A DNA stretch of 64,000 nucleotides, from contig NZ_AP023360.1 in NCBI RefSeq assembly GCF_018326265.1, positions 1,727,501 through 1,791,500 on the forward strand, in the 5' to 3' direction. Under the pieces are notes generated by a model that had not been told where the DNA came from, did no database searches, and worked only from the letters and a program-made list of their open reading frames with translations. Below are positions 1 through 64,000 of the stretch, one piece after another. Every line of letters starts with the position of its first letter. The first letter of the stretch is position 1. Position numbers and translations under genes: made by a program. The DNA comes from Catellatospora sp. IY07-71. Lineage in GTDB: Bacteria > Actinomycetota > Actinomycetes > Mycobacteriales > Micromonosporaceae.

Positions 1-1248
1 GTCGCCGGTGGTGAGCACCAGCACGTCGTCCACGGCGGGGTGCGCGGCCAGCACGGCCTCCACCTCGCCCAGCTCGACCCGGTGCCCGCGCACCTTCACC
101 ATGTGATCGAAGCGGCCGACGTACTCGAACACGCCGTCCTCGGCGCGGCGGCCCAGGTCACCGGTGCGGTACGGGCCGAGCTGCGGCTCGCGGCCCCAGT
201 AGCCGGTCATCACGGTCGGCCCGGCCACCACGATCTCGCCCTCGCCGCCCTCCGGGTCGAGGTAGACCTCGTCGCCGCTGGCCGCCTCGCCGATCGGCAG
301 CGGGCGGTCGCGCTGCAGGTCCGCGTCGGTCACCTCGTACGAGGTGCACACGTTCGTCTCGGTGGGGCCGTACCAGTTCCACAGCCGGATCTTCGGCCAG
401 GCCTGGCGCAGCTCCTTGACCTGCGGCATCGGGAACGGCTCGCCGGCGAACACCACGGCGCGCAGCGCGGGCGGCGGGTCGGCGGCCAGCAGCCCGCCCT
501 GGTGCATCATCAGCACCAGCGCCGAGGGCACCGAGTACCAGACCGAGATGTCCTGCTCGCGCAGGAACTCGACGAGCTGCGCCGGGGCGTACGCCATCTC
601 GTGCGGGATCAGGTGCACCGACGCCCCGGCGTGCAACGTCGCGTAGAGGTCGAACACCGACAGGTCGAAGTTGAACGGCGCGTGGTTGGACAGCCGGTCG
701 ACCGGATTCACCCCGACCAGCTCGACGGCCCAGTCGACGAACGCCAGCGCGTTGCGGTGGCTGATCGCCACGCCCTTGGGCGTGCCGGTGGAGCCGGACG
801 TGTAGAGGATGTACGCGACATCCCCGGGCGCCGCGTCGAGCACCGGCAGCGGCTCGGTGGCCGCGGAGTCGAGGTGCTCGAACGCGACCACCGGGCAGCC
901 GCCGGGCACCTCGGGACCGGCAGCGGCGCGTTCGGCGTCCGCCGCGACCAGGGTCGCCGTGCAGTCCTCGGCGATCCGGCCGACCCGTGCCGCCGGATTG
1001 CCAGGAGCGACCGGCACGTAGATCGCGCCGATGCGCAGCGCCGCCTGCATCAGGGCCACGGCGGTGCAGCTCTTGTCGCTCCAGATGAGAATGCGGTGCC
1101 CGGCCTCGACACCGGCGTTGAGCAGGCCGCGCGCGTACCGGTCGGCGGCGCTGTCCAGCTCGGCGTAGGTCAGCGTGCCGTCCGGCCCGGCCACGGCCAG
1201 GCTGTCCGGGTATCGGGCGGCGGATCGGGTGAGCAGTTCGTACAGCAT
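1..1248 (-). CDS. pltF: Amino-acid adenylation enzyme, probable L-prolyl-AMP ligase (partial)
   Basis: Stand-alone adenylation enzyme; its 3' end is cut off by the left edge of the window. It would activate an amino acid as an adenylate and load it on a carrier protein. The P-loop motif YTSGSTGTPKG is at about residues 149-159, followed by NWYGPTETN, YRTGDLG and the hinge GRFDHMVKVRGHRVELGEVE. The ATG at 1248 overlaps the stop of the upstream dehydrogenase by one base (TGATG), so the two are translationally coupled. A stand-alone A domain next to a PltE-like dehydrogenase, a PltL-like carrier and a PltA-like halogenase points to L-proline as substrate, as in pyoluteorin and other pyrrole pathways. 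The substrate is inferred from context; I have not read a specificity code. Confidence 0.85.
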   Translation of the reverse strand, partial: MLYELLTRSAARYPDSLAVAGPDGTLTYAELDSAADRYARGLLNAGVEAGHRILIWSDKSCTAVALMQAALRIGAIYVPVAPGNPAARVGRIAEDCTATLVAADAERAAAGPEVPGGCPVVAFEHLDSAATEPLPVLDAAPGDVAYILYTSGSTGTPKGVAISHRNALAFVDWAVELVGVNPVDRLSNHAPFNFDLSVFDLYATLHAGASVHLIPHEMAYAPAQLVEFLREQDISVWYSVPSALVLMMHQGGLLAADPPPALRAVVFAGEPFPMPQVKELRQAWPKIRLWNWYGPTETNVCTSYEVTDADLQRDRPLPIGEAASGDEVYLDPEGGEGEIVVAGPTVMTGYWGREPQLGPYRTGDLGRRAEDGVFEYVGRFDHMVKVRGHRVELGEVEAVLAAHPAVDDVLVLTTGD

Positions 1249-2384
1249 CACAACCCCAATTCCTTCGCGATGATGTGCCGCTGGATGTCGGAGGTGCCGG
1301 AGAAGATCGTGGCCGGCACGGCGTCGCGCAGCGCGGCCTCGATGCCGTCCGCGCGCTGGTAGCCGCGCCCGCCGAAGACCCGCACTGCGTCCAGCGCGGT
1401 GGCCAGCACCCCCTCGGAGACGGCGAGCTTGGCCATGGCGACCGACATCGGCCGCGGCCCGCCCTGGTCCATCTCCCAGCAGGCGCGGTGCAGCAGCAGC
1501 CGGGCCGTGTCGGCCCGGAGCTTCATCTCGGCGATCCGGTGCGAGACGGCCTGGAAGTCGGCCAGCGCGCGGCCGAACTGCCGCCGCTCGCGGGCGTGCG
1601 CGACGGCCCGCTCCACCAGCCGGTCGAGCAGGCCCAGGTAGCCGGCGAACAGGCAGGTGCGCTCCCAGCTCATCGACTGCTGGAAGATCGCCCCGCCCTG
1701 GCCCTCCACCCCGAGGACCCGCTCGTGCGGCACGAACACGCCGTCGAACCGGACCGGACCGGCCGGGCAGGAACTCAAGCCCATCTTGTCGAACGGCTCA
1801 CCGGCCACCAGGCCCGGCGAGCCGCGGTCCACCACGAACCCGGTCACGCCCAGGTGCCCGGCGTGCGGGTCGGTGGTGGCGTACGTGACGTACACGTCGG
1901 CGGCCGGGCCGTTGCTGACGAACGTCTTCTCGCCGTGCAGCACCCACCCGCCGTCGGTCTCGGTGGCGGTGACCGCGAGCCGGGACACGTCCGATCCGGC
2001 GTCGGCCTCGGTCATCGCGTTGCCGGCGATCAGCGTGCCGTCGCACAGGCCCGGCAGCAGCTCCCGCTTGGCCTGCTCGCCCGCGAACTCGGCGATCGGC
2101 GCGGCGCAGGCGAACTGGTGGGCGCTGGACGCGAAGACCAGGCCCGTGTCGGGGCACCCGTAGCCGAGCGCCTCGATCTGCCGTGCCGTGTCGAGGGCGC
2201 CGAGCCCGCCGCCGCCGTACTCGGTGGGCAGGCTGCAGCCGAGCAGGCCAAGCTCGCCCAGGCGGAGCCAGTCCTTGCGGGTGTAGAAGCCGTCACCGCG
2301 CGGTGCCTCAGCGAACGCCTCGCGCACGGCGGTGACCGTGTCCGCGTGCCGTCGCTGCTGTTCAGGGGTCCAGCCGAACTCCAC
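1248..2384 (-). CDS. pltE: Acyl-CoA dehydrogenase-like prolyl-S-carrier protein dehydrogenase
   Basis: A 378-residue flavoprotein of the acyl-CoA dehydrogenase fold. Visible family motifs are the substrate/FAD stretch NAMTEADAGSDVSR, the RRQFGRALADFQAVSHRIAEM helix region and the C-terminal FGGRGYQR and IFSGTSDIQRHIIAKELGL. In PltE/RedW homologues this enzyme oxidises carrier-bound proline to pyrrole-2-carboxyl with two double-bond insertions. From memory the sequence resembles PltE along its length, including the segment around TGLVFASSAHQFACAAPI. It lies 24 bases downstream of the carboxyltransferase gene and overlaps the adenylation gene by one base, so all three are likely one transcript. 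A generic acyl-CoA dehydrogenase is possible but fits the context less well. Confidence 0.85.
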   Translation of the reverse strand: MEFGWTPEQQRRHADTVTAVREAFAEAPRGDGFYTRKDWLRLGELGLLGCSLPTEYGGGGLGALDTARQIEALGYGCPDTGLVFASSAHQFACAAPIAEFAGEQAKRELLPGLCDGTLIAGNAMTEADAGSDVSRLAVTATETDGGWVLHGEKTFVSNGPAADVYVTYATTDPHAGHLGVTGFVVDRGSPGLVAGEPFDKMGLSSCPAGPVRFDGVFVPHERVLGVEGQGGAIFQQSMSWERTCLFAGYLGLLDRLVERAVAHARERRQFGRALADFQAVSHRIAEMKLRADTARLLLHRACWEMDQGGPRPMSVAMAKLAVSEGVLATALDAVRVFGGRGYQRADGIEAALRDAVPATIFSGTSDIQRHIIAKELGL

Positions 2385-2408
2385 GGTTCCTCCTCGGGCG
2401 CGCCGCGG

Positions 2409-3836
2409 TCACAACGGGATGTTGGGCAGTCGGTGCGGCACCGAGCGGCGGCGGCTCAGTGCGCGGATCAGGGTGGTACGGGTGTCCGCCGGGTCGATGA
2501 CCGCGTCGACGATGCCGTCCCGCACCGCGGCGGCCAGGCCGTGCTCGGTCTGCCGATACTCCGCGACCAGCTCCGCTTCCAGCGCGGCGCGTGCGGTGTC
2601 GTCGTCGACCGCCTCCAGCCGCCGCCGGTTGGCCACCCGCACCGTCGACTCGGCGCTCATCACGTCCACCTCGGCGCCGGGCCAGGCGTAGACCGCGTCG
2701 GCGCCGAGCGAGCGGCTGTTCATCGCGATGAACGCGCCGCCGAACGCCTTGCGGGTGACCAGGGTGACCCGGGGCACCTGGCACGCGGCGAACGCGTGCA
2801 GCAGCTTCGCGCCGCGGCGCAGCACCCCGTTGGTCTCCTGGCTCACCCCGGGCAGGTAGCCGGGCACGTCCACCAGCACCACCAGGGGCACGCCGTACGC
2901 GTCGCACAGCCGCACGAAGCGGCTCGCCTTGTCGCCGGCCTCGGCGTCCAGGCAGCCGCCGAGCTTCAGCGGGTTGTTGGCGACCACGCCGACGGTGCGC
3001 CCGCCGAGGCGGCCCAGCGCGGTCACCACGTGCGGCGCCCAGCGCGGGTGCAGCTGCACCGCGGGCGCGTCCAGCAGCGCGTCGACCAGCTTGGTCACGT
3101 TGTACGCCTGGCGCGGCGACTCCGGCAGCAGCGCGCGGTAGTCCTCTCCGTCCAGGGTGTTGCCGGCCCGGCCGAAGGCCCGCTGGTCGCCCAGCAGCGT
3201 CACCAGCTCGCGGGCGGCGTCCAGGCACTCGGCCTCGTCGCGGCGGATCAGGTGGGCCACGCCGCTGTGCCGGGAGTGCACCGCCGCGCCGCCCAGCTCC
3301 GCGAAGCCGACCTCGACCCCGGTCGCGTCGCGCACCACGCGCGGGCCGGTGACGAACATCGACGCCTCTTCGGACATGATCACGAGGTCGGTGAGCGCGG
3401 AGCCGTACGCCGCGCCGCCCGCCGCCGAGCCGAGCACCACCGAGATCTGCGGGGTGCGCCCGGAGGCGGCGACGATGGCCCGGAACACCCGGCCCACCCC
3501 GTCCAGCGCGCCGACGCCCTCGGTGAGCGAGGCGCCGCCGGACTGCCACAGGCCGACCACCGGCAGCCCGCGCAGGTCGGCCTGCTCGATGCACTCGGCG
3601 ATGCGGGTGCAGCCCTCCTGCGTCATCGCGCCGCCGCGGCGGGCCGGGTCGGTCGCGTAGGCCGCGGCGGGGACGCCGCCGATGGGGCCGTAGGCCACGG
3701 CCACCTCGCTGTCGCGGGCCGGGAGCAGCAGCTCCGGATTGCCGCCGTCGAAGAGCCCGAGCAGTCGCGCGCTGGCGCGGTCCGCCGTCCCGGCGCCCGG
3801 TGCGGGCCCGGCGGGCAAGGTCTCGATAACCGTCAT
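2409..3836 (-). CDS. Acyl-CoA carboxylase carboxyltransferase (beta) subunit
   Basis: A 475-residue carboxyltransferase of the propionyl/acetyl-CoA carboxylase beta family. Two crotonase-like halves are visible, with the oxyanion-hole glycines in VVLGSAAGGAAYGSALTD and, in the second half, DVPGYLPGVSQETNGVLRRGAKLLHAF and KAFGGAFIAMNSRSLGAD. It would carboxylate an acyl-CoA (acetyl, propionyl or longer) to an extender unit, working with a biotinylated alpha subunit that is not in this window. It is the first gene of the pyrrole-starter operon, reading from a promoter at 3881-3908 that carries a palindromic operator, opposite the divergent tetR gene. A cluster-borne copy suggests a dedicated supply of malonyl-type extender, which I infer rather than see. 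Confidence 0.85.
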   Translation of the reverse strand: MTVIETLPAGPAPGAGTADRASARLLGLFDGGNPELLLPARDSEVAVAYGPIGGVPAAAYATDPARRGGAMTQEGCTRIAECIEQADLRGLPVVGLWQSGGASLTEGVGALDGVGRVFRAIVAASGRTPQISVVLGSAAGGAAYGSALTDLVIMSEEASMFVTGPRVVRDATGVEVGFAELGGAAVHSRHSGVAHLIRRDEAECLDAARELVTLLGDQRAFGRAGNTLDGEDYRALLPESPRQAYNVTKLVDALLDAPAVQLHPRWAPHVVTALGRLGGRTVGVVANNPLKLGGCLDAEAGDKASRFVRLCDAYGVPLVVLVDVPGYLPGVSQETNGVLRRGAKLLHAFAACQVPRVTLVTRKAFGGAFIAMNSRSLGADAVYAWPGAEVDVMSAESTVRVANRRRLEAVDDDTARAALEAELVAEYRQTEHGLAAAVRDGIVDAVIDPADTRTTLIRALSRRRSVPHRLPNIPL

Positions 3837-3865
3837 CTGCCGCCCCCGGAAACATGTGGAAGAAA

Positions 3866-3908
3866 ACTCATCTGAAGATGAGTATCCGGTCTACACTGGA
3901 CTTGTCAA
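3866..3908 (-). promoter_or_regulatory. Promoter of the carboxyltransferase operon with TetR-type operator
   Basis: Reading on the minus strand there is a consensus -35 TTGACA (3908-3903), a 16-base spacer and a -10 GATACT (3886-3881). A perfect palindrome, ACTCATCT-GA-AGATGAGT (3866-3883), overlaps the end of the -10 and the start region. The tetR gene begins 64 bases away in the opposite direction, so this is the expected site where the TetR protein would block the operon and perhaps its own gene. Confidence 0.75.
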
Positions 3909-3946
3909 GCGTTGAATTCCCCACCTGTTGAGAAAGGTGAGCGTCC

Positions 3947-4507
3947 ATGGAGATGACTACCCGAGATCTGATCCTGGAGGAGACCCGGCGGCAGATCGCC
4001 GAGCACGGGCTGGACGCCACCACCATCCGCGGGGTGGCCCGCCGCGCGGCCGTCGATCCGGCCCTGGTGCGGCACTACTTCCACTCGCGGCTGGAGCTGA
4101 TCGACGAGGCGACCGAGCTGGACCTCGACATCCGGCGCATGGTCCGGGTGGTCGTGCACGGCTCGCCCAAGCTCGCCGGCCGGCGGCTCGTGGGCACCGT
4201 GCTGCAGGTCTGGGACCACCCGGAGGCGGGGCTGGTGCCGATGGCGCGCCTGGCCGCGGCCCTGACCGACCACAACGCGGCGCAGCTCGCCCGCACCGAC
4301 CTGATCGAGCAGTTCCTGGGCGAGGTGGTGACCCGGCTGGGCGCGGACCAGCCCCGGCTGCGGGCCCAGCTCATCGCCTCCCAGCTGCTCGGGCTGGCGC
4401 TGTTCCGCTACCTGGTGAGCGAGCCGGTGCTGGCCGGGGCGACCGCGGCCGGGCTGACCTCGGTGTTCGGCGACGCGGTGGGCCGCTACCTCACCGAACC
4501 CGTGTGA
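3947..4507 (+). CDS. TetR-family transcriptional regulator
   Basis: A 186-residue TetR repressor. The N-terminal DNA-binding domain has the classic helix-turn-helix pattern LDATTIRGVARRAAVDPALVRHYFHSRLELI (about residues 24-54); the rest is an all-helical ligand-binding domain with a TetR_C-like ending. An AAAGG stretch about nine bases before the ATG serves as ribosome site. It is divergent from the carboxyltransferase operon and the shared 110-base region carries an 18-bp palindrome over the operon's -10 box, so it most likely represses the halogenated-pyrrole genes and responds to the product or an intermediate. The ligand is unknown. Confidence 0.92.
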   Translation: MEMTTRDLILEETRRQIAEHGLDATTIRGVARRAAVDPALVRHYFHSRLELIDEATELDLDIRRMVRVVVHGSPKLAGRRLVGTVLQVWDHPEAGLVPMARLAAALTDHNAAQLARTDLIEQFLGEVVTRLGADQPRLRAQLIASQLLGLALFRYLVSEPVLAGATAAGLTSVFGDAVGRYLTEPV

Positions 4508-4508
4508 C

Positions 4509-4564
4509 CTCAGACCGAAGCTCCCTTCATGTCGCCGGCAGCATGAAGGGAGCTTCGGTCTGAG
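4509..4564. terminator. Bidirectional hairpin terminator, 23-bp perfect stem
   Basis: A perfect inverted repeat with arms 4509-4531 and 4542-4564 and a ten-base loop sits between the convergent tetR and antiporter genes. The arms contain the internal motif GAAGCTCCCTTCATG. There is no T-tract, as is usual for actinobacterial hairpin terminators. Confidence 0.8.
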
Positions 4565-4580
4565 AGGACGACCGCGGGCG

Positions 4581-5930
4581 TCAGCGGGCGCCGGCCCGTT
4601 CCGCCGCCGGGTAGACGGGCGTCGACCACGCCTCGTGGGCCAGCCGGCGCGCGTGCTCCTCGGCGCTCTGATTGACCCGGCGCATCGCGTAGCGCAGCAC
4701 CGGGGGCGCCATCAGCGAGGTCACCACCGCGACCAGCACGATGATGGTGTACGACGTGGTGTTCAGCACGCCCACGCGCAGCCCCACCATCGCCACGACG
4801 ACCTCCACCACGCCGCGGGCATTGAGGCCGGCGCCGAGGGCCAGCCCCTCCCACCGGTTCAGCCCGCTCATCCAGGCGCCCAGGTAGGCCCCGACGAACT
4901 TGCCGAGGATCGCCACCGCCAGCACGGCCAGGGCGATGAGGAACATGGTCGGGTCGCCCAGCACCGTCAGGTCGATCCGGAGACCGGCCGTCGCCAGGAA
5001 GATGGGGGCGAGCACGGAGAGCACGACGGTGCGCAGCGGGGCCAGCCGTTCCGCGTCGACGACGCCGGGGCGGCCGACGATCATGCCGACCACGAAGGCG
5101 CCGAAGACGGCCTCCAGGCCGAGCAGGTGCGTGACGGCGCCGCCGAGCACCATGAGCCCGGCGACCACCGCGGGGGTGGTGCCGCGGTTGTCGGAGCGCC
5201 CGGCCAGCCGCAGCGCGCCGGACACCAGCGGGCGGCCGAGCACCGCGGCGAACACCACGAAGCCGACCAGGAAGAGGACGGACCGGGTGACCTGCCAGGC
5301 GCTGAGACCGATGGTCGCCATCGCCGACACGACGGAGAGCAGCAGCCAGCCGACCGCGTCGTCGACGGTGCCGGCGGCAATGGTCAGCTGGCCGACGTCC
5401 CGGTGCAGCAGCCGCATGTCGGTGAGCGTCTTGGCGATCACCGGGATCGCGCTGACGCACATGGCGACCCCGAGGAACAGGGCGAACACGGTCCGGGACA
5501 CTCCGTCGGGCACGATCGCCGCGGGCAGTGCGTAGCTGAGCGCGATGCCGAAGCCGAGCGGGAGCAGCAGTCCACAGAGGCTGATCCGCACGGCGGTGAC
5601 CCCGCGGCGGCGGATGAGCCCCAGGTCGAGGTGGGCGCCGGTGATGCCCACCAGCAGCATGACGCCCAGCAGGCCGACGGCGTCCAGCAGGTGGACCTGA
5701 CTGGCCTCGTTCGGCAGCAGCCAGGCCGAGACGCCCGGGGCGAGCACGCCGAGCAGGCTGGGGCCGAGCAGCACGCCGGTGAACAGCTCACCGACGATCG
5801 CGGGCATCTTCAAGCGTTCCGCCAACCGGCCCAGGACGACGGCGACCAGCAGCAGGGTCGCCACCTGGAGCAGGAAGAGCAGCACCGCATGGGCGGGGAT
5901 GGGGGGAGCTGGCTCGAATGCGAATGTCAC
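4581..5930 (-). CDS. Cation/proton antiporter, CPA2 (KefB/NapA-like) family
   Basis: A 449-residue integral membrane protein with about 12-13 hydrophobic segments beginning at residue 15. Family features include LAERLKMPAIVGELFTGVLLGPSLLG in the first third and TLTDMRLLHRDVGQLTIAAGTVDDAVGWLLLSVV, which carries the acidic pair of the CPA2 ion-binding unrolled helix region. The C-terminus is a short charged tail without RCK/TrkA-N domains. It exchanges a monovalent cation for protons across the cell membrane. It lies inside the pyrrole cluster, between the tetR and halogenase units and co-directional with the biosynthetic genes. Because many halogenated pyrroles act as protonophores, a role in self-protection is a reasonable inference but not shown by sequence. 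Confidence 0.9.
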   Translation of the reverse strand: MTFAFEPAPPIPAHAVLLFLLQVATLLLVAVVLGRLAERLKMPAIVGELFTGVLLGPSLLGVLAPGVSAWLLPNEASQVHLLDAVGLLGVMLLVGITGAHLDLGLIRRRGVTAVRISLCGLLLPLGFGIALSYALPAAIVPDGVSRTVFALFLGVAMCVSAIPVIAKTLTDMRLLHRDVGQLTIAAGTVDDAVGWLLLSVVSAMATIGLSAWQVTRSVLFLVGFVVFAAVLGRPLVSGALRLAGRSDNRGTTPAVVAGLMVLGGAVTHLLGLEAVFGAFVVGMIVGRPGVVDAERLAPLRTVVLSVLAPIFLATAGLRIDLTVLGDPTMFLIALAVLAVAILGKFVGAYLGAWMSGLNRWEGLALGAGLNARGVVEVVVAMVGLRVGVLNTTSYTIIVLVAVVTSLMAPPVLRYAMRRVNQSAEEHARRLAHEAWSTPVYPAAERAGAR

Positions 5931-5964
5931 GCTGGATCCTCCTGACCGTGGACGGCACGGAAGA

Positions 5965-6002
5965 GCGGCATCGTGCCGGGCCGAGGCCGGGCACGATGCC
6001 GC
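5965..6002 (-). terminator. Hairpin terminator after the halogenase gene
   Basis: Inverted repeat with 13-bp perfect arms (5965-5977 and 5990-6002), only six bases beyond the halogenase stop and 34 bases before the antiporter start. It separates the carrier-halogenase unit from the antiporter. Confidence 0.75.
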
Positions 6003-6008
6003 GATCCG

Positions 6009-7352
6009 TCAGAACGCGGGTGCCGCGGTCGGGGCCTTGAGCTCCCCGAGATACGGCCGCCACAGGTGGGTCTCGTCCTCCTCGACCGCGCGCACGATCT
6101 CGCGCATCTCGGCGAGCGCCGCCGGCTCGTCGTCCTCGTAGACGTCGCCCTGCAGCAGCTTCAGCACGTCGAGCCGGTAGCGCGGGTCCTGGACGAAGGC
6201 GGTGAACAGGATGTTCAGGCGGTAGTAGATGGTGATGAACTCGTACCAGTTGCTGACGCCGCGGCGCAGCTTGGTCTCGTAGATGCTGAACCGCTTCTTG
6301 GCGAAGTCACCGGCCTCGGCGGCCGCGATGATGTCGGCGCAGGCGATGCGGGCGCTGTTCATCGCGACGCTGACGCCGCTGGAGAAGATCGGGTCGACGA
6401 AGCGGGCCGCGTCGCCGATCAGCACGAAGTTGTCGCCGCAGATCTGGCTGACGCTGTAGCTGTAGTCGCCCTCGGACTTGAACGGCTTCACCTGCTCGGC
6501 CGCGCGCAGCGCGCGGGCCAGCTCCGGCCGGCTCTCCACCGAGTCCCAGAAGAACTCCTCGCGCTCGGTCTTCGAGGCCGCGAAGCGCTTCTTCTGCGTC
6601 ACCACGCCGATCGAGGTGATGGTCTCGGTGATGGGGATCTGCCACACCCAGGTGTCGGTGAGCGGCAGGAAGTGGATGAAGATGTAGTCGGTCTGCTCCG
6701 GGTTCAGCGCCAGCGCCTTGCGGTCGAAGTTGTCGAACCACGTGTGGATGGCGTACTGGTTGAAGACCGGGTCGGAGATCTTGGTCTTCATCTGGCTGGC
6801 CAGCAGGGTGCGCCGCCCGGAGGCGTCCACGACCATCCGCACCGGGATCTGCTGCGCCTCGCCGTCGATGCGCACGTGGACCACGGGGAACTCGCCCTCG
6901 AAGTCCACGTTCTGCACCCGGGCGTTGTAGCGCACGTCCGCGCCGAGGCTGGCCGAGTGGTCCAGCAGGATCTTGTCGAAGATCCCGCGGTCGACGTGGT
7001 ACGTGTGGTCGCGGTCGACGCCGGGCTGGTCACGCTCGTGGAACAGGATGTCTGCGGCGCGGAAGTCGTGGGTCAGGCCGGTGAAACCCATGTGGTCGAT
7101 GGGCCGGGACTCCGCCGAGGTCCAGGCCGCGCCGTACTTCTTCGGGAAGTTCGCGGCCTCGATCTTCTCCATCGCGCCGATCTCCAGGAGCACCGGCGTG
7201 GTGGCGGGCACGAGGGACTCGCCCACGTGCTCACGGGGGAACGTCTCGCTCTCGAGGACGACCACCGAGAGGCCGGCCTTCGCGAGGTAGGACGCCGCGG
7301 TCGAACCGGCGGGGCCGCCGCCGATAACTGCGATGTCGAACGCTGGTTGCAC
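6009..7352 (-). CDS. pltA: Flavin-dependent pyrrolyl-carrier protein halogenase (PltA-like)
   Basis: A 447-residue FADH2-dependent halogenase. The FAD-binding GGGPAG is at residues 11-16, the halogenase signature WVWQIP at 235-240 (which excludes ordinary monooxygenases) and a conserved lysine pair in FPKKYGAAW at about 69-77. FVLIGDAARFVDPIFSSGVS binds the second part of FAD. Long stretches match PltA as I recall it, for example HTWFDNFDRKALALNP and RLNILFTAFVQDPRYRLDVLKLLQGDVY. PltA-type enzymes chlorinate pyrrole-2-carboxyl bound to a carrier protein. The start is the GTG at 7352, preceded by a strong AAGGAGG five bases upstream. The gene follows the PltL-like carrier by 29 bases. Number and position of halogen atoms cannot be read from sequence. 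Confidence 0.93.
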   Translation of the reverse strand: MQPAFDIAVIGGGPAGSTAASYLAKAGLSVVVLESETFPREHVGESLVPATTPVLLEIGAMEKIEAANFPKKYGAAWTSAESRPIDHMGFTGLTHDFRAADILFHERDQPGVDRDHTYHVDRGIFDKILLDHSASLGADVRYNARVQNVDFEGEFPVVHVRIDGEAQQIPVRMVVDASGRRTLLASQMKTKISDPVFNQYAIHTWFDNFDRKALALNPEQTDYIFIHFLPLTDTWVWQIPITETITSIGVVTQKKRFAASKTEREEFFWDSVESRPELARALRAAEQVKPFKSEGDYSYSVSQICGDNFVLIGDAARFVDPIFSSGVSVAMNSARIACADIIAAAEAGDFAKKRFSIYETKLRRGVSNWYEFITIYYRLNILFTAFVQDPRYRLDVLKLLQGDVYEDDEPAALAEMREIVRAVEEDETHLWRPYLGELKAPTAAPAF

Positions 7353-7381
7353 GATCGCCTCCTTGTCGTTGGGCGTGGGCG

Positions 7382-7663
7382 TCAGGCGCTTGCGACCTCG
7401 GTGGGCAGCAGCGACCGCACGAGGCTGGTGATGGTGTTGATGCTGCGGAAGTGCCGGCCGGTGATGGCCGTCGGCGGCACCGAGACGTGCAGCTCTTCGC
7501 GGATGAACGTGAGCAGCCGGGCCGTGTTCATCGAGTTGAGGACGCCCCACTCCAGCAGCGGGGAGTCCGCGTCCAGCTCGCCCGCCGACTCACTGCCCAG
7601 CAGGTGGTCGACGATGAACGAGGTGACGCGGGCCTGGATCTCGTCGGTGTCGATGGTGGTCAC
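7382..7663 (-). CDS. pltL: Peptidyl carrier protein for prolyl/pyrrolyl thioester (PltL-like)
   Basis: A 93-residue carrier protein. The phosphopantetheine serine is S44 in LLEWGVLNSMN; the unusual LNS in place of the common DSL is shared with PltL as I recall it, as are ITGRHF and the SPLLEWG lead-in. It would carry proline through dehydrogenation to pyrrole and present it to the halogenase encoded 29 bases downstream. The GTG at 7663 is preceded by GAGGAG about eight bases upstream. Transcription likely starts from the promoter at 7739-7767, giving a leader of about 70 bases. Confidence 0.92.
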   Translation of the reverse strand: MTTIDTDEIQARVTSFIVDHLLGSESAGELDADSPLLEWGVLNSMNTARLLTFIREELHVSVPPTAITGRHFRSINTITSLVRSLLPTEVASA

Positions 7664-7738
7664 TTCTGTGCTCCTCGGGTTCTGGCTACGTGCGGCTCCA
7701 TAGCGGACGGTCGGACAGCAAAAGTCATCTTGTGAGGA

Positions 7739-7767
7739 ACTCTACAAGCGATGAACTGTCTCGACAA
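7739..7767 (-). promoter_or_regulatory. Sigma-70-type promoter of the carrier protein-halogenase unit
   Basis: On the minus strand: -35 TTGTCG (7767-7762), 17-base spacer, -10 TAGAGT (7744-7739). The block from the spacer through the -10, CATCGCTTGTAGA followed by an ATTCCTC-like end, is nearly identical to the promoter of the ACP operon at 13417-13445, suggesting co-regulation. Confidence 0.7.
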
Positions 7768-7849
7768 GGCGCATCTTCCCGATCACCGCGCGTAGCGGGT
7801 GTGACCAGGGAAGATCTGACGGCGGAGACGCTGCTGCGGGCGGGGTACG

Positions 7850-7889
7850 CCGCATCCCGCCGGCCCGGAGGCGGCTCGGCGGGATGCGG
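7850..7889 (-). terminator. Hairpin terminator after the alpha/beta hydrolase gene
   Basis: Perfect 12-bp arms CCGCATCCCGCC (7850-7861) and its complement (7878-7889) with a 16-base loop, located just beyond the hydrolase stop at 7904. The rest of 7664-7849 holds the leader and promoter of the carrier-protein gene and no supported coding sequence. Confidence 0.75.
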
Positions 7890-7903
7890 TGGGGAATCCG
7901 GAG

Positions 7904-8704
7904 CTAGAAGCCCGTGGCGTCCAGGAAGGAGCGGACGGCGGCGGCGAAGCCGGCCTCGTCGTCGTCGTACACGAAGTGGCCGCCGGTCAGCACGGTCAGC
8001 GTGGCCCGGGGCGCCTTCGCCGCCATCTCGGCGGCGTGATCGGCGGCGAGCACGAAGCTGTCGCTGCCCGCGATCAGCAGCGTCGGGCAGGACACGGCCA
8101 GCCAGTCCGCCCAGTGGTCGCCGTTGAGCCGGTCCTGCGCCGCGAGGGCGTCCTCCACCCGGCAGGCCAAGCCCCAGCCGTCGGCGTGCTCGCGTACCCC
8201 GTCCACCAGGTACGGCCCGAGGAAGCCGAGGGCGTCGAGGAACTGCTCGCGGCTCGGCGCACGCTCCGGCCAGGCCCGCGCGAACGACAGGTCGGCCTCG
8301 ATCACGGCGCCCACGTCGGCCACCACCAGCGCGCTGACCCGCTCGGGCCGGCGCGCGGCGAGCTGGTACGCGTTAGCGCCGCCCAGCGAGTGCCCGACCA
8401 CGGGCAGGCGTTCCAGGCCCAGGTGGTCGAGCAGCGCGACGAGGTCGCTCAGGAAACCCTCACGGGTGTACGGCGGCGCGGGGTCCGACGACCCGTGACC
8501 GCGCTGGTCCGGCGCGATGACCCGGCGGCCGGGCAGGGCCGCGGCCAGCCGGGCGAACGCACGGCCCTCGCTGAACAGCCCGTGCAGTGCGAGCACGGGC
8601 TGTCCGGTGCCGAAGTCGCGATAGGCCAGCCGGTGGCCGCCGAGGTCCAGGTACCGCGGTGAGGGGAGGTCCGGCCACCGCCCCATGCCGCCATCACCAA
8701 CCAC
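7904..8704 (-). CDS. Alpha/beta hydrolase
   Basis: A 266-residue alpha/beta hydrolase. The oxyanion HG motif is in LALHGLFSEG, the nucleophile elbow GHSLGG is at about residues 112-117, an acid lies in the LLIAGSDSF stretch and the catalytic histidine is in LTGGHFVYDDDE near residue 240. Such enzymes cleave esters, thioesters or C-C bonds; the substrate here is not evident. It has its own terminator at 7850-7889 and lies inside the cluster on the same strand. The GTG at 8704 sits about three bases after the expected start point from the promoter at 8714-8740, so the message may be leaderless; an ATG at 8686 is the alternative start. It could be an editing thioesterase or release enzyme. Confidence 0.85.
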   Translation of the reverse strand: MVGDGGMGRWPDLPSPRYLDLGGHRLAYRDFGTGQPVLALHGLFSEGRAFARLAAALPGRRVIAPDQRGHGSSDPAPPYTREGFLSDLVALLDHLGLERLPVVGHSLGGANAYQLAARRPERVSALVVADVGAVIEADLSFARAWPERAPSREQFLDALGFLGPYLVDGVREHADGWGLACRVEDALAAQDRLNGDHWADWLAVSCPTLLIAGSDSFVLAADHAAEMAAKAPRATLTVLTGGHFVYDDDEAGFAAAVRSFLDATGF

Positions 8705-8713
8705 GAATGGATG

Positions 8714-8740
8714 GTCTTAGTTGTTTGCGCCCGCAGTCAA
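8714..8740 (-). promoter_or_regulatory. Candidate promoter of the hydrolase gene
   Basis: Minus-strand -35 TTGACT (8740-8735) and -10 TAAGAC (8719-8714) with a short 15-base spacer. The predicted transcript start falls within a few bases of the GTG at 8704. Confidence 0.45.
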
Positions 8741-8793
8741 CCGCACATCCGGCAACGATACGTAGCCGTGATGCTACTTATGGGTAGTTCAGG

Positions 8794-10401
8794 TCAGCCG
8801 GCCGGCGTGGGCGGCTCCTCCGTCCGGGGCCGCGCCTCGGTGAAGTCGCCGCGCTCGTACGCCGCCACGATGGCCCGCCGCTGCAGCTTGCCGCTGCTGG
8901 TGCGCAGCAGCCGCCCCGGGCGCAGGAAGTGCACGTCCTCCGGGCGGACGGTGACGCCGGTGGCGTGCACCAGGTGCTCCACGATGCGGGCCCGGCACCC
9001 GCCCGGATCGGCCCGCGCGGTGCGGTCCGCCTCGGCCAGCACCACGATCCGCCCGCCGGCCTGCGCCACCGCCACCCGCCGGATGAACGCCAGCTGCTCC
9101 AGGGCCTGCTCGAAGTCGGCGGCGAACAGACTCTGCCCGTTCACCTTGATGCGGTCGCTGATCCGGCCGGTGATGAACAGCTCGCCGCCGTCGACGAAGC
9201 CGATGTCGCCGGTGGCGTAGAAGCCGTCCGTCCCGGTCAGCGGCCGCGGGTCGTCCAGATAGGAGTCCGCCAGCGTGCCGCCGGCCAGCTCGATCTCGCC
9301 GAGCTGGCCGTCGCGGCACACGCGGCCGTCCTCGGTGCGCAGCCGCACCGTGAACCCCGGCATCGGCGGCCCGACCGAGATCGCGGGCAGCCCCGAGGGC
9401 GAGCGCACGATGCGCACCCGCCCGCCGCGCGGCCGGCTCGTCACCACGAGCACCGTCTCGGCCATGCCGTAGCAGGGCATGAAGACGTCGTCGCGCAGCC
9501 CGGCCGGGGCCATCAGCGCCAGGAACTCCTCCAGGTTGCGGATGTTGATCGGCTCGCTGCCCAGGTAGATGACGTGCAGCCGGGACAGGTCCAGCTCGGC
9601 CAGCTCCGCCCGGTCCAGGTCGCGCATCAGCCGCAGCGAGTAGTCGACCGCGAAGTTCGGCACCACCGTGCCGCAGACGCCCTCGCGCGCCATGTGCGCC
9701 CACCAGCCGTACGCGTCGAACAGGAACGTCGACGGCTCGGCCAGCAGCAGGTCGCTGCCGCTCGCGAAGGAGGACAGCAGGCCGCCGACCAGGCCCATGT
9801 CGTGGTAGAGGGGCAGCCAGCTGCTCACCCGATCCTCGGGGCGGCGGCCGTCGGTGCCCAGGATCATCGCCAGGTTGGCCCGCAGCCGCCCCTGCGTGAT
9901 CGGGATACCCTTCGGGAACGAGGTCGAGCCCGAGGAGAACTGCACGAAGGCCAGCTCGTCGTCGGCCGGCACCCGCAGCCGCGCGCCGGGCAGCCGCAGC
10001 TCCGGGTCGGGCAGCGGCAGCCGGGCCAGCGGCAGGTCCACCGTGGCGAGGCTCGGCGTCTGCAGCACGGCCGCCGCGCCGAACTCCCCCGCCACCCGGC
10101 CGAGGAAGTCCTCGTAGCCGGCCTTCGGGCTGTGCGGCAGCAGCGGCTTCACCGACAGCGGCAGCGCGCCCGCCTCCATCAGGGCCAGGAACGACAGGAT
10201 CACCGCCGCCGAGGTCTCGAACGGCACGATCACCCGGGTGCCCGGCCCGATGCCGTGCGCGCGGAAGTGCTCGGCGTACGCGGCGATGCGCGCCGGGAAC
10301 TCGCGGTAGAGCACCGTCTCCGGCGGGTCGGCGAACTTCTCGTACAGGTGCAGGCCGTGCTCGGGCACGGTGTCGTGGTTGCGCTGGACGTGTTCGAGCA
10401 C
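8794..10401 (-). CDS. Fatty-acyl-AMP ligase (FAAL)
   Basis: A 535-residue adenylating enzyme of the FAAL branch. The ATP-binding motif is FVQFSSGSTSFPKG, followed by the FAAL-type SSWLPLYHDMGLVGGLL, GSEPINIRNLEEF, CYGMAETVLVV, ATGDIGFVDGGELFITGRISDRIKVNGQ and, near the end, LLRTSSGKLQRRA. FAALs make acyl-adenylates and hand them directly to a carrier protein without coenzyme A. The partner is presumably the ACP encoded at 13409. The GTG at 10401 follows the hydrolase stop by nine bases. It is the last gene of the ACP - desaturase - PPTase - thioesterase - hydrolase - FAAL run. The acyl chain length and whether it is linear cannot be read. Confidence 0.9.
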   Translation of the reverse strand: MLEHVQRNHDTVPEHGLHLYEKFADPPETVLYREFPARIAAYAEHFRAHGIGPGTRVIVPFETSAAVILSFLALMEAGALPLSVKPLLPHSPKAGYEDFLGRVAGEFGAAAVLQTPSLATVDLPLARLPLPDPELRLPGARLRVPADDELAFVQFSSGSTSFPKGIPITQGRLRANLAMILGTDGRRPEDRVSSWLPLYHDMGLVGGLLSSFASGSDLLLAEPSTFLFDAYGWWAHMAREGVCGTVVPNFAVDYSLRLMRDLDRAELAELDLSRLHVIYLGSEPINIRNLEEFLALMAPAGLRDDVFMPCYGMAETVLVVTSRPRGGRVRIVRSPSGLPAISVGPPMPGFTVRLRTEDGRVCRDGQLGEIELAGGTLADSYLDDPRPLTGTDGFYATGDIGFVDGGELFITGRISDRIKVNGQSLFAADFEQALEQLAFIRRVAVAQAGGRIVVLAEADRTARADPGGCRARIVEHLVHATGVTVRPEDVHFLRPGRLLRTSSGKLQRRAIVAAYERGDFTEARPRTEEPPTPAG

Positions 10402-10410
10402 GGCGGGCTC

Positions 10411-11325
10411 CTACTCCTCGGTCGCCGGGACGGCCCCGGCGCGCTTCATCCAGCCGGCCACCCCGGGCAGCACCTCGGCCTCGGCCCGTGCCCCCCGGAT
10501 CACGTCGTAGTGGCCGGGATCCCAGCTCAGGCCGGTCTGGCGGCCGTACACCCGGAAGTCCACCGGGCCGCCCAGCCGGTCCGCGAGCTTGCGGCCGCGC
10601 GCCGGCGAGGCGTGGAACGTGTCGGCGGCGCCGATCGCCACCAGCGCGGGCACGGTCACCCGGGACAGCGCCTGCCAGTAGTCGGTCGTGCCGTCGGCGC
10701 TGCGGAACTCGCCCCGGGGCGCCCAGTCGGCGAACTGCCGCATCAGCCCCGCGGGCTCGTCCCAGCGGCCCTGCCGCAGCGCCTTCGCGGGGAACCGGCC
10801 GGCCAGCCGGGCCAGCAGCGCCGCGCCGCGCAGCTGCACGCGCTTGCCCGCCCCGCCCTCGGAGTAGTCGTTGACCGCCGAGGAGATGGTCACCACCCCG
10901 GCGAGGTGCCGCTGCAGCGACGGGTCCACGCCGAGCGCGGCCAGCAGCGCGTACCCGATCATGCTGTGCGCCAGCACGAACAGCGGCCCCTGGTGGGCCG
11001 CGGCCACCCCGCGGATCAGGTCGGGGAGGTCGTGGCGCACGTAGGTGTCGAAGTTCCAGTCGTACGCACGCCGCCGGGGCCAGCGGCTCCGGCCGTGCCC
11101 GCGCAGCGACGCGACGTACGCGGTGAACCCGCGCTCCACGAACACCGTGGCGGGACCGCGCCCCGCCGAGCTGAGGAAGAACCCGCCGTCGGAGAACAGC
11201 CCCGGCAGGAAGAGCACGCCGGGGGCGGCGCCGCCCTGCGGCGGGACCTGCCTGACGTGCAGCTCGTGACCGCCGGACGTGGGCACCCAGCGCTCGGACC
11301 CGGTGACAAGGCCGGACGTGCTCAT
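10411..11325 (-). CDS. Alpha/beta hydrolase
   Basis: A 304-residue alpha/beta hydrolase with VLFLPGLFSDGGFF at the oxyanion position, nucleophile elbow AHSMIG (variant of GHSxG) near residue 130, an acid in LVAIGAADTFH and a histidine in SWDPGHYDVIRG. RGHGRSRW resembles the lipase/esterase lid region of long-chain acyl hydrolases. The ATG at 11325 has GGAG five bases upstream; the GTG two codons earlier overlaps that ribosome site and is less likely. It sits between the thioesterase and FAAL genes, so it may act on an acyl chain, for instance as an editing or chain-release enzyme. Substrate unknown. Confidence 0.82.
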   Translation of the reverse strand: MSTSGLVTGSERWVPTSGGHELHVRQVPPQGGAAPGVLFLPGLFSDGGFFLSSAGRGPATVFVERGFTAYVASLRGHGRSRWPRRRAYDWNFDTYVRHDLPDLIRGVAAAHQGPLFVLAHSMIGYALLAALGVDPSLQRHLAGVVTISSAVNDYSEGGAGKRVQLRGAALLARLAGRFPAKALRQGRWDEPAGLMRQFADWAPRGEFRSADGTTDYWQALSRVTVPALVAIGAADTFHASPARGRKLADRLGGPVDFRVYGRQTGLSWDPGHYDVIRGARAEAEVLPGVAGWMKRAGAVPATEE

Positions 11326-11355
11326 CTGCACTCCACTCGGTAGTAGGCGGCGCCG

Positions 11356-11775
11356 TCAGCGGGGCGCGGCGGTCGCCAGGAAGTCCTGCATCGAAACGAG
11401 ACACCGCTGGGCGGTGTCCAGGAACGCGACCGTGACCAGCGCGTCCACCGCCGGTCCGGGCACCTGCGGCAGGTGCAGCCGCTGCCGGAAGCGGGCCCGG
11501 AAGGTGAGGTCGTCGTCCGCGATCTCCTGCTCGCTCGGCGACTCCAGCCGGGTGCGCACCTCGACCTCGCCGCGCGGGAGCTCGGCCAGATAGTCGATGT
11601 TGATCGAGGCCACCACCGCGACCACCCGGTCGCCGTGCACGATGCCCTGACGGCCCATCCAGTCCCAGCGGCCGGCCTCCAGATACTCCAGCGCCACCGC
11701 GTTGTTCACGTGGCCCAGGGCGTCCAGGTCATTGGGCCGGACGGGGAGCGTAAGCCGTGATTCGCCGAAGAACAT
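11356..11775 (-). CDS. Hot-dog fold acyl thioesterase (4HBT family)
   Basis: A 139-residue single hot-dog thioesterase. The family motif is PVRPNDLDALGHVNNAVALEYLEAGR, with the catalytic aspartate region at about residues 16-22 and GHVNN at 21-25. Proteins of this group hydrolyse acyl-CoA or acyl-ACP thioesters. Its start overlaps the 3' end of the phosphopantetheinyl transferase gene by 47 bases; the motif position leaves no room for a later start, so the overlap appears real. In this operon it could free a desaturated fatty acid from the ACP or clear mis-primed chains. Confidence 0.85.
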   Translation of the reverse strand: MFFGESRLTLPVRPNDLDALGHVNNAVALEYLEAGRWDWMGRQGIVHGDRVVAVVASINIDYLAELPRGEVEVRTRLESPSEQEIADDDLTFRARFRQRLHLPQVPGPAVDALVTVAFLDTAQRCLVSMQDFLATAAPR

Positions 11776-12205
11776 CGCGGGCCTTCCGATCGATCGTGCC
11801 GAAGAAGCGCTGGTAAACCGAGGTCCGGCCGGTCACCACGACCACGGAGGAGACGAAACCGCCGCTGTGCGAGATGGAGACGTTCACCCGCAGCCGGTGC
11901 CGGGCCAGGTGGCGGGCGAGCGAGCCGCGGATGTCGAACTCCGGTCCCCCGTGCGGATCGTGGACCACCTCGGCGTCCGTCCAGAACCAGGGCTCCCGGG
12001 CCGGTGGCAGCGCCTTGAACAGCGCCTCCTTGGCCGCGAAGGCGCCCGCCAGGCTCTGCAGCGGCCCCACCGCGCCGGCGAAGCGGCGCAGCTCACGGTC
12101 GGTGAAGAAGACATCGGGCTCGCGCAGCCCGGAGGCGACCTCCAGCTCGCTGATCAGCTGGAGGTCGTGCCCCAGGCCGATCAGCTGCCCAGCAGGTCCA
12201 GCCAA
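11729..12205 (-). CDS. AcpS-type 4'-phosphopantetheinyl transferase
   Basis: A holo-ACP synthase-like protein of about 150-158 residues. It starts IGLGHDLQLISELE (magnesium aspartate), then DVFFTDRELRRF, the signature SLAGAFAAKEALFKAL and the ending VNVSISHSGGFVSSVVVV. It converts apo-carrier proteins to the holo form, presumably the two carriers of this cluster. No ATG or GTG is available at the expected position. The candidates are TTG at 12205, seven residues upstream of the core, and CTG at 12184, which would give a CTGA overlap with the desaturase stop. I give the TTG start, which has a GAGGA stretch just before it. The end overlaps the thioesterase gene by 47 bases. Confidence 0.82.
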   Translation of the reverse strand: MAGPAGQLIGLGHDLQLISELEVASGLREPDVFFTDRELRRFAGAVGPLQSLAGAFAAKEALFKALPPAREPWFWTDAEVVHDPHGGPEFDIRGSLARHLARHRLRVNVSISHSGGFVSSVVVVTGRTSVYQRFFGTIDRKARDVLRRITAYAPRPAQ

Positions 12206-13119
12206 GTGTCCTCGACCTCTTCCCGCGTGTGCACCTCGATGCCGGTGATCTTCTTGAGCGCGCTGCAGACCAGCTGCTCCTTCTTCTCGATCGCCTCCGG
12301 GCGGAAGTCCATCTCCTTGGTCTCCAGCTGGTCCCACCAGTTGACGTGGGTGCCCCGCTCCTCCAGCTTGTCGCGGGCGCTGCCCTGCAGCTCGCCGTCC
12401 TCGCGCAGGAACAGGTGCGCCACCGCGAACGCGTCCTTGGCGTGGTACTCCCCGCTGTCGACCAGGGCCTTGGCGAACGCGATGAAGTAGTTGCGGTGCT
12501 GGATCTCGTCCGCGGCCACCTGCTTGAAGATGCGGCGCAGGCCCGGGTCGGCCACCACGTGCTGGCACTGGCCGTAGTTCACCGCGGCGGTGATCTCCGA
12601 GATCGCGAGCAGCACCAGCGTGCGCAGCATGTCGTCGTCGGGGAAGACCTGCCGGAAGTTGATGAACGTCTCGTCGTCGATCGGCTCCATGCCGGAGAGG
12701 TCGGCGAGGCGGTTGAACACCGTCTCGTGGTGCGCCTCCTCCTCGTTCCAGTACCGGCTCCAGGTGCCGCACGCCTCCATCACCGAGGCCAGCGCCGGGT
12801 TGGTGTCCCGCCAGCGGTTGCACTCGGCGTTGGCCTGGCGTTCCAGCCGGTCCGCACCCGGCTTGGTGGTCAGCTCGGCCCGGCCCGCGTTCCAGACCAG
12901 CATCCGGTCGGTCGGGGTCAGACTGTCCAGGTCCACCGCGGCGAGCATGTCCACCACGCTCCACCGGCGCGACTCGTGCAGCCGCTGCTGCTCCCAGGTC
13001 ACGTCCACGAGCGACATGCCGCGCTCGGTGAGCGCCGCCCAGAGGTCGGTGAGGATGGCGGGCGGTCCCGCGGGCACGGTCGACCGGCGGATCCTCGGCT
13101 GCACGTCCATGACGGTCAT
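12181..13119 (-). CDS. Diiron acyl-ACP desaturase-like protein
   Basis: A 312-residue soluble ferritin-like diiron protein. The two metal motifs are EExxH at about residues 127-131 (WNEEEAHHETVF) and DExxH at 204-208 (QVAADEIQHRNYF), with a further glutamate in ISEITAAVNYGQ near 175. Their spacing follows plant-type and mycobacterial DesA acyl-ACP desaturases. It would insert a double bond, hydroxyl or other oxidation in a chain bound to the ACP encoded just upstream, with which it shares a four-base ATGA overlap. AurF-like N-oxygenases have the same fold, so N-oxidation cannot be excluded. The EExxH-DExxH pair and the ACP partner favour acyl-ACP chemistry. Confidence 0.82.
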   Translation of the reverse strand: MTVMDVQPRIRRSTVPAGPPAILTDLWAALTERGMSLVDVTWEQQRLHESRRWSVVDMLAAVDLDSLTPTDRMLVWNAGRAELTTKPGADRLERQANAECNRWRDTNPALASVMEACGTWSRYWNEEEAHHETVFNRLADLSGMEPIDDETFINFRQVFPDDDMLRTLVLLAISEITAAVNYGQCQHVVADPGLRRIFKQVAADEIQHRNYFIAFAKALVDSGEYHAKDAFAVAHLFLREDGELQGSARDKLEERGTHVNWWDQLETKEMDFRPEAIEKKEQLVCSALKKITGIEVHTREEVEDTWLDLLGS

Positions 13120-13409
13120 GCCACGGCCTCCCTCTGGCGGTCGAACTCCTCCTGGAAGACCCTCAGCACGGTCGTGGTCGGGGTGTCGAGCGGCATCGCG
13201 GGCAGGCGCACGCGGGCGCCGTACTCCTTGCGCAGCGCGTTGGCGGTGCGCGCGAACGCCTCCATGAGGTCGATGCTGTTGGTCATCCGAGGGCTGCGGG
13301 CGATCACGGTCGCCAGCGTCACGTCGTCGCCGAACAGCTGGTCCTCCGGCAGGCCGGCATGTTCGGCGAACTTCTCCCTGAGGTAGGACTGCACGTCGGT
13401 CTTCATCAT
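13116..13409 (-). CDS. Acyl carrier protein
   Basis: A 97-residue carrier protein. The prosthetic-group serine is S45 in RMTNSIDLMEAF, with N in place of the usual D before it. The acidic N-terminal helix KTDVQSYLREKFAEHAGL and the amphipathic helix after the serine fit the ACP fold. It heads the operon leading to desaturase, PPTase, thioesterase, hydrolase and FAAL genes and overlaps the desaturase by four bases (ATGA). The two adjacent ATGs at 13409 and 13406 lie about eight bases after the -10 box, so the transcript is predicted to be leaderless. It likely receives the acyl chain from the FAAL. Confidence 0.88.
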   Translation of the reverse strand: MMKTDVQSYLREKFAEHAGLPEDQLFGDDVTLATVIARSPRMTNSIDLMEAFARTANALRKEYGARVRLPAMPLDTPTTTVLRVFQEEFDRQREAVA

Positions 13410-13416
13410 GCGAGGA

Positions 13417-13445
13417 ATTCTACAAGCGATGAGTCTTACTGCCAA
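13417..13445 (-). promoter_or_regulatory. Sigma-70-type promoter of the ACP operon
   Basis: Minus-strand -35 TTGGCA (13445-13440), 17-base spacer, -10 TAGAAT (13422-13417). The ATG at 13409 is about eight bases after the -10, which predicts a leaderless message. The sequence CTCATCGCTTGTAGAATTCC matches the promoter at 7739-7767 at almost every base. Confidence 0.75.
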
Positions 13446-13540
13446 GGGGGTCGATGTCCCGCAGCACGCAGGCCCCGCGCGGGGTGCCGCACCGGGTACG
13501 GGTGGTCAGGCGGGGAAGGCGAGGCGCCGCCGGACAGCCG

Positions 13541-13572
13541 AAAGGCCCTTCCGGCGGACCGGAAAGGCCTTT
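13541..13572 (-). terminator. Hairpin terminator downstream of tRNA-Lys
   Basis: Arms of 14 bases (AAAGGCCCTTCCGG and AAAGGCCTTTCCGG reading inward from each side, one mismatch) with a four-base loop. It lies just beyond the 3' end of the minus-strand tRNA and carries a short run of T on the transcribed side. Confidence 0.7.
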
Positions 13573-13588
13573 GACGTGGGGTGTGCGG

Positions 13589-13660
13589 TGGGCCGCCAGG
13601 GACTCGAACCCTGAACCTACGGATTAAAAGTCCGCAGCTCTGCCATTGAGCTAGCAGCCC
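13589..13660 (-). tRNA. tRNA-Lys (anticodon TTT)
   Basis: A 72-base cloverleaf on the minus strand. The 7-bp acceptor stem GGGCTGC pairs with GCGGCCC, the D arm is GCTC/GAGC, the anticodon stem GCGGA/TCCGT encloses CTTTTAA, and the T arm CAGGG/CCCTG encloses TTCGAGT. The discriminator is A and the CCA end is not encoded. The anticodon TTT reads lysine AAA/AAG codons. Confidence 0.95.
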
Positions 13661-13680
13661 GTGCCTGCCAGGCTACCGGA

Positions 13681-14169
13681 TCAGGGGGCACCGGTCGCCG
13701 GGGTATCCGCCCAGGCGCGCTGCCCGTCGCCCATCGGCAGCAGAAGACCCTGCTGCTGCGCGCGCAGCACCGTGGTGAGGCGGTCGCTGGTGCCGAGCCG
13801 CCGGTACACCCGCTCCAGGTGCTTGCCGACGGTACGCGGTGACAGCCCCAGCCGGCGGGCCATCGCCTGGATGGTCAGGCCCTCGCGCAGCAGCGCCACG
13901 ACCTGCCGCTGCCGTTCGGTGAGCGCGGGCGGGCCGGCCGCCGCCGCGTGCAGGCGCTCGTCCAGCGCCGCCGCGACCAGCCGGTGCGCCCTGGCCCAGG
14001 TCTCGGTGAGCGCGTGCAGCGCGACGAGCCGCTCGGTGGGCAGCTCACGCAGGCCCGCGTCGTCGCCCGCCGCGGCCCGCAGGCAGCTCAGCGTCAGGTC
14101 GGCCGTCAGCCGCGGCGGCCCGGCGCCGTCCGTCATGGGTGCGGTGGGTGAGGTCGTCGTTACGGACAT
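13681..14169 (-). CDS. Small LuxR-type helix-turn-helix regulator
   Basis: A 162-residue protein. The N-terminal ~85 residues have no recognised receiver or ligand domain. The C-terminal LuxR/GerE DNA-binding domain is LTERQRQVVALLREGLTIQAMARRLGLSPRTVGKHLERVYRRLG at about residues 90-133. It is separated from the ACP operon by the tRNA and from the caspase cassette by a 344-base region, so it could control either, or neither. The ATG at 14169 gives the natural length; a methionine at residue 12 is an alternative start. Confidence 0.85.
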   Translation of the reverse strand: MSVTTTSPTAPMTDGAGPPRLTADLTLSCLRAAAGDDAGLRELPTERLVALHALTETWARAHRLVAAALDERLHAAAAGPPALTERQRQVVALLREGLTIQAMARRLGLSPRTVGKHLERVYRRLGTSDRLTTVLRAQQQGLLLPMGDGQRAWADTPATGAP

Positions 14170-14513
14170 CGCGGATCCCCTCGGTTCGTGGGCGTAGGAC
14201 GGTCGGCCTCCTCGGTGGACGGAGATGCGAAACCTTAGGGCGGCTGCCGCAAGCCCTTAGCCGCGCTGCGCGAGCGGGCGCGCGAGGCGCCCGTCCGTGG
14301 GCGCAGGTAAGGGATCTGGCCGTTCCCGGCTGCAGCTATACCGCTGCTGAGCAGGGCGGATATACCGTTCCCGGCATCAGGTCGCCGCGGCACGCGGTGG
14401 GTCCGGATCCCCTCAGGCACCGCCGATCGAGCCAGTTCCGCTCCGATCGCGACGGCCCGGCGGATTGGGCCCGGCGGTGCGGCGCAGGAGCCGAGTAGAG
14501 GGAACGGGACATC
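14170..14513. other. Intergenic region between divergent genes
   Basis: This 344-base stretch separates the LuxR-type gene and the sigma-like gene, which point away from each other, so it should hold both promoters. I see a direct repeat of CCGTTCCCGGC (near 14325 and 14367), each next to a TATACCG. I see no convincing promoter boxes and no supported small gene. Confidence 0.5.
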
Positions 14514-15509
14514 ATGGCCGGCGAGAGCGAGAAGCACGACGACATCCCGGGCCTGCGGGAGCTGGCCCGGCGGGGCCTGCTGGCGGCGTACGTCGCCGCG
14601 GCCTCCGCGCAGGAGCGCCGGCGGCTGCGCGTGGAGGCGTACGACCTGCTGCTGGCCCTGGTCTTCGGGCAGCTGACCCGGAACCTGGAGCTGCGCCGGG
14701 GGCACCGCGGGTGCGCCCGCGGGGTGCGCCACCTGGCCGACGAGTGCCTCCACCGCTTCCACGACGACATGGACGCCGTCCTCGACCACCTCTTCGCCAA
14801 CGCGAAGGTGCCGATCCAGAACCTGGAGGGCTGGGTGCGGCGGCGGCTGACCCACGCCACCGTCGACGCGTACCGGCGCCGCCGGGGCGAGCGCGGCGCG
14901 CTGCAGCGGCCCCGGGTGCCCGGCTGGCTGGCCGAGCGCCTCGGCGAGCGGGCGGACCTCGCGGAGCTGGCCGTCGAGATGCTCGAGTGGGTGGGCGTGG
15001 AGGCCACCGCGGGTGCGCAGGACTGGCCGTTCGACGCCTGGGCGCAGGCGCGGGCGGCCCGCACCGGCGAGGACCTCGACAAGGCCCGCCGGGCGGTGAC
15101 CGAGGACGTGGCGCTGGTGCTCGCCGCGATGCGCGGCCGCTCCCGGTGGTTCGCTGACTATGTCGAGCGGCCACTGGGCCGTAAGCGCCCGGCGCCGGCT
15201 GCCGACGATGCCGACACGCGCTCCGCGGAGGAGGCCGGGCAGGGCGGGCAGGACTCCCTGCGTGACCTGGCCGCCCTGGCGCTCGCCGCGCTGGAGCTGC
15301 GCCTGGCCCGGGGTGAGGAGCCGCGGGCGGCGGTGTCCGAGGTGCTCCGCACGGTGTTCGCCGCCGGGTCCGGCCGGGAGAGCCTCGGCCGGCTGCCGGG
15401 GGCGTCCGCCGGGCCCGACGCGTGGGTGCTCGCGCAGCTGGCCGACCCGGCCGCGGTCGCCCGCATCACCGACGCGGTGCTGGCGCTGCTGCCGGAGCAC
15501 CGGCGCTGA
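14514..15509 (+). CDS. Helical protein with sigma-70 region 2-like segment, function unknown
   Basis: A 331-residue, mostly helical protein I do not recognise by name. Residues ~95-140 (VPIQNLEGWVRRRLTHATVDAYRRRR, then GERGALQRPRVPGWLAERLG) resemble region 2 of ECF sigma factors, where the GW and DxxRRRR pattern recurs, but no region 4 helix-turn-helix is evident. The C-terminal third is rich in alanine and acidic residues. It is the first gene of a plus-strand cassette with a LuxR-type STAND ATPase and a caspase-like protease, and may act as a regulator of that system. The ATG at 14514 is the natural start; upstream GGAACGGGACATC offers a weak ribosome site. Confidence 0.6.
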   Translation: MAGESEKHDDIPGLRELARRGLLAAYVAAASAQERRRLRVEAYDLLLALVFGQLTRNLELRRGHRGCARGVRHLADECLHRFHDDMDAVLDHLFANAKVPIQNLEGWVRRRLTHATVDAYRRRRGERGALQRPRVPGWLAERLGERADLAELAVEMLEWVGVEATAGAQDWPFDAWAQARAARTGEDLDKARRAVTEDVALVLAAMRGRSRWFADYVERPLGRKRPAPAADDADTRSAEEAGQGGQDSLRDLAALALAALELRLARGEEPRAAVSEVLRTVFAAGSGRESLGRLPGASAGPDAWVLAQLADPAAVARITDAVLALLPEHRR

Positions 15510-15804
15510 CCCGCCGGCCGGCTGCCGGGGCAGGCCGCCGCGGCGGTGCGCGGCCCGGCTGTCGGCGATCACGAGCAGTCCTTTCGTGGTGGTGCGAGGT
15601 CGGTTGAGGGTCTGACGGACCGGGCGCGGCCCGCCCCGCGCGGGCGGCGTAGCGCCGGCGTGCCGCGCGGCAGGCGTGCGCCAGCCGGGCGGGCAGCCGG
15701 ACGGCCCGCTCGGACGGCGGCCCCGGCCAGGCGGTTCGATCGTCCTGGGTCGATCGGGCGGGCCCGGCGTGAGTGCCTGGGTGAGCAGCTCGGCACCCGG
15801 AATG

Positions 15805-18726
15805 ATGTTCGGCATGGCTTCCGCCTTCATCGGGCGTGCCGCGGAACTCCGCCGGCTCGCCGACCTGCTGGCCACGGTGCGCGAGAAGGGCCGGCCCGCC
15901 ACCGTCCTGATCGGCGGCGAGGCGGGTGTCGGCAAGAGCGAGCTGCTGACGCTGTTCTGCGAGCAGGCCGCGGCAGAGGGCGCTCAGGTGCTCTCCGGCG
16001 CCTGCATCGAGCTGGGCTCGGGTGCGATCCCGTACGGGCCGCTCATCGAGGCGCTGCGGCGGCTGGTGCGCGAGCGCACCGAGGAGAAGGCGCGGGAGCT
16101 GGCCGGCCCGGCGTGGAGCGAACTCGCCCCGCTGATCTCGGACTTCACGGGCGCGGAGGCGCCCGTCGGGGGCCAGGGTTCGCAGCTGAGCGTCTTCGGC
16201 GCGGTCTCCCGGCTGCTCGACCACATCGGCCGGACCACGCCCCTGGTGCTGGTCTTCGAGGACGTGCACTGGGCCGATCCGTCCACGCTGGACCTGATCG
16301 CCTACCTGACCCGCATGGGCTCCGACGAGCGGCTGCTGCTGATCTGCACCCACCGCAGCGACCTGGAGCGCGGCCACCCGGTGCGCCGGGTGCTGGCCGC
16401 GCCGCAGTTCAGCCGGGGCATGCACCGCATCTCGCTGTCCCGGTTCACGACCGCCGAGATGCGGGACCTGATCACCGCGCTGGCGACCGAGCCGGCCGGT
16501 CCCGAGCAGGTGGCGCGCTGCGCCGAGCTGGCCGACGGCAACCCGTACTTCGCGTCGCAGCTGGTGGCCGCCGGTTACCTGGCGGACCCGGATCGCCTGC
16601 CGGAGACGGTCGCGGACATGATGGCGGTCCGGCTGGAGCAGCTGAGCCCCGCCGCGGCCAAGGTGGTCGAGGTCGCGGCGGTGGCGGGTCGGCGGGTCGG
16701 CGACCGGCTGCTCGGCGCGGTGAGCGAACTCGACGCCGAGACGCTGGCCGACGCGCTGCAGGAGTGCCTCGACCAGCTCGTCCTCGTCGAGGACCGGACC
16801 GAGCGGGGGTACGCCTTCCAGCATGCGCTGCTGCGCGCGGCCGCCTACGAGCGGATCGCCGATCTGCGGCGCAGGCTCCGGCATGAGGCGGTGGCGCGGG
16901 CGCTGGCGGCCGAGGCGGAGAAGCACTCGCGCCTGGTGCCGGAGCTGGCGTACCACTGGTTCGCGGCGGCGCAGGAGCCGGAGGCGCTGGCCTGGGCGGT
17001 GCGCGCGGGTGACCTCGCGGTGCGGATGCGGGCCTTCCAGGAGGCGGAGACGCAGTACCGGCGGGCGCTGGAGCTGTGGCCGGGGGTGCCCGGCGCGGCG
17101 GCGGTGGCCGGCACCGCCAAGCTCCGGGTGCTGACCGTGGCGGCCGACGCGGCCCGCTGGGCGGGGCACGTGGACCAGGCGGTGCGGTGGGCGCGCGAGG
17201 CCATCGACGAGGCCGCCGAGGCGGACGGCGACCGGCTCGGGGAGCTGTACGAGCGGCTCGGCAGCTATCTGTGGGAGGCCCGGGCGGTCGACGAGTCGGC
17301 CGAGGCGTATCGCGCGGCGGAGCAGCACCTCGCGGGCGGACCGCCGTCGGCGGCCGGGTCGCGGGTGCAGGCGGCCCTGGCCACGGTGGCGGTCCGGGAC
17401 GGGCAGCACGTCGACGGCCTGGCGCGGGCGAAGCGGGCGGGGGAGCTGGCGCGTGCGGTGCGGGCGCGCGCCGAGGAGGGCCGCGCCCTCAACAGCGAGG
17501 GCCTGGCGCTGACCATGCTCGACGAGCCGGACGAGGGGGTGCGGGCGCTGCGTCAGGGGCTGGAGATCGCGATCGAGGTCGACCATCTGGAGGACACGCT
17601 GCGGGCGTACGCGAATCTGGGGTTGTGCCTGGAGCACGCCGACCTGCTCGCCGAGTCGGTGGAGGTGCTGCTCGACGGGCTGGCGAAGGCCCGGGGGCTG
17701 GGCCTGCTGCACACCCGGCAGGGCGGGGTGCTGGCCAACAACGCCAGCGCGACGCTGACCCTGCTCGGCCGGTGGGACGAGGCGGTGGCGCTGCTGGACG
17801 AGGCGCGGCCCGAGCCGCCCGCCACCGAGACCGCCTACCAACTGCTGAACCGGGCCGAGATCGCCACCGCCCGCGGCCGGTTCGACGAGGCCGAGGGACT
17901 GCTCAGGGAGGTGCGCAGCCGGCCGAACACCGATGCCCGGTTCGTCGGCCCGCTCTACGGGTGCCTGGCCGAGCTGGCGCTGTGGCGGCACGACGGCGGC
18001 CAGGCCGCGGAGGCGGTCACGCGTGGCCTGGAGGCGATCGCGGGCAGCGAGAACGTCCTGGTCCGCCTGCAGCTGTACGCGATGGGCCTGCGGGTGGCCG
18101 CCGACGGCCACCTGTCCCGGACCGGCCCGCAGGAGCAACGGCCGACGCTGGCCGACGTGGCGGCGCTGCTGGACGCGGCGCGGCAGACGGTCGCCGGGCA
18201 CCCCGGCTCACCGGGCACCAGGCTGCTGCTCGAACAGTGCGAGGCGGAGCACGCGCGGGCCGCCAGCGTGGACGCGGCGGCTGCCTGGCGGCGGGTGGCT
18301 GACGGCTGGGAGTCGCTGGAGCGGCCCTACCCGATGGCGTACGCGCGCTTCCGCGAGGCCGAGGCGGAGGCCGTGGCCCGGCACCGGCGCGCCACGGTGG
18401 CTGCCGGCGGCGCGTTCGCGGCCGCCGAGAGGCTGGGCGCCGAGCCGCTGCGCGAGCAGATCGCGGCACTGGCCTCGCGATACCGCCTCGATCTGGTGAA
18501 GCCGCTCCCGGCACCGCGCCCGCCGCTCGGCCTGACCGACCGGGAGTTCGCGGTGCTGCGCGGGATCCGGACCGGCCGGACGAACCGCGAGATAGGACAG
18601 ACCCTGTACATCAGCGAGTCCACGGTGAGCGTGCACGTCACCAACCTGATGCGCAAGCTCGGGGTGCGCAACCGCGCGGAGGCGGCCACGGTGGCCCTTC
18701 GCGAGGGCTTCTTCGCAGGTGACTGA
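15805..18726 (+). CDS. Large LuxR-family STAND ATPase regulator (LAL type)
   Basis: About 973 residues. The N-terminal ATPase has Walker A GGEAGVGKSE near residues 37-46 and Walker B LVLVFEDVHWADPST near 150. The long middle is made of helical TPR-like repeats, and the C-terminal LuxR/GerE domain is LTDREFAVLRGIRTGRTNREIGQTLYISESTVSVHVTNLMRKLG. LAL proteins are ATP-dependent transcription activators, and the STAND class also senses invasion. ATGs at 15802, 15805 and 15814 are all possible and none has a strong ribosome site. About 295 bases upstream of it hold nothing I can name. It precedes the caspase gene by about 105 bases, which contain a palindrome (18732-18749) that could be its binding site. 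Confidence 0.88.
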   Translation: MFGMASAFIGRAAELRRLADLLATVREKGRPATVLIGGEAGVGKSELLTLFCEQAAAEGAQVLSGACIELGSGAIPYGPLIEALRRLVRERTEEKARELAGPAWSELAPLISDFTGAEAPVGGQGSQLSVFGAVSRLLDHIGRTTPLVLVFEDVHWADPSTLDLIAYLTRMGSDERLLLICTHRSDLERGHPVRRVLAAPQFSRGMHRISLSRFTTAEMRDLITALATEPAGPEQVARCAELADGNPYFASQLVAAGYLADPDRLPETVADMMAVRLEQLSPAAAKVVEVAAVAGRRVGDRLLGAVSELDAETLADALQECLDQLVLVEDRTERGYAFQHALLRAAAYERIADLRRRLRHEAVARALAAEAEKHSRLVPELAYHWFAAAQEPEALAWAVRAGDLAVRMRAFQEAETQYRRALELWPGVPGAAAVAGTAKLRVLTVAADAARWAGHVDQAVRWAREAIDEAAEADGDRLGELYERLGSYLWEARAVDESAEAYRAAEQHLAGGPPSAAGSRVQAALATVAVRDGQHVDGLARAKRAGELARAVRARAEEGRALNSEGLALTMLDEPDEGVRALRQGLEIAIEVDHLEDTLRAYANLGLCLEHADLLAESVEVLLDGLAKARGLGLLHTRQGGVLANNASATLTLLGRWDEAVALLDEARPEPPATETAYQLLNRAEIATARGRFDEAEGLLREVRSRPNTDARFVGPLYGCLAELALWRHDGGQAAEAVTRGLEAIAGSENVLVRLQLYAMGLRVAADGHLSRTGPQEQRPTLADVAALLDAARQTVAGHPGSPGTRLLLEQCEAEHARAASVDAAAAWRRVADGWESLERPYPMAYARFREAEAEAVARHRRATVAAGGAFAAAERLGAEPLREQIAALASRYRLDLVKPLPAPRPPLGLTDREFAVLRGIRTGRTNREIGQTLYISESTVSVHVTNLMRKLGVRNRAEAATVALREGFFAGD

Positions 18727-18731
18727 GGGGG

Positions 18732-18749
18732 TTACGTAATTCGACGTAA
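18732..18749. promoter_or_regulatory. Palindrome upstream of the caspase gene
   Basis: Perfect inverted repeat TTACGT-AATTCG-ACGTAA, unusually AT-rich for this genome, eight bases after the STAND ATPase stop and about 82 bases before the caspase start. It is a plausible regulator site, for example for the LuxR-type domain encoded just upstream. Confidence 0.5.
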
Positions 18750-18831
18750 GGCCGGACCGGTGTTCGGCGGCCGCCGGGCCGCCTACGCTCGCGGGCAGCG
18801 GACCGACGTCGATGTATGCAAGGGGGATGCC

Positions 18832-21405
18832 GTGGCACGTAGCGCGCTGCTGATCGGCCCGCGCACCGGGGACCTGCAGGGCGTCGGCAACGACGTCCAG
18901 GCCATGGCCACGGCGCTGCGGGCGTGGGACTTCGACATCACGCCGTGCGTGGGCGACGACGCCACCCGGGCCGGGATCCTGGCCGCGTACGAGCAGCTGA
19001 TCGCCGAGGCGGAGCCGGACGACGCGATCGTCGTCTTCTACAGCGGGCACGGCGGCTACTGCCTGCCCCCGGAGCACGAGCGGACGGCGTCGCTGCCGTC
19101 GCGGATCCAGTTCATCGTGCCGTCCGATTTCGACGAGTCGCAGCCCGGCGACTTCCGGGGCATCACCGACCTGGAGCTGTCCGGGCTGCTGGCCCGGCTG
19201 ACGGAGCGGACCCGCAACGTCACCGTGGTGCTGGACTGCTGTCACGCCGCGCACATGTCCCGGGACCCGGACCGCATCGTGAAGGCGCTGTCGGTGCCCG
19301 CGTCGTACGCCCTGCTCTCGGCGCACCTGGACCGGGTGGGCCGGCAGGACCCCGCGTTCCGGCAGCGCCTGGCGCCGGAGGGCAACCCGGACGCGGTACG
19401 GGTCGTCGCCTGCGCGCCCGAGCAGTCCGCCTACGAGTACGCCGTTGCGGCAGGGCGCTCGATGGGGATGCTGACCGAGGCGCTCACCGGGGCGCTCACC
19501 GAGGCGCGGGACGGCGGACTCACCGTCTCCTGGGCGACCGTGGTCGATCGGGTGCGCACGCGGGTGCTGACCAAGATGCCGACGCAGCGCCCGGAGGTGG
19601 AGGGCCCGGCGCGGCGCATGCTGTTCGAGCGGACGGAGACCGACACAGTGGCCACGCTGCCGGTGTCGGCCGAGGGCAGCCGCCTCAAGCTGGCCGGCGC
19701 CCTGCTGCTGGGGGTGCGGCCGGGTGACGAGTTCGTGATCATGCCGCCGGACAGCGCCGGCCCGGACGAGCGGAGCAAGCTCGGCGACGTCCAGGTGGAG
19801 AAGATCGTGGACGGCGCGGCGTGGGGCCGGTTCCGGCCGCGGCAGCCGGACACCGCGGTGCCGCTCGGGGCGTGCGCGCACCGCAGCCGGGTGGCGGCCC
19901 CGGCCCTGCCGGTGCGGGTGCCCGGCTCCGATCCGCGCTGCGCAGACCTGGTCCGGGCGATGAGCGCGTCGGCGCTGGTGCGGGTGGCGGAGCCCGGCGA
20001 GCGGGCCGACGTCGAGGTGCGGATCGATGAGGCGGGCGCGCTGACCGTGCACGACCGGATCGGCCCGCTGCATTTGGCGGCGCGCGCCGACGCGCCGGGC
20101 ATCGCGCGGGTCGTGCAGGACCTCAAGCGCCTGGCCCAGGCCCAGATGCTGCGCCGCCTGGCGGAGGAGCCGGGCGGCGGCCTCGCCGCCCCGCTCGAGG
20201 TCGAGTTCGGGGTGGTCCGCAGCGGCACGGCGCACCCGGCCGCGCCGGACCGTCCGCTCTACCTGGACGAGCCGGTCTACGTGAAGGTGCGTAACGGCGG
20301 CCCGGACGTCGTGTGGGTCTCCCTGCTGGACATCGGCGTGGCGGCGCGGATCGCGCTGCTCAACACCTCCTCGCCGTCGGGGGTCCGGTTGGTGCCGGGC
20401 GGGGAGTTCGTGCTCGGCCGCGACGACCGTACGGGAGAGCTGCCCGGCGCGCGGCTGGAGTGGCCGGAGGGCCTGGACCGGGGCGGCCCCCGGCCCGAGA
20501 CGATCGTCGTGCTGGCCACCTCGAAGCCGGTGGACATGCGCGTCATTGAGCAGCACGGTCTGGCGCGCGGCGGGTCCGCGCTGGAGGGCTTCCTCGACCA
20601 GTTGCGCACCGGGCTCAGCCGGGACGTGGTGCCGCCGACGCCGAGCGGGCTCCGGTTCGCCGTGCGAACCATCGACTTCGAGCTGGTGCCGGTGCTCGCC
20701 CCGCCGGGCGAGGAGCCCGTCTTCCAGGTGGACGAGCGGCCCGGGGTCACCGGCCGGTTCTGGCGGCCCCGGGGAGCGGCCCCGGCGGCGGTCGCGGTGC
20801 GGCTGTCGGACCTGGTAGTGCACCACAACCGGGCCTTCCGCGAGGCCGACATCCGGATCGACACGGTGCTCACCACCGCCGGGCCGGGCGGCCGGCCCGC
20901 CTACCAGGCGCACACCGAGCGGTTCCGCGACATCCGGGACGGCCAGCGGCTGCCCCTGGACGATCTGCAGGTCTTCCACGGGCCGGTGGACGGCTACCTG
21001 GACGTGGCCGTGTGGGTGTCCCGGGACGACCGGGAGAGCCTGGCGCTGAGCGACCTGCTCGCGCAGACGCTGACCGACGCCGAACTCCAGGCGGCGATGG
21101 GCCAGGTGGGCACGCTGCTGGTGGCGGCGCCGCAGGCGGCCGTCGCGATCGCGGCCGTGGGCGCCGGGGCGGTCATCGTCAACGCCGCGTACCGGCTGCT
21201 GCGCGGCGCCCACGGCAACAGCATCGGGCTGTACCGGACCACGTTGCTGGCCGGGGAGAACTTCGGCGTCGGCCGCTCCCCGGGCCGGACGGCGGTGCGC
21301 GCACAGGACTTCTCGTTCCGCTACCGGGTCGAGGAGGTCGCCGCGCCGTCCGTCAGTTCTCGGCAGGAGTCGGGTCGCGACGTGAAGGAAGGAACCCGGG
21401 TATGA
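18832..21405 (+). CDS. Caspase-like (peptidase C14) protein with DUF4384-like and C-terminal hydrophobic regions
   Basis: An 857-residue protein. The N-terminal caspase-fold protease has the catalytic histidine at about H73 (YSGHGGYC) and the catalytic cysteine at about C137 (VVLDCCHAAH). Residues ~480-600 (LDEPVYVKVRNGGPDVVWVSLLDIGV ... PETIVVLATSKP) look like the DUF4384 beta domain that often follows bacterial caspases. Near 770-805 is a glycine/alanine-rich hydrophobic stretch (VAIAAVGAGAVIVNAAYRLLR) that could contact a membrane. The GTG at 18832 has AAGGGGGA ahead of it and starts right at the caspase core; a longer reading from 18760 is less likely. It overlaps the next gene by four bases. 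The role is probably cell suicide or defence, inferred from family and neighbours. Confidence 0.85.
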   Translation: MARSALLIGPRTGDLQGVGNDVQAMATALRAWDFDITPCVGDDATRAGILAAYEQLIAEAEPDDAIVVFYSGHGGYCLPPEHERTASLPSRIQFIVPSDFDESQPGDFRGITDLELSGLLARLTERTRNVTVVLDCCHAAHMSRDPDRIVKALSVPASYALLSAHLDRVGRQDPAFRQRLAPEGNPDAVRVVACAPEQSAYEYAVAAGRSMGMLTEALTGALTEARDGGLTVSWATVVDRVRTRVLTKMPTQRPEVEGPARRMLFERTETDTVATLPVSAEGSRLKLAGALLLGVRPGDEFVIMPPDSAGPDERSKLGDVQVEKIVDGAAWGRFRPRQPDTAVPLGACAHRSRVAAPALPVRVPGSDPRCADLVRAMSASALVRVAEPGERADVEVRIDEAGALTVHDRIGPLHLAARADAPGIARVVQDLKRLAQAQMLRRLAEEPGGGLAAPLEVEFGVVRSGTAHPAAPDRPLYLDEPVYVKVRNGGPDVVWVSLLDIGVAARIALLNTSSPSGVRLVPGGEFVLGRDDRTGELPGARLEWPEGLDRGGPRPETIVVLATSKPVDMRVIEQHGLARGGSALEGFLDQLRTGLSRDVVPPTPSGLRFAVRTIDFELVPVLAPPGEEPVFQVDERPGVTGRFWRPRGAAPAAVAVRLSDLVVHHNRAFREADIRIDTVLTTAGPGGRPAYQAHTERFRDIRDGQRLPLDDLQVFHGPVDGYLDVAVWVSRDDRESLALSDLLAQTLTDAELQAAMGQVGTLLVAAPQAAVAIAAVGAGAVIVNAAYRLLRGAHGNSIGLYRTTLLAGENFGVGRSPGRTAVRAQDFSFRYRVEEVAAPSVSSRQESGRDVKEGTRV

Positions 21406-21632
21406 GCCGCAAGCGCGTCATCATCGGCCAGGCGGAGTTCGGCATCCCTGAGAAGCGGGTCGACGAGGTCACCGCGCAGGTCAAGTCGGCGATGGAGAAC
21501 GGCGAGACCGCCACGCTCCAGCTGCTGGACGGGGCCGGCCGCGAGGTCACCGTCTACCTGAACGGCAAGGCGGCGGCGCTGGTCGTGGTGGACCTCGACC
21601 CGGGCTCGAAGCCGAGCGAGATCTCGGGCTGA
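21402..21632 (+). CDS. Small protein coupled to the caspase gene, unknown function
   Basis: A 76-residue basic-to-acidic protein: an N-terminal KRVIIGQAEFGIP strand, a helix RVDEVTAQVKSAMENG, then two strands ATLQLLDGAGREVTVYLNGKAAALVVVDLD. The compact alpha/beta pattern resembles the small proteins that accompany actinobacterial trypsin and caspase conflict genes (CU044_2847/Trypco-like), which I recall rather than verify. It overlaps the caspase stop by four bases (ATGA), so the two are made together. It could be a regulator, inhibitor or recruiting adaptor of the protease. Confidence 0.7.
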   Translation: MSRKRVIIGQAEFGIPEKRVDEVTAQVKSAMENGETATLQLLDGAGREVTVYLNGKAAALVVVDLDPGSKPSEISG

Positions 21633-21654
21633 GCCCTCCGCCACAGCCCGAACC

Positions 21655-21695
21655 GAGCTCCCTCCACCGCCGTCGGGGCGGCCTGGGGGGAGCTC
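21655..21695 (+). terminator. Hairpin terminator after the caspase cassette
   Basis: Arms of 11 bases, GAGCTCCCTCC (21655-21665) and GGGGGGAGCTC (21685-21695), with one mismatch, directly after the small gene's stop. Confidence 0.65.
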
Positions 21696-22013
21696 CGTCG
21701 TGTGTGGATGAAACTTCCACATCCGGCACGAGCGGTATCGGTGGATCGAGATCGGGTGTTGTGTCGCGGGCCACGACTGTGCAAACATGGCACCCGTTCG
21801 CGTTTGGGAGCGCGCCCACGCGATCTTGCCGCCGAGGGCAACCCGTTGAGGGACGGCGGTTTCACCGGCCTTGACCGGCCGTTTTGGCACGCTGTTCCGC
21901 CCGCCGGGTTCGGGCGTCCGTACCGCCTCATCGGCATGCCGCCGTGGCCCCGCCACGGCTCGATGCCGACGCCGTGTCCCCGTCGGGGACGCGTCACCGC
22001 CCAAGGAGATGGC
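21696..22013 (+). other. Upstream region of the cellulase gene
   Basis: This stretch of over 300 bases holds no supported gene. It contains a CelR/CebR-like operator (21805-21818, listed separately) and, directly before the ATG, the ribosome site AAGGAG. I could not assign -35 and -10 boxes with confidence. Confidence 0.6.
21805..21818 (+). promoter_or_regulatory. CelR/CebR-like cellulose operator
   Basis: TGGGAGCGCGCCCA differs at one base from the actinobacterial cellulase operator TGGGAGCGCTCCCA bound by LacI-family CelR/CebR. It lies 196 bases before the GH6 cellulase start, so cellobiose-relieved repression is likely. No celR gene is in the window. Confidence 0.75.
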
Positions 22014-23885
22014 ATGAAATTCCCGATCAGGCTGTCCGCGCGGCGCAAGGCTGTTGCGCTGAGCGGCGCGACCACCCTGGTGGTCGCGGGCCTCATCACG
22101 CTTCCCGCGACCATGGCGCACGCCGCGCCGGGCTGCGACATCACGTACACCACCAACGACTGGTCGGAGGGCGCCGGCACCGGCGGCTTCACCGGCACCG
22201 TGGTCGTCAAGAACACCGGTGACGCGCTCACCAACTGGACGCTGAAGTTCGCCTTCCCCGGCGGCCAGACGTTCACCCAGGGCTGGTCGGCCACCTGGTC
22301 CGCCTCCGGCGCCAACGTGACCGCGACCGCGCTCGACTGGAACAAGAACCTGGCCACCGGCGCGTCGACCAGCCTCGGCTTCAACGGCCGCTGGACCGGC
22401 AGCAACCCCAAGCCGACCGCGTTCACGCTCAACGGCGTGACCTGCACGACCGGCGGGGTCACCCCGAGCCCGAGCACCTCGGCCAGCCCGAGTGCGAGCC
22501 CGAGCGCGTCGGCGAGCCCCAGCGCGAGCCCGAGCAGCAGCCCCAGCGCCTCGCCGAGCAGCAGCCCGAGCGCGTCGCCGAGCGCGAGCAGCAGCCCGAT
22601 CCCGGGCGTCAAGGTCGACAACCCGTACGTCGGCGCGACCGGCTACGTCAACCCGAACTGGCGGTCCAAGGCCATCGCCGAGCCGGGCGGCTCGCGCGTG
22701 GCCAACACCTCCACCGGTGTGTGGCTGGACCGCATCGCGGCCATCGCGGGCAGCAGCACCACGATGGGCCTGCGGGCGCACCTGGACGAGGCGCTGGTGC
22801 AGGACGCCGCCAACGGCTCCGCCGCGCTGACCATCCAGTTCGTGATCTACAACCTGCCCGGCCGGGACTGCTCGGCGCTGGCCTCCAACGGTGAGCTGGG
22901 CGTCGACGAGCTGCCGCGCTACAAGTCGGAGTACATCGACCCGATCGCGGCGATCATGGCGGACAGCAAGTACCGCAACCTGCGCATCGTCGCGGTCATC
23001 GAGATCGACTCGCTGCCGAACCTGGTGACCAACCTCAACGTGGCCAAGTGCGCCACGATGAACTCCAACGGCGGCTACGTCAAGGGCGTCGGCTACGCGC
23101 TGAACAAGCTGGGCGCGATCTCGAACGTGTACAACTACATCGACTCGGGCCACCACGGCTGGCTGGGCTGGGACACCAACTTCGGCCCGACCGCGGTCAA
23201 GCTGAAGGAGGCGGCCACCGCCGAGGGCAGCACCGTCAACAACGTGCACGGCTTCATCACCAACACCGCCAACTACTCTGCGCTGGTCGAGCCGTACATC
23301 AACATCAGCGGCACCATCGGCGGCCAGCCGGTGCGCCAGGCCAAGTGGATCGACTGGAACTACTACGCCGACGAGCTGTCGTTCGCGCAGGCGTTCCGCA
23401 ACCGCCTGGTCCAGGAGGGCTTCAACTCCAACATCGGCATGCTGATCGACACCTCGCGCAACGGCTGGGGCAACTGCGTGCAGACCCCGTGCCAGTCGAT
23501 CCAGACCACGCGGCCGACCGCGGCCAGCACCTCGACCGTGCTGGACACCTACATCAACCAGTCGCGCATCGACCGGCGTATCCACCTCGGCAACTGGTGC
23601 AACCAGGCCGGTGCCGGCATGGGCGAGCGCCCGACCGCCGCGCCGCAGTCGGGTATCGACGCCTACGTGTGGATCAAGCCTCCGGGCGAGTCGGACGGCT
23701 CCAGCTCCCTCATCCCGAACGACGAGGGCAAGGGCTTCGACCGGATGTGCGACCCGACCTACACCGGTAACGAGCGCAACGGCAACAGCCTCTCCGGCGC
23801 GCTGCCCAACGCCCCGATCTCCGGCCAGTGGTTCTCGGCCCAGTTCCAGCAGCTGATGGCCAACGCGTACCCGCCGCTGTCCTGA
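22014..23885 (+). CDS. Secreted GH6 cellulase with N-terminal CBM2
   Basis: A 623-residue exported glycosidase. Signal peptide ~1-38 (basic start, hydrophobic core, AHA cleavage site); CBM2 cellulose-binding domain ~39-145, with TYTTNDWSEGAGTGGFTGTVVVKNTG at its start and LGFNGRWTGSNPKPTAFTLNG at its end; a Pro/Ser/Ala linker of PSAS repeats ~146-198; then the GH6 catalytic domain, with LTIQFVIYNLPGRDCSALASNGEL carrying the aspartate-cysteine region and AKWIDWNYYADE, HLGNWCNQAGAGMGERPT and AYVWIKPPGESDG. GH6 enzymes cut beta-1,4-glucan with inversion. The ATG at 22014 has AAGGAG eight bases upstream. A CelR/CebR-like operator precedes it and a strong hairpin follows. Confidence 0.95.
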   Translation: MKFPIRLSARRKAVALSGATTLVVAGLITLPATMAHAAPGCDITYTTNDWSEGAGTGGFTGTVVVKNTGDALTNWTLKFAFPGGQTFTQGWSATWSASGANVTATALDWNKNLATGASTSLGFNGRWTGSNPKPTAFTLNGVTCTTGGVTPSPSTSASPSASPSASASPSASPSSSPSASPSSSPSASPSASSSPIPGVKVDNPYVGATGYVNPNWRSKAIAEPGGSRVANTSTGVWLDRIAAIAGSSTTMGLRAHLDEALVQDAANGSAALTIQFVIYNLPGRDCSALASNGELGVDELPRYKSEYIDPIAAIMADSKYRNLRIVAVIEIDSLPNLVTNLNVAKCATMNSNGGYVKGVGYALNKLGAISNVYNYIDSGHHGWLGWDTNFGPTAVKLKEAATAEGSTVNNVHGFITNTANYSALVEPYINISGTIGGQPVRQAKWIDWNYYADELSFAQAFRNRLVQEGFNSNIGMLIDTSRNGWGNCVQTPCQSIQTTRPTAASTSTVLDTYINQSRIDRRIHLGNWCNQAGAGMGERPTAAPQSGIDAYVWIKPPGESDGSSSLIPNDEGKGFDRMCDPTYTGNERNGNSLSGALPNAPISGQWFSAQFQQLMANAYPPLS

Positions 23886-23903
23886 CCGGACGAAGGCATG
23901 AAG

Positions 23904-23933
23904 AAGGGCGTTCCCCGCAGGGGGAACGCCCTT
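23904..23933. terminator. Bidirectional hairpin terminator
   Basis: Perfect 13-bp arms AAGGGCGTTCCCC (23904-23916) and its complement (23921-23933) with a four-base loop, between the convergent cellulase and oligopeptidase genes. Confidence 0.85.
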
Positions 23934-23941
23934 CCCTGTGC

Positions 23942-26062
23942 TCAGCCCGCCAGGCCGACCCGGTCGAGCACCCAGGCGTTGATGAACGCCTCCTCGCGCC
24001 AGGCGTCGTAACGCCCGGACGGTCCGCCGTGCCCGGCCCCCATCTCGGTCTTGAGCAGGTAGTGCCCCTCCGGCGCGGTGTGCCGCAGCGCGGCGATCCA
24101 CTTGGCCGGCTCGCTGTACCGCACCCGCGTGTCGTTGAGGCTGGTCACCGCCAGGATCGGCGGGTACTCCAGCGCCGCCACGTTCTCGTACGGCGAGTAG
24201 CCCTTCATGTACGCGTACACCTCGGGCGACTCCAGCGGGTTGCCCCACTCCTCCCACTCGGTCACCGTCAGCGGCAGCGACGGGTCGAGGATCGAGGAGA
24301 GCGGGTCCACGAACGGCACCTGGGCCACCACCCCGGCGAACGCGTCCGGGGCGAGGTTGGCCACCGCGCCCATCAGCAGCCCGCCCGCCGAGCCGCCGCG
24401 CGCGATGATCCGGTCCGCGCTGGACCAGCCGCTCTTGGCCAGGTGCCGGGCGCAGGCCACGAAGTCGGTGAAGGTGTTGCGCTTGTGCAGCAGCTTGCCC
24501 TCGTCGTACCAGCGCCGCCCCAGCTCGCCGCCACCGCGCACGTGCGCCACCGCGAAGATGACGCCCCGCTCCAGCAGCGACAGCCGCGGGATGGAGAACC
24601 ACGGGTCCATGCTCGACTCGTACGAGCCGTAGCCGTAGAGCACGCACGGCGCCGAGCCGTCCAGCGGCGTGCCCGCGCGGCAGACCAGCGAGATCGGCAC
24701 GCCGGTGTTGTCGTCGGCGGTGGCCCACACCCGGTGCTGCTCGTAGCGGGCCGGGTCGAACGCGACGCCGTCCGGGCCGGGCAGCACCGGCTTGCGCTTG
24801 CGCAGCAGCAGCTCGCCGGTGGCCACCACGTAGTCGAACACCGAGTCCGGCGTGACCAGCGAGGTGTACGTCAGCCGGAGCTGGTCGGCCTGGTAGTCCG
24901 GGTTGCCGGACAGGCCCACCGTGTAGAGCGGCTCGGGGAAGGTGATGTCGCGCGGCTTCGAGGTCGGCTCCCCCACGATCGGGTAGAGGCGCAGGCCGGT
25001 GAGGCCGTCGCGGCGCAGCGACACCACGAACAGGTCGGCGAAGGCGTCCACCCCTTCCAGGCGTACGCCCGGGGTGTGCCCGATCAGCTCGCGCCAGTCG
25101 GCCGGGGCGTCCACGGACGCCTCGGCCAGGGTGAAGTCCTCGGCGTCGCGGTTGTGCAGGATCAGCAGCCGGTCGCCCTGCGGCTCGACGGCGTACTCCA
25201 GGCCCTGCTCGCGCGGCGCGACCACGCGCGGCGCGGCGGTCGGGTCGTCGGCCGGGATCAGCCAGACCTCGCTGGTCACCTTGCTGTGGATGTCGATCTG
25301 GAGGAAGCGCTGGGAGCGGCTCAGCTCGACACCCATCCAGAAGCGCTCGTCTGCCTCCTCCAGCACCAGGGCGTCCTCGCCGGTGGCGCCGACCGCGTGC
25401 CGCCAGACCCGGTGCGGGCGCCAGGCCTCGTCCACGGTCAGGTAGAACAGCTGCGACCCGTCCAGCGACCAGGCGCTGCCGTAGAACGCGCCCTCGATCC
25501 GGTCGGGCAGGATCTCGCCGGTGGCCAGGTCCTTGATCTGCAGCGTGAAGCGCTCCTCGCCGGTGAAGTCGGTGGAGAAGGCGAGCAGCCGCCCGTCGGG
25601 GCTCACGTCCAGCGTGCCGAGCGAGAAGAAGTCGTGCCCGGCGGCCAGCTCGTTGCCGTCCAGCAGGATCTCCTCGCCGGGCAGCGGCGCGCCGTCGCCG
25701 GGCGCGGGCGGGGCGGTCTCGCCCGCCGCCACGGCGCGGCGGCACTGGATGCCGTACTGCTTGCCGGCCTCGGTACGGGCGTAGTACCAGTAGGCGCCCT
25801 TGCGGACGGGCACCGACAGGTCGGTCTCCTGGGTACGGCCCTTGATCTCGCCGAACAGGGTCTCGCGCAGGCCCGCCAGGTGGGCGGTGGCCCGCTCGGT
25901 CCAGGCGTTCTCGGCCTCCAGGTAGGCGGTGACCGCCGGATCGTCCTTCTGCTCCAGCCAGGCGTACTCGTCGAGGACGGAGTCGCCGTGGTGGGTGCGT
26001 GTGCTCGCGATCCGCTGTGCGACAGGAGCGGTGGTCGGCCCGCTGGGGAGATCGGAAGTCAT
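23942..26062 (-). CDS. ptrB: Oligopeptidase B (prolyl oligopeptidase family S9)
   Basis: A 706-residue cytosolic serine peptidase that cuts short peptides after basic residues. An N-terminal beta-propeller (~70-420) caps a C-terminal alpha/beta hydrolase. The nucleophile is in IIARGGSAGGLLMG, the acid in VTSLNDTRVRYSEPAKWIA and the histidine in EMGAGHGGPSGRYD. RGGGELGRRWYDEGKLLHKRNTFTDF is typical of oligopeptidase B. The ATG at 26062 starts at the conserved N-terminus; the open frame upstream has no family match. It is convergent with the cellulase and divergent from the flavoprotein gene. No signal peptide is seen, so the activity is intracellular. Confidence 0.93.
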   Translation of the reverse strand: MTSDLPSGPTTAPVAQRIASTRTHHGDSVLDEYAWLEQKDDPAVTAYLEAENAWTERATAHLAGLRETLFGEIKGRTQETDLSVPVRKGAYWYYARTEAGKQYGIQCRRAVAAGETAPPAPGDGAPLPGEEILLDGNELAAGHDFFSLGTLDVSPDGRLLAFSTDFTGEERFTLQIKDLATGEILPDRIEGAFYGSAWSLDGSQLFYLTVDEAWRPHRVWRHAVGATGEDALVLEEADERFWMGVELSRSQRFLQIDIHSKVTSEVWLIPADDPTAAPRVVAPREQGLEYAVEPQGDRLLILHNRDAEDFTLAEASVDAPADWRELIGHTPGVRLEGVDAFADLFVVSLRRDGLTGLRLYPIVGEPTSKPRDITFPEPLYTVGLSGNPDYQADQLRLTYTSLVTPDSVFDYVVATGELLLRKRKPVLPGPDGVAFDPARYEQHRVWATADDNTGVPISLVCRAGTPLDGSAPCVLYGYGSYESSMDPWFSIPRLSLLERGVIFAVAHVRGGGELGRRWYDEGKLLHKRNTFTDFVACARHLAKSGWSSADRIIARGGSAGGLLMGAVANLAPDAFAGVVAQVPFVDPLSSILDPSLPLTVTEWEEWGNPLESPEVYAYMKGYSPYENVAALEYPPILAVTSLNDTRVRYSEPAKWIAALRHTAPEGHYLLKTEMGAGHGGPSGRYDAWREEAFINAWVLDRVGLAG

Positions 26063-26296
26063 GGCGGTAACGCTACCGAAAGAGCGGGTACCGGGGCAGC
26101 GATGATTGCCGCAAGCGAAATCGGTGGGGTACGATCGAACACGTGTACTAATCGGCAGTAGGCATGCCTGGCCGGCCGGGCGCTGATCTCGCATTTGTGC
26201 GCTACGTGAAGATTTCTCTCGCGCGGGTCGCCAGCCCGCGGGCACGCGAGGTGAACTGTTGTCAGGAGCGGCACCTCCATTCGGGTTGGAGCAGGG

Positions 26297-27493
26297 ATGA
26301 CGGCACCGGTGCGCGAGGAATCCGAGCTGGACGAGCTACGGCTCGGCTGCCCGGTACGGCCTTCCGGCCCGCGGGACGCGGTCGACGGCGCCCGGGTGCG
26401 CTGGGTCGCCACCCCGCGCGACCTCGGCGAGGCCGCCACGCTGATGGCGCGGGCACACGAGCTGGGCCTCACCGTGCTGCCGCGCGGCGGCGGTTCCAAG
26501 ATCACATGGCTCGACCCGCCCGCCGTGATCGACCTGCTGGTCGACCTCGCCGACCTCGCCGCCATCCGGTACGACGAGCGCACCGAGCTGCTCACCGTCG
26601 GTGCGGGGGCCGGCGTCGCCGTGGCGCAGGACGTGCTCGCCCGCTCGGGCCGGCGGCTCGCGCTCGACCCGCCCTCGCCGCGGGCCACCTTCGGCGGGGT
26701 GCTGGCCGCTGCCGAGTTCGGACCGCTGACCCACCTCTACGGCCCGCCCGCGGTCCAGGTCGTGGACGCGACCGTGGTGCTGCCCGACGGCACCGTGACC
26801 ACCGTCGCCGACCGGGCGAAGCTGCTCGGCTCGGGCATCTACGACCTGCGCTGGACCCACCCCGGCGCACCGCACCAGGCCAGCCTGGTGGTCGGGGCCA
26901 CCCTGCGGACCTACCCGCAGCCGCCCGCCGCGGCCTGGGTGGTCTGCCCGGTGCTGCAGCCGCTGCAGGTGGCCACGCTGCGCGACGACGTGCTCTCGGC
27001 CAACCTGGCGCCCGCCGCGATCGAGCTGGACATGCCGGGCGTACGCCGCACCCCGCAGGCCGGCGGGCGGCGGGACGCGACCGGGGTGCTGGCCGTGCTG
27101 TTGGAGGGGTCGACGATCAGCCTCGCCGACCGGGCCCGGCTGCTGGTGCACCGGCTGGGCGGCCACGCCTACCTGACCTCCCAGGCCCCGGCCTGGTGGG
27201 GGCGCTACCCGTTCCGCCCCGACGAGGTGGCGGTGCGGCTCTACGCGCCCTCGGGCGACCTGCACTCGGTCTGCTACGCGCTGGTCGACGCGGTCGGCTC
27301 GCCGGTGCCGGTGCGCGGCAGCATCGGCGTGGGCCAGGCCTGGGCCGCGGTGCCCGCCGACCTGCCGCCCGGCCGCCTGATCGCCGTGCTGGAGACGTTG
27401 CGGGAGGTGCTGCTGGCGCGCAGCGGCTCCGCTGTGGTGCAGGCCGCCCCGCCGCACCTGCGTGAGCTGCTCGCGCCGTACCGCGTGCCATAA
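26297..27493 (+). CDS. FAD-binding oxidoreductase, GlcE-like
   Basis: A 398-residue protein with the N-terminal PCMH-type FAD domain of the GlcD/GlcE and VAO families: [21 protein letters not shown] at about 60-80 and the flavin contacts [29 protein letters not shown] near 116-145. The C-terminal substrate domain is short, as in glycolate oxidase subunit GlcE. No GlcD or GlcF partner lies nearby, so it is either a lone enzyme or works with distant subunits. It ends ten bases before the hemL start, so it may be co-transcribed with the heme and cytochrome c genes. Substrate unknown. Confidence 0.82.
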
Positions 27494-27503
27494 TTCGTAC
27501 GCT

Positions 27504-28838
27504 GTGATCGAGACTGATGAGCCGGCTGAGCGCCCCGCGCGGTACCCGGCAGAAGCGCCCGCCTCCCAGGCCCTCTTCGACCGGGCGGCGGCCATCGTCC
27601 CCGGCGGCGTGAACTCGCCCGTCCGGGCGTTCCGCGCTGTGGGCGGCACCCCACGTTTCATGGTCCGCGGCGAGGGCCCCTGGCTCTTCGACGCGGACGG
27701 CCGCCGGTATGCGGACCTCGTCTGCTCCTGGGGCCCGCTGCTGCTCGGCCACGCCCACCCCGAGGTCGTCGCCGCCATCCAGGACGCCGCGACCCGGGGC
27801 ACCAGCTTCGGCACCCCGACGCCGGGTGAGGTCGAGCTGGCCGAGGAGCTGGTCGCGCGCACCGCGGCCGAGCAGATCCGGCTGGTGAACTCCGGCACCG
27901 AGGCGACCATGTCGGCGATCCGGCTGGCCCGCGGCCACACCGGGCGCTCGAAGATCATCAAGTTCGCCGGCTGCTACCACGGGCACGTGGACGCGCTGCT
28001 GGCGGCGGCCGGGTCCGGCGTGGCCACGCTCGCCCTGCCCGACTCGCCCGGCGTCACCGGCGCGGGCGCCTCCGAGACCATCGTGCTGCCGTACAACGAC
28101 CTGGCCGCGGTCGAGCAGGCGTTCGCCGCGCACGGCGCGGACATCGCCGCGATCATCACCGAGGCCGCCGCGGGCAACATGGGCGTGGTCGCCCCGCTGC
28201 CCGGCTTCAACGCGGGCCTGGCCGAGCTGGCCCACCGCCATGGTGCGCTGCTCATCATGGACGAGGTGATGACCGGGTTCCGGGTGTCGCGCAGCGGCTG
28301 GCAGGGCCTGGAGCCGGTGGACGCCGACCTGTGGACCTTCGGCAAGGTGATGGGCGGCGGCCTGCCTGCCGCGGCGTTCGGCGGCCGTGCCGACGTGATG
28401 TCCCGGCTGGCCCCGGCCGGCCCGGTCTACCAGGCGGGCACCCTGTCCGGTAACCCGCTGGCCTGCGCGGCGGGCCTGGCCACGCTGCGGCTGGCCGACG
28501 ACGCCGTGTACGCCCGGCTCGACGCCACCGCGGCCACGATCAGCGGCCTGGCCGTGAAGGCGCTGGCGGAGGCGGGCGTGCCGCACCGGCTGGCCACCGC
28601 GGGCAGCATGTTCTCCATCTTCTTCACCGACGCCGAGGTGCGCGACTACGACGGCGCCCGGCAGCAGAACGTGGCCGCGTTCAAGGCGTTCTTCCACAGC
28701 ATGCTGGCCCAGGGCGTCTACCTGCCGCCCAGCGCGTTCGAGTCGTGGTTCGTCTCGGCCGCCATCGACGACGAGGCCCTGGAGCACATCGCCGCGGCCC
28801 TGCCCGCCGCGGCCCGCGCGGCGGCGCAGCAGTCATGA
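27504..28838 (+). CDS. hemL: Glutamate-1-semialdehyde 2,1-aminomutase
   Basis: A 444-residue PLP enzyme that turns glutamate-1-semialdehyde into 5-aminolevulinate, the first committed heme and cobalamin precursor. Visible motifs are [12 protein letters not shown] at the N-terminus, [15 protein letters not shown] (phosphate site), [14 protein letters not shown] with the PLP-ring aspartate and [18 protein letters not shown] with the Schiff-base lysine. The GTG at 27504 begins the family N-terminus. The next gene starts inside its stop (ATGA). It heads a run of cytochrome c maturation genes, which fits shared demand for heme. Confidence 0.97.
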
Positions 28839-29464
28839 GAACGGTCGTCCACCTGCTCCGGCATGGTGAGGTGCACAACCCGGACAAGGTGCTGTACGGG
28901 CGGCTGCCGGGGTTCCAGCTCAGCGGGCTGGGCCAGCAGATGGCCAAGGCGGCCGCCACCGCGCTGGCCGAGCGGGACATCACCTACCTCGTGTCCAGCC
29001 CGCTGGAGCGGGCGCAGCTGACCGCCCAGCCCTTCGCCGAGCAGCTCGGCCTGCCGGTGCGCCTCGACCCGAACCTGATCGAGAGCGGGAACTACTTCGA
29101 GGGCATGCGGGTCGGCGCGGGCGACAGCGCGCTGCGTGATCCGCGCCACTGGTGGGTGCTGCGCAACCCGCTCAAGCCCAGCTGGGGCGAGCCCTACCGG
29201 CTCATCGCCGCCCGGATGATCCTCGCCCTGCACGCCGCCCGCGAGCACGCGCGCGGCCATGAGGCGGTGGCGGTCTCGCACCAGCTTCCGATCTGGACGC
29301 TGCGCTGCGCGCTGGAGGGCCGACGGCTGTGGCACGACCCGCGCCGCCGCCAGTGCGGCCTGGCCAGCCTGACCTCCTTCGTCTTCGAGGGTGATCAGTT
29401 GGCGCAGATCACATACTCCGAGCCGGCAGCCCACCTGGGACCCGGGACCGGGCTCGGGGCATGA
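28835..29464 (+). CDS. Histidine phosphatase family protein
   Basis: A 209-residue phosphoglycerate mutase-like protein. The phosphohistidine motif is [12 protein letters not shown] near residues 6-17, with the partner arginine in [11 protein letters not shown] and the second histidine in AVSHQLPIW. It overlaps hemL and the TlpA-like gene by four bases at each end (ATGA), so it is part of one operon. The same position is held by a phosphatase in the equivalent Streptomyces locus as I recall. It is probably a small-molecule or protein phosphatase; the substrate is unknown. Confidence 0.9.
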
Positions 29465-30045
29465 TGGGGCGCGTGACATCGCGCCCCCGCACCCACGCCC
29501 GCCGCGCCGTGCTGGCGTTCGCCGTGGCCGGGCTGGCCACCTCCGCCCTGGCCGCGTGCGGCGCGGACGAGAAGCCGCCCGCCGTCGGCGACGTGCTGCG
29601 CTTCCAGCCCGCCCAGCGTAAGGCCGCCCCCGCGGTCACCGGCGAGCTGCTCGACGGCGGCTCGTACGACCTGGCCGCCCAGCGCGGCAGCGTGGTCGTG
29701 GTGAACTTCTGGGCGAGCTGGTGCGCGCCGTGCCGGCTGGAGGCCGCCGACCTGGAACAGGTCGCCAAGGACACGGCGAGCCTCGGCGTCACCTTCCTCG
29801 GGATCAACAACCGCGACGACCGGGACAAGGCCAAGGCGTTCACGGCCGCCCGCAACTCGTACCCGAGCATCTTCGACCCGGGCGGCCGGGTGGCCCTGGG
29901 CTTCACCGACATGCCTCCTGTCTCCACCCCTGCCACGCTGATCATCGACCGGCAGGGCCGGGTCGCCGCGGTGGTGCGCAAGGCGACCAACATCGCCGAG
30001 CTGGGCCCGATCGTGCGCGAGATCGCCGCGGAAAAGGCCGGCTGA
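29461..30045 (+). CDS. TlpA/ResA-type thiol-disulfide lipoprotein
   Basis: A 194-residue exported thioredoxin-like protein. The N-terminal signal ends in a lipobox (TSALAACG), so the mature protein should be tethered by its cysteine to the outer face of the membrane. The thioredoxin active site is FWASWCAPCRLE, and the cis-proline loop is PPVSTPATLIIDRQGR. ResA-type proteins reduce apocytochrome c heme-binding cysteines before heme attachment. It starts inside the phosphatase stop and is followed after 19 bases by ccdA, its likely electron donor. A GTG four codons downstream is an alternative start. Confidence 0.92.
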   Translation: MMGRVTSRPRTHARRAVLAFAVAGLATSALAACGADEKPPAVGDVLRFQPAQRKAAPAVTGELLDGGSYDLAAQRGSVVVVNFWASWCAPCRLEAADLEQVAKDTASLGVTFLGINNRDDRDKAKAFTAARNSYPSIFDPGGRVALGFTDMPPVSTPATLIIDRQGRVAAVVRKATNIAELGPIVREIAAEKAG

Positions 30046-30064
30046 TGCGCCGGGTGGACGCCTG

Positions 30065-30844
30065 ATGGGCAACGACTTCGTCGCCGTGGTCAACGGCGGG
30101 CCGCTGCTGCTGGCCGTGGCCGTGGCGGCGCTCGCCGGGCTGGTCAGCTTCCTGTCGCCGTGCGTGCTGCCGCTGGTGCCCGGCTACCTGTCGTACGTCA
30201 CCGGCCTGGTCGGTGCCGACCTCGACGCCACCCTCGGCGACGACCGCACCGGCCTGGGCCGGGCCCGGCGCGGCCGGGTGCTGGCCGGGGTGCTGCTGTT
30301 CATCGCCGGGTTCGCGGCCGTGTTCCTGACCACGAGCATCGCCTTCGCGCAGATCGGGCGGGTGCTGCTCACCCACGAGCGGGCGCTGCAGACCGGCGTC
30401 GGCGTGCTGATCGTGCTGTTCGGGCTGGCGTTCCTCGGTGTCGTGCCGGGCCTGGACAACGAGCGGCGGATCCAGAAGCTGCCGCAGGCCGGGCTGTGGG
30501 GCGCGCCCGTGTTCGGCGCGGTGTTCGCGCTGAGCTGGGTGCCGTGCCTGTCGCCGACGCTGGGCGCGGTCGGCACGCTCGCCCTGGTCTACGGCGACAC
30601 CGGCCGCGCCGTGGTGCTGGGCCTGGCCTACTGCCTCGGCATCGGCCTGCCCTTCCTCGCGCTCGGGCTGGGCATGCGCAAGCTCGGCGGGGTGGTCGGT
30701 TTCATCCGGCGCAACTCGCGCTGGGTCACCCGGTTCGGCGGCGCGCTGCTGATCGTCGTCGGGCTCGCCCTGATCACCGGCGGCTGGAACGACTTCCTGA
30801 TCTGGCTCCGGGGCACCTTCGGCGTGGGCTCGGTGTCGATATGA
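30065..30844 (+). CDS. ccdA: Cytochrome c biogenesis membrane protein CcdA
   Basis: A 259-residue protein with about six membrane helices. The family motif FLSPCVLPLVPGYLSYVTGLVG at residues ~30-51 carries the first redox cysteine, and FALSWVPCLSPTLGAV carries the second. CcdA moves reducing power from cytosolic thioredoxin to extracytoplasmic ResA/TlpA proteins. It is flanked by the TlpA-like gene and resB. Confidence 0.95.
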   Translation: MGNDFVAVVNGGPLLLAVAVAALAGLVSFLSPCVLPLVPGYLSYVTGLVGADLDATLGDDRTGLGRARRGRVLAGVLLFIAGFAAVFLTTSIAFAQIGRVLLTHERALQTGVGVLIVLFGLAFLGVVPGLDNERRIQKLPQAGLWGAPVFGAVFALSWVPCLSPTLGAVGTLALVYGDTGRAVVLGLAYCLGIGLPFLALGLGMRKLGGVVGFIRRNSRWVTRFGGALLIVVGLALITGGWNDFLIWLRGTFGVGSVSI

Positions 30845-30908
30845 GCCGCCCGCGAAGCACCGGACGGGCCCGCGTGAGCATGCCGGGCGCGCACGGCGAG
30901 AGGCAGTC

Positions 30909-32477
30909 ATGACCAGCCAGAAGTTCACCGCCGAGCGCACCGCCGAGGACACGCCGCTGGGCGAGCAGCCGCCGGAACGGCGTACCCCCGGAATCGGCGC
31001 GGCCGCGTGGGCCGCGGCGCGCAACGGATGGCGGCAGCTCACCAGCATGCGCACCGCGCTGGTGCTGCTGTTCCTGCTGGCCGTGGCCGCGATCCCGGGC
31101 TCGATCCTGCCGCAGCGCTCGGTCAAGGTCGAGGACGTGCAGCGTTACTACGCCGCCAACCCCGACCTGGCCCCGATCGTGGACCGGCTGTGGGGCTTCG
31201 ACGTGTACGCCTCACCCTGGTTCGCCGCGATCTACCTGCTGCTGTTCACCTCGCTGATCGGCTGCGTCACCCCGCGCCTGGCCGACCACGTCCGGGCCCT
31301 GCGCACCCCGCCGCCGGACGCGCCCAAGAACCTGCACCGCCTGCCGCAGCACGCCGAGCTGGGGGCGGCGGTCGACGCCGCCGCGGCGAAGGCGGCGCTG
31401 CGCGGCTGGCGCACCGTGCGCCGGGAGCAGGCCGACGGCACGGTCACCCTGGCCGCCGAGAAGGGCTTCCTGAAGGAGACCGGCAACCTGCTGTTCCACA
31501 GCTCGCTGCTGGTCATCCTGATCGGGGTCGGCCTCGGCTCGCAGTGGGGCTGGCACGCCGGGCGGCTCATCGTCGCCGGCCCGGAGCAGGTGTTCTGCAA
31601 CACCGTGCAGCAGTACGACGACTTCGGGCTCGGCCCGCGCGTCACCGCCGGCGACCTGCCCGGCTTCTGCCTGGAGCTGACCGACTTCCGCGCCGAGTTC
31701 CACGACGACGGCATGCCGATCTCCTTCGAGGCGGACGTGGCCGTGAGCGACGCCGCGCACGGTGATCTGGGGCGGCGCTCGTTCCGGGTGAACCACCCGC
31801 TGCGCCTCGACGGCGCGAACGTGTACCTGCTCGGGCACGGGTACGCCCCGGTGCTGCGGTACACCGACGCGGCCGGGGTCTCCCAGGAGACCGTCGTCCC
31901 GTTCCCGTTCACGGACCAGACGCTGACCAGCTCCGGCGTGGCGGCGTTCCCGGACGCGAACGGCAGCGACAAGGCGAAGCAGATGGCCTTCGAGGGCCTC
32001 TACCTGCCGACCGCGAACCAGGCCCCGTACATCCGCTCCGAGCACCCCGAGGAGCGCAACCCGGCGCTCATGCTGACGGCGTACCGCGGCGACCTCGGGC
32101 TGGACGCGGGCATCCCCAGCTCGGTGTACGAGCTGGACCAGCGGCAGATCGAGACCGGCCGGCTCAAGCGCTACGGCGAGGCGAAGCTGCTCCGGCCCGG
32201 GGAGACCTGGACCCTGGAGGACGGCAGCAGGCTCCAGTTCCTGGGCACCCGGCAGTGGATCACGGTGTCCATCCGGCACGACCCGGGCGAGCCGATCGTG
32301 CTGACCGGCGCGGTGCTGCTGCTGGCCGGCCTGCCGCTGTCGCTGTACGGCCGCCGCCGCCGGGTGTGGCTGCGGCTGCACCCCGACGGACGCGCCGAGG
32401 CGGGCGGCCTGCCGCGCACCGAATACCCCGGCTTCGAAGACGAGTTCCGCTCCCTGGTGGAAAGGTGGCAACGGTAG
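30909..32477 (+). CDS. resB: Cytochrome c synthase subunit ResB (Ccs1)
   Basis: A 522-residue membrane protein of System II cytochrome c synthase. Three N-terminal membrane segments (LTSMRTALVLLFLLAVAAIPGS; FAAIYLLLFTSLIGC; NLLFHSSLLVILIGVGLG) precede a large extracytoplasmic domain, and a last helix lies near residues 465-485 (IVLTGAVLLLAGLPLSLYG). SILPQR and FDVYASPWF are typical of the family. With CcsB it transfers heme across the membrane and joins it to apocytochrome c. Its stop overlaps the ccsB start by one base. Confidence 0.95.
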   Translation: MTSQKFTAERTAEDTPLGEQPPERRTPGIGAAAWAAARNGWRQLTSMRTALVLLFLLAVAAIPGSILPQRSVKVEDVQRYYAANPDLAPIVDRLWGFDVYASPWFAAIYLLLFTSLIGCVTPRLADHVRALRTPPPDAPKNLHRLPQHAELGAAVDAAAAKAALRGWRTVRREQADGTVTLAAEKGFLKETGNLLFHSSLLVILIGVGLGSQWGWHAGRLIVAGPEQVFCNTVQQYDDFGLGPRVTAGDLPGFCLELTDFRAEFHDDGMPISFEADVAVSDAAHGDLGRRSFRVNHPLRLDGANVYLLGHGYAPVLRYTDAAGVSQETVVPFPFTDQTLTSSGVAAFPDANGSDKAKQMAFEGLYLPTANQAPYIRSEHPEERNPALMLTAYRGDLGLDAGIPSSVYELDQRQIETGRLKRYGEAKLLRPGETWTLEDGSRLQFLGTRQWITVSIRHDPGEPIVLTGAVLLLAGLPLSLYGRRRRVWLRLHPDGRAEAGGLPRTEYPGFEDEFRSLVERWQR

Positions 32478-33472
32478 TGGCAGCACTCTCCGACAACCTC
32501 ATGGTCTGCACGGTGCTGGTGTACCTGGTCGCGATGCTGCTGCACGCCGCCGAGTACGCCTTCGGCGACCGCGGCCGCATCGGCTCCGCCGCCTCGGCGC
32601 CCGCCGCCGAGCGCGAGAAGGAGCTGGTCGGCGCCGGCGCCCCGGTGACCACCAAGACCTCGCACGGCGGCTACGCGGCCCCGGACGTGATCGAGTCCGG
32701 CGGCGACCGGCCGTCGCTGGCGAGCCGGCTCGGGTTCTTCGCGGTCGTCGCGACGGTCCTCGGCGCCGCCGCGCACGCGGGCAGCGTGGTGACCCGCGGG
32801 CTGGCCGCCGAGCGGCTGCCGTTCGGCAACATGTACGAGTTCGTCATGGCGATCACGCTGCTCGGCGTGGTGGTCTGGCTGGTCACCCTGTTCTTCCAGC
32901 AGCAGGTGCGCCACCTGGGCCTGTTCGTGATGCTGTTCGAGGTGCTGCTGGTCGGCGTGGCCGGGATGGTGCTCTACACCCCGGTCGGGCCGCTGGTGCC
33001 GGCGCTGGACTCCTACTGGTTCGGCATCCACATCGGCGCGGTCGCCGTCTCGTCCAGCCTGTTCATGATCGGCGGCGCCGCCTCGATCATGTACCTGGTG
33101 CGCTCCGGCTACGACCGGGGCAAGCGCGGCTTCCTCTACGCCTTCGGCGGCCGCCTGGCCAACGCCGAGGCGGTGGAGCGGCTCAGCTTCCGGCTGCACG
33201 CGTTCGCGTTCCCGATCTGGACCTTCGGCGTCACGGCGGGCGCGATCTGGGCCGAGGTCTCCTGGGGCCGCTACTGGGGCTGGGACCCGAAGGAGGTCTG
33301 GGCCTTCATCTCCTGGGTCGTCTACGCGGGCTACCTGCACGCCCGCGCCACGCCCAGCATCAAGCGCACCACCGCCGCCTGGATCGCCGTCATCGGCTTC
33401 CTGACGATGCTGATGAACCTCTTCGGCGTCAACATCTTCTTCACCGGCCTCCACTCCTACGGCGGCGTCTAG
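32477..33472 (+). CDS. ccsB: Cytochrome c synthase subunit CcsB (CcsA family)
   Basis: About 331 residues with some eight membrane helices. The heme-handling WWD motif is WGRYWGWDPKEVWAFISWVVYAGYLHARAT near the C-terminus, with conserved histidines flanking it (GIHIGA region and FTGLHSYGG). It is the partner of ResB. I place the start at the GTG at 32477 because GGAAAGG is then 11 bases upstream; a GTG at 32465 would directly abut that ribosome site. The gene closes the hemL-ccs run and is followed by a dispersed palindromic repeat. Confidence 0.95.
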   Translation: MAALSDNLMVCTVLVYLVAMLLHAAEYAFGDRGRIGSAASAPAAEREKELVGAGAPVTTKTSHGGYAAPDVIESGGDRPSLASRLGFFAVVATVLGAAAHAGSVVTRGLAAERLPFGNMYEFVMAITLLGVVVWLVTLFFQQQVRHLGLFVMLFEVLLVGVAGMVLYTPVGPLVPALDSYWFGIHIGAVAVSSSLFMIGGAASIMYLVRSGYDRGKRGFLYAFGGRLANAEAVERLSFRLHAFAFPIWTFGVTAGAIWAEVSWGRYWGWDPKEVWAFISWVVYAGYLHARATPSIKRTTAAWIAVIGFLTMLMNLFGVNIFFTGLHSYGGV

Positions 33473-33477
33473 AGCAG

Positions 33478-33530
33478 AAGGAAGGGCACCTTCTTAACGC
33501 TATGCGTAGAGGAAGGTGCCCTTCTTAACG
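33478..33530. repeat. Dispersed palindromic repeat, family A copy 1
   Basis: A 52-bp family element in the gap between the convergent ccsB and GNAT genes. Arms GAAGGGCACCTTC (33481-33493) and its complement (33512-33524) pair perfectly. Other copies are at 34458, 53669 and 61650. It probably also serves as a terminator here. Confidence 0.85.
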
Positions 33531-33545
33531 CCCGCAGGAAGCCGG

Positions 33546-34190
33546 TCACCAGAGGCGGTCGATGACTCCGGGGTACAGGGCCACCCGGGTGCCGGGGAAG
33601 GTGTGAGCCTGGGCGCAGGCCCTGCCCGTGAAGAAGGCGGCCATGGTGACCTTGTCGAACCGGTCGGACGGGAACGGGTCCTCGGGCGTGCCGCCGATCA
33701 GCACCGCGCCGGGCAGGTGCGGCCAGCCGGCGCTCTCGTAGAAGCCGCGCAGCTCGCTGTCGCAGGTGAAGATGCCGAGGTCCGCTCCGCTGCGCTCGAT
33801 CGTGTCGCGGGCCGCGGCGACCAACCGCCGGCCGTGGCCCCGCCCGCGGTGCCTGCTGCCGGTCACCACCCGGCTCAGCCCGCGTGCCAGGAAGCGCTGC
33901 CCGGCGTGGGTGATCTCCTTGGTCAGGATGTCGAGTGCCGCGACGACGATGCCGGTGTCGTCGACGAGCAGCATGGCGATCGGGGCAAGCGCCGGGTCGT
34001 GCCACTGGCCGGCGTCGTCATCCTCGCCGGGCCCGTCATCCTCGCGGTGCCCGTCATCCTCGCCGTGCTCGGCACCCTTGCCCTCGTGCGTGGCACCCTC
34101 GTCGGTCGGCCAGGCCTCCTCCTGCAGCGCGAGCGCTTGGCGGCGCAGTGCGGCGGGGGTGTCGCGCTCGGCGAAGGTCACGATTCGCAT
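33546..34190 (-). CDS. GNAT-family acetyltransferase with acidic insert
   Basis: A 214-residue N-acetyltransferase. The acetyl-CoA-binding motif is TGSRHRGRGHGRRLVAAARDTIERSGAD, and the fourth-strand motif is LGIFTCDSELRGFYESAGWPHL. Residues ~33-62 form an acidic, repetitive insert (GEDDGHREDDGPGEDD) encoded by three near-identical 18-base units, which separates the first strand from the core. The insert is probably a recent tandem expansion in a surface loop. The ATG at 34190 starts at the natural N-terminus; the frame is open further upstream but without family sequence. Substrate unknown. Confidence 0.85.
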   Translation of the reverse strand: MRIVTFAERDTPAALRRQALALQEEAWPTDEGATHEGKGAEHGEDDGHREDDGPGEDDDAGQWHDPALAPIAMLLVDDTGIVVAALDILTKEITHAGQRFLARGLSRVVTGSRHRGRGHGRRLVAAARDTIERSGADLGIFTCDSELRGFYESAGWPHLPGAVLIGGTPEDPFPSDRFDKVTMAAFFTGRACAQAHTFPGTRVALYPGVIDRLW

Positions 34191-34508
34191 GGCGCAGCAG
34201 CCTAACCCTGACCCCTGTCCTGGGCCGGGCCCTGTCCTGGGGCCGAGCCCTGTCCCGGGCCGGGCCTGGCCGGACCGGCTGGGCCTGGCCGGACATGCGG
34301 CGGTGCCGACGTGGCAGCTCCCGGTGTTCGCTGCCGAGCGAGCGGCTGCTGCTGGCAAGATCGCGAGTTCGTGTCCAAACCTGGCGCCAGACCCCACCTT
34401 TGGACACGAACCCGCGATCATGGCCGCGCCTGGTGTGGCGCGGCCCTCCCCAGGGGGTTAAGAAGGTGCCCTTCCTCTACGGAAAACGATAAGAAGGTGC
34501 CCTTCCTT
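34191..34508. other. Repeat-filled intergenic region
   Basis: This region of about 318 bases has no supported gene. It contains three to four degenerate copies of an 18-base CCTGTCCTGGGCCGGGCC-like unit (34205-34275), the family B palindrome (34359-34419) and the family A element (34458-34509). Confidence 0.75.
34359..34419. repeat. Dispersed palindrome, family B copy 1
   Basis: Arms of 21 bases (34359-34379 and 34399-34419) match at 20 positions; core GATCGCGAGTTCGTGTCC. A related copy is at 37835-37895, also ending in CGCGATCATG. Confidence 0.8.
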
Positions 34509-34509
34509 T
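34458..34509 (-). repeat. Dispersed repeat, family A copy 2
   Basis: The 52 bases are the exact reverse complement of the copy at 61650-61701. It contains two direct 15-base units with a 31-base period and touches the stop codon of the neighbouring minus-strand gene. Confidence 0.9.
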
Positions 34510-35330
34510 CAGCAGGTCGCGGTGGTCCAGGTGGTGTACGGGCGCTGCCAGGTGAGGCAGTACGTCGCGAAGGCGGCGCCCGGGTCGGTGGGCACGTCGG
34601 CGTTCCACGGCCGCAGGGGTGCGTCGGGGGCGGGTTTGAGGGCGACGTCGTCGACGGTCAGCGGCGGGATGCGGAGGGTGCCGGGGTGGGCGGGGTCGGC
34701 GTGGACCTCGACGTACTGCTCGATCTGGGCCTGGCCGGTGAGCGGGAGCGGGCGGCTGGTGAGCAGGTGCCAGGTGTCGCCCCACCACAGCCAGGCCTGC
34801 CAGGCGGGGCTCGCCCCGGCGGACTCGGTCTGCAGGTGCAGCCACACCCGGTCGCCCGGCCTGACGTCGTACTGGTCGTAGAAAGCCCACGCCCGGGTCG
34901 CCGTGTCGTACGTGTAGACGCGCTGGCGTCCCGTGCCCGACCAGCCGGTCTCGGTCCAGCCGACCTCCAGCCAGGCGGCCCCGTCGCCGGTCTTGGCCAT
35001 GAAACGGGCGGCGACGAAGTCGTACGTGCCGGGCCGCGCCGCGACGTCGCCGACCTCGATCCGGCCGAGCACCCCGGACCAGCGCCCGCGCGTGGTGGCG
35101 CCGAGGTGGTGGTAGCCGGGGCTCGGCACGGCCGCGGCCACGGGCTGCACGACCGTCGCGTGGGAGCGGCAGGCGCCCGGCGCGTGCAGGCTGGGCGGGC
35201 CGCTGGGCGCGGTGACGGAGGCGGGACGGCCGACGGGGCAGTCGGGCATCGCGCCGGCGTGGGCGGGGGCGCAGCCTGCGGTGAGGGCGAGCAGCACGAC
35301 CGCCGCGAGGCGGGCGAGGCGGGGGTTCAC
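34509..35330 (-). CDS. Secreted protein of unknown function
   Basis: A 273-residue exported protein. The start at GTG 35330 gives NPRLARLAAVVLLALTAGCAPAHA, a signal peptide with a lipobox-like LTAGC, so it may be a lipoprotein. The mature part has a beta-rich domain (TYDFVAARFMAKTGDGAAWLEVGWTE ... DQYDVRPGDRVWLHLQTES ... QAWLWWGDTWHLL) with many tryptophans and paired cysteines near both ends, suggesting a jelly-roll or carbohydrate-binding-like fold. I do not recognise the family. It is a single gene with a family A repeat at its 3' end. Confidence 0.75.
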   Translation of the reverse strand: MNPRLARLAAVVLLALTAGCAPAHAGAMPDCPVGRPASVTAPSGPPSLHAPGACRSHATVVQPVAAAVPSPGYHHLGATTRGRWSGVLGRIEVGDVAARPGTYDFVAARFMAKTGDGAAWLEVGWTETGWSGTGRQRVYTYDTATRAWAFYDQYDVRPGDRVWLHLQTESAGASPAWQAWLWWGDTWHLLTSRPLPLTGQAQIEQYVEVHADPAHPGTLRIPPLTVDDVALKPAPDAPLRPWNADVPTDPGAAFATYCLTWQRPYTTWTTATC

Positions 35331-35432
35331 ATCCCGGTCAACCGGCCGGGACGGGCGCGGGTGACGATGCCGTACGCCGCACCGCGTCGCCCCTCCCCAG
35401 CGGGGTGACGGCACGGATGCGAGGATGCCTGC

Positions 35433-36932
35433 ATGGCGGCACCGCGTTTCCCCTTCGACGACCTGCAGGGCTTCCTCGGCGCGCTGGAGCGGGCCGGCGA
35501 GTTGCACCGGGTCAAGGTCCCCGTCGATCCCACGCTGGAGATCAGCGAGATCGTCACCCGTACGGTGCGGGCCAAGGGCCCGGCCCTGCTGTTCGAGAAG
35601 CCGACGCGCGGCATGATGCCGCTCGCGATCAACATCTTCGGCAGCGACCGCCGGATGGCGATGGCGCTGGGTGTGGACGACTTCGACGAGATCGGCTCGC
35701 GCATCGGCGAGCTGGCCAAGCCGGAGCTGCCGCAGGGCTTCAGCGGCATGATGGACGGTCTCGGCAAGATCATGCAGCTCAAGTCGCTGCCCCCGAAGCG
35801 GGTCAAGAGCGCACCCTGCCAGGAGGTCGTGCTCAAGGGCGCCGAGGTCGACCTGAACATGCTGCCCGGCCTGCAGATGTGGCCCGGGGACGGCGGGATC
35901 TACCACAACTACGGGTTGACCCATACCAAGCACCCGGAAACCGGGAAGCGCAATCTGGGTCTCTACCGGCTGCAGCAGCACTCGCACAACACGATCGGCA
36001 TGCACTGGCAGATCCACAAGGACTCGACGGCGCACCACGCGGTGGCCGAGCGGCGGGGCGAGCGCCTGCCGGTGGCGGTCGCGTTCGGCGCCGACCCGGT
36101 GGTGTCCTACTCGGCGAGTGCGCCGCTGCCCGGTGACATCGACGAGTACCTGTTCGCCGGGTTTCTGCGCGGGGAGCGGGTGGAGCTGGTCGACTGCCTG
36201 ACCGTGCCGCTGCAGGTGCCCGCCAACGCCAACATCATCCTGGAGGGGTGGGTCGAGCCGGGCGAGCGGCTGCCGGAGGGCCCGTTCGGCGACCACACCG
36301 GCTTCTACACGCCGGTGGAGCCGTTCCCGGTGATGCACGTCGAGGCGATCACGATGCGCCGCGACCCGATCTACCACTCGATCATCACGAGCAAGCCGCC
36401 GCAGGAGGACGGGCCGATCGGCCGTGCCACCGAGCGCATCTTCCTGCCGCTCATCAAGATCCTGGTGCCGGACATCGTGGACTACCACATGCCCGAGGCG
36501 GGCGTGTTCCACAACTGCCTGGTCGTCGCGATCAACAAGCGGTACCCGAAGCACGCGCAGAAGGTGATGAGCGCCGTCTGGGGCGCCCACCTGCTCAGCC
36601 TCACCAAGCTGATCGTGGTGGTCGACGACGACTGCGACCCGCGTGACCTGCAGGAGGTCGCGTTCCGCGCGTTCGGCAACGTCGACTACGCCCACGACCT
36701 GGTGCTCACGCAGGGGCCGGTGGACCACCTCGACCACGCGTCGTACCAGCAGTTCTGGGGCGGCAAGGCCGGCGTCGACGCCACCCGCAAGCTGCCCACC
36801 GAGGGTTACACCCGCGGCTGGCCGGAGGAGATGCGGATGGCCCCCGAGGTCGTCGCGAAGGTCGACAAGCGGTGGAAGGAGTACGGGCTCCCCGAGGGCT
36901 CGTCCCGAGGGGACCGGAGGTCGAGCAAGTGA
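35433..36932 (+). CDS. mqnL: UbiD-family decarboxylase of menaquinone synthesis
   Basis: A 499-residue UbiD-type decarboxylase that uses prenylated FMN. Typical segments are GIYHNYGLTHTKHPETGKRNLGLYRLQQHSHNTIGMHWQIHKD, EGPFGDHTGFYTPVEPFPVMHVEAITMRRDPIYHSI (with the catalytic glutamate-arginine network) and TKLIVVVDDDCDPRD. In the futalosine route the UbiD homologue (MqnL) decarboxylates the prenylated dihydroxynaphthoate. It overlaps mqnP by four bases (GTGA) and a UbiX-like gene lies opposite downstream, the same trio as in Streptomyces. Confidence 0.92.
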   Translation: MAAPRFPFDDLQGFLGALERAGELHRVKVPVDPTLEISEIVTRTVRAKGPALLFEKPTRGMMPLAINIFGSDRRMAMALGVDDFDEIGSRIGELAKPELPQGFSGMMDGLGKIMQLKSLPPKRVKSAPCQEVVLKGAEVDLNMLPGLQMWPGDGGIYHNYGLTHTKHPETGKRNLGLYRLQQHSHNTIGMHWQIHKDSTAHHAVAERRGERLPVAVAFGADPVVSYSASAPLPGDIDEYLFAGFLRGERVELVDCLTVPLQVPANANIILEGWVEPGERLPEGPFGDHTGFYTPVEPFPVMHVEAITMRRDPIYHSIITSKPPQEDGPIGRATERIFLPLIKILVPDIVDYHMPEAGVFHNCLVVAINKRYPKHAQKVMSAVWGAHLLSLTKLIVVVDDDCDPRDLQEVAFRAFGNVDYAHDLVLTQGPVDHLDHASYQQFWGGKAGVDATRKLPTEGYTRGWPEEMRMAPEVVAKVDKRWKEYGLPEGSSRGDRRSSK

Positions 36933-37828
36933 GCACCGCCACCGCGGTTCCCGAGCTGGAGCGGCCCGGGAAGGTCAAGTCGTTCCTGAAGCTGGTCGCG
37001 ATCGAGCACTCGGTGTTCGCGCTGCCCTTCGCGTACCTGTCCGCGCTCGTCGCGATGGACCGCGAGCTGGGGCGCATCGACTGGCTCGTGCTGCTGCTGA
37101 TCACGGTCGCCATGGTCGGCGCGCGCACGTTCGCCATGGCCGCGAACCGGATCATCGACCGGCACATCGACGCCCGCAACCCGCGCACCGCCCAGCGTGA
37201 GCTGGTCACGGGAGCGGTGAGCGTGCGCACCGCCTGGCTCGGCGCGATCGTCGCGCTGGTGGTGTTCATGGGTGCCGCGCTGGCGCTCAATCCGCTGTGC
37301 GCGCTGCTCGCGCCGCTGGCGGTGGTGCCGCTGGTGCTGTATCCGTACGGCAAGCGGTTCACCGACTGGCCGCACGCGATCCTGGCGCTGGCTCAGGCGG
37401 TCGGCCCGATCGGGGCGTGGCTCGCGGTCACCGGCACCTTCGCCGGGTCGGGTCCGGCCTGGCTGCTCGGCCTGGCCGTGGGCCTGTGGATCGGCGGCTT
37501 CGACCTGATCTACGCCTGCCAGGATGCCGAGGTCGACCGGCAGATCGGCGTCCGCAGCGTGCCCGCCCGCTACGGCGTGCGCGCCGCGCTGCTGATCTCG
37601 ACGCTGACCCACGTGGTGACGTTCGCGCTGTTCGTGTGGTTCGGCATCTGGGTGGGCCTGGGCTGGCCGTGGTGGATCGGGCTGGCGCTGACCGCGGGGG
37701 CGTTCGCCTACCAGCACGTCATCGTGACCCCGACGGATCTTTCGAAGGTCAACCGCGCGTTCTTCACCGCCAACGGGTTCGTGGGGATCGCGCTCTTCGT
37801 CTTCGCGGTGCTCGCGCTGATCGTCTAG
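36929..37828 (+). CDS. mqnP: Menaquinone polyprenyltransferase MqnP (UbiA family)
   Basis: A 299-residue protein with eight to nine membrane helices. The first aspartate-rich prenyl-diphosphate motif is MAANRIIDRHIDARNPRT, and the second is YACQDAEVDRQIGVRSVPARYG. It attaches the polyprenyl tail to the 6-carboxylated dihydroxynaphthalene precursor in the futalosine pathway. The GTG start lies within the UbiD-like gene's stop, so the pair is translationally coupled. Confidence 0.92.
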   Translation: MSTATAVPELERPGKVKSFLKLVAIEHSVFALPFAYLSALVAMDRELGRIDWLVLLLITVAMVGARTFAMAANRIIDRHIDARNPRTAQRELVTGAVSVRTAWLGAIVALVVFMGAALALNPLCALLAPLAVVPLVLYPYGKRFTDWPHAILALAQAVGPIGAWLAVTGTFAGSGPAWLLGLAVGLWIGGFDLIYACQDAEVDRQIGVRSVPARYGVRAALLISTLTHVVTFALFVWFGIWVGLGWPWWIGLALTAGAFAYQHVIVTPTDLSKVNRAFFTANGFVGIALFVFAVLALIV

Positions 37829-37834
37829 GGCGTT

Positions 37835-37895
37835 GATCGCTATCTCGTGTCAGAACCTGTGGTCTGACTGCACTTTCTGACACGAACTCGCGATC
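37835..37895. repeat. Dispersed palindrome, family B copy 2, probable terminator
   Basis: Arms 37835-37855 and 37875-37895 pair at 18 of 21 positions, with core TCGTGTC/GACACGA. It lies between the convergent mqnP and UbiX-like genes and matches the element at 34359-34419. Confidence 0.8.
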
Positions 37896-37919
37896 ATGCC
37901 ACCGCGGACTCAGCGCGGG

Positions 37920-38561
37920 TCAGCGGTGGCCGAGGTGGCCGGTCCAGCGGGTGAGCAGCGTGTGCGGGACGCCGGCCGCGTCGAGGACCTTGCCGGCGAC
38001 GAAGTCGACGAGTTGCTGGGCGGTGGCGTCCGCGCCGGAGCCGTAGAAGCCGGGGCTCGCCGGGAGCACCACCGCGCCGGAGTCGATCAGCTCGACCAGG
38101 TGCAGCAGGTGGCTGCGGGTCACCGGGGTCTCCCGCGGCACGATCACCACGGGGCGCCGCTCCTTCAGGTTCACCTCTGCGGCGCGCTGGAGCAGGTCCT
38201 TGGACAGGCCGAGGGCGATGCCCGCGCAGGCGGCGGTCGACGCGGGCACCACGATCATGCCCCGAGCCTGGTACGAGCCGCTGCTGGGCCCGGCGGCGAG
38301 GTCGCCCGCGGGCCAGTAGCGCAGGTCGGCGCCGTCGACCGGGACGCCCAGCCAGGCCGCCAGGTCCTCGCGCCAGTGCGCGTCGCGGAACGCCTGCCCG
38401 GTCTCGTCGAGGATGGTCAGCCGCGCCGCCCGGGACACCACGAGGTCGACGGCCTCGCCCGCGTCGCACAACGCCCGCAGCACCGCGGCGGCGTACGGCG
38501 TGCCGGACGCGCCGGACACCCCCACTATCCAGGGCGTACGCGGGGCGTCGGCGGCGGGCAC
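37920..38561 (-). CDS. mqnM: UbiX-like flavin prenyltransferase
   Basis: A 213-residue flavoprotein of the UbiX/Pad1 family. The N-terminal GVSGASGTPYAAAVLRAL binds FMN phosphate, and VVPASTAACAGIALGLSKDLLQRAAEVNLKERRPVVIVPRETP is the family hallmark. It makes prenylated FMN, the cofactor of the UbiD-type decarboxylase encoded nearby, hence the MqnM name used for such genes in futalosine organisms. It converges on mqnP, with a family B palindrome between. Confidence 0.9.
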   Translation of the reverse strand: MPAADAPRTPWIVGVSGASGTPYAAAVLRALCDAGEAVDLVVSRAARLTILDETGQAFRDAHWREDLAAWLGVPVDGADLRYWPAGDLAAGPSSGSYQARGMIVVPASTAACAGIALGLSKDLLQRAAEVNLKERRPVVIVPRETPVTRSHLLHLVELIDSGAVVLPASPGFYGSGADATAQQLVDFVAGKVLDAAGVPHTLLTRWTGHLGHR

Positions 38562-38617
38562 ACCGAAACACTATCCGGCTGGTTGACCGGCCCCACGCCC
38601 GCGCCTAGCCTCGGCGC

Positions 38618-39079
38618 ATGCGAGCCCAGCCCGCCGACGTCCGGATCGCGGTCGAGATCGTCGTCAACCGCCCGGTGGAGCACGTGTTCGCGTACCTCTC
38701 CGATCTGCGGCACGATCCGCACTGGTGGGGCGGCATCCACTCGTCGCGCCGGCTCACCGGGGACGGCGGCGTGGGCACGGTCTACGAGCTGGACGCGACG
38801 CTGCTGCGGGTGCGGCACCAGACCACGATCGAGGTGATCGCGCAGGAGCCGCCGCTGCGCCAGACCATCCGGGTGCGCACGGGGCCGCTGCCGTACACGG
38901 CCTACTACGAGTGGACCCCGGAGACGCCCGAGCGGACCCGGTTCCGGCTGGTCGCCGAGATCGTCGCGGCCCGGCCCTGGCGCTGGTTCGGCCCGCTGCT
39001 CAGCCCGCTGCTGTCGCTACTGGCCCGCCGCTACTTCCGGCGGGTGCCCGCGATCCTGGAGGCCACGCTGCCGGAGTGA
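38618..39079 (+). CDS. SRPBCC-family (START-like) protein
   Basis: A 153-residue protein of the helix-grip fold. The opening strand VRIAVEIVVNRPVEHVFAYLSDLRHDPHWWGGI is typical of polyketide cyclase/dehydrase-like SRPBCC proteins, and the long C-terminal helix is LLSPLLSLLARRYFRRVPAILEATL. It would bind a hydrophobic ligand in its cavity. It is divergent from the UbiX-like gene (57 bases apart), so a link to isoprenoid quinones is possible but unproven. Confidence 0.85.
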   Translation: MRAQPADVRIAVEIVVNRPVEHVFAYLSDLRHDPHWWGGIHSSRRLTGDGGVGTVYELDATLLRVRHQTTIEVIAQEPPLRQTIRVRTGPLPYTAYYEWTPETPERTRFRLVAEIVAARPWRWFGPLLSPLLSLLARRYFRRVPAILEATLPE

Positions 39080-39084
39080 CCGGC

Positions 39085-40407
39085 TCAGACGGCGTACTCG
39101 CCGAGCGGGTCGGTGTGCGCGTGGGAGTACATGCGCTCGTGGAAGCGCACGAAGCGCTCGACGACGGCGCTCGCCCGGCGGTCCTTCAGCCTGGCGTCGA
39201 GCGCCGCGAGGCCGGCCGCGAGCCGGGCGCTGTGCAGCGCGTACAGGCCGGAGTAGTAGGCGAGGCTGTCCGCCAGCGCGGCCAGCGCGCTGGTCGCGTC
39301 GGGGGCGCGGCGGGCATGCCACAGGGCGACGTTGGCCTCGCCGTTGAGGATGTCCTTCTGCAGCCGGTTGAAGGTGTGGTCGGGGTCGTCGCCCGCGGCG
39401 AGCATGGCGATGGCGTCCTCGGTGCTCTCCCGGCCGCTGCGCTGGCAGGCCAGGGCGATCCGGTTGAGCAGCGCGCCCTGCTGCACCGGCGGCAGGCGCA
39501 GCAGCCGGGTGCCGATGTCGTTCTGCAGCCGCACCAGCAGCGCGGCGTCGGCGAGCAGGTCGCTGAGGCTGCCGTCGGCGAGCACGTCGCGGTGTGCGGG
39601 GACCGGCGCCAGCACGTCGTTCAGCACGCACACGAGGTAGCCCAGGGTCGGCACGACGAGGATCGTGTGACCGCCGAGCGTGGCGAGTTCCAGCCGGGAG
39701 ACGTGTTCGGCGCGCAGCGTGCGCTCGACGGCGCCGTACCGGTCGGCCAGCCCCTGGCGCACCAGCGATCCCGTGGGCAGGCCGGCGACGGTGTCGACCA
39801 GGTCGCGGCAGCTCTCCACATTGGTGACCAGCGCCGCCCACAGGCCGTACTCGACGTCGAGCAGCAGCGGGGCGGCCCCGCCGACGTGGCGGGTGTACTC
39901 CTCGGCCATCCCGGCGAGTTTGCCGCCCACCAGGCTCTGCTCGAACCGGGACGCGTGGCGGGCGGCCTCCCGGGCCGGGCCGGACAGCAGCAGCACCGCG
40001 GGGGTACGCCGGTCCGGCAGCAGCGCCTGCAGCATGGCCCGGTTGAGCGCGCCGATGAGGTCGCGCCGCCGCTGCCGGGACAGGTCGAGGTCGGGCTGCC
40101 CGAGCCCGATGCCGAGGTCGTCGGAGACCACCTCGAAGACCTGGTAGGCGTTCATCTGCCCGGCGAAGCGGAGCATGGTGGGCCAGTCGTCCTCGTCCAC
40201 CAGCCCGCTGAGCAGCCGGGTGTTCATGGTGACGAGCTGGATGACCCCGGTGCTCTGCAGGTATTCGTGGCGGCGGGGGTTGGCCGGAGAGTAGGCCCAG
40301 GCGGTGAAGTCGCGGTAGGGGCCGGCGGGCATGTGCCGCGCGATCGTCTCGGTCAGCGCCGAGCACGTCGCGTCCAGCAACTGGGCGGCGCGCCGGTTGG
40401 TTGGCAT
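39085..40407 (-). CDS. All-helical protein of unknown function
   Basis: About 440 residues, predicted almost entirely helical, without signal peptide or membrane segments. I do not recognise the family. Two acidic patches, SGLVDEDDWPTMLRF near the first quarter and LLVRLQNDIGTRLLRLP near residue 300, recall the metal-binding sites of class I terpenoid synthases, but neither is a clean DDxxD or NSE motif. I start it at ATG 40407 because GGAGGA lies upstream; an in-frame ATG at 40443 is the alternative. It stands alone between the SRPBCC gene (five bases apart, convergent) and bldC. Confidence 0.65.
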   Translation of the reverse strand: MPTNRRAAQLLDATCSALTETIARHMPAGPYRDFTAWAYSPANPRRHEYLQSTGVIQLVTMNTRLLSGLVDEDDWPTMLRFAGQMNAYQVFEVVSDDLGIGLGQPDLDLSRQRRRDLIGALNRAMLQALLPDRRTPAVLLLSGPAREAARHASRFEQSLVGGKLAGMAEEYTRHVGGAAPLLLDVEYGLWAALVTNVESCRDLVDTVAGLPTGSLVRQGLADRYGAVERTLRAEHVSRLELATLGGHTILVVPTLGYLVCVLNDVLAPVPAHRDVLADGSLSDLLADAALLVRLQNDIGTRLLRLPPVQQGALLNRIALACQRSGRESTEDAIAMLAAGDDPDHTFNRLQKDILNGEANVALWHARRAPDATSALAALADSLAYYSGLYALHSARLAAGLAALDARLKDRRASAVVERFVRFHERMYSHAHTDPLGEYAV

Positions 40408-40594
40408 GCGGGCGACTCGTTCCTCCGGTCCGGCACGGGCCACGCCGGTCGGTGGCCCGTGGGGCGGAACCCGGCGCGTGCCTGTCGCGGATTGCCGTGT
40501 TCCGGGGCGCCGGGTCAGCGCCGCTGATGAGGGTACGACCTACGCGGCCGCCGTGTCGTACCGCTCACCGCACGTCCTGCTTGGACGGTCCTCA

Positions 40595-40870
40595 TCAGTA
40601 CCCTCCCGGCCGGCTGCCGGCCGCCCGCGGTGCCGCGCTCGGGCCCGGCTGGGCCGCAGGGGCGGGGCCGCCCGGCGGGTTGTCCTCGTCGAACTCGCCC
40701 TCGCCCTCCAGCAGCGCCCGCACCTCCGACTCGCGGAACCGGCGGTGGCCGCCGGGCGTGCGGATGCTGCCGATGCGACCGGCCGCTGCCCACCTGGTCA
40801 CCGTCTTGGGGTCGACCCGGAACAGCGCGGCCACCTCGCCAGGTGTCAACAGGCGATCTCCTGTGTCCAC
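40595..40870 (-). CDS. bldC: BldC-like MerR-type DNA-binding protein
   Basis: A 91-residue regulator. The winged helix-turn-helix LLTPGEVAALFRVDPKTVTRWAAAGRIGSIRTPGGHRRFRESEVRALLEG is the BldC signature. BldC binds direct repeats cooperatively and holds back differentiation in Streptomyces. The GTG at 40870 has AAGGAGG five bases upstream. The tail after the domain (GEGEFDEDNPPGGPAPAAQPGPS) is longer and more proline-rich than in Streptomyces BldC. It is divergent from the Lrp-type gene. Confidence 0.9.
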   Translation of the reverse strand: MDTGDRLLTPGEVAALFRVDPKTVTRWAAAGRIGSIRTPGGHRRFRESEVRALLEGEGEFDEDNPPGGPAPAAQPGPSAAPRAAGSRPGGY

Positions 40871-40997
40871 GCCCACCTCCTTGCGTCGACGGAGTCGGTT
40901 GGGACGAACCCGGTTGCCGCCTCCGCTGGGACGTACGCCCAATTAGAGCACCTACATGAACAGATGTCCCTAAAATGGTCGTATGCACCTTTTGGGG

Positions 40998-41022
40998 GGT
41001 TCGCGGCTGTACGTCGCGAACC
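40998..41022 (+). promoter_or_regulatory. Palindrome upstream of the Lrp-type gene
   Basis: GGTTCGCG and CGCGAACC (40998-41005 and 41015-41022) form a perfect inverted repeat 22 bases before the ATG at 41044. It may be an autoregulatory site of the Lrp-type regulator. A second smaller repeat, ACAT-GAACAG-ATGT, lies near 40952. Confidence 0.5.
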
Positions 41023-41043
41023 TCATTCGTATATTGCCCGAAG

Positions 41044-41544
41044 ATGCGCCCCTCCGTGCCCACTCTGGAAGAAACTGCCTCTAAGGTGCTCTGTGTGGAC
41101 GCGATCGACCGCAACCTGCTTGACCTGCTGCGTAACAACGCCCGCCTCTCCTACGCGGAGCTGGCGCGCCAGGTCGGCCTCTCCGCGCCCGCGGTGCACG
41201 ACCGGGTCGGCAAGCTGGAGGCGTCGGGCGTGATCCGGGGCTACCACGCGGATGTCGAGCCCAGCTCCATCGACCTCGGCGTGACCGCGCTGATCGGCAT
41301 CGTGGCCGATCCCGCGGTGGACATGGAGGACGTCAGCGCGGCGCTCACCGAGCTGAACGAGATCGAGTCCTGCTACTTCATGGCCGGCGAGGAGTCGTAC
41401 CTGGTGAAGGCGCGGGTGGGCACCATCGCCGAGCTGGAGCAGCTCATCGTGCGGCTGTCACGCACCCGCGGGGTGGCCCGCACCCGCACCGCGATCGCGC
41501 TCTCCACCACCTTCGAGGGCCGGCCGAGGCCGCTGCTCGGCTGA
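41044..41544 (+). CDS. Lrp/AsnC-family regulator
   Basis: A 166-residue regulator. The N-terminal helix-turn-helix is IDRNLLDLLRNNARLSYAELARQVGLSAPAVHDRVGKLEASGVIRGY, followed by the RAM ligand-binding domain (VTALIGIVAD ... CYFMAGEESYLVKARV). It ends 18 bases before the cysteine desulfhydrase gene, so it likely controls that gene in response to an amino acid, perhaps cysteine, as DecR does in enterobacteria. The ATG at 41044 is preferred; a GTG at 41095 would start just at the helix-turn-helix. Confidence 0.92.
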   Translation: MRPSVPTLEETASKVLCVDAIDRNLLDLLRNNARLSYAELARQVGLSAPAVHDRVGKLEASGVIRGYHADVEPSSIDLGVTALIGIVADPAVDMEDVSAALTELNEIESCYFMAGEESYLVKARVGTIAELEQLIVRLSRTRGVARTRTAIALSTTFEGRPRPLLG

Positions 41545-41562
41545 ACCTGTTACGGTCCGCTC

Positions 41563-42654
41563 ATGGAGCAGCTGGACAGGTGTTGTGACGACGACCGGGC
41601 ATGGGTGACCGAGGCGATCGGCAAGGTCGCGGCGGACGCCAACCGCAGCGCGGACACCCACCTGCTGCCGTTCCCGCTGCCCGAGGCATGGGGCATCGAC
41701 CTCTACCTGAAGGACGAGTCGGTGCACCCCACCGGCTCGCTGAAGCACCGGCTGGCCCGGTCGCTGTTCCTGTACGCGCTGTGCAACGGCTGGATCCGCC
41801 CCGGCACCACCATCGTGGAGGCCTCGTCCGGCTCCACGGCCGTCTCCGAGGCGTACTTCGCGCGCATGCTCGGGCTGCCGTTCGTGGCGGTGATGCCGGC
41901 CTCCACCAGCAAGGAGAAGATCGAGCTGATCGAGTTCCAGGGCGGCGAATGCCACCTGGTGAGCGATCCGGCACAGGTGGTCGTCGAGGCGCGCTGGCTG
42001 GCCGAGGACCGCCGTGGCCACTTCATGGACCAGTTCACCTACGCCGAGCGGGCCACGGACTGGCGCGGCAACAACAACATCGCCGAGTCGATCTTCCAGC
42101 AGATGTCGCAGGAGCGGCACCCCGTGCCGGCCTGGATCGTGATCGGCGCCGGCACCGGCGGCACCTCGGCCACCATCGGCCGTTACGTGCGCTACCAGCG
42201 GCACTGCACCAAGATCCTGGTGGTGGACCCGGAGAACTCCGCCTTCTACCCGGCGTACGAGGCCGGGGACTGGTCGGTGACCACCGGCAAGGGTTCGCGT
42301 ATCGAGGGCATCGGCCGGCCCCGGGTCGAGGCGTCGTTCCAGCCCGACATCGTGGACCGCATGGTGCGGGTGCCCGACGCGGGTTCGCTGGCCGCGATGC
42401 GGGTCGCCTCCGAGGTGCTGGGCCGCCGGGTGGGCGGCTCCACCGGCACCAACCTCTGGGGCGCCTTCGGCCTGATCGCCGGTATGCGCGAACGGGGCGA
42501 GACCGGATCCGTGGTGACCCTGCTCTGCGACGGCGGCGAGCGCTACGTGCACACGTACTACGACGACGGCTGGCTCGCCGACCAGCACCTGGACCTCACC
42601 GGCCCGCTCACCACCGTGCGCCACTTCCTCCAGAGCGGCACCTGGCAGGACTGA
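41563..42654 (+). CDS. cds1: PLP-dependent cysteine desulfhydrase, Cds1-like
   Basis: A 363-residue fold-type II PLP enzyme related to cysteine synthase. The lysine that binds PLP is in [15 protein letters not shown], the substrate loop is [19 protein letters not shown], and the phosphate loop is [19 protein letters not shown]. The length and C-terminus match the Cds1 group (Mycobacterium Rv3684), which releases sulfide, pyruvate and ammonia from cysteine. Neighbouring Lrp-type regulation supports amino acid catabolism. A cysteine synthase role is the alternative. Confidence 0.85.
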
Positions 42655-42663
42655 CCGCTTCAC

Positions 42664-42705
42664 GTCACATCATCTGGGATGTAGCTACAACCCAGATGAT
42701 GTGAC
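42664..42705 (+). terminator. Hairpin terminator after cds1
   Basis: Perfect 15-bp arms (42664-42678 and 42691-42705) around a 12-base loop that itself contains GTAGCTAC. It starts nine bases after the cds1 stop. Confidence 0.8.
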
Positions 42706-42780
42706 CCGCGGCAGGAAACCCTGTGGTCGCCATGGCAACCCCTGTGTTGCAGCCCCCGGGCGCACCCGCCCCGGGGACGA

Positions 42781-42820
42781 CGAGGGCCCCGCACTCCCTG
42801 GCAGGAGTGCGGGGCCCTCG
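42781..42820 (-). terminator. Hairpin terminator of the DEAD-box helicase gene
   Basis: Perfect 17-bp arms (42781-42797 and 42804-42820) with a six-base loop, 11 bases beyond the helicase stop. It stands back to back with the cds1 terminator. Confidence 0.85.
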
Positions 42821-42831
42821 ATGTCGTCAGA

Positions 42832-44502
42832 TCAGCGGTCGCCCTGCGGGCGCTCGGCCCGGAACGGCCGGTCACCCTGCGGACGGTCGCCGCGGAACGG
42901 CCGGTCGCCCTGGGGGCGGTCACCGCGGAACGGGCGGTCGCCCCGGTCGCTGCGGAACGGGCGGTCACCACCCTGGAAGCGGTCGCCACGGAAGGGCCGG
43001 TCGCCCTGCGGGCGGTCGCCACGGAACGGGCGGTCACCCTGCGGGCGGTCCCCACGGAACGGGCGGTCACCCTGCGGGCGGTCCCCACGGAACGGGCGGT
43101 CGCCCTGCGGCCGGTCACCCCGGTCACCCCGGAAGGGCCGGTCGCCGTACTGGCGCGGGCCGCGGTCGCGGAACGAGCGGTCGCCGTCGCGGCGCGGGCC
43201 GCGCTGGAAACGCGGCTCCGGCTCGTCCACCACGGGGGTGCCGGAGGGCTCCCGGGCGCCGGTCAGCTCGACCAGCTTCTCGTCGGTGAAGCGCAGCCGG
43301 TGCTCGGCGGGCTTCTCGACGCCGGCCTTCTCCATCATGGCCAGCGTGGTGCGGCGCTGCTTGGGCAGCACCAGGGTGGCCACCGCGCCGGACTCGCCGG
43401 CCCGCGCGGTGCGGCCCGCCCGGTGCAGGTAGTCCTTGGGGTCCTTCGGCGGGTCGATGTGCACGACGAGCGAGACGCCGTCCACGTGGATGCCGCGGGC
43501 CGCGACGTCGGTCGCGACCAGCACGCCCATCCGGCCCTCCTTGAACTCGGCCAGGGTGCGGGTGCGGACCCGCTGCGTCTTGCCGCCGTGCAGGCCGCCG
43601 GCGCGTACGCCGACCTCGCGCAGCTGCTCGACCAGGCGGTCCACGCCCATCTGGGTGCGCGCGAACATGATCGTCCGACCCGGACGGTTCGCGATCGCCG
43701 CCGTGACCTTGAACTTCTCCTGCGGCGGGATCAGCAGCATCATGTGGTCCATGGTGGTCACCGCGGCCGCCGGCGGGGCGGTCGAGTGGGTCACCGGGTC
43801 CTTCATGAACCGCTTGACCAGCGTGTCGACGTCACCGTCCAGAGTGGCCGAGAACAGCAGGCGCTGACCCTCGGCGGGGGTCTTCGACATCAGCTCGGTG
43901 ACGTCGGGCAGGAAGCCCATGTCCGCCATCTGGTCGGCCTCGTCGAGCACGGTGACCTCGATGTCGTCGAGGGCGCAGGCGCCGCGCTCGATGAGGTCGC
44001 CGAGGCGGCCGGGCGTCGCGATCATCACGTCCAGGCCGCGCTGCAGGCCCAGGATCTGCCGGTCGTACGGCACGCCGCCGACGGCGGTGCCCGTGTAGAG
44101 GTCCATCGCCTTGGCCAGCGGGCGCAGCGCGTCCGCGACCTGCATGGCCAGCTCACGGGTGGGCACCAGGATCAGGGCCTTGGGGTGGTGCGGGCGGGCC
44201 GGCTTGCCCTCGGCGATCCGGGCCAGCAGCGGCAGTCCGAAAGCGAGGGTCTTGCCCGAGCCGGTCTGGCCGCGGCCGAGCACGTCCCGGCCGGCCAGCG
44301 CGTCGGGCAGGGTGGCCGCCTGGATCTCGAAGGGCTGGGTGATGCCGGCGCGGTCCAGCTCCCGCACCATCGGGCGGGGCAGGCCGAGCTCGGCGAAGGT
44401 GGGAAGGTGGGAGTCGCCCTGGTCGGCAGCGGCGCCCTCGGGCGCGGCGGAGCCGTCGATGTCGATCTCGAAGACCGACGGGAACAGGGCAGGGTCATGC
44501 AT
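42832..44502 (-). CDS. DEAD-box RNA helicase with repetitive basic tail
   Basis: A 556-residue RNA helicase. Motifs in order: Q motif FAELGLPRPMVRELDRAGITQPFEIQAATLP, motif I GQTGSGKT, Ia PTRELA, Ib TPGR, II DEAD, III SAT, then domain 2 with VLVATDVAARGIHVDGV and the HRAGRTARAG motif VI. The C-terminal ~130 residues carry about ten GDRPFRGDRPQ-type units, an RGG-like unstructured RNA-binding tail. It would unwind structured RNA in ribosome assembly or at low temperature. The ATG at 44502 is the last before the conserved start. The DNA of the tail is a tandem repeat, so length may vary between strains. Confidence 0.95.
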   Translation of the reverse strand: MHDPALFPSVFEIDIDGSAAPEGAAADQGDSHLPTFAELGLPRPMVRELDRAGITQPFEIQAATLPDALAGRDVLGRGQTGSGKTLAFGLPLLARIAEGKPARPHHPKALILVPTRELAMQVADALRPLAKAMDLYTGTAVGGVPYDRQILGLQRGLDVMIATPGRLGDLIERGACALDDIEVTVLDEADQMADMGFLPDVTELMSKTPAEGQRLLFSATLDGDVDTLVKRFMKDPVTHSTAPPAAAVTTMDHMMLLIPPQEKFKVTAAIANRPGRTIMFARTQMGVDRLVEQLREVGVRAGGLHGGKTQRVRTRTLAEFKEGRMGVLVATDVAARGIHVDGVSLVVHIDPPKDPKDYLHRAGRTARAGESGAVATLVLPKQRRTTLAMMEKAGVEKPAEHRLRFTDEKLVELTGAREPSGTPVVDEPEPRFQRGPRRDGDRSFRDRGPRQYGDRPFRGDRGDRPQGDRPFRGDRPQGDRPFRGDRPQGDRPFRGDRPQGDRPFRGDRFQGGDRPFRSDRGDRPFRGDRPQGDRPFRGDRPQGDRPFRAERPQGDR

Positions 44503-44675
44503 AGTCAACGCGAAACCTCTCGGGTGGCGCATCCCCGCGCCGCGCGGCCTCGTGCCGCTGCAAGTCACCCGCAGGAACGCTCGAGGGCGCGCCGAGCGCG
44601 CCCAGAACACAACCCGTCAAGTGTACGGGGTGCCGCGCCGGGCGTCCCGTCAATAACACCGTGGTGTAGCGGGGG

Positions 44676-46091
44676 TCACCCCGCGGCGGGAGCCGGGCTC
44701 GGGCTCGGGGACGGCTGGGGGCTCGCCTTCGGGCTGGTGCTCTCCTGCGCCACCGGGGACGCCGACTCGGCCGGCTCTGGCTCGGGCGAGCTGCCGGCCG
44801 AGGCGGACGGTGAGCTGCTCGCGCTGGGTGAGCTGGACGCGGACGGGGTGGCGGAGGCGGTGGCCGACGCGGTCGGCCGCGCGGTCGGCGAGGCGGACGC
44901 GGTGGCCGTCGGGGTGGTCTGCACCGCGGGCAGCGCGTCCACCACGCGGGTCGCGAAGTCGACACTGCTCATGCTCACCGGTGCGATCTTCACCACATCG
45001 CCGGTGGTGCGCGCGTGCACCATCTTGCCGTTGCCGAGGTACATGCCGACGTGGTGGATGGTGCGCCAGTCGCTCGGGTTGGTGGCGAAGAACAGCAGGT
45101 CGCCGGGGAGCAGCGCGGTCTTGGCCACCGGCTTGGCGCGGGTGCCGTAGTACTGGTCCTTGGCGACCCGGTTGAGCCGGATGCCGGCCTTGCCGTACGA
45201 CCAGTACATGAGGCCGGAGCAGTCGTAGGTGTTCGGGCCCTCGTCGCCCCACCGGTACGGCTTGCCGCGCTGGCTCAGCGCGTGCAGGACCGCCTGGCGC
45301 GCCTTGGGCGCGGCCACGAGACCCGCGTTGCTCTTGCCGGGGTCGTAGTCGCCGAGGTTCTGCTCCTGGAGCTCGCGCTGCCGGTCCGCTTCGGACTGGG
45401 CCTCGGCGACGCGGCGCTTCAGCTCCAGGAACGCGGTCTCCTTGCGCTTGTACTCCTTCTCGATGGCCGTGTACGCCGCGGAGGTCTTCTGCTCGGCGGT
45501 GATCGCGTCGGTGAGCGCGACGTACGCCGTGCGCTCCTCGGTCTGCGCGCGGGACAGGTCGGCCATCGCCGACTCGGTCTCCGGGGTGCTGTGCGCGCGC
45601 GGGATGAGCAGGCCCAGCTCACCGAGGGAGTCGTCCAGGCCGGCCGGGCCCTTCACCGAGCCCTGGTAGGCGGCGATGGCGGCGGCCTCGGCGGCCTTGC
45701 GTGCCTCGCGCAGCGCGTCGGCGGTCTGGCGCCAGGCGTAGTCGGCCATGGCCTTGGCGATGAGCGCGTTGCTGTACTCCTGCTGCAGCTCGCTGCGGCG
45801 GGCGCTGAGCACGGACAGCTCCAGCTCGGCGGCGGTGTACTGCGCCAGGAGCTGGGCCTGCGGGGTCAGCGCGACCGACCGGGGCATGCTGAGCGAGCCG
45901 TAGGGCAGGGTGGGGACGCCGTCGGCGACGGGGCGGCTGCCGGAGTCGGGGATCGCGGTGATCTTCGCCCCGACCGGCGCCTCAGCGGCAGCGGGCACCG
46001 TCACGCCGCCCACGATCAGCGCGCTCAGCACGGCCGTGCCGAGAGCAGTCGGATGCGGACGTCGAGTCTGCCCACGTCGACGCTTGGACAT
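44676..46091 (-). CDS. Secreted NlpC/P60 peptidoglycan hydrolase
   Basis: A 471-residue exported cell-wall enzyme. Signal peptide ~1-36 (basic start, hydrophobic core, AAAEA). A long coiled coil (about residues 75-250) rich in Q, A and E precedes the NlpC/P60 domain, with the catalytic cysteine in NTYDCSGLMYWSYG and the histidine in IHHVGMYLGNGKMVHA. A ~75-residue Ser/Pro/Ala/Thr tail follows. RipA-like enzymes of this layout cut the D-Glu-mDAP bond in stem peptides, the coiled coil acting as a control element. The ATG at 46091 suits the signal peptide. Confidence 0.92.
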   Translation of the reverse strand: MSKRRRGQTRRPHPTALGTAVLSALIVGGVTVPAAAEAPVGAKITAIPDSGSRPVADGVPTLPYGSLSMPRSVALTPQAQLLAQYTAAELELSVLSARRSELQQEYSNALIAKAMADYAWRQTADALREARKAAEAAAIAAYQGSVKGPAGLDDSLGELGLLIPRAHSTPETESAMADLSRAQTEERTAYVALTDAITAEQKTSAAYTAIEKEYKRKETAFLELKRRVAEAQSEADRQRELQEQNLGDYDPGKSNAGLVAAPKARQAVLHALSQRGKPYRWGDEGPNTYDCSGLMYWSYGKAGIRLNRVAKDQYYGTRAKPVAKTALLPGDLLFFATNPSDWRTIHHVGMYLGNGKMVHARTTGDVVKIAPVSMSSVDFATRVVDALPAVQTTPTATASASPTARPTASATASATPSASSSPSASSSPSASAGSSPEPEPAESASPVAQESTSPKASPQPSPSPSPAPAAG

Positions 46092-46242
46092 CAGTGGCCC
46101 CGCCCTCCCCGTTGGTCCCACCAAGTTTCCTACCGGAAATCAGGTTTCATGTCGACCCTTCTGTCCCGGTGGCGTCAAGCTGAACATCAGCTGTCAAGGC
46201 CCACACGAGTGTCACCTGCGGTGGCGTCGTAGGCTGGCGGGC

Positions 46243-47412
46243 ATGGACGTGGGTTTGAAGCGGGAGCTGGAGCAGAAGGTCTACGCCGGGGAGCGGCTCA
46301 GCCGCGCCGACGGCGAGGCACTCTACGCGAGTGACGATCTGGCCTGGCTGGGCCGCCTCGCACACCACGTGCGCACGCAGAAGAACGGCGACCGGGTGAT
46401 GTTCAACGTCAACCGGCACCTGAACCTCACCAACGTCTGCTCGGCGAGCTGCGCCTACTGCTCCTTCCAGCGCAAGCCGGGGGAGAAGGACGCCTACACG
46501 ATGCGGGTCGAGCAGGCCGTCGCCAAGGCGCTGGAGATGAAGGACGAGCAGCTGACCGAGCTGCACATCGTCAACGGCCTGCACCCGACCCTGCCATGGC
46601 GCTACTACCCGCGCGTGCTCAAGGAGCTGAAGCAGGCCCTGCCGAACGTCAAGCTGAAGGCGTTCACCGCGACCGAGGTGCAGTGGTTCGAGAAGATCTC
46701 CGGCCTGACCGCCGACGCGATCCTCGACGAGCTGATGGAGGCGGGCCTGGAGTCGCTGACCGGCGGCGGCGCCGAGATCTTCGACTGGGAGGTCCGGCAG
46801 CACATCGTGGACCACGCCTGCCACTGGGAGGACTGGTCGCGCATCCACCGGCTCGCCCACAGCAAGGGCCTGCGCACCCCGTCGACGATGCTGTACGGCC
46901 ACATCGAGGAGCCGCGCCACCGCGTCGACCACGTGCTGCGCCTGCGTGAGCTGCAGGACGAGACCGGCGGCTTCACCGTCTTCATCCCGCTGCGCTACCA
47001 GCACGACTTCCACGACAGCGCGGACGGCAAGGTGCGCAACCGGATCCAGGCGCGCACCACGATGGCGTCGCCGGCCGAGTCGCTGAAGACGTTCGCGGTG
47101 TCCCGGCTGCTGCTGGACAACTTCGACCACGTGAAGTGCTTCTGGGTCATGCACGGCCTGTCGGTGGCGCAGCTGTCGCTGAACTTCGGCGTGGACGACC
47201 TGGACGGCTCGGTGGTGGAGTACAAGATCACCCACGACGCCGACTCGTACGGCACGCCCAACACGATGCACCGCGACGACCTGCTGCACCTGATCTGGGA
47301 CGCGGGCTTCACGCCGGTCGAGCGGGACACCCGCTACCAGGTGGTCAAGGAGTACGGCCCGCCGCAGAGCCTCGCCGAGCGGCGCAGCGAGCCGCAGCAG
47401 GTCTGGGCCTGA
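46243..47412 (+). CDS. mqnE: Aminofutalosine synthase MqnE
   Basis: A 389-residue radical SAM enzyme. The 4Fe-4S motif is NVCSASCAYCSF (CxxxCxxC). GGGAEIFDWEVR and TFVIPLRYQ-type segments (FTVFIPLRYQHDF) are conserved in MqnE. It joins 3-[(1-carboxyvinyl)oxy]benzoate to S-adenosylmethionine, giving aminofutalosine in menaquinone synthesis. It is divergent from the NlpC/P60 gene. Confidence 0.95.
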   Translation: MDVGLKRELEQKVYAGERLSRADGEALYASDDLAWLGRLAHHVRTQKNGDRVMFNVNRHLNLTNVCSASCAYCSFQRKPGEKDAYTMRVEQAVAKALEMKDEQLTELHIVNGLHPTLPWRYYPRVLKELKQALPNVKLKAFTATEVQWFEKISGLTADAILDELMEAGLESLTGGGAEIFDWEVRQHIVDHACHWEDWSRIHRLAHSKGLRTPSTMLYGHIEEPRHRVDHVLRLRELQDETGGFTVFIPLRYQHDFHDSADGKVRNRIQARTTMASPAESLKTFAVSRLLLDNFDHVKCFWVMHGLSVAQLSLNFGVDDLDGSVVEYKITHDADSYGTPNTMHRDDLLHLIWDAGFTPVERDTRYQVVKEYGPPQSLAERRSEPQQVWA

Positions 47413-47414
47413 GC

Positions 47415-47849
47415 ATGACCGGCGCCGAGGGCGCCCCGCAGGAGCGGCGTCGCGGTCCCCGCCGTGACGCCGCCGGGCGCATCGTCTCCCTGTCCGACCT
47501 GCTCGGGTACGTGCTGGCGGGCTGGGTCATCAGCATGCTCGGCCTGCTCGCCTTCGACGGGCTGTTCGCGCTGCTCGGCCTGGGCGAGTTCGGGCAGGTC
47601 ACCGGCTGGCTCGGGCTGATCTACCCGGTGATCGTGTTCGTGGAGCAGTTCCGGGCCGCGGCGGGCGAGCGCGGCCGGATCGCCGTCGCGCCGGCCGCCG
47701 GGCTGGTCGCGGTGGTGCTCGGGCTGGTCGCCGTCGGCCTGGCGGGCGGGTTCGCCCCATTGGTCACCGGCGGTCTGGGCTCCCTGGTGGCCACCGTGGC
47801 GTACGCCGTACTCTGGCACACCGGCCTTACCGTGGCCGGGCGGGACTGA
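47415..47849 (+). CDS. Hypothetical membrane protein
   Basis: A 144-residue protein with a basic N-terminus and four predicted membrane helices (about 28-53, 62-76, 92-113, 115-138). I recognise no family. It starts two bases after the mqnE stop and is followed 16 bases later by another small membrane protein, so it is probably co-transcribed with mqnE. A similar small membrane protein follows mqnE in other actinobacteria as I recall, but no function is known to me. Confidence 0.8.
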   Translation: MTGAEGAPQERRRGPRRDAAGRIVSLSDLLGYVLAGWVISMLGLLAFDGLFALLGLGEFGQVTGWLGLIYPVIVFVEQFRAAAGERGRIAVAPAAGLVAVVLGLVAVGLAGGFAPLVTGGLGSLVATVAYAVLWHTGLTVAGRD

Positions 47850-47865
47850 CCGCTACCCTGGACCG

Positions 47866-48207
47866 GTGAGTCCTGCTGTCAAGTACACCCTCGGCCGGCT
47901 GGTCCTCTTCGTGGCCTGCTTCGCCGCCGCCTGGTTCATCCCCGGCATCGACCTGTTCATCAAGCTCGGCATCGCGGTGCTGGCGTCGTTCGCGCTCAGC
48001 TGGTTCCTGCTGCGCGGGCTGCGTGACGAGATGACGGCGCAGGTCGAGGACGCGCTGGAGCGCCGCAAGGCGGACAAGGAGCGGCTGCGCGCCGCCCTGG
48101 CCGGCGAGGACGCCCCCGCTGCGGCGGCCGCCGAGACCGACGAGGCCGGCGAGGCCGCGCAGGCCGACGACACGGCTCCGGTCGCCGAGGCTTCCTCCGC
48201 CAAGTGA
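47866..48207 (+). CDS. Small membrane protein, DUF4229-like
   Basis: A 113-residue protein. Two membrane helices (LGRLVLFVACFAAAWFI and LFIKLGIAVLASFALSWFLL) are followed by a charged helical stretch (RDEMTAQVEDALERRKADKERLRAAL) and an Ala/Glu/Asp-rich tail in the cytosol. The layout matches DUF4229 proteins found next to menaquinone genes in actinobacteria. GTG start at 47866. Function unknown. Confidence 0.8.
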   Translation: MSPAVKYTLGRLVLFVACFAAAWFIPGIDLFIKLGIAVLASFALSWFLLRGLRDEMTAQVEDALERRKADKERLRAALAGEDAPAAAAAETDEAGEAAQADDTAPVAEASSAK

Positions 48208-48249
48208 TGAGCAGCGGCACATCCTGATCCCGTCTCGCGTCCGGCGGCA

Positions 48250-48460
48250 CGGGTGTGTATTACCGTGTCGCCTGACCGTCCGCAGCGAAGCCGGTGCGAA
48301 CCCGGCGCTGTCCCGCAACTGTGATCCCGCTCGTCGAGCGGGGAGCCAGGTCGCCTGCGGCGGTCGCGAACCACGCCTTCGAGGAAAGGCGTCTCGCGGA
48401 CCGGGCTGCCCCACCTGATCGGGCCCTGTCGGCGAAGACCTTGCCTCGACCGACAGGAGG
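48250..48460 (+). promoter_or_regulatory. Cobalamin riboswitch with Shine-Dalgarno-masking hairpin
   Basis: The B12-box core is present: GAAGCCGGTGCGAACCCGG, then CTGTCCCGCAACTGTGA and GGAGCCAGGTCGCCTGC. Downstream, CCTGTCGG (48425-48432) can pair with CCGACAGG (48450-48457), whose last bases are part of the Shine-Dalgarno AGGAGG (48455-48460) before the ATG at 48467. This suggests that bound cobalamin turns off translation of the transporter. The exact 5' end is approximate. Confidence 0.92.
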
Positions 48461-48466
48461 ATCTAC

Positions 48467-49399
48467 ATGTCTGCCCTTTCGCTCTCCCGGCGCGCGCTCG
48501 GCGCGCTGGCCGCCGTCGGCCTCGTGGCCGGGCTCGCGGCCTGCGCCACCGAGGATCCCGCCACCCCCGCGCCGTCCGGCGCCGCCGCGGCGTACCCGGT
48601 GACAGTCGGCTCGGTCACCCTCGCCGCGCAGCCCGTGAAGATCATCTCGCTGTCGCCGACGACGACCGAGATGCTGTTCGCCATCGGCGCGGGCGGCCAG
48701 GTCACCGCCGTCGACGACAACTCGAACTTCCCGGCCGAGGCGCCGAAGACGGACCTGTCCGGCTTCCAGCCCAACGCCGAGGCCGTCGCCGCGAAGAGCC
48801 CCGACCTGGTCGTGCTCAGCACCGACAGCAACAACGTGGTGGCCCAGCTGACCGCCCTGAAGATCCCCGTGTACGTCGCCCCGGCCGCGGTGACCCTGGA
48901 CGACTCGTACCGGCAGCTCGCCGAGCTGGGCACGCTGACCGGCCACGCGAACGAGGCCGCCGCGCTCACCCAGCGGATGAAGGACGACATCGCCAAGCTG
49001 GTCAAGGACGTCCCGCAGCGCACCACCCCGCTGACCTACTACTACGAGCTCGACCCGACGCTGTACTCGGTGACCTCGAAGACCTTCATCGGCTCGCTGT
49101 TCGAGCTGGCCGGCCTGAAGAACGTGGCGGACGCCGCGGACACCAAGGGCAGCGGCTACCCGCAGCTGACCGCCGAGTCCCTGGTCAAGGCCAACCCCGA
49201 CCTGATCTTCCTGGCCGACACCAAGTGCTGCGGTCAGAGCCTGGACACCGTGAAGGCGCGGGCCGGCTGGGCCGGGATCACCGCGGTCAGCAAGGGCCAG
49301 GTCATCGCGCTCGACGACGACATCGCCTCGCGCTGGGGCCCGCGCGTCGTCGACCTGATCCGCTCGATCGTCGAGGCCACCGGCAAGGTTCAGGCCTGA
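48467..49399 (+). CDS. btuF: Cobalamin-type ABC transporter substrate-binding lipoprotein
   Basis: A 310-residue lipoprotein. The signal ends in the lipobox AGLAAC at about residues 21-26. The BtuF/FepB fold is seen in KIISLSPTTTEMLFAIGAGGQVTAVDDNSNFP, the long backbone helix between lobes and SLVKANPDLIFLADTKCCGQS. Placement right behind a cobalamin riboswitch makes B12 or a corrinoid the likely ligand rather than a siderophore. The permease gene follows after five bases. Confidence 0.93.
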   Translation: MSALSLSRRALGALAAVGLVAGLAACATEDPATPAPSGAAAAYPVTVGSVTLAAQPVKIISLSPTTTEMLFAIGAGGQVTAVDDNSNFPAEAPKTDLSGFQPNAEAVAAKSPDLVVLSTDSNNVVAQLTALKIPVYVAPAAVTLDDSYRQLAELGTLTGHANEAAALTQRMKDDIAKLVKDVPQRTTPLTYYYELDPTLYSVTSKTFIGSLFELAGLKNVADAADTKGSGYPQLTAESLVKANPDLIFLADTKCCGQSLDTVKARAGWAGITAVSKGQVIALDDDIASRWGPRVVDLIRSIVEATGKVQA

Positions 49400-49404
49400 T
49401 CGTC

Positions 49405-50433
49405 GTGACGACACTGCGACCGGCACGGCTGCGACTCCCGTGGCTCGCCGCGGGCGTCGGGGCCGTGCTGGTCGCGCTCATCGCCGGGGTCGCGCTCGGC
49501 CCGGTGACGCTGCCGCCCGGCTCGGTCGCGGCGGAGCTGCTGAACCTGATCCCCGGTGTGGACCTGCCGTCGGGGCTGAACGAGCGTGAGATCGCGATCA
49601 TCACCGAGCTGCGGCTGCCGCGGGTGGTGCTGGGGCTCCTGGTCGGCGCGATGCTGTCCCTGGCGGGCGGCTGCTACCAGGGCGTCTTCCGCAACCCGCT
49701 GGCCGATCCGTACCTGCTCGGCGTCGCGGCGGGCGCGGGGCTCGGCGCGACCCTGTCCATCGCGCTGCGCGAGGCCGCGTGGCTGGCCCCGGCCGCCTTC
49801 GCCGGGGCGGGCCTGGCCGTGCTGGCCACCTACCTGCTCGGGGTGGCGGGCGGCCGGGACCGCTCGTCGGCCACGCTGATCCTGGCCGGGGTCGCCGTGT
49901 CGGCGTTCCTCGCCGCGATCCAGACCTACCTGCTGCAGCGCAACGTGGACACGATCCGCGAGGTGTACTCCTGGCTGCTCGGGCGGCTGGCCACCAACGG
50001 CTGGCACGAGGTGACCCTGCTGCTGCCGTACGCGGTGGTCACCACGGTGGTGGTGCTGGCGCTGCGCCGGGAGCTGGACGTGCTGAGCGTCGGCGACACC
50101 GAGGCGGCGAGCCTGGGCCTGCACCCGCAACGCTCGCGGCTGATCCTGCTGGGCGCCGCCTCGCTGGGCACGGCCGCGGCGGTCGCCGTGTCGGGGCTGA
50201 TCGGGTTCGTCGGCATCATCGTGCCGCACGTGGTGCGCCTGCTGGCCGGCGGCTCGTACCGGTCGATCCTGCCGCTGTCGCTGCTGTTCGGCGCGGCCTT
50301 CCTGACGCTGGCGGATCTGGCCGCGCGCACCCTGATCGCGCCGGGCGAGCTGCCCATCGGCGTGGTCACCGCCTTCTTCGGCGCGCCGTTCTTCGTGCTG
50401 GTGCTGCGCACCACCCGGCGGGTGAGCGTCTGA
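49405..50433 (+). CDS. btuC: Cobalamin-type ABC transporter permease
   Basis: A 342-residue FecCD/BtuC-family permease with about ten membrane helices. Family motifs are LRLPRVVLGLLVGAMLSLAGGCYQGVFRNPLADPYLLGVAAGAGLGA and GLIGFVGIIVPHVVRLLAGGSYRSILPLS, the latter the ATPase-contact loop. The GTG at 49405 is used; the stop overlaps the ATPase start by one base (TGATG). Confidence 0.93.
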   Translation: MTTLRPARLRLPWLAAGVGAVLVALIAGVALGPVTLPPGSVAAELLNLIPGVDLPSGLNEREIAIITELRLPRVVLGLLVGAMLSLAGGCYQGVFRNPLADPYLLGVAAGAGLGATLSIALREAAWLAPAAFAGAGLAVLATYLLGVAGGRDRSSATLILAGVAVSAFLAAIQTYLLQRNVDTIREVYSWLLGRLATNGWHEVTLLLPYAVVTTVVVLALRRELDVLSVGDTEAASLGLHPQRSRLILLGAASLGTAAAVAVSGLIGFVGIIVPHVVRLLAGGSYRSILPLSLLFGAAFLTLADLAARTLIAPGELPIGVVTAFFGAPFFVLVLRTTRRVSV

Positions 50434-51200
50434 TGCTGGCCGTCGCTGGAATCCGGGTCACGCTCGGCGACGCCGAGATCCTGCACGGGGTGGACCTGAC
50501 CGTGGCCTCCGGCGAGTGGGTCACCGTGATCGGCCCGAACGGCGCGGGCAAGTCGACGCTGCTGCGGGCCGTCGGCGGCGCGGTGCCGCACACGGGCACG
50601 GTCACCATCGACGGCACGGCCACCACGGCGCTGCCGCGCCGCCGTCGGGCGCAGCTGGTCGCGACGGTCGCCCAGCAGCCCGTGGTGCCGCCCGCCATGC
50701 GGGTGCTCGACTACGTGCTGCTCGGGCGTACGCCGTACATCGCGCCGCTGGGCCGCGAGTCGGCCCGTGACCTGTCCCTGGTGGAGCAGGTGCTGGACTC
50801 CCTCGAGCTGCGCCGGTTCGCCGGGCGGGAGCTGGAGACGCTGTCCGGCGGCGAGCGGCAACGGGTGTTCCTGGCCCGCGCGCTGGCCCAGGGCGCGCCG
50901 CTGCTGCTGCTTGACGAGCCCACCTCGGCGCTGGACATCGGCCACCAGCAGGAGGTGCTGGAGCTGGTCGACGCGCTGCGCAAGGAGCGGGCGCTCACCG
51001 TGCTGGCCACCATGCACGACCTGTCCGTGGCCGGCGAGTACGCCGACCGGCTGGTGCTGCTGGCCGAGGGCCGGGTGGCCGCCGACGGCCCGCCCGCGCA
51101 GGTGCTCACCGAGGAGCTGCTGGCCCGGCACTACCGCGCGCGGGTCCGGGTGATCGCGGGCGAGTTCGGCCCGATCGTGGTGCCGGTGCGCCTGGGCTGA
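50433..51200 (+). CDS. btuD: Cobalamin-type ABC transporter ATP-binding protein
   Basis: A 255-residue ABC ATPase. Walker A is GPNGAGKST, the Q-loop is in VATVAQQPVVPP, the signature is LSGGERQRV, Walker B is LLLLDEPTSALD and the switch histidine is in TMHDLSVA. It powers the permease encoded just upstream. A palindrome follows its stop. Confidence 0.95.
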   Translation: MLAVAGIRVTLGDAEILHGVDLTVASGEWVTVIGPNGAGKSTLLRAVGGAVPHTGTVTIDGTATTALPRRRRAQLVATVAQQPVVPPAMRVLDYVLLGRTPYIAPLGRESARDLSLVEQVLDSLELRRFAGRELETLSGGERQRVFLARALAQGAPLLLLDEPTSALDIGHQQEVLELVDALRKERALTVLATMHDLSVAGEYADRLVLLAEGRVAADGPPAQVLTEELLARHYRARVRVIAGEFGPIVVPVRLG

Positions 51201-51201
51201 C

Positions 51202-51227
51202 GGTGTTTGCCTCAGGAGGCAAACACC
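51202..51227. terminator. Palindrome after the B12 transporter operon
   Basis: Perfect 12-bp arms GGTGTTTGCCTC and its complement with a two-base centre. The tight centre is unusual for a terminator, so it could also be an operator for the next gene, which starts 35 bases further on. Confidence 0.55.
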
Positions 51228-51262
51228 TGGTGTGATGATCTTAGATCCGTCATCATGCGCAG

Positions 51263-52288
51263 ATGCTGCGGATCCATTTCACCGGAGCGGATCTGGCCGC
51301 CACCCGGATCGCCGCAGAGCCGGATCCCCTGTGGGAGCTGTCGCTGAGTATGCACCAGCTGCGGCTGCGCGACTCGAACCCGTTCCTCGCGGGCTGGAAG
51401 CACGAGATCACCCGGCGGCTGCATCCGGGCAGCCGGGAGCGTAGGGCGGTCGCGCTGCCGTTCGCGCTCAACCCGCCGCGCGGCTACTTCCCCGACTTCC
51501 TCACCCCGTACGAGTCGGTGGGCGGCTTCGAGGCGGGCCTGGACGCGGTGCTCCGCACCCCGAAGCGCCGCCTGCGCCGCGAGATCGACCAGCTCGCCGG
51601 TGCGCCCGCCGACACCCGGCCGCTGATCGAGGGCATCGGCCGGGGCAGTCCCGAGGACCTGGACGCGCTCGGCGCGAGCCTGCGCCGCTACCACGACCTC
51701 GCCCTCGCGCCGGTGTGGGACCAGGTCACCGAGGCGATCCGGCGCGACCGGGCCCTGCGCGCCCGCCAGCTCGTCGACGGCGGGCTGGCCGCCGTGCTCG
51801 GCCGGCTCCACCCGCAGGTGCGATACGCCGACGGCGTGCTGGAGGTCGGCATGTACGGCCGCAGCACCGACCGGGACGTGCACCTGGAGGGGCGCGGGCT
51901 GCTGCTGATCCCCTCCTACTTCAAGGAGACCCGCCAGCTGATGGTGCTCGCCGACGCGGAGCTGCCCCCGGTGCTGGTGTATCCCGTCGACCCCACCGCC
52001 CGCGTCACGGCCGAGGCCGCCGTGTGGGGCACGGCGAGCGCCCGCCGCGACGCGCCGTCCGCGCCGCTCACCGCCCTGATGGGACGCACCCGCGCGCTGG
52101 TGCTGGAGGCGGTCGCGGCCGGCGGCACCACGTCCGTGCTGGCCCGGCGGCTGGGCCTCACGGTCCCCGCCGCCAGCAAGCACCTGGCGGTGCTGCGCAA
52201 CTGCGGGCTGGTGCTCAGCACCCGGGACCGGAACACGGTCCACCACGACCTGACCCCGCTCGGCCGGGCGCTGCTCGCCGCCGGCTGA
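51263..52288 (+). CDS. ArsR-type transcriptional regulator with DUF5937-like N-terminus
   Basis: A 341-residue protein. The C-terminal winged helix-turn-helix is RTRALVLEAVAAGGTTSVLARRLGLTVPAASKHLAVLRNCGLVLSTRDRNTVHHDLTPLG. The ~230-residue N-terminal part (HFTGADLAATRIAAEPDPLWELSLSMHQLR ...) matches my memory of the DUF5937 regulators common in actinobacteria, which often act on drug-response genes. The palindrome at 51202-51227 may be its operator. Target unknown. Confidence 0.85.
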   Translation: MLRIHFTGADLAATRIAAEPDPLWELSLSMHQLRLRDSNPFLAGWKHEITRRLHPGSRERRAVALPFALNPPRGYFPDFLTPYESVGGFEAGLDAVLRTPKRRLRREIDQLAGAPADTRPLIEGIGRGSPEDLDALGASLRRYHDLALAPVWDQVTEAIRRDRALRARQLVDGGLAAVLGRLHPQVRYADGVLEVGMYGRSTDRDVHLEGRGLLLIPSYFKETRQLMVLADAELPPVLVYPVDPTARVTAEAAVWGTASARRDAPSAPLTALMGRTRALVLEAVAAGGTTSVLARRLGLTVPAASKHLAVLRNCGLVLSTRDRNTVHHDLTPLGRALLAAG

Positions 52289-52298
52289 TCCCGTTCGC

Positions 52299-53621
52299 TC
52301 AGCCGAGCGAGCGCACCGCCGCCAGCGCCCGGTCCACGTCGTCCTCACCGGTCAGGATGCTGGTGCCGAACCGCAGGTACGACGGCTCGTACGGTGTGGT
52401 GCTGGTGATGATGCCCTTTTCCCGCAGCTGCGCGGCGGCCATACCGGGATGCAGTGAACCCACGTTGCAGCAGACCACGCCCGCGGACAGCTCCGCCGAG
52501 CGCGGCGTGAACAGGGTGACCCCGGAGATTTCGGCCAGCCCGTGCTTGAGCCGGGTGGCCAGCGCCGCGGTGCGCTCGGCGATCCGGGCCCGGCCCACCG
52601 TGCGGTGGAACTCGAACGCCTCGGCCAGCGCCCACTGGTGCTCGAACGCGTGATAGCCGCCGGGCGACCCGGCCGGATTGGGCGGCGTCTGGCTGAGCCC
52701 CATCCAGCGGCCGAACGCGGCGTTCTCGAACGCGGGGATCGTCGGCTGGAACCGGGCCCACGCCTCGGGCTTCCCCCAGATCAGACCGGTGCCGCGCGGC
52801 CCGAACAGCCACTTGTGGCAGCCCGAGACCAGGAAGTCGCAGCCCAGCTCCGCCGGCCCGGCGTCGACCGCGCCGAACCCGTGCACCCCGTCCACGCACA
52901 GCAGCGCCCGCTGCTCGGGCGCCCGGTCCTTGTTGTGCACGGCCAGCGCGTCGGCCATGGCCCGGATCGGCAGGCGTACCCCGGTGCTGGAGTGCACCCA
53001 GGTCACCGCCACCACCCGGGTCGCCGGGGTGAGCGCCTTGACCAGCGCGGACACGATCTCGTCGGTGCTCGCCGCGGCGGACTGCGCGAACAGCCGCACC
53101 CGGCGCACGGTCACCCCGTCGCGCTCGGCGCGCAGCCGCAGCGACTCGTGCGTGGAGTAGAAGTCGTGCTCGGTGGTCAGCACCTCGTCGCCGGGGCGCA
53201 GCCTGATCCCGCCGTAGAGGAGGCCCAGGCCCATCGTGGTGGAGTCGGTGAAGCACACGTCGGTGCCGGGCACGCCCAGGTAGCGGCTCGCGCCGACGTG
53301 GATGCGCTCCAGCGCGCCCTCCTCGTTCTCATGCAGGTAGCCGAACGTGTCCGCGTCCAGCCCGGCCCGGTGCCGGGCGATCGCGTCGCGCACCACGGCC
53401 GGCGGGCTGGCGAACACGAACGCCGCGAACTGCGCCTTCGACGTGTCGAGCGCGAACTGCGCGCGTACGCTCGCCCAGCTCTTCGGGTCCAGCGGCGGCG
53501 CGCTGCTCACCGGGGCCGGCGGCGTCGCCTCCGTGCCGTCGCATGCGGACAGGGCGCCCAGCGCGGCGGTCGCGGTCAACCCGCCCAGCAGCCCCCGACG
53601 CGAGATCGAAACCTCACCCAT
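52299..53621 (-). CDS. Exported class V aminotransferase-like PLP protein
   Basis: A 440-residue fold-type I PLP enzyme of the isopenicillin N epimerase/cysteine desulfurase class. The PLP aspartate is in LLCVDGVHGFGAVD and the Schiff-base lysine is in FLVSGCHKWLFGPRGTGLIWG. Its N-terminus, SISRRGLLGGLTATAALGALSACDG, has a Tat twin-arginine motif and a lipobox-like LSAC. That suggests export in folded, cofactor-loaded form, which is unusual because these enzymes are normally cytosolic. Substrate unknown. It converges on the DUF5937-like regulator gene. Confidence 0.85.
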   Translation of the reverse strand: MGEVSISRRGLLGGLTATAALGALSACDGTEATPPAPVSSAPPLDPKSWASVRAQFALDTSKAQFAAFVFASPPAVVRDAIARHRAGLDADTFGYLHENEEGALERIHVGASRYLGVPGTDVCFTDSTTMGLGLLYGGIRLRPGDEVLTTEHDFYSTHESLRLRAERDGVTVRRVRLFAQSAAASTDEIVSALVKALTPATRVVAVTWVHSSTGVRLPIRAMADALAVHNKDRAPEQRALLCVDGVHGFGAVDAGPAELGCDFLVSGCHKWLFGPRGTGLIWGKPEAWARFQPTIPAFENAAFGRWMGLSQTPPNPAGSPGGYHAFEHQWALAEAFEFHRTVGRARIAERTAALATRLKHGLAEISGVTLFTPRSAELSAGVVCCNVGSLHPGMAAAQLREKGIITSTTPYEPSYLRFGTSILTGEDDVDRALAAVRSLG

Positions 53622-53668
53622 CCCCCCATCGGAACACGCGCCCGGCCGGTGCGCCAGCCCCGGAGGTT

Positions 53669-53716
53669 AGGAAGGGCACCTTCTACATCGGAATGCGATA
53701 AGAAGGTGCCCTTCCT
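53669..53716. repeat. Dispersed palindromic repeat, family A copy 3
   Basis: Perfect 16-bp arms AGGAAGGGCACCTTCT (53669-53684) and its complement (53701-53716) with a 16-base loop. It lies between the start of the exported aminotransferase gene and the 3' end of helD, so it may end helD transcription. Confidence 0.85.
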
Positions 53717-53720
53717 TGCG

Positions 53721-55739
53721 TCACGGCCGTAGGGGCTCCGGGAGCGGTTCGGTGTGCAGGACGATGAGGCTGGTCACGGCGCGGGTGAGGGCGACGTAGA
53801 GCCGGTGCAGCCCGCGCGGCTCGGCGGCCACGATGGCGGCGGGTTCGAGCACGATCACGTGGTCGTACTCCAAGCCCTTGACCATCGTCGCGGGCACCAC
53901 GGTGAGGCGGCCGTCGCCGTCCAGCTCGGACGGATCGAGACCGGCCTCACGCAGCGCAGCCAGCACGGCAGGAATGGCGGCGTCGGCGGCGATGACGCCG
54001 ACGGACCCCTCACGCTCCAGCGCGGCGCGGGCCGCGGTCACCACGTCGGCGGACTCGGTGACCTCCAGCGAGCCGTCGCGGCGCAGCGAGCGGGCCGGTG
54101 GCACCGCGACGTCCAGGGCGGGCAGCAGCCGGTTGGCCAGCGCCACCACCGCCTCGGGAACCCGGAAGCCGGTGCTCAGCGGCACGATGCGGCCGTCGGG
54201 GCGGCCGAGGTGGCCGAGCATGTCCCGCCAGTCGCGCGCGGCCCACGGGGTGGTGCCCTGGGCGAGGTCGCCGAGCACCGTCAGCGAACCGTGCGCGCTG
54301 CGCCGGGCCAGGGCCCGCGCCTGCATGGGGGACAGGTCCTGCGCCTCGTCGATCACGATGTGGCCGAAGCCCGGCTGGCGGTCGAGCAGCCCGGTGACCT
54401 CGTCGGCCAGCACCGCGTCGGCCGCGGTCCACGGTGCGGTACGCAGGCTGCGCGGCGGCTTCGGCCAGCGCAGCGACTCCTGCTCGGCCTCGTCGAGCAG
54501 CCCGTCGGCGGCCTGGCGCAGCAGCTCGGGGTCGGTGTAGAGGTCGGCCAGCAGCTGCTGCGGGGTGACCGCGGGCCAGCAGTGGTCGAGCAGCTCCACC
54601 ACCGCCTTGACCTTGCCCATCTTGCGCAGCCACGAGTCCGGCGGGGAGTCGCCGCGGCGGGCCTCGGACTGCCGTTGCAGCAGCCCGACCACGCGGGCGC
54701 GCACCCGCTCGCGGCCGAGGGCGTACGGCGGCTGCTCGCGGCGCACCTCGTCCACGACGCGGCGGAGCACGCCCTCGTCGACGCGCCAGCGGTACGAGCC
54801 GTCGGACACGGTGATCGGCCCGGCCGGGCGGGCGATCCGGGACCACAGCGCACGGTGCAGCACCTGCGCCATCCGCGGGTCGTGCTTGACCGCCGCGGCC
54901 GCGTCGCCGTCCTCGGCGCGCACCGGCAGCTGGTCGAGCAGCTCCGCGACGGTGGTCTGCTCGACCTCCAGCTCGCCGAGGGCGGGCAGCACCGCCGAGA
55001 TGTAGTGCAGGAACGAGCGGTTCGGCCCGATGATCATCACGCCGGCCCGGCGCAGCCGCTCCCGGTGCAGGTAGACCAGGTACGCCGCGCGGTGCAGGCC
55101 GACCGCGGTCTTCCCGGTGCCCGGGGCGCCCTGCACGCAGATGGTGTCCTCCAGCTCGGCCCGGACCAGCTCGTCCTGCTCGGGCTGGATGGTCGCGACG
55201 ATGTCGCGCATCGGGCCGACGCGGGGCCGCTCGATCTCGGCGGTGAGGATCGCGCTGCCGGTGCCCAGCTCCTCCCCGGCGTCGAGGCGCTCGTCCTCGA
55301 AGCTGGTCAGCACGGTGGTGCCGCCGGGCGCGGCGGGGGACCAGCCGAAGCGGCGGCGCACCGCGACGTCCTGCGGGTCGCGGGCGCTGGCCTGGTAGAA
55401 GCGGCGGGACATGGGTGCGCGCCAGTCGAGCACCAGCGGCTCGCCGACGGCGTCGGTGACGTGGCGGCGGCCGATGTGCCAGCGTTCGTCGAGGTCGGAC
55501 ATGGTCAGCTTGCCGAAGAACAGCGGCACCGCCGGGTCGTCGGACAGCTCCTTGATGCGCTGCGCCATCTGCCGGCCGAGCTGCTCGGCGGTGTACGCGT
55601 CCCCGGCGACCTGGTCGCCGGTGGTGAACAGGTACTCGGCACGCTCGCGCATGGCCTTCAGCGCGGCGCGGGACGTGGTGAGGTGGTCTCGTTCGGCGGA
55701 TATGTCGTCGGTGGGGGTGACACGGGCGTGGGTGGTCAC
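53721..55739 (-). CDS. helD: HelD-type UvrD-like ATPase
   Basis: A 672-residue superfamily 1 helicase-like protein. An N-terminal coiled-coil arm (residues ~10-70) precedes Walker A CVQGAPGTGKTAVGLHR; later motifs are GHIVIDEAQDLSPMQARAL (motif II), LGDLAQGTTPWA (III) and KGLEYDHVIVLEP and RLYVALTRAV (V, VI). HelD proteins pull stalled RNA polymerase off DNA, and some remove rifamycin. The GTG at 55739 has AAAGGAC ahead of it and a promoter lies at 55781-55809. No rifamycin-associated element is seen upstream. Confidence 0.92.
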   Translation of the reverse strand: MTTHARVTPTDDISAERDHLTTSRAALKAMRERAEYLFTTGDQVAGDAYTAEQLGRQMAQRIKELSDDPAVPLFFGKLTMSDLDERWHIGRRHVTDAVGEPLVLDWRAPMSRRFYQASARDPQDVAVRRRFGWSPAAPGGTTVLTSFEDERLDAGEELGTGSAILTAEIERPRVGPMRDIVATIQPEQDELVRAELEDTICVQGAPGTGKTAVGLHRAAYLVYLHRERLRRAGVMIIGPNRSFLHYISAVLPALGELEVEQTTVAELLDQLPVRAEDGDAAAAVKHDPRMAQVLHRALWSRIARPAGPITVSDGSYRWRVDEGVLRRVVDEVRREQPPYALGRERVRARVVGLLQRQSEARRGDSPPDSWLRKMGKVKAVVELLDHCWPAVTPQQLLADLYTDPELLRQAADGLLDEAEQESLRWPKPPRSLRTAPWTAADAVLADEVTGLLDRQPGFGHIVIDEAQDLSPMQARALARRSAHGSLTVLGDLAQGTTPWAARDWRDMLGHLGRPDGRIVPLSTGFRVPEAVVALANRLLPALDVAVPPARSLRRDGSLEVTESADVVTAARAALEREGSVGVIAADAAIPAVLAALREAGLDPSELDGDGRLTVVPATMVKGLEYDHVIVLEPAAIVAAEPRGLHRLYVALTRAVTSLIVLHTEPLPEPLRP

Positions 55740-55780
55740 GGCCGTCCTTTCAGAGGAGGGCCGCCCGGCTCTGCGCTCCC

Positions 55781-55809
55781 TGTAGAGCGCTGTCGGCTGT
55801 GCCTGTCAA
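55781..55809 (-). promoter_or_regulatory. Promoter of helD
   Basis: Minus-strand consensus -35 TTGACA (55809-55804), 17-base spacer, weak -10 TCTACA (55786-55781), giving a leader of about 35 bases before the GTG. Confidence 0.55.
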
Positions 55810-55864
55810 ACCGACCGACCATGGTAGCTGTCACGAAGGGCGGGGCACGTGATTTTCTTTACGC

Positions 55865-57350
<1,486 letters not shown>

Positions 57351-57364
57351 ATCCGAGCTGTAGG

Positions 57365-58309
57365 TCAGATCAGCTGGGTCTTCGACCGTAGCTGGGTCGC
57401 GACCGACTTCGCGATCTCGGCGCCGTGGCTCCAGCTCGGGCTGGTGATCTTCCAGCGGGTCAGCACCGCCATGGTCCAGGTGTCGCCCAGCGCCATGCAG
57501 TTGACGTTCCACTCGTTGGTGGCATCCCGGTTGACCCAGCCGTTCTTGATGGCGATGCTCGACTGCTCGTTGCTCGGCCAGGCCTTGCGGATACCGAAGT
57601 CGCCCATGCCGCGTACCGCCTGCATCTCGCCGACGAGGTAGTCGGTCCAGCGGGGGCCCGCCGCGGCGCCGCTGCCGATGGCGTGCGCGATGCGGCAGGT
57701 GTCGCGAGCGGACAGCCGGGTGGTGCTCCAGCCGTCGCCGGCCCGGGAGTCGGTCAGCTTGCAGATCGAGATCATCCGGGAGATGGTCGCCGACCTGCCC
57801 AGCTCCGCCCAGAGTGTGGAGGCGGGCCCGTTGGCGCTGTCGCGGATCATCGTGCGGATCTCGTTCATCCGCGTCGAGCTGGGCGTCTGGCCGTTGTCGG
57901 CGGCGCGGCGCAGGTAGTCGGCGGCGAGCCAGGCCTTGATCATCGAGGCCGTCATGTTCGTCTGGTTCCAGTTCTTTGACCCGACGATGGTGCCGGTCTT
58001 GCGGTCCATCAGCGCCCAGCTGTACCAGGCGCTGGTGTTGACCTTGACCAGCTCGGCCGCGTTGCCCGACTCCAGCAGGTCGGCGTGCTCGACGCCGGGC
58101 GGACCCGGCTGGATGGGGATGGCCCGCGAGGCGGGCGAGGTCGAGGGTGCGGGCGTCGCGCTCGGCGCGGGGCTGGGGTCGCGCCAGGCGTGCTGGACGG
58201 GGACGCCGTTGTCGCGGTTGGCCAACCAGATGCCTCCGGTGGTCATGGCGGCGGCGAGGCCGGCCCCGCCGGCCAGCAGTGCGCGCCGTCGGGTGAGCAG
58301 CTCTTTCAT
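57365..58309 (-). CDS. Exported serine hydrolase, beta-lactamase/PBP-like, paralogue 1
   Basis: A 314-residue protein. The N-terminal RRRALLAGGAGLAAAMTTGGIW has a Tat-like twin-arginine start, followed by a Pro/Ser/Ala linker (PSPAPSATPAPSTSPAS). The SxxK nucleophile motif is TASMIKAWLAADYLRRAADNGQTP, and a KNGW motif (SSIAIKNGWVNRD) replaces the usual KTG. The fold is that of class A beta-lactamases or penicillin-recognising enzymes, but no SDN or E166-like motif is evident. It is a tandem paralogue of the next gene, 44 bases away. Function is probably cell-wall related. Confidence 0.82.
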   Translation of the reverse strand: MKELLTRRRALLAGGAGLAAAMTTGGIWLANRDNGVPVQHAWRDPSPAPSATPAPSTSPASRAIPIQPGPPGVEHADLLESGNAAELVKVNTSAWYSWALMDRKTGTIVGSKNWNQTNMTASMIKAWLAADYLRRAADNGQTPSSTRMNEIRTMIRDSANGPASTLWAELGRSATISRMISICKLTDSRAGDGWSTTRLSARDTCRIAHAIGSGAAAGPRWTDYLVGEMQAVRGMGDFGIRKAWPSNEQSSIAIKNGWVNRDATNEWNVNCMALGDTWTMAVLTRWKITSPSWSHGAEIAKSVATQLRSKTQLI

Positions 58310-58353
58310 GAGGGGGACTCCGGGGGAGGAGGGGTCACGGAGTATGTCGTCGG

Positions 58354-59367
58354 TCAGGCGCTGGGTGGCGTCACCAACTGCCGCGCCACGTCGGCGCAGA
58401 CGTCGGCCCCGTACTGCAGGCCGTTCTCGACGGGGTAACGGGTCATCACGGTCATGATCCAGTCATCGCTGATGGCCAGGCAGTTCAGGTGCCAGTTGCT
58501 GTCGGCGCCGATCGCGGTCCAGCCGTTCTTGATGGCGAGGGTGCGGGAAACGGTGTCCGGTACGCCGTCGATGATGCCCCATCGCCCGCCGCCTGTGGTG
58601 GCGAACTGTTCCTCGGCGGCGGTCGAGCCAGACACCTGGCGCATCTCGGACATGACCCAGTCCGTCCAGCGCGGGCCTGCCGCGGTGCCGTCGGCGACGC
58701 ACTGGGCGAGCCGGACCGCGTCCCGCGGGGACATCTGGGTGCGGCTCCACCACTGGTCGTAGAGGCTGGTGTCGGTCAGCCCGCACATGTCGATCATGCG
58801 CTGGACCACGTCGTTGCCGCCGCCGGCCAGGTAGAGGGCCTGGGCTGCGCGGTCGTCGGAGTGCCGGACGGCCGCGCTCGCCTGGTCGAGGCGGTCCTGG
58901 CCGACGGTCTGCCCGGACTCGGCGGCCCGGCGCAGGAAGTCGGCGACCAGCCAGACCTTGATCATGGACTCGGTGCTGCTGGTCTGCGTCGCGTTGCGGG
59001 ACGCGATCAGCTCGCCGGTGTGCCGGTCGAGCATGGCGTAGCCGATGAAGTCGCCGGTGAAGTTCAGGTTGACCCGGCCCGCGACCAGCGAGCGGCTGGG
59101 CTGGCGGGCGGCCTCGGCCCGCGCGTCCGGCTTCGCGGGCGCCTTGGCCGCGGCGGGCGACGGCACGCTCGCCGGGCTCGGGGCGGCGGCTGCGGCCGAC
59201 GGCTCGGGCGTGGCGCCCGCGTTCGCGTTCACCTGAACATTCTGCTGCGAGTCGGTGACGGTCCGCTCGCCCGCGACTCGGTCCGCGGCGGCAGGGGCCA
59301 CCAGAGCGAGGACCAGAACGCCGAGCGCGGTCGTCGCGGCGGTGCTGAAGGTGCGGCGGCGCTGCAT
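58354..59367 (-). CDS. Exported serine hydrolase, beta-lactamase/PBP-like, paralogue 2
   Basis: A 337-residue protein. Signal peptide ~1-29 (MQRRRTFSTAATTALGVLVLALVAPAAA) and a long Ala/Pro/Ser linker to ~95. The nucleophile motif is SSTESMIKVWLVADFLRRAAESGQTV, and the late motif is RTLAIKNGWTAIG. It shares with paralogue 1 the SMIK, DxCxLTDTS/LTDSR, GPRWTDxxxxEM and NCLAI/NCMAL segments, so the pair arose by tandem duplication. It carries an ordinary Sec-type signal while its sister has a Tat-like one. Confidence 0.85.
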   Translation of the reverse strand: MQRRRTFSTAATTALGVLVLALVAPAAADRVAGERTVTDSQQNVQVNANAGATPEPSAAAAAPSPASVPSPAAAKAPAKPDARAEAARQPSRSLVAGRVNLNFTGDFIGYAMLDRHTGELIASRNATQTSSTESMIKVWLVADFLRRAAESGQTVGQDRLDQASAAVRHSDDRAAQALYLAGGGNDVVQRMIDMCGLTDTSLYDQWWSRTQMSPRDAVRLAQCVADGTAAGPRWTDWVMSEMRQVSGSTAAEEQFATTGGGRWGIIDGVPDTVSRTLAIKNGWTAIGADSNWHLNCLAISDDWIMTVMTRYPVENGLQYGADVCADVARQLVTPPSA

Positions 59368-59504
59368 GGAGGGGGTGCTCCCGGTGACGGCATTGTCGTG
59401 GGTTCGCCCGGATATGGGGTGGTCCGGGTTGGCGGCAACGGTAGGCCGGATCGCCTTGAGCTGCCATTTCCGAGTCTTGCTCGCGCTCAGCCCGGTCGCC
59501 AGAA

Positions 59505-59583
59505 GTGACGCAGGTCACGCTCGTGGCGCGGGGAGCGGGCGGGTTGTGACAGTTGTTGCGCCGATCGGAGCGAAGCTGTAACA
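59505..59583 (+). promoter_or_regulatory. Candidate operator and promoter of paaA
   Basis: A palindrome GTGAC-GCAG-GTCAC (59505-59518) lies upstream of -35 TTGCGC (59555-59560), a 17-base spacer and -10 TAACAC (59578-59583). The -10 is so close to the ATG at 59592 that the message would be leaderless. The boxes are weak; the palindrome is exact. Confidence 0.45.
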
Positions 59584-59591
59584 CTGGCCGC

Positions 59592-60617
59592 ATGGAGACT
59601 CCCAAGCCTGCCGTCGCGGGCGCCGACAGCCTGCTCGGCGAGGTCGAGGAGGCCGAGGCCGCGCTTCGCGAGGCCGCCGACCGGGCCCTGGACGGTGAGG
59701 CGTCCTTCGACGCGGTCATCGCCGCGGACCAGAAGATCGAGCCGCGCGACGCCATGCCCGACGCGTACCGGTCCGGCCTGATCCGCCAGATCGCCCAGCA
59801 CGCGCACTCCGAGATCATCGGGATGCAGCCGGAGGGCAACTGGATCAGCCGTGCCCCCACTCTCCGCCGCAAGGCCATCCTGCTGGCCAAGGTGCAGGAC
59901 GAGGCCGGGCACGGGCTCTACCTCTACGCCGCCGCCGAGACGCTGGGCATCAGCCGCGAGGAGCTGACCGACGCGCTGATCTCCGGGAAGCAGAAGTACA
60001 GCTCGATCTTCAACTACCCCACGCTGAGCTGGGCAGACGTCGGCGCCATCGGCTGGCTGGTGGACGGGGCGGCGATCGTCAACCAGGTGCCGCTGTGCCG
60101 CTGCTCGTACGGCCCGTACGCCCGCGCCATGATCCGGGTGTGCAAGGAGGAGTCCTTCCACCAGCGTCAGGGCTACCAGTCGCTGTACGTGCTGGCCCAG
60201 GGCACGCCCGAGCAGCGGGCGATGGCGCAGGACGCGGTGGACCGCTGGTGGTATCCGTCGCTGGCGATGTTCGGCCCGCCGGACGCCGACTCCACCCACT
60301 CCGCGCAGTCCATGGCGTGGAAGGTCAAGCGCTTCTCCAACGACGAGCTGCGCCAGCGCTTCGTCGACATGTGCGTGCCGCAGGCCGAGATCCTCGGCCT
60401 CACCCTGCCCGACCCCGACCTGCGGTGGAACGAGCAGCGGGGCCACTACGACTACACCTCGCCCGACTTCGACGAGCTGATGCGGGTGGTCAAGGGCGAC
60501 GGGCCCTGCAACCGCCAGCGCATGGCGCACCGCAGGCGGGCCCACGAGGAAGGCGCCTGGGTGCGCGAGGCCGCCGCGGCGTACGCGGCGAAGCAGAACG
60601 GAAAGGTGACGGCGTGA
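59592..60617 (+). CDS. paaA: Phenylacetyl-CoA epoxidase catalytic subunit PaaA
   Basis: A 341-residue diiron subunit of the multicomponent phenylacetyl-CoA 1,2-epoxidase. Metal motifs are [12 protein letters not shown] (ExxH type) and [55 protein letters not shown] is the conserved C-terminus. It opens the aerobic-hybrid route of phenylacetate breakdown. The stop overlaps a 24-codon mini-ORF by four bases. Confidence 0.96.
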
Positions 60618-60688
60618 GCGAGCGCAGCGAGCGAACCATGAGCGCGGGAACCCACGCCGACGACGAGCGAAGCGAGGAGCTGGCGTGA
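60614..60688 (+). CDS. Mini-ORF (24 aa) within a SER-type repeat, linking paaA and paaB
   Basis: GTG at 60614 to TGA at 60688 encodes MSERSERT then [16 protein letters not shown]. It overlaps the paaA stop and the paaB start by four bases each (GTGA), forming an unbroken translational chain. The DNA is the GAGCGAGCGCAGCGAGCGA repeat that is common at actinobacterial gene ends. It may be read only to couple the two genes; no independent function is claimed. Confidence 0.5.
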
Positions 60689-60966
60689 GTAACGAGCCTC
60701 TGTGGGAGGTGTTCGTCCGGCCCCGGCGCGGGCTGGCGCACACGCACGCCGGCAGCCTGCACGCACCGGACGCGGGCATGGCCCTGCGGCACGCGCGTGA
60801 CCTCTATACCCGCCGCCAGGAGGGCGTCTCCATCTGGGTGGTGCCCGCCGCGGAGATCACCGCGTCGAGCCCGGACGAGAAGGACTCCTTCTTCGACCCG
60901 GCCGCCGACAAGATCTACCGCCACCCCACCTTCTACGAGCTGCCGGAAGGGGTGGAGCACCTGTGA
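60685..60966 (+). CDS. paaB: Phenylacetyl-CoA epoxidase subunit PaaB
   Basis: A 93-residue small subunit of the epoxidase. WEVFVRPRRGLAHTHAGSLHAPDAGMALRHARDLYTRRQEGVSIWVVP is the family core. It bridges PaaA-PaaC heterodimers in the complex. GTG start; the stop overlaps the paaC GTG by four bases. Confidence 0.95.
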   Translation: MSNEPLWEVFVRPRRGLAHTHAGSLHAPDAGMALRHARDLYTRRQEGVSIWVVPAAEITASSPDEKDSFFDPAADKIYRHPTFYELPEGVEHL

Positions 60967-61643
60967 GCGAGCTGCTTGCGCTCGGCGACGACGCGCTGAT
61001 CGCGTCCCAGCGGCTGAGCGAGTGGGTCTCCCGCGCGCCCACCCTGGAGGAGGACGTGGCGCTGGCCAACATCGCGCTCGACCAGCTCGGCGCGGCTCGG
61101 CTGCTGCTGTCTACCGCCGGTGACGAGGACGAGCTGGCCTACCTGCGCGACGGCCACCAGTTCCGCAACTGCCTGCTGGTCGAGCTGCCGCTCGGCCCGG
61201 CCCGGGGCGACCTGGACTTCGCCTGGACGATGGCCTGGCTGCTCCTGCTGTCGGCCGCCCAGCTGCTGCGCTACACCGACCTCGCCGCGAGCGACGACGA
61301 ACTCGCCGCGGGCATCGGCGCGAAGACTCTCAAGGAGTCGACCTACCACCTCGATCACGCCCACCAGTGGACCCTGCGCCTGGGCGGCGGCACCGAGGAG
61401 TCGCACCGCCGCCTCCAGGACGCCCTGGACAGCCTGTGGCCGTACGCGCACGAACTCACCGAGGGCATCCGCGACCGCTGGCTGGCCCTGGTCGAGCCGA
61501 TCCTCGCCGAGGCCGGCCTGACCCGCCCCGCCGACCGCTGGCGGCCCGACGGCGGCCGCACCGGCCGCCACACCGAACACCTCGGCTACCTGCTCGCCGA
61601 GATGCAGTCCCTGCACCGCGCCCACCCCGGAGCCCAGTGGTGA
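60963..61643 (+). CDS. paaC: Phenylacetyl-CoA epoxidase structural subunit PaaC
   Basis: A 226-residue ferritin-like subunit related to PaaA but mainly structural. RLSEWVSRAPTLEEDVALANIALDQLGAARLLL, EELAYLRD-type (EDELAYLRDGHQFRN) and ESTYHLDHAHQWTLRLGGGTEESHRRLQDAL are typical. The GTG start is coupled to paaB. A 52-bp dispersed repeat separates it from paaD. Confidence 0.95.
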   Translation: MSELLALGDDALIASQRLSEWVSRAPTLEEDVALANIALDQLGAARLLLSTAGDEDELAYLRDGHQFRNCLLVELPLGPARGDLDFAWTMAWLLLLSAAQLLRYTDLAASDDELAAGIGAKTLKESTYHLDHAHQWTLRLGGGTEESHRRLQDALDSLWPYAHELTEGIRDRWLALVEPILAEAGLTRPADRWRPDGGRTGRHTEHLGYLLAEMQSLHRAHPGAQW

Positions 61644-61649
61644 CCAGCG

Positions 61650-61701
61650 AAAGGAAGGGCACCTTCTTATCGTTTTCCGTAGAGGAAGGGCACCTTCTTA
61701 A
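61650..61701 (+). repeat. Dispersed repeat, family A copy 4, inside the paa operon
   Basis: These 52 bases are the exact reverse complement of the copy at 34458-34509. Two direct AGGAAGGGCACCTTCTTA units lie 31 bases apart. It sits between paaC and paaD and ends just before the paaD ribosome site GGAAGGGAGG. Confidence 0.9.
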
Positions 61702-61713
61702 CGGAAGGGAGGC

Positions 61714-62220
61714 ATGAGCATGGAGCAGGCTCAGACCGAGATAGTGCTGCTCGACGACCCGACGCGGGTCGCGGCGATCGCGGGCGCCGTGCCGGACCCC
61801 GAGCTGCGCGTGGTGACCATAGGTGAGCTGGGCATCGTGCGCGGTGCGGAGCTGGCCGAGGACGGCCGGGTCACCGTGACCATCACCCCGACCTACTCCG
61901 GCTGCCCGGCGATGGACGCGATCCGCGACGACATCCGGTCCGCGCTCGCCGCGGCCGGGCACCCCGACGTCGAGGTCAAGACCGTGCTCAGCCCGGCCTG
62001 GTCCACCGACATGATCACCGAGTCGGGCTGGGCCGCACTGGAGCGGACCGGCATCGCCGCGCCGGGCGCCACCGGCACCCCGGCCTGCCCGCGCTGCGCG
62101 CACGGCGGCAAGCCCGTGACGCCGGTGCTGCAGATCAGCCGGTACGCCTCGACGCCGTGCCAGAGCCTGTGGAGCTGCCGCTCCTGCCTGGAACCCTTCA
62201 ACGCGATCAAGAAACTGTGA
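61714..62220 (+). CDS. paaD: Phenylacetate pathway protein PaaD (MIP18/DUF59 family)
   Basis: A 168-residue protein. The DUF59 part carries VPDPELRVVTIGELGIVR and the conserved PTYSGCPAMDAIRDDI. The C-terminal zinc-type cysteines are in CPRCAHGG and SLWSCRSCLEPF. PaaD is needed for Fe-S maturation of the epoxidase reductase. The ATG at 61714 has a strong GGAAGGGAGG ribosome site that directly follows the family A repeat. A GTG-started paaE follows after ten bases. Confidence 0.94.
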   Translation: MSMEQAQTEIVLLDDPTRVAAIAGAVPDPELRVVTIGELGIVRGAELAEDGRVTVTITPTYSGCPAMDAIRDDIRSALAAAGHPDVEVKTVLSPAWSTDMITESGWAALERTGIAAPGATGTPACPRCAHGGKPVTPVLQISRYASTPCQSLWSCRSCLEPFNAIKKL

Positions 62221-62230
62221 GCACGCCGCT

Positions 62231-63283
62231 GTGAGCACGACCTTCCACGAGCTGACCGTCTCCGCCGTCGAGCCGCTGACCCCGTCCGCGGTGGCGCTGA
62301 CCTTCGCCGTCCCCGCCGAGCTGCGGCAGGCTTTCACCTTCCGGCCCGGGCAGCATGTGACGGTACGCCTCGACGGCGCGCTGCGCCGCTCGTACTCGAT
62401 CTGCTCCACCCCTGCTGAGCTGCGCGAACAGGGCGTGCTGACGATCGGCGTGAAGCGGGTGCCGGGCGGGGTCTTCTCCACCCGTGCCCAGGGCCTGGCC
62501 CCCGGCGAGACGCTGCCCGTGCTGCCGCCGCTGGGCCGCTTCACCACCGAACTGGACCCGGCCCGCACCCGCCGCTACGGCGCGATCGTGGCCGGCTCCG
62601 GCATCACGCCGGTGCTGTCGCTGATCGCCACGGCGCTGGCCGTCGAGCCGGGCAGCACGTTCACGGTGATCTGCGGCAACCGCAGCGCGTCCGAGGTGAT
62701 GTTCGCCGACGCGCTGGCCGACCTGAAGGACCGCTACGGCGCCCGGCTGCAGCTCGTACACGTGCTGTCTCGGGAGATGCAGCCCAGCGAGCTGCTGTCC
62801 GGCCGCCTGGACGGGCCGCGGGTGACCGCGCTGCTCAAGGAGTTCGAGCTGGCGGCCGTGGACGAGTGGTTCCTGTGCGGGCCGCTGGGCGTGGTCCGCG
62901 CGGGCCGGGATGCGCTGGCCGCGGCGGGCGCCCCGGGCAAGGTGCACGTCGAGCTGTTCCACGCCGAGGAGCCGCCTGCGCCGCAGGCCGCCGTGGCCGA
63001 GGGCGGCGAGGTCGAGGTGTCCATCGTCCTGGACGGACGCTCCACCGACTTCACCATGGACCGTGCCGAGCGGGTGCTGGACGCGGCGCTGCGGCACCGC
63101 GGCGAGCTGCCGTACGCCTGCAAGGGCGGGGTGTGCTCGACCTGCCGCGCCAAGGTCGTCTCAGGCTCGGTGCAGATGGCCGCTAACTGGTCCCTGGAGC
63201 CCGACGAGCTGGCCGCCGGCTACGTCCTCACGTGTCAGTCCACCCCCACCACCGACGCCCTCACCCTCGACTTCGACGCCTGA
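62231..63283 (+). CDS. paaE: Phenylacetyl-CoA epoxidase reductase PaaE
   Basis: A 350-residue reductase. The FAD domain has FTFRPGQHVTVRLDGALRRSYSICS; the NADPH domain has AIVAGSGITPVLSLIATAL and EWFLCGPLGVV; and the C-terminal 2Fe-2S plant-type ferredoxin has YACKGGVCSTCRAK with the last cysteine in LTCQSTP. It feeds electrons to PaaABC. Last gene of the operon, followed by the family C palindrome. Confidence 0.95.
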   Translation: MSTTFHELTVSAVEPLTPSAVALTFAVPAELRQAFTFRPGQHVTVRLDGALRRSYSICSTPAELREQGVLTIGVKRVPGGVFSTRAQGLAPGETLPVLPPLGRFTTELDPARTRRYGAIVAGSGITPVLSLIATALAVEPGSTFTVICGNRSASEVMFADALADLKDRYGARLQLVHVLSREMQPSELLSGRLDGPRVTALLKEFELAAVDEWFLCGPLGVVRAGRDALAAAGAPGKVHVELFHAEEPPAPQAAVAEGGEVEVSIVLDGRSTDFTMDRAERVLDAALRHRGELPYACKGGVCSTCRAKVVSGSVQMAANWSLEPDELAAGYVLTCQSTPTTDALTLDFDA

Positions 63284-63321
63284 CCCGCGTCGCGGCCGTG
63301 CCGTCGCGGCGGCGCGCTTGC

Positions 63322-63381
63322 GCAGTTTCGGGGAAACTGCACGATCCCTGGCTCAGGTTCGTGCAGTTTCCCCGAAACTGC
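63322..63381. repeat. Long palindrome (family C) between paaE and mqnC
   Basis: Perfect 23-bp arms (63322-63344 and 63359-63381) with a 14-base loop. Each arm is itself an inverted repeat of GCAGTTTC and GAAACTGC, so alternative structures are possible. It is probably the paa terminator, perhaps also a protein site for mqnC. Confidence 0.8.
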
Positions 63382-63469
63382 AGAGTGGCGCACGCGGACG
63401 CGGGAGCGGCGGGAGGGTGTGACGGACCAGGCGGCCTCGGGGCGGTGGGGACGGGTTAGTCTCGGTGGC

Positions 63470-64000
63470 GTGAGTGCGAACAGGGAGATCGACAGCATCG
63501 TGCAGCGGGCCGCCGACGGCGGCCGGATCAGCGCCGAGGAGGCGCTGCTGCTCTACACCGACGCGCCGTTCCACGCGCTGGGTGAGGCCGCTGACGCGGT
63601 GCGCCGCCGCCGCTACCCGGACGGCGTCGTGACGTACCTGATCGACCGCAACATCAACTACACCAACGTCTGCGTGACGGCGTGCAAGTTCTGCGCGTTC
63701 TACCGCGCGCCCAAGCACGCCGAGGGCTGGGTGCACGACACGGCCGAGATCCTGCGCCGCTGCGGCGAGGCGGTCGAGCTGGGCGCGACGCAGGTGATGC
63801 TGCAGGGCGGCCACCACCCCGAGTTCGGCGTGGAGTACTACGAGAACCTGTTCGCCTCGGTGAAGCAGGCGTACCCGCAGCTCATGATCCACTCGATCGG
63901 GCCCAGCGAGATCCTGCACATGGCCAAGGTCTCCGGGGTGTCCATCGACGAGGCCGTGGCCCGCATCAAGGCGGCCGGCCTGGACTCCATCGCGGGCGCC
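63470..64000 (+). CDS. mqnC: Cyclic dehypoxanthine futalosine synthase MqnC (partial)
   Basis: Radical SAM enzyme cut by the right edge (177 codons seen). The 4Fe-4S motif is NYTNVCVTACKFCAFYR (CxxxCxxC), and LGATQVMLQGGHHPEFGVEYYENLFASVKQ and IHSIGPSEI are typical of MqnC. It closes dehypoxanthine futalosine to the cyclic form in menaquinone synthesis. The GTG at 63470 is the start, since the family N-terminus (SANREIDSIVQRAADGGRISAEEALLLY) begins there. Confidence 0.94.
   Translation, partial: MSANREIDSIVQRAADGGRISAEEALLLYTDAPFHALGEAADAVRRRRYPDGVVTYLIDRNINYTNVCVTACKFCAFYRAPKHAEGWVHDTAEILRRCGEAVELGATQVMLQGGHHPEFGVEYYENLFASVKQAYPQLMIHSIGPSEILHMAKVSGVSIDEAVARIKAAGLDSIAGA

Follow-up and report, generated by a model that had tools for sequence, protein, structure and literature searches.

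Alkyne cassettes of the JamABC type rely on a membrane desaturase as their oxidase. In these systems, a fatty acyl-AMP ligase (FAAL) puts a free acid on an acyl carrier protein (ACP) and the desaturase then acts, as described in the available part of PMC11837247. Trios of FAAL, ACP and a soluble diiron protein have been published as CylA/CylB/CylC (PMC8406957, PMC12101540, both available in part). CylC is characterised by the motifs QExxH and HxxDExxH, and its site is predicted to hold 3 His/3 Glu; the 2-His/4-carboxylate site is given as the one used by most non-heme diiron hydroxylases (PMC12101540). Additionally, TamA of the tambjamine pathway is presented as an adenylating enzyme that joins a fatty acid to a pyrrole product (PMC5939613, in the part available).

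Here, we consider a cassette in a stretch of 64,000 nucleotides from Catellatospora sp. IY07-71, referred to as the window. Our favoured reading, held with some reserve, is that the cassette would be a self-contained, horizontally spread unit, which activates a free fatty acid, oxidises it while it is bound to a carrier of its own, probably by desaturation, and then releases it.

Gene content of the cassette and its neighbours

From 13409 to 8794, the minus strand carries six genes in head-to-tail order, which are predicted to form one leaderless operon:

13403..13445, minus strand: predicted leaderless cassette promoter, TTGGCA-17-TAGAAT, with 7 nt between the end of its TANNNT box and the ACP1 ATG
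13116..13409, minus strand: ACP1, atypical stand-alone acyl carrier protein with the motif NS[IV]DLME; no Pfam model
12181..13119, minus strand: DII, soluble ferritin-like diiron protein, divergent acyl-ACP desaturase relative (PF03405, 24.2 bits)
11729..~12205 (start codon uncertain), minus strand: AcpS-type phosphopantetheinyl transferase (PF01648, ACPS, 34.9 bits)
11356..11775, minus strand: 4HBT hotdog thioesterase (PF13279, 4HBT_2, 54.8 bits)
10411..11331, minus strand: ABH1, alpha/beta hydrolase (PF12146, Hydrolase_4, 47.8 bits)
8794..10401, minus strand: stand-alone FAAL (PF00501, AMP-binding, and PF23024, DIP2-like C-terminal domain)

The operon claimed in the original prediction was thus recovered with all six genes in place, its leaderless character being itself a prediction. 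The DII start codon ATG overlaps the ACP1 stop codon. In each of the 12 other actinobacterial loci (the closely related C. bangladeshensis among them), a TANNNT box ends 7-8 nt ahead of the ACP1 start codon, against a background of 21 among 1585 ATGs of any kind in the same loci, with 5-9 nt allowed. No ferredoxin or reductase gene was seen among the six, a point against the favoured reading. A role in anti-phage defence was rejected, as none of the six proteins had a PADLOC match at E<=0.01.

The carrier is unusual in that no Pfam model matches it. Around its presumed phosphopantetheine serine, the motif NS[IV]DLME is found in 26 of 26 aligned rows (from 30 ACPs at hand), the window copy reading N-S-I-D-L-M-E. 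For the ligase, the nearest PDB matches are 7r7e (named polyketide synthase), 3pbk (fatty acyl-adenylate ligase) and the FadD23/FadD32 AMP ligases, which together with the DIP2-like C-terminal domain places it among the FAALs. NCBIfam alone is equivocal on this identity, with a CoA-ligase subfamily on top (234 bits) and a FAAL subfamily next to it (229 bits), both far below the cut-off. The alignment to 7r7e shows small gaps in the likely region of the FAAL-specific insertion.

A second set of genes adjoins the cassette on the same strand:

7904..8704, minus strand: ABH2, second alpha/beta hydrolase (Pfam), in Catellatospora only (2/29 loci)
7725..7767, minus strand: copy of the cassette promoter before ACP2 and the halogenase, TTGTCG-17-TAGAGT, 27/30 bases identical
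7382..7663, minus strand: ACP2, carrier-protein-like gene directly upstream of the halogenase, assigned by eye
6009..7352, minus strand: PltA-type FADH2-dependent halogenase (PDB matches; GTG start chosen by eye)
4581..5930, minus strand: Na+/H+ antiporter-type transporter (PF00999, 159 bits)
2409..3836, minus strand: acyl-CoA carboxylase carboxyltransferase-type protein, AccD/MmdA type (PF01039, 372 bits)
1248..2384, minus strand: PltE-type L-prolyl-PCP dehydrogenase (PDB matches)

The halogenase scores 739.6 bits with 5buk, 683.5 with ChlB4 (7fco), which works on a different acyl substrate, and 656.2 with PltA (5dbj). The dehydrogenase is about equally close to 6cxt (named butyryl-CoA dehydrogenase, 331.8 bits) and to the prolyl-PCP dehydrogenase 5zw0 (330.6). 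A prolyl-PCP-ligase-like gene (6o6e, 209.7 bits, from 200 of 485 aa searched) extends past the left end of the window, with a polyketide synthase (PKS) farther out. As judged by these matches, a pyrrolyl-halogenase cluster adjoins the cassette, with prolyl-PCP ligase, prolyl-PCP dehydrogenase, carrier (by eye) and PltA-type halogenase together, in agreement with the halogenated-pyrrole genes first proposed.

Chemistry of the diiron protein

By sequence, DII is a divergent relative of the acyl-ACP desaturases, which bears out the idea of a soluble, ferritin-like, desaturase-like oxidase. PF03405 (FA_desaturase_2) matches 25 of 26 DII proteins at E<=1, and the window protein stands just above the Pfam cut-off of 22.7 bits. 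Since two of six DII loci fall below that cut-off in a genome search, membership of the family is marginal. Across these 6 genomes, DII scores 16.6-23.8 bits, against 221-241 for the DesA-type proteins that 5 of the six contain. The match to DesA2 in the PDB has an E of 3.2e-5, and hhalign gave 91.4% for the DesA type over 106 columns, spanning three of the four ligand helices. The short alignment and the low scores beside the DesA type mean that the chemistry of DII may differ. The putative ligands E99, E128/H131, E175 and E205/H208, with roles assigned by motif, are invariant in 16 of 16 rows, and their order E, ExxH, E, ExxH is the 2-His/4-carboxylate set of FA_desaturase_2.

This ligand set does not decide the chemistry, because most non-heme diiron hydroxylases share it (PMC12101540, available in part). 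It is conceivable, if rather unlikely, that DII hydroxylates, epoxidises or oxidatively cleaves the acyl chain; its distance from the canonical desaturases would fit such activities, while the acyl-ACP desaturases remain its nearest profile kin. Much less probable is that DII acts as a CylC-like radical halogenase or an AurF-like N-oxygenase, giving a halogenated or N-oxidised chain. This reading draws on CylA/CylB/CylC being the nearest FAAL-ACP-soluble diiron set found in the partly available literature. However, DII carries EExxH and (V/I)xxDExxH in 16 rows, with Val or Ile at the place of the third histidine, and so lacks the extra histidine of the published CylC motif (the comparison being with that motif rather than with CylC sequences). 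The AurF assignment is likewise disfavoured, since no DII locus is among the PF11583 (AurF) matches at E<=0.01 in 6 genomes, and hhalign gave 1.6% for the AurF type. A grouping with the AurF N-oxygenases would have spoken against the original prediction, which survives on this point.

In the favoured desaturation pathway, the cassette's own AcpS would arm ACP1, and the FAAL would convert the free acid to acyl-AMP and load the carrier. DII would then oxidise the bound acyl chain, desaturation being the most likely reaction. The hotdog thioesterase would free the product, and the hydrolase, or a crotonase in some relatives, may process substrate or product. What the sequences show directly is the content, order and conservation of the genes, the ligand residues, the kinship of DII to acyl-ACP desaturases, the layout of the promoter and the occurrence in four phyla and on plasmids; we infer the substrate, the release of the product and the choice of desaturation over hydroxylation.

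Spread of the cassette and its tie to the halopyrrole genes

Beyond the window, 28 further DII homologues (52-99% identity) were found, and the cassette is whole or nearly so around most of them. Within 7 kb of DII in the 29 loci, window included, stand ACP1 (29), the thioesterase (28), the FAAL (27), AcpS (24, missing in five), the hydrolase (20; 21 counted, one being a 40-bit stray) and a crotonase (ECH, 5). ABH1 and ECH never share one of the 29 loci; ECH stands in some relatives free of ABH1, and four loci have neither hydrolase nor crotonase. These four loci and the five missing AcpS count against the favoured reading. The hosts fall in four phyla, comprising Actinomycetota and Myxococcota plus plasmids of Nostoc and Xenorhabdus. 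The Actinomycetota rows cluster together in the DII tree (100/100), and among 397 genomes sampled from the host's order, DII was found in the window's own genome only. The best reading of the cassette would be a self-contained, horizontally spread unit. Among the 28 other loci, 27 gave no ketosynthase match in their fetched flanks. Five Streptomyces/Saccharothrix loci carry a second FAAL-ligase/ACAD module next to the cassette, Streptomyces bohaiensis (L029) has a ketosynthase and an A-domain-like match 5.5-9 kb upstream, and the Xenorhabdus plasmid has A-domain-like matches 10-14 kb upstream. In such loci, the acyl product may therefore be handed on, not released.

The original prediction of a lipid-pyrrole hybrid stood in part. 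The carrier-bound fatty-acid gene set, a true pyrrolyl cluster and a duplicated promoter were found; general membership of the cassette in halopyrrole pathways was not, as homologues occur mainly away from any halogenase cluster, an outcome that the original prediction had itself named as refuting it, and 27 of 29 loci are without a halogenase within 7 kb. The two exceptions are the window and the locus of Catellatospora bangladeshensis, a close relative; for the 25 genome loci, extending the range to all of the fetched flanks still gave the same single locus. Halogenases of at least 60% identity occur in 3 of 25 cassette genomes, on other contigs in 2 of these 3.

For Catellatospora itself, the promoters are informative. 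The similarity score of the pair was reached by none of 5000 shuffled pairs, and with 3 mismatches allowed the chromosome contains the core only twice. A wider regulon was rejected, there being no chromosomal site beyond the two at that threshold. The 21-base core does not recur outside Catellatospora, though the leaderless layout does; with up to 5 mismatches, its only other matches among a subset of loci were L052 (own chromosome, 5) and L054 (Frankia, 4). A copy before both operons, with a core found only twice, makes co-regulation likely, and the cassette and the pyrrolyl pathway are probably expressed together in Catellatospora.

A covalent joining of the lipid to the pyrrole polyketide is possible. 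More specifically, the cassette's acyl group could enter the halopyrrolyl polyketide, for instance as an AccD-made alkylmalonyl extender or by acylation of the PKS product, which we hold to be improbable on balance. The duplicated promoter points this way, as do the AccD-type gene beside the prolyl-PCP dehydrogenase, the AMP-ligase-like (31%) and AccD-like (40%) pair in the pyrrolyl-halogenase region of Streptomyces SID8352, and the fact that, of 11 Catellatospora genomes, the same 2 contain DII, the halogenase and the prolyl-PCP dehydrogenase. However, these two genomes are closely related, so that their co-occurrence counts as one event, and the right-flank gene 15676-18723 shows the same pattern, with a close match (93%) only in the second Catellatospora genome with the cassette. 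The scarcity of nearby halogenases and the cassette's own thioesterase, which suggests release, also argue against it. So does the placement of cassette and pyrrolyl clusters on different contigs in Streptomyces SID8352 and Frankia AgB32, although in Frankia the contig ends only about 6 kb away from the cassette.

The widest view, offered tentatively and rather doubtful as a whole, is of a mobile "acyl-ACP shuttle" crossing phyla. It would capture free fatty acids on an atypical ACP of its own (NS[IV]D, armed by the cassette's AcpS), desaturate them by a new soluble diiron subfamily and release an unsaturated acid for signalling or as an antibiotic, and in Catellatospora it would be wired by promoter duplication to a halopyrrole polyketide pathway, yielding an undescribed alkenyl halopyrrole. 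If the favoured reading is right, bacteria of four phyla would have in common a portable way of oxidising free fatty acids on a private carrier, apart from ordinary fatty-acid synthesis and from CoA metabolism. It would also provide a soluble C-H oxidising enzyme together with the carrier and loading enzyme that serve it. The promoter duplication would then show how a lipid module gets tied to a halopyrrole cluster.

Relation to known systems

The cassette is a variant on the already published FAAL-ACP-soluble diiron trios, as far as the available parts of the CylABC papers describe them. The novelty first claimed is thus weaker than stated, given these trios and the TamA link, while the soluble oxidase does set the cassette apart from the membrane type of JamABC. 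Titles and abstract openings in the open-licence literature held no description of this cassette, which is a weak negative.

To our knowledge, the tambjamine pathway has no diiron protein of the DII kind. Its adenylating enzyme TamA directs a fatty acid towards a pyrrole product, as the available text has it, whereas the cassette's halopyrrole link is genomic only. The clusters of PltA and Mpy16 share the prolyl ligase, prolyl-PCP dehydrogenase, carrier and PltA-type halogenase; in Catellatospora, by contrast, a PKS gene has a reductase domain at its end, and a copy of the lipid-cassette promoter precedes the operon of carrier and halogenase.

Like DesA2 and plant stearoyl-ACP desaturase, DII has the EExxH and DExxH helix pairs, an acyl-ACP substrate being presumed for it. 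It differs from the DesA-type proteins of the same genomes in its far lower FA_desaturase_2 scores and in an operon with dedicated ACP and FAAL. JamABC, in its partly available description, loads a free acid on an ACP via a FAAL ahead of a desaturase step, as the cassette would on the favoured reading. However, the cassette oxidase is soluble and ferritin-like by sequence and did not class as a membrane desaturase, and the JamABC acyl group is elongated by PKS/NRPS. Closest are CylA, CylB and CylC, which in the published excerpts likewise comprise a stand-alone FAAL, an ACP and a soluble ferritin-like diiron enzyme acting on acyl-ACP. The published CylC motif predicts 3 His/3 Glu where DII has 2-His/4-carboxylate, and the cassette adds AcpS, thioesterase and hydrolase and mostly does not stand beside a PKS.

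The carrier cassette and its diiron protein

The window corresponds to G000:C1:1727501-1791500, a part of a single 8.6 Mb chromosome, and the proteins of this region are mostly 94-100% identical to those of Catellatospora bangladeshensis. The original prediction described a six-gene operon, and all six genes were found, on the minus strand.

13409 to 8794, minus: cassette of the carrier protein ACP1, the soluble ferritin-like diiron protein DII, an AcpS-type phosphopantetheinyl transferase, a 4HBT thioesterase, an alpha/beta hydrolase and a fatty acyl-AMP ligase (FAAL)

Two gene pairs overlap, namely ACP1-DII and transferase-thioesterase. Elsewhere in the window, 18760-21405 (plus) encodes a large protein whose N-terminal region reads by eye as caspase/peptidase C14-like.

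The usual carriers bear D-S-L at the motif position. The motif in ACP1 is N-S-(I/V)-D-L-M-E, seen in every one of 26 aligned rows (30 ACPs were available), and the Pfam carrier models gave no match to ACP1 of the window or of two plasmid loci, L061 and L062. Such an atypical carrier may explain the presence of a dedicated AcpS in the cassette, though in five loci, named below, AcpS was not seen near DII.

Of 26 DII homologues, 25 match the Pfam model for acyl-ACP desaturases at E<=1, the window protein being barely over the cut-off. Among six cassette genomes, five contain a DesA-type protein at 221-241 bits, and the six DII loci reach 16.6-23.8, two of them below the cut-off. An AurF-like identity is disfavoured: no DII locus is among the AurF-family matches in these six genomes, and profile comparison of DII gave 91.4% over 106 columns for the DesA type (5 sequences) and 1.6% for the AurF type (10 sequences), so that the protein does not group with the N-oxygenases. 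The presumed ligands E99, E128, H131, E175, E205 and H208 do not vary across 16 selected rows; in the 26-row set, locus L030 is without the last ligand pair, its match there being split in two. A CylC-like identity is disfavoured by the motif, which excerpts of PMC12101540 give as QExxH and HxxDExxH; DII has EExxH instead, with Val or Ile three residues ahead of the DExxH aspartate. Hence, DII probably resembles desaturases or hydroxylases, and not CylC or AurF.

Distribution and flanks of the cassette

A DII sequence scan of genome contigs (84,980 species) yielded 25 loci, a lower bound given that the scan was pattern-seeded from one sequence, and a plasmid tblastn added three, in Xenorhabdus sp. 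TH1, Nostoc sp. C057 and Nostoc sp. ATCC 53789. Counted over 29 loci, the window among them, the genes lying no more than 7 kb from DII are ACP1 (29), thioesterase (28), FAAL (27), AcpS (24), hydrolase (21 counted, or 20 without a 40-bit stray in L028), crotonase (5), and halogenase, a second carrier (ACP2) and a second hydrolase (2 each), with some queries taken from L010, L018, L061 and L062. Hydrolase and crotonase are mutually exclusive (20 versus 5, neither in 4), as if they did equivalent jobs. AcpS is absent near DII in L012, L014, L015, L016 and L028, and missing genes mean little in L012 and L030, which lie near a contig edge. L028 consists of ACP1 and DII only, and its genome holds a second DII copy (56%). 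Hyalangium versicolor carries two tandem ACP-DII pairs (L021:8072-10888), the upstream DII being 53% identical to that of the window.

Five of the eight Streptomyces/Saccharothrix loci (L007-L011) have a second module about 0-9 kb upstream, with a second FAAL-type ligase, a ThiS-like protein, acyl-CoA dehydrogenases, an ACP, an MFS transporter and a 275 aa protein that has no Pfam match and is hotdog-like by eye, although the gene calls are not complete for every locus. In Corallococcus, genes for a class III CoA-transferase and for an SCP2 protein are among those upstream (L018 searched, the others via clustering). Ketosynthase, AT and partial A-domain queries were applied to flanks of up to 10 kb (plasmids 18 kb), some shorter, the ketosynthase query covering 25 genome loci, three plasmid loci and ten extra flanks. 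Its sole match, in 1 of 28 other loci, lies 8 kb upstream of ACP1 in Streptomyces bohaiensis (L029), and the A-domain query hit the same locus and also the Xenorhabdus plasmid. L029:492-4123, 5.5-9 kb upstream of the cassette, combines a ketosynthase 41% identical to the Catellatospora PKS with an A-domain-like stretch. The cassette neighbours on the Nostoc plasmids include integrases and transposases, and none of the genes listed within 18 kb, in an incomplete gene table, is named PKS or NRPS. Transposase genes of the IS110 and Tn3 types are present on the Xenorhabdus plasmid; at a greater distance, it also has a 6.1-kb gene for an AMP-binding protein and a gene with a thioester-reductase domain. 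Residence on large plasmids (L061-L063), with transposases or integrases nearby, may explain the spread of the cassette.

Halopyrrole genes and the promoter of the cassette

Downstream of the cassette lie the second hydrolase, ACP2, a halogenase and an antiporter, and further genes follow.

7382-7663, minus: ACP2, second carrier, assigned by eye
6009-7352, minus: PltA-type halogenase, from structure-database relatives
1248-2384, minus: acyl-CoA-dehydrogenase-like gene, closest to 6cxt (named butyryl-CoA dehydrogenase, 331.8 bits) and prolyl-PCP dehydrogenase 5zw0 (330.6)
chromosome 1727297-1728751, spanning the window's left end: ligase gene, closest to L-proline--carrier-protein ligase 6o6e (200 of 485 residues searched)

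The best solved relatives of the halogenase are 5buk (739.6 bits), ChlB4 7fco (683.5) and PltA 5dbj (656.2). The genes past the ligase include one that looks flavin-reductase-like by eye, PKS genes, one with the order KS-AT-KR-ACP-reductase, and a thioesterase. Because of the halogenase, the prolyl-PCP dehydrogenase-like gene, the ligase and the PKS genes, the cassette is taken to adjoin a pyrrolyl halogenation and polyketide cluster. Separately, some 40-45 kb to the left of the window (G000:C1:1682987-1688123), a halogenase-like gene sits beside adenylation-domain-like, 73 aa carrier-like and amine-oxidase-like genes, read by eye and, for the first gene, also by tblastn.

A general tie between cassette and halopyrrole genes did not emerge from the co-occurrence search that the original prediction had proposed. 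A halogenase-like match at E<=1e-20 occurs in 18 of 25 cassette genomes, and one of at least 60% identity in three: Catellatospora, Streptomyces sp. SID8352 and Frankia sp. AgB32. In the latter two, cassette and halogenase are on different contigs (less certainly separate in AgB32, whose cassette is about 6 kb from a contig end), and the halogenase regions include their own PltE- and PltF-like genes. The cassette is thus without general linkage to halopyrrole genes. DII is present in 1 of 397 genomes sampled in the order, the window's own, and in 2 of 11 within the genus; the same two carry the halogenase and the prolyl-PCP dehydrogenase and, being close, count as one evolutionary event.

The -10 box of the cassette, TAGAAT, ends 7 nt ahead of the initial ATG and is preceded, at 17 nt, by TTGGCA; a leaderless transcript is therefore expected. 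Each of the 12 other actinobacterial loci likewise has a TANNNT box at 7-8 nt from the ACP1 ATG, the background being 21 in 1585 ATGs of any kind in these loci. The upstream regions of ACP1 and ACP2 share 27 of 30 bases, in a stretch running through the ACP1 start codon, with a similarity score of 24, which none of 5000 shuffled pairs reached (best shuffle 15). When up to 3 mismatches are allowed, the 21-base promoter core occurs at two chromosome sites only, upstream of ACP1 and ACP2, both with a 17-base spacer between the -35-like and -10-like boxes. The simplest account is that the promoter of the cassette was duplicated and that one copy now precedes the carrier-halogenase operon. This copy is the best evidence for joint use of the two, and co-expression of the cassette with the halopyrrole PKS is supported in Catellatospora.

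Proposed pathway and known systems

Judging from the protein families, FAAL would activate a free fatty acid and load it on ACP1, DII would oxidise the chain, most likely by desaturation, and the thioesterase would release the product, with the hydrolase or crotonase acting before or after. A covalent lipid-halopyrrole hybrid in Catellatospora is speculative, though a reasonable guess; it might arise through an alkylmalonyl extender supplied by the AccD-type gene that adjoins the prolyl-PCP dehydrogenase. The words 'ferritin', 'diiron', 'di-iron' and 'pyrrole' are absent from the main text of a FAAL review (PMC11837247), and no description of this cassette was found among the titles and abstract openings listed for open-licence papers. 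Excerpts of PMC5939613 present TamA as an adenylating enzyme that feeds a fatty acid to a pyrrole product. The cassette is filed among carrier-bound fatty-acid modification cassettes, a known kind of system, and the sets known from cyanobacteria, in the portions of PMC8406957 and PMC12101540 that treat them, likewise combine FAAL, ACP and a soluble diiron protein.
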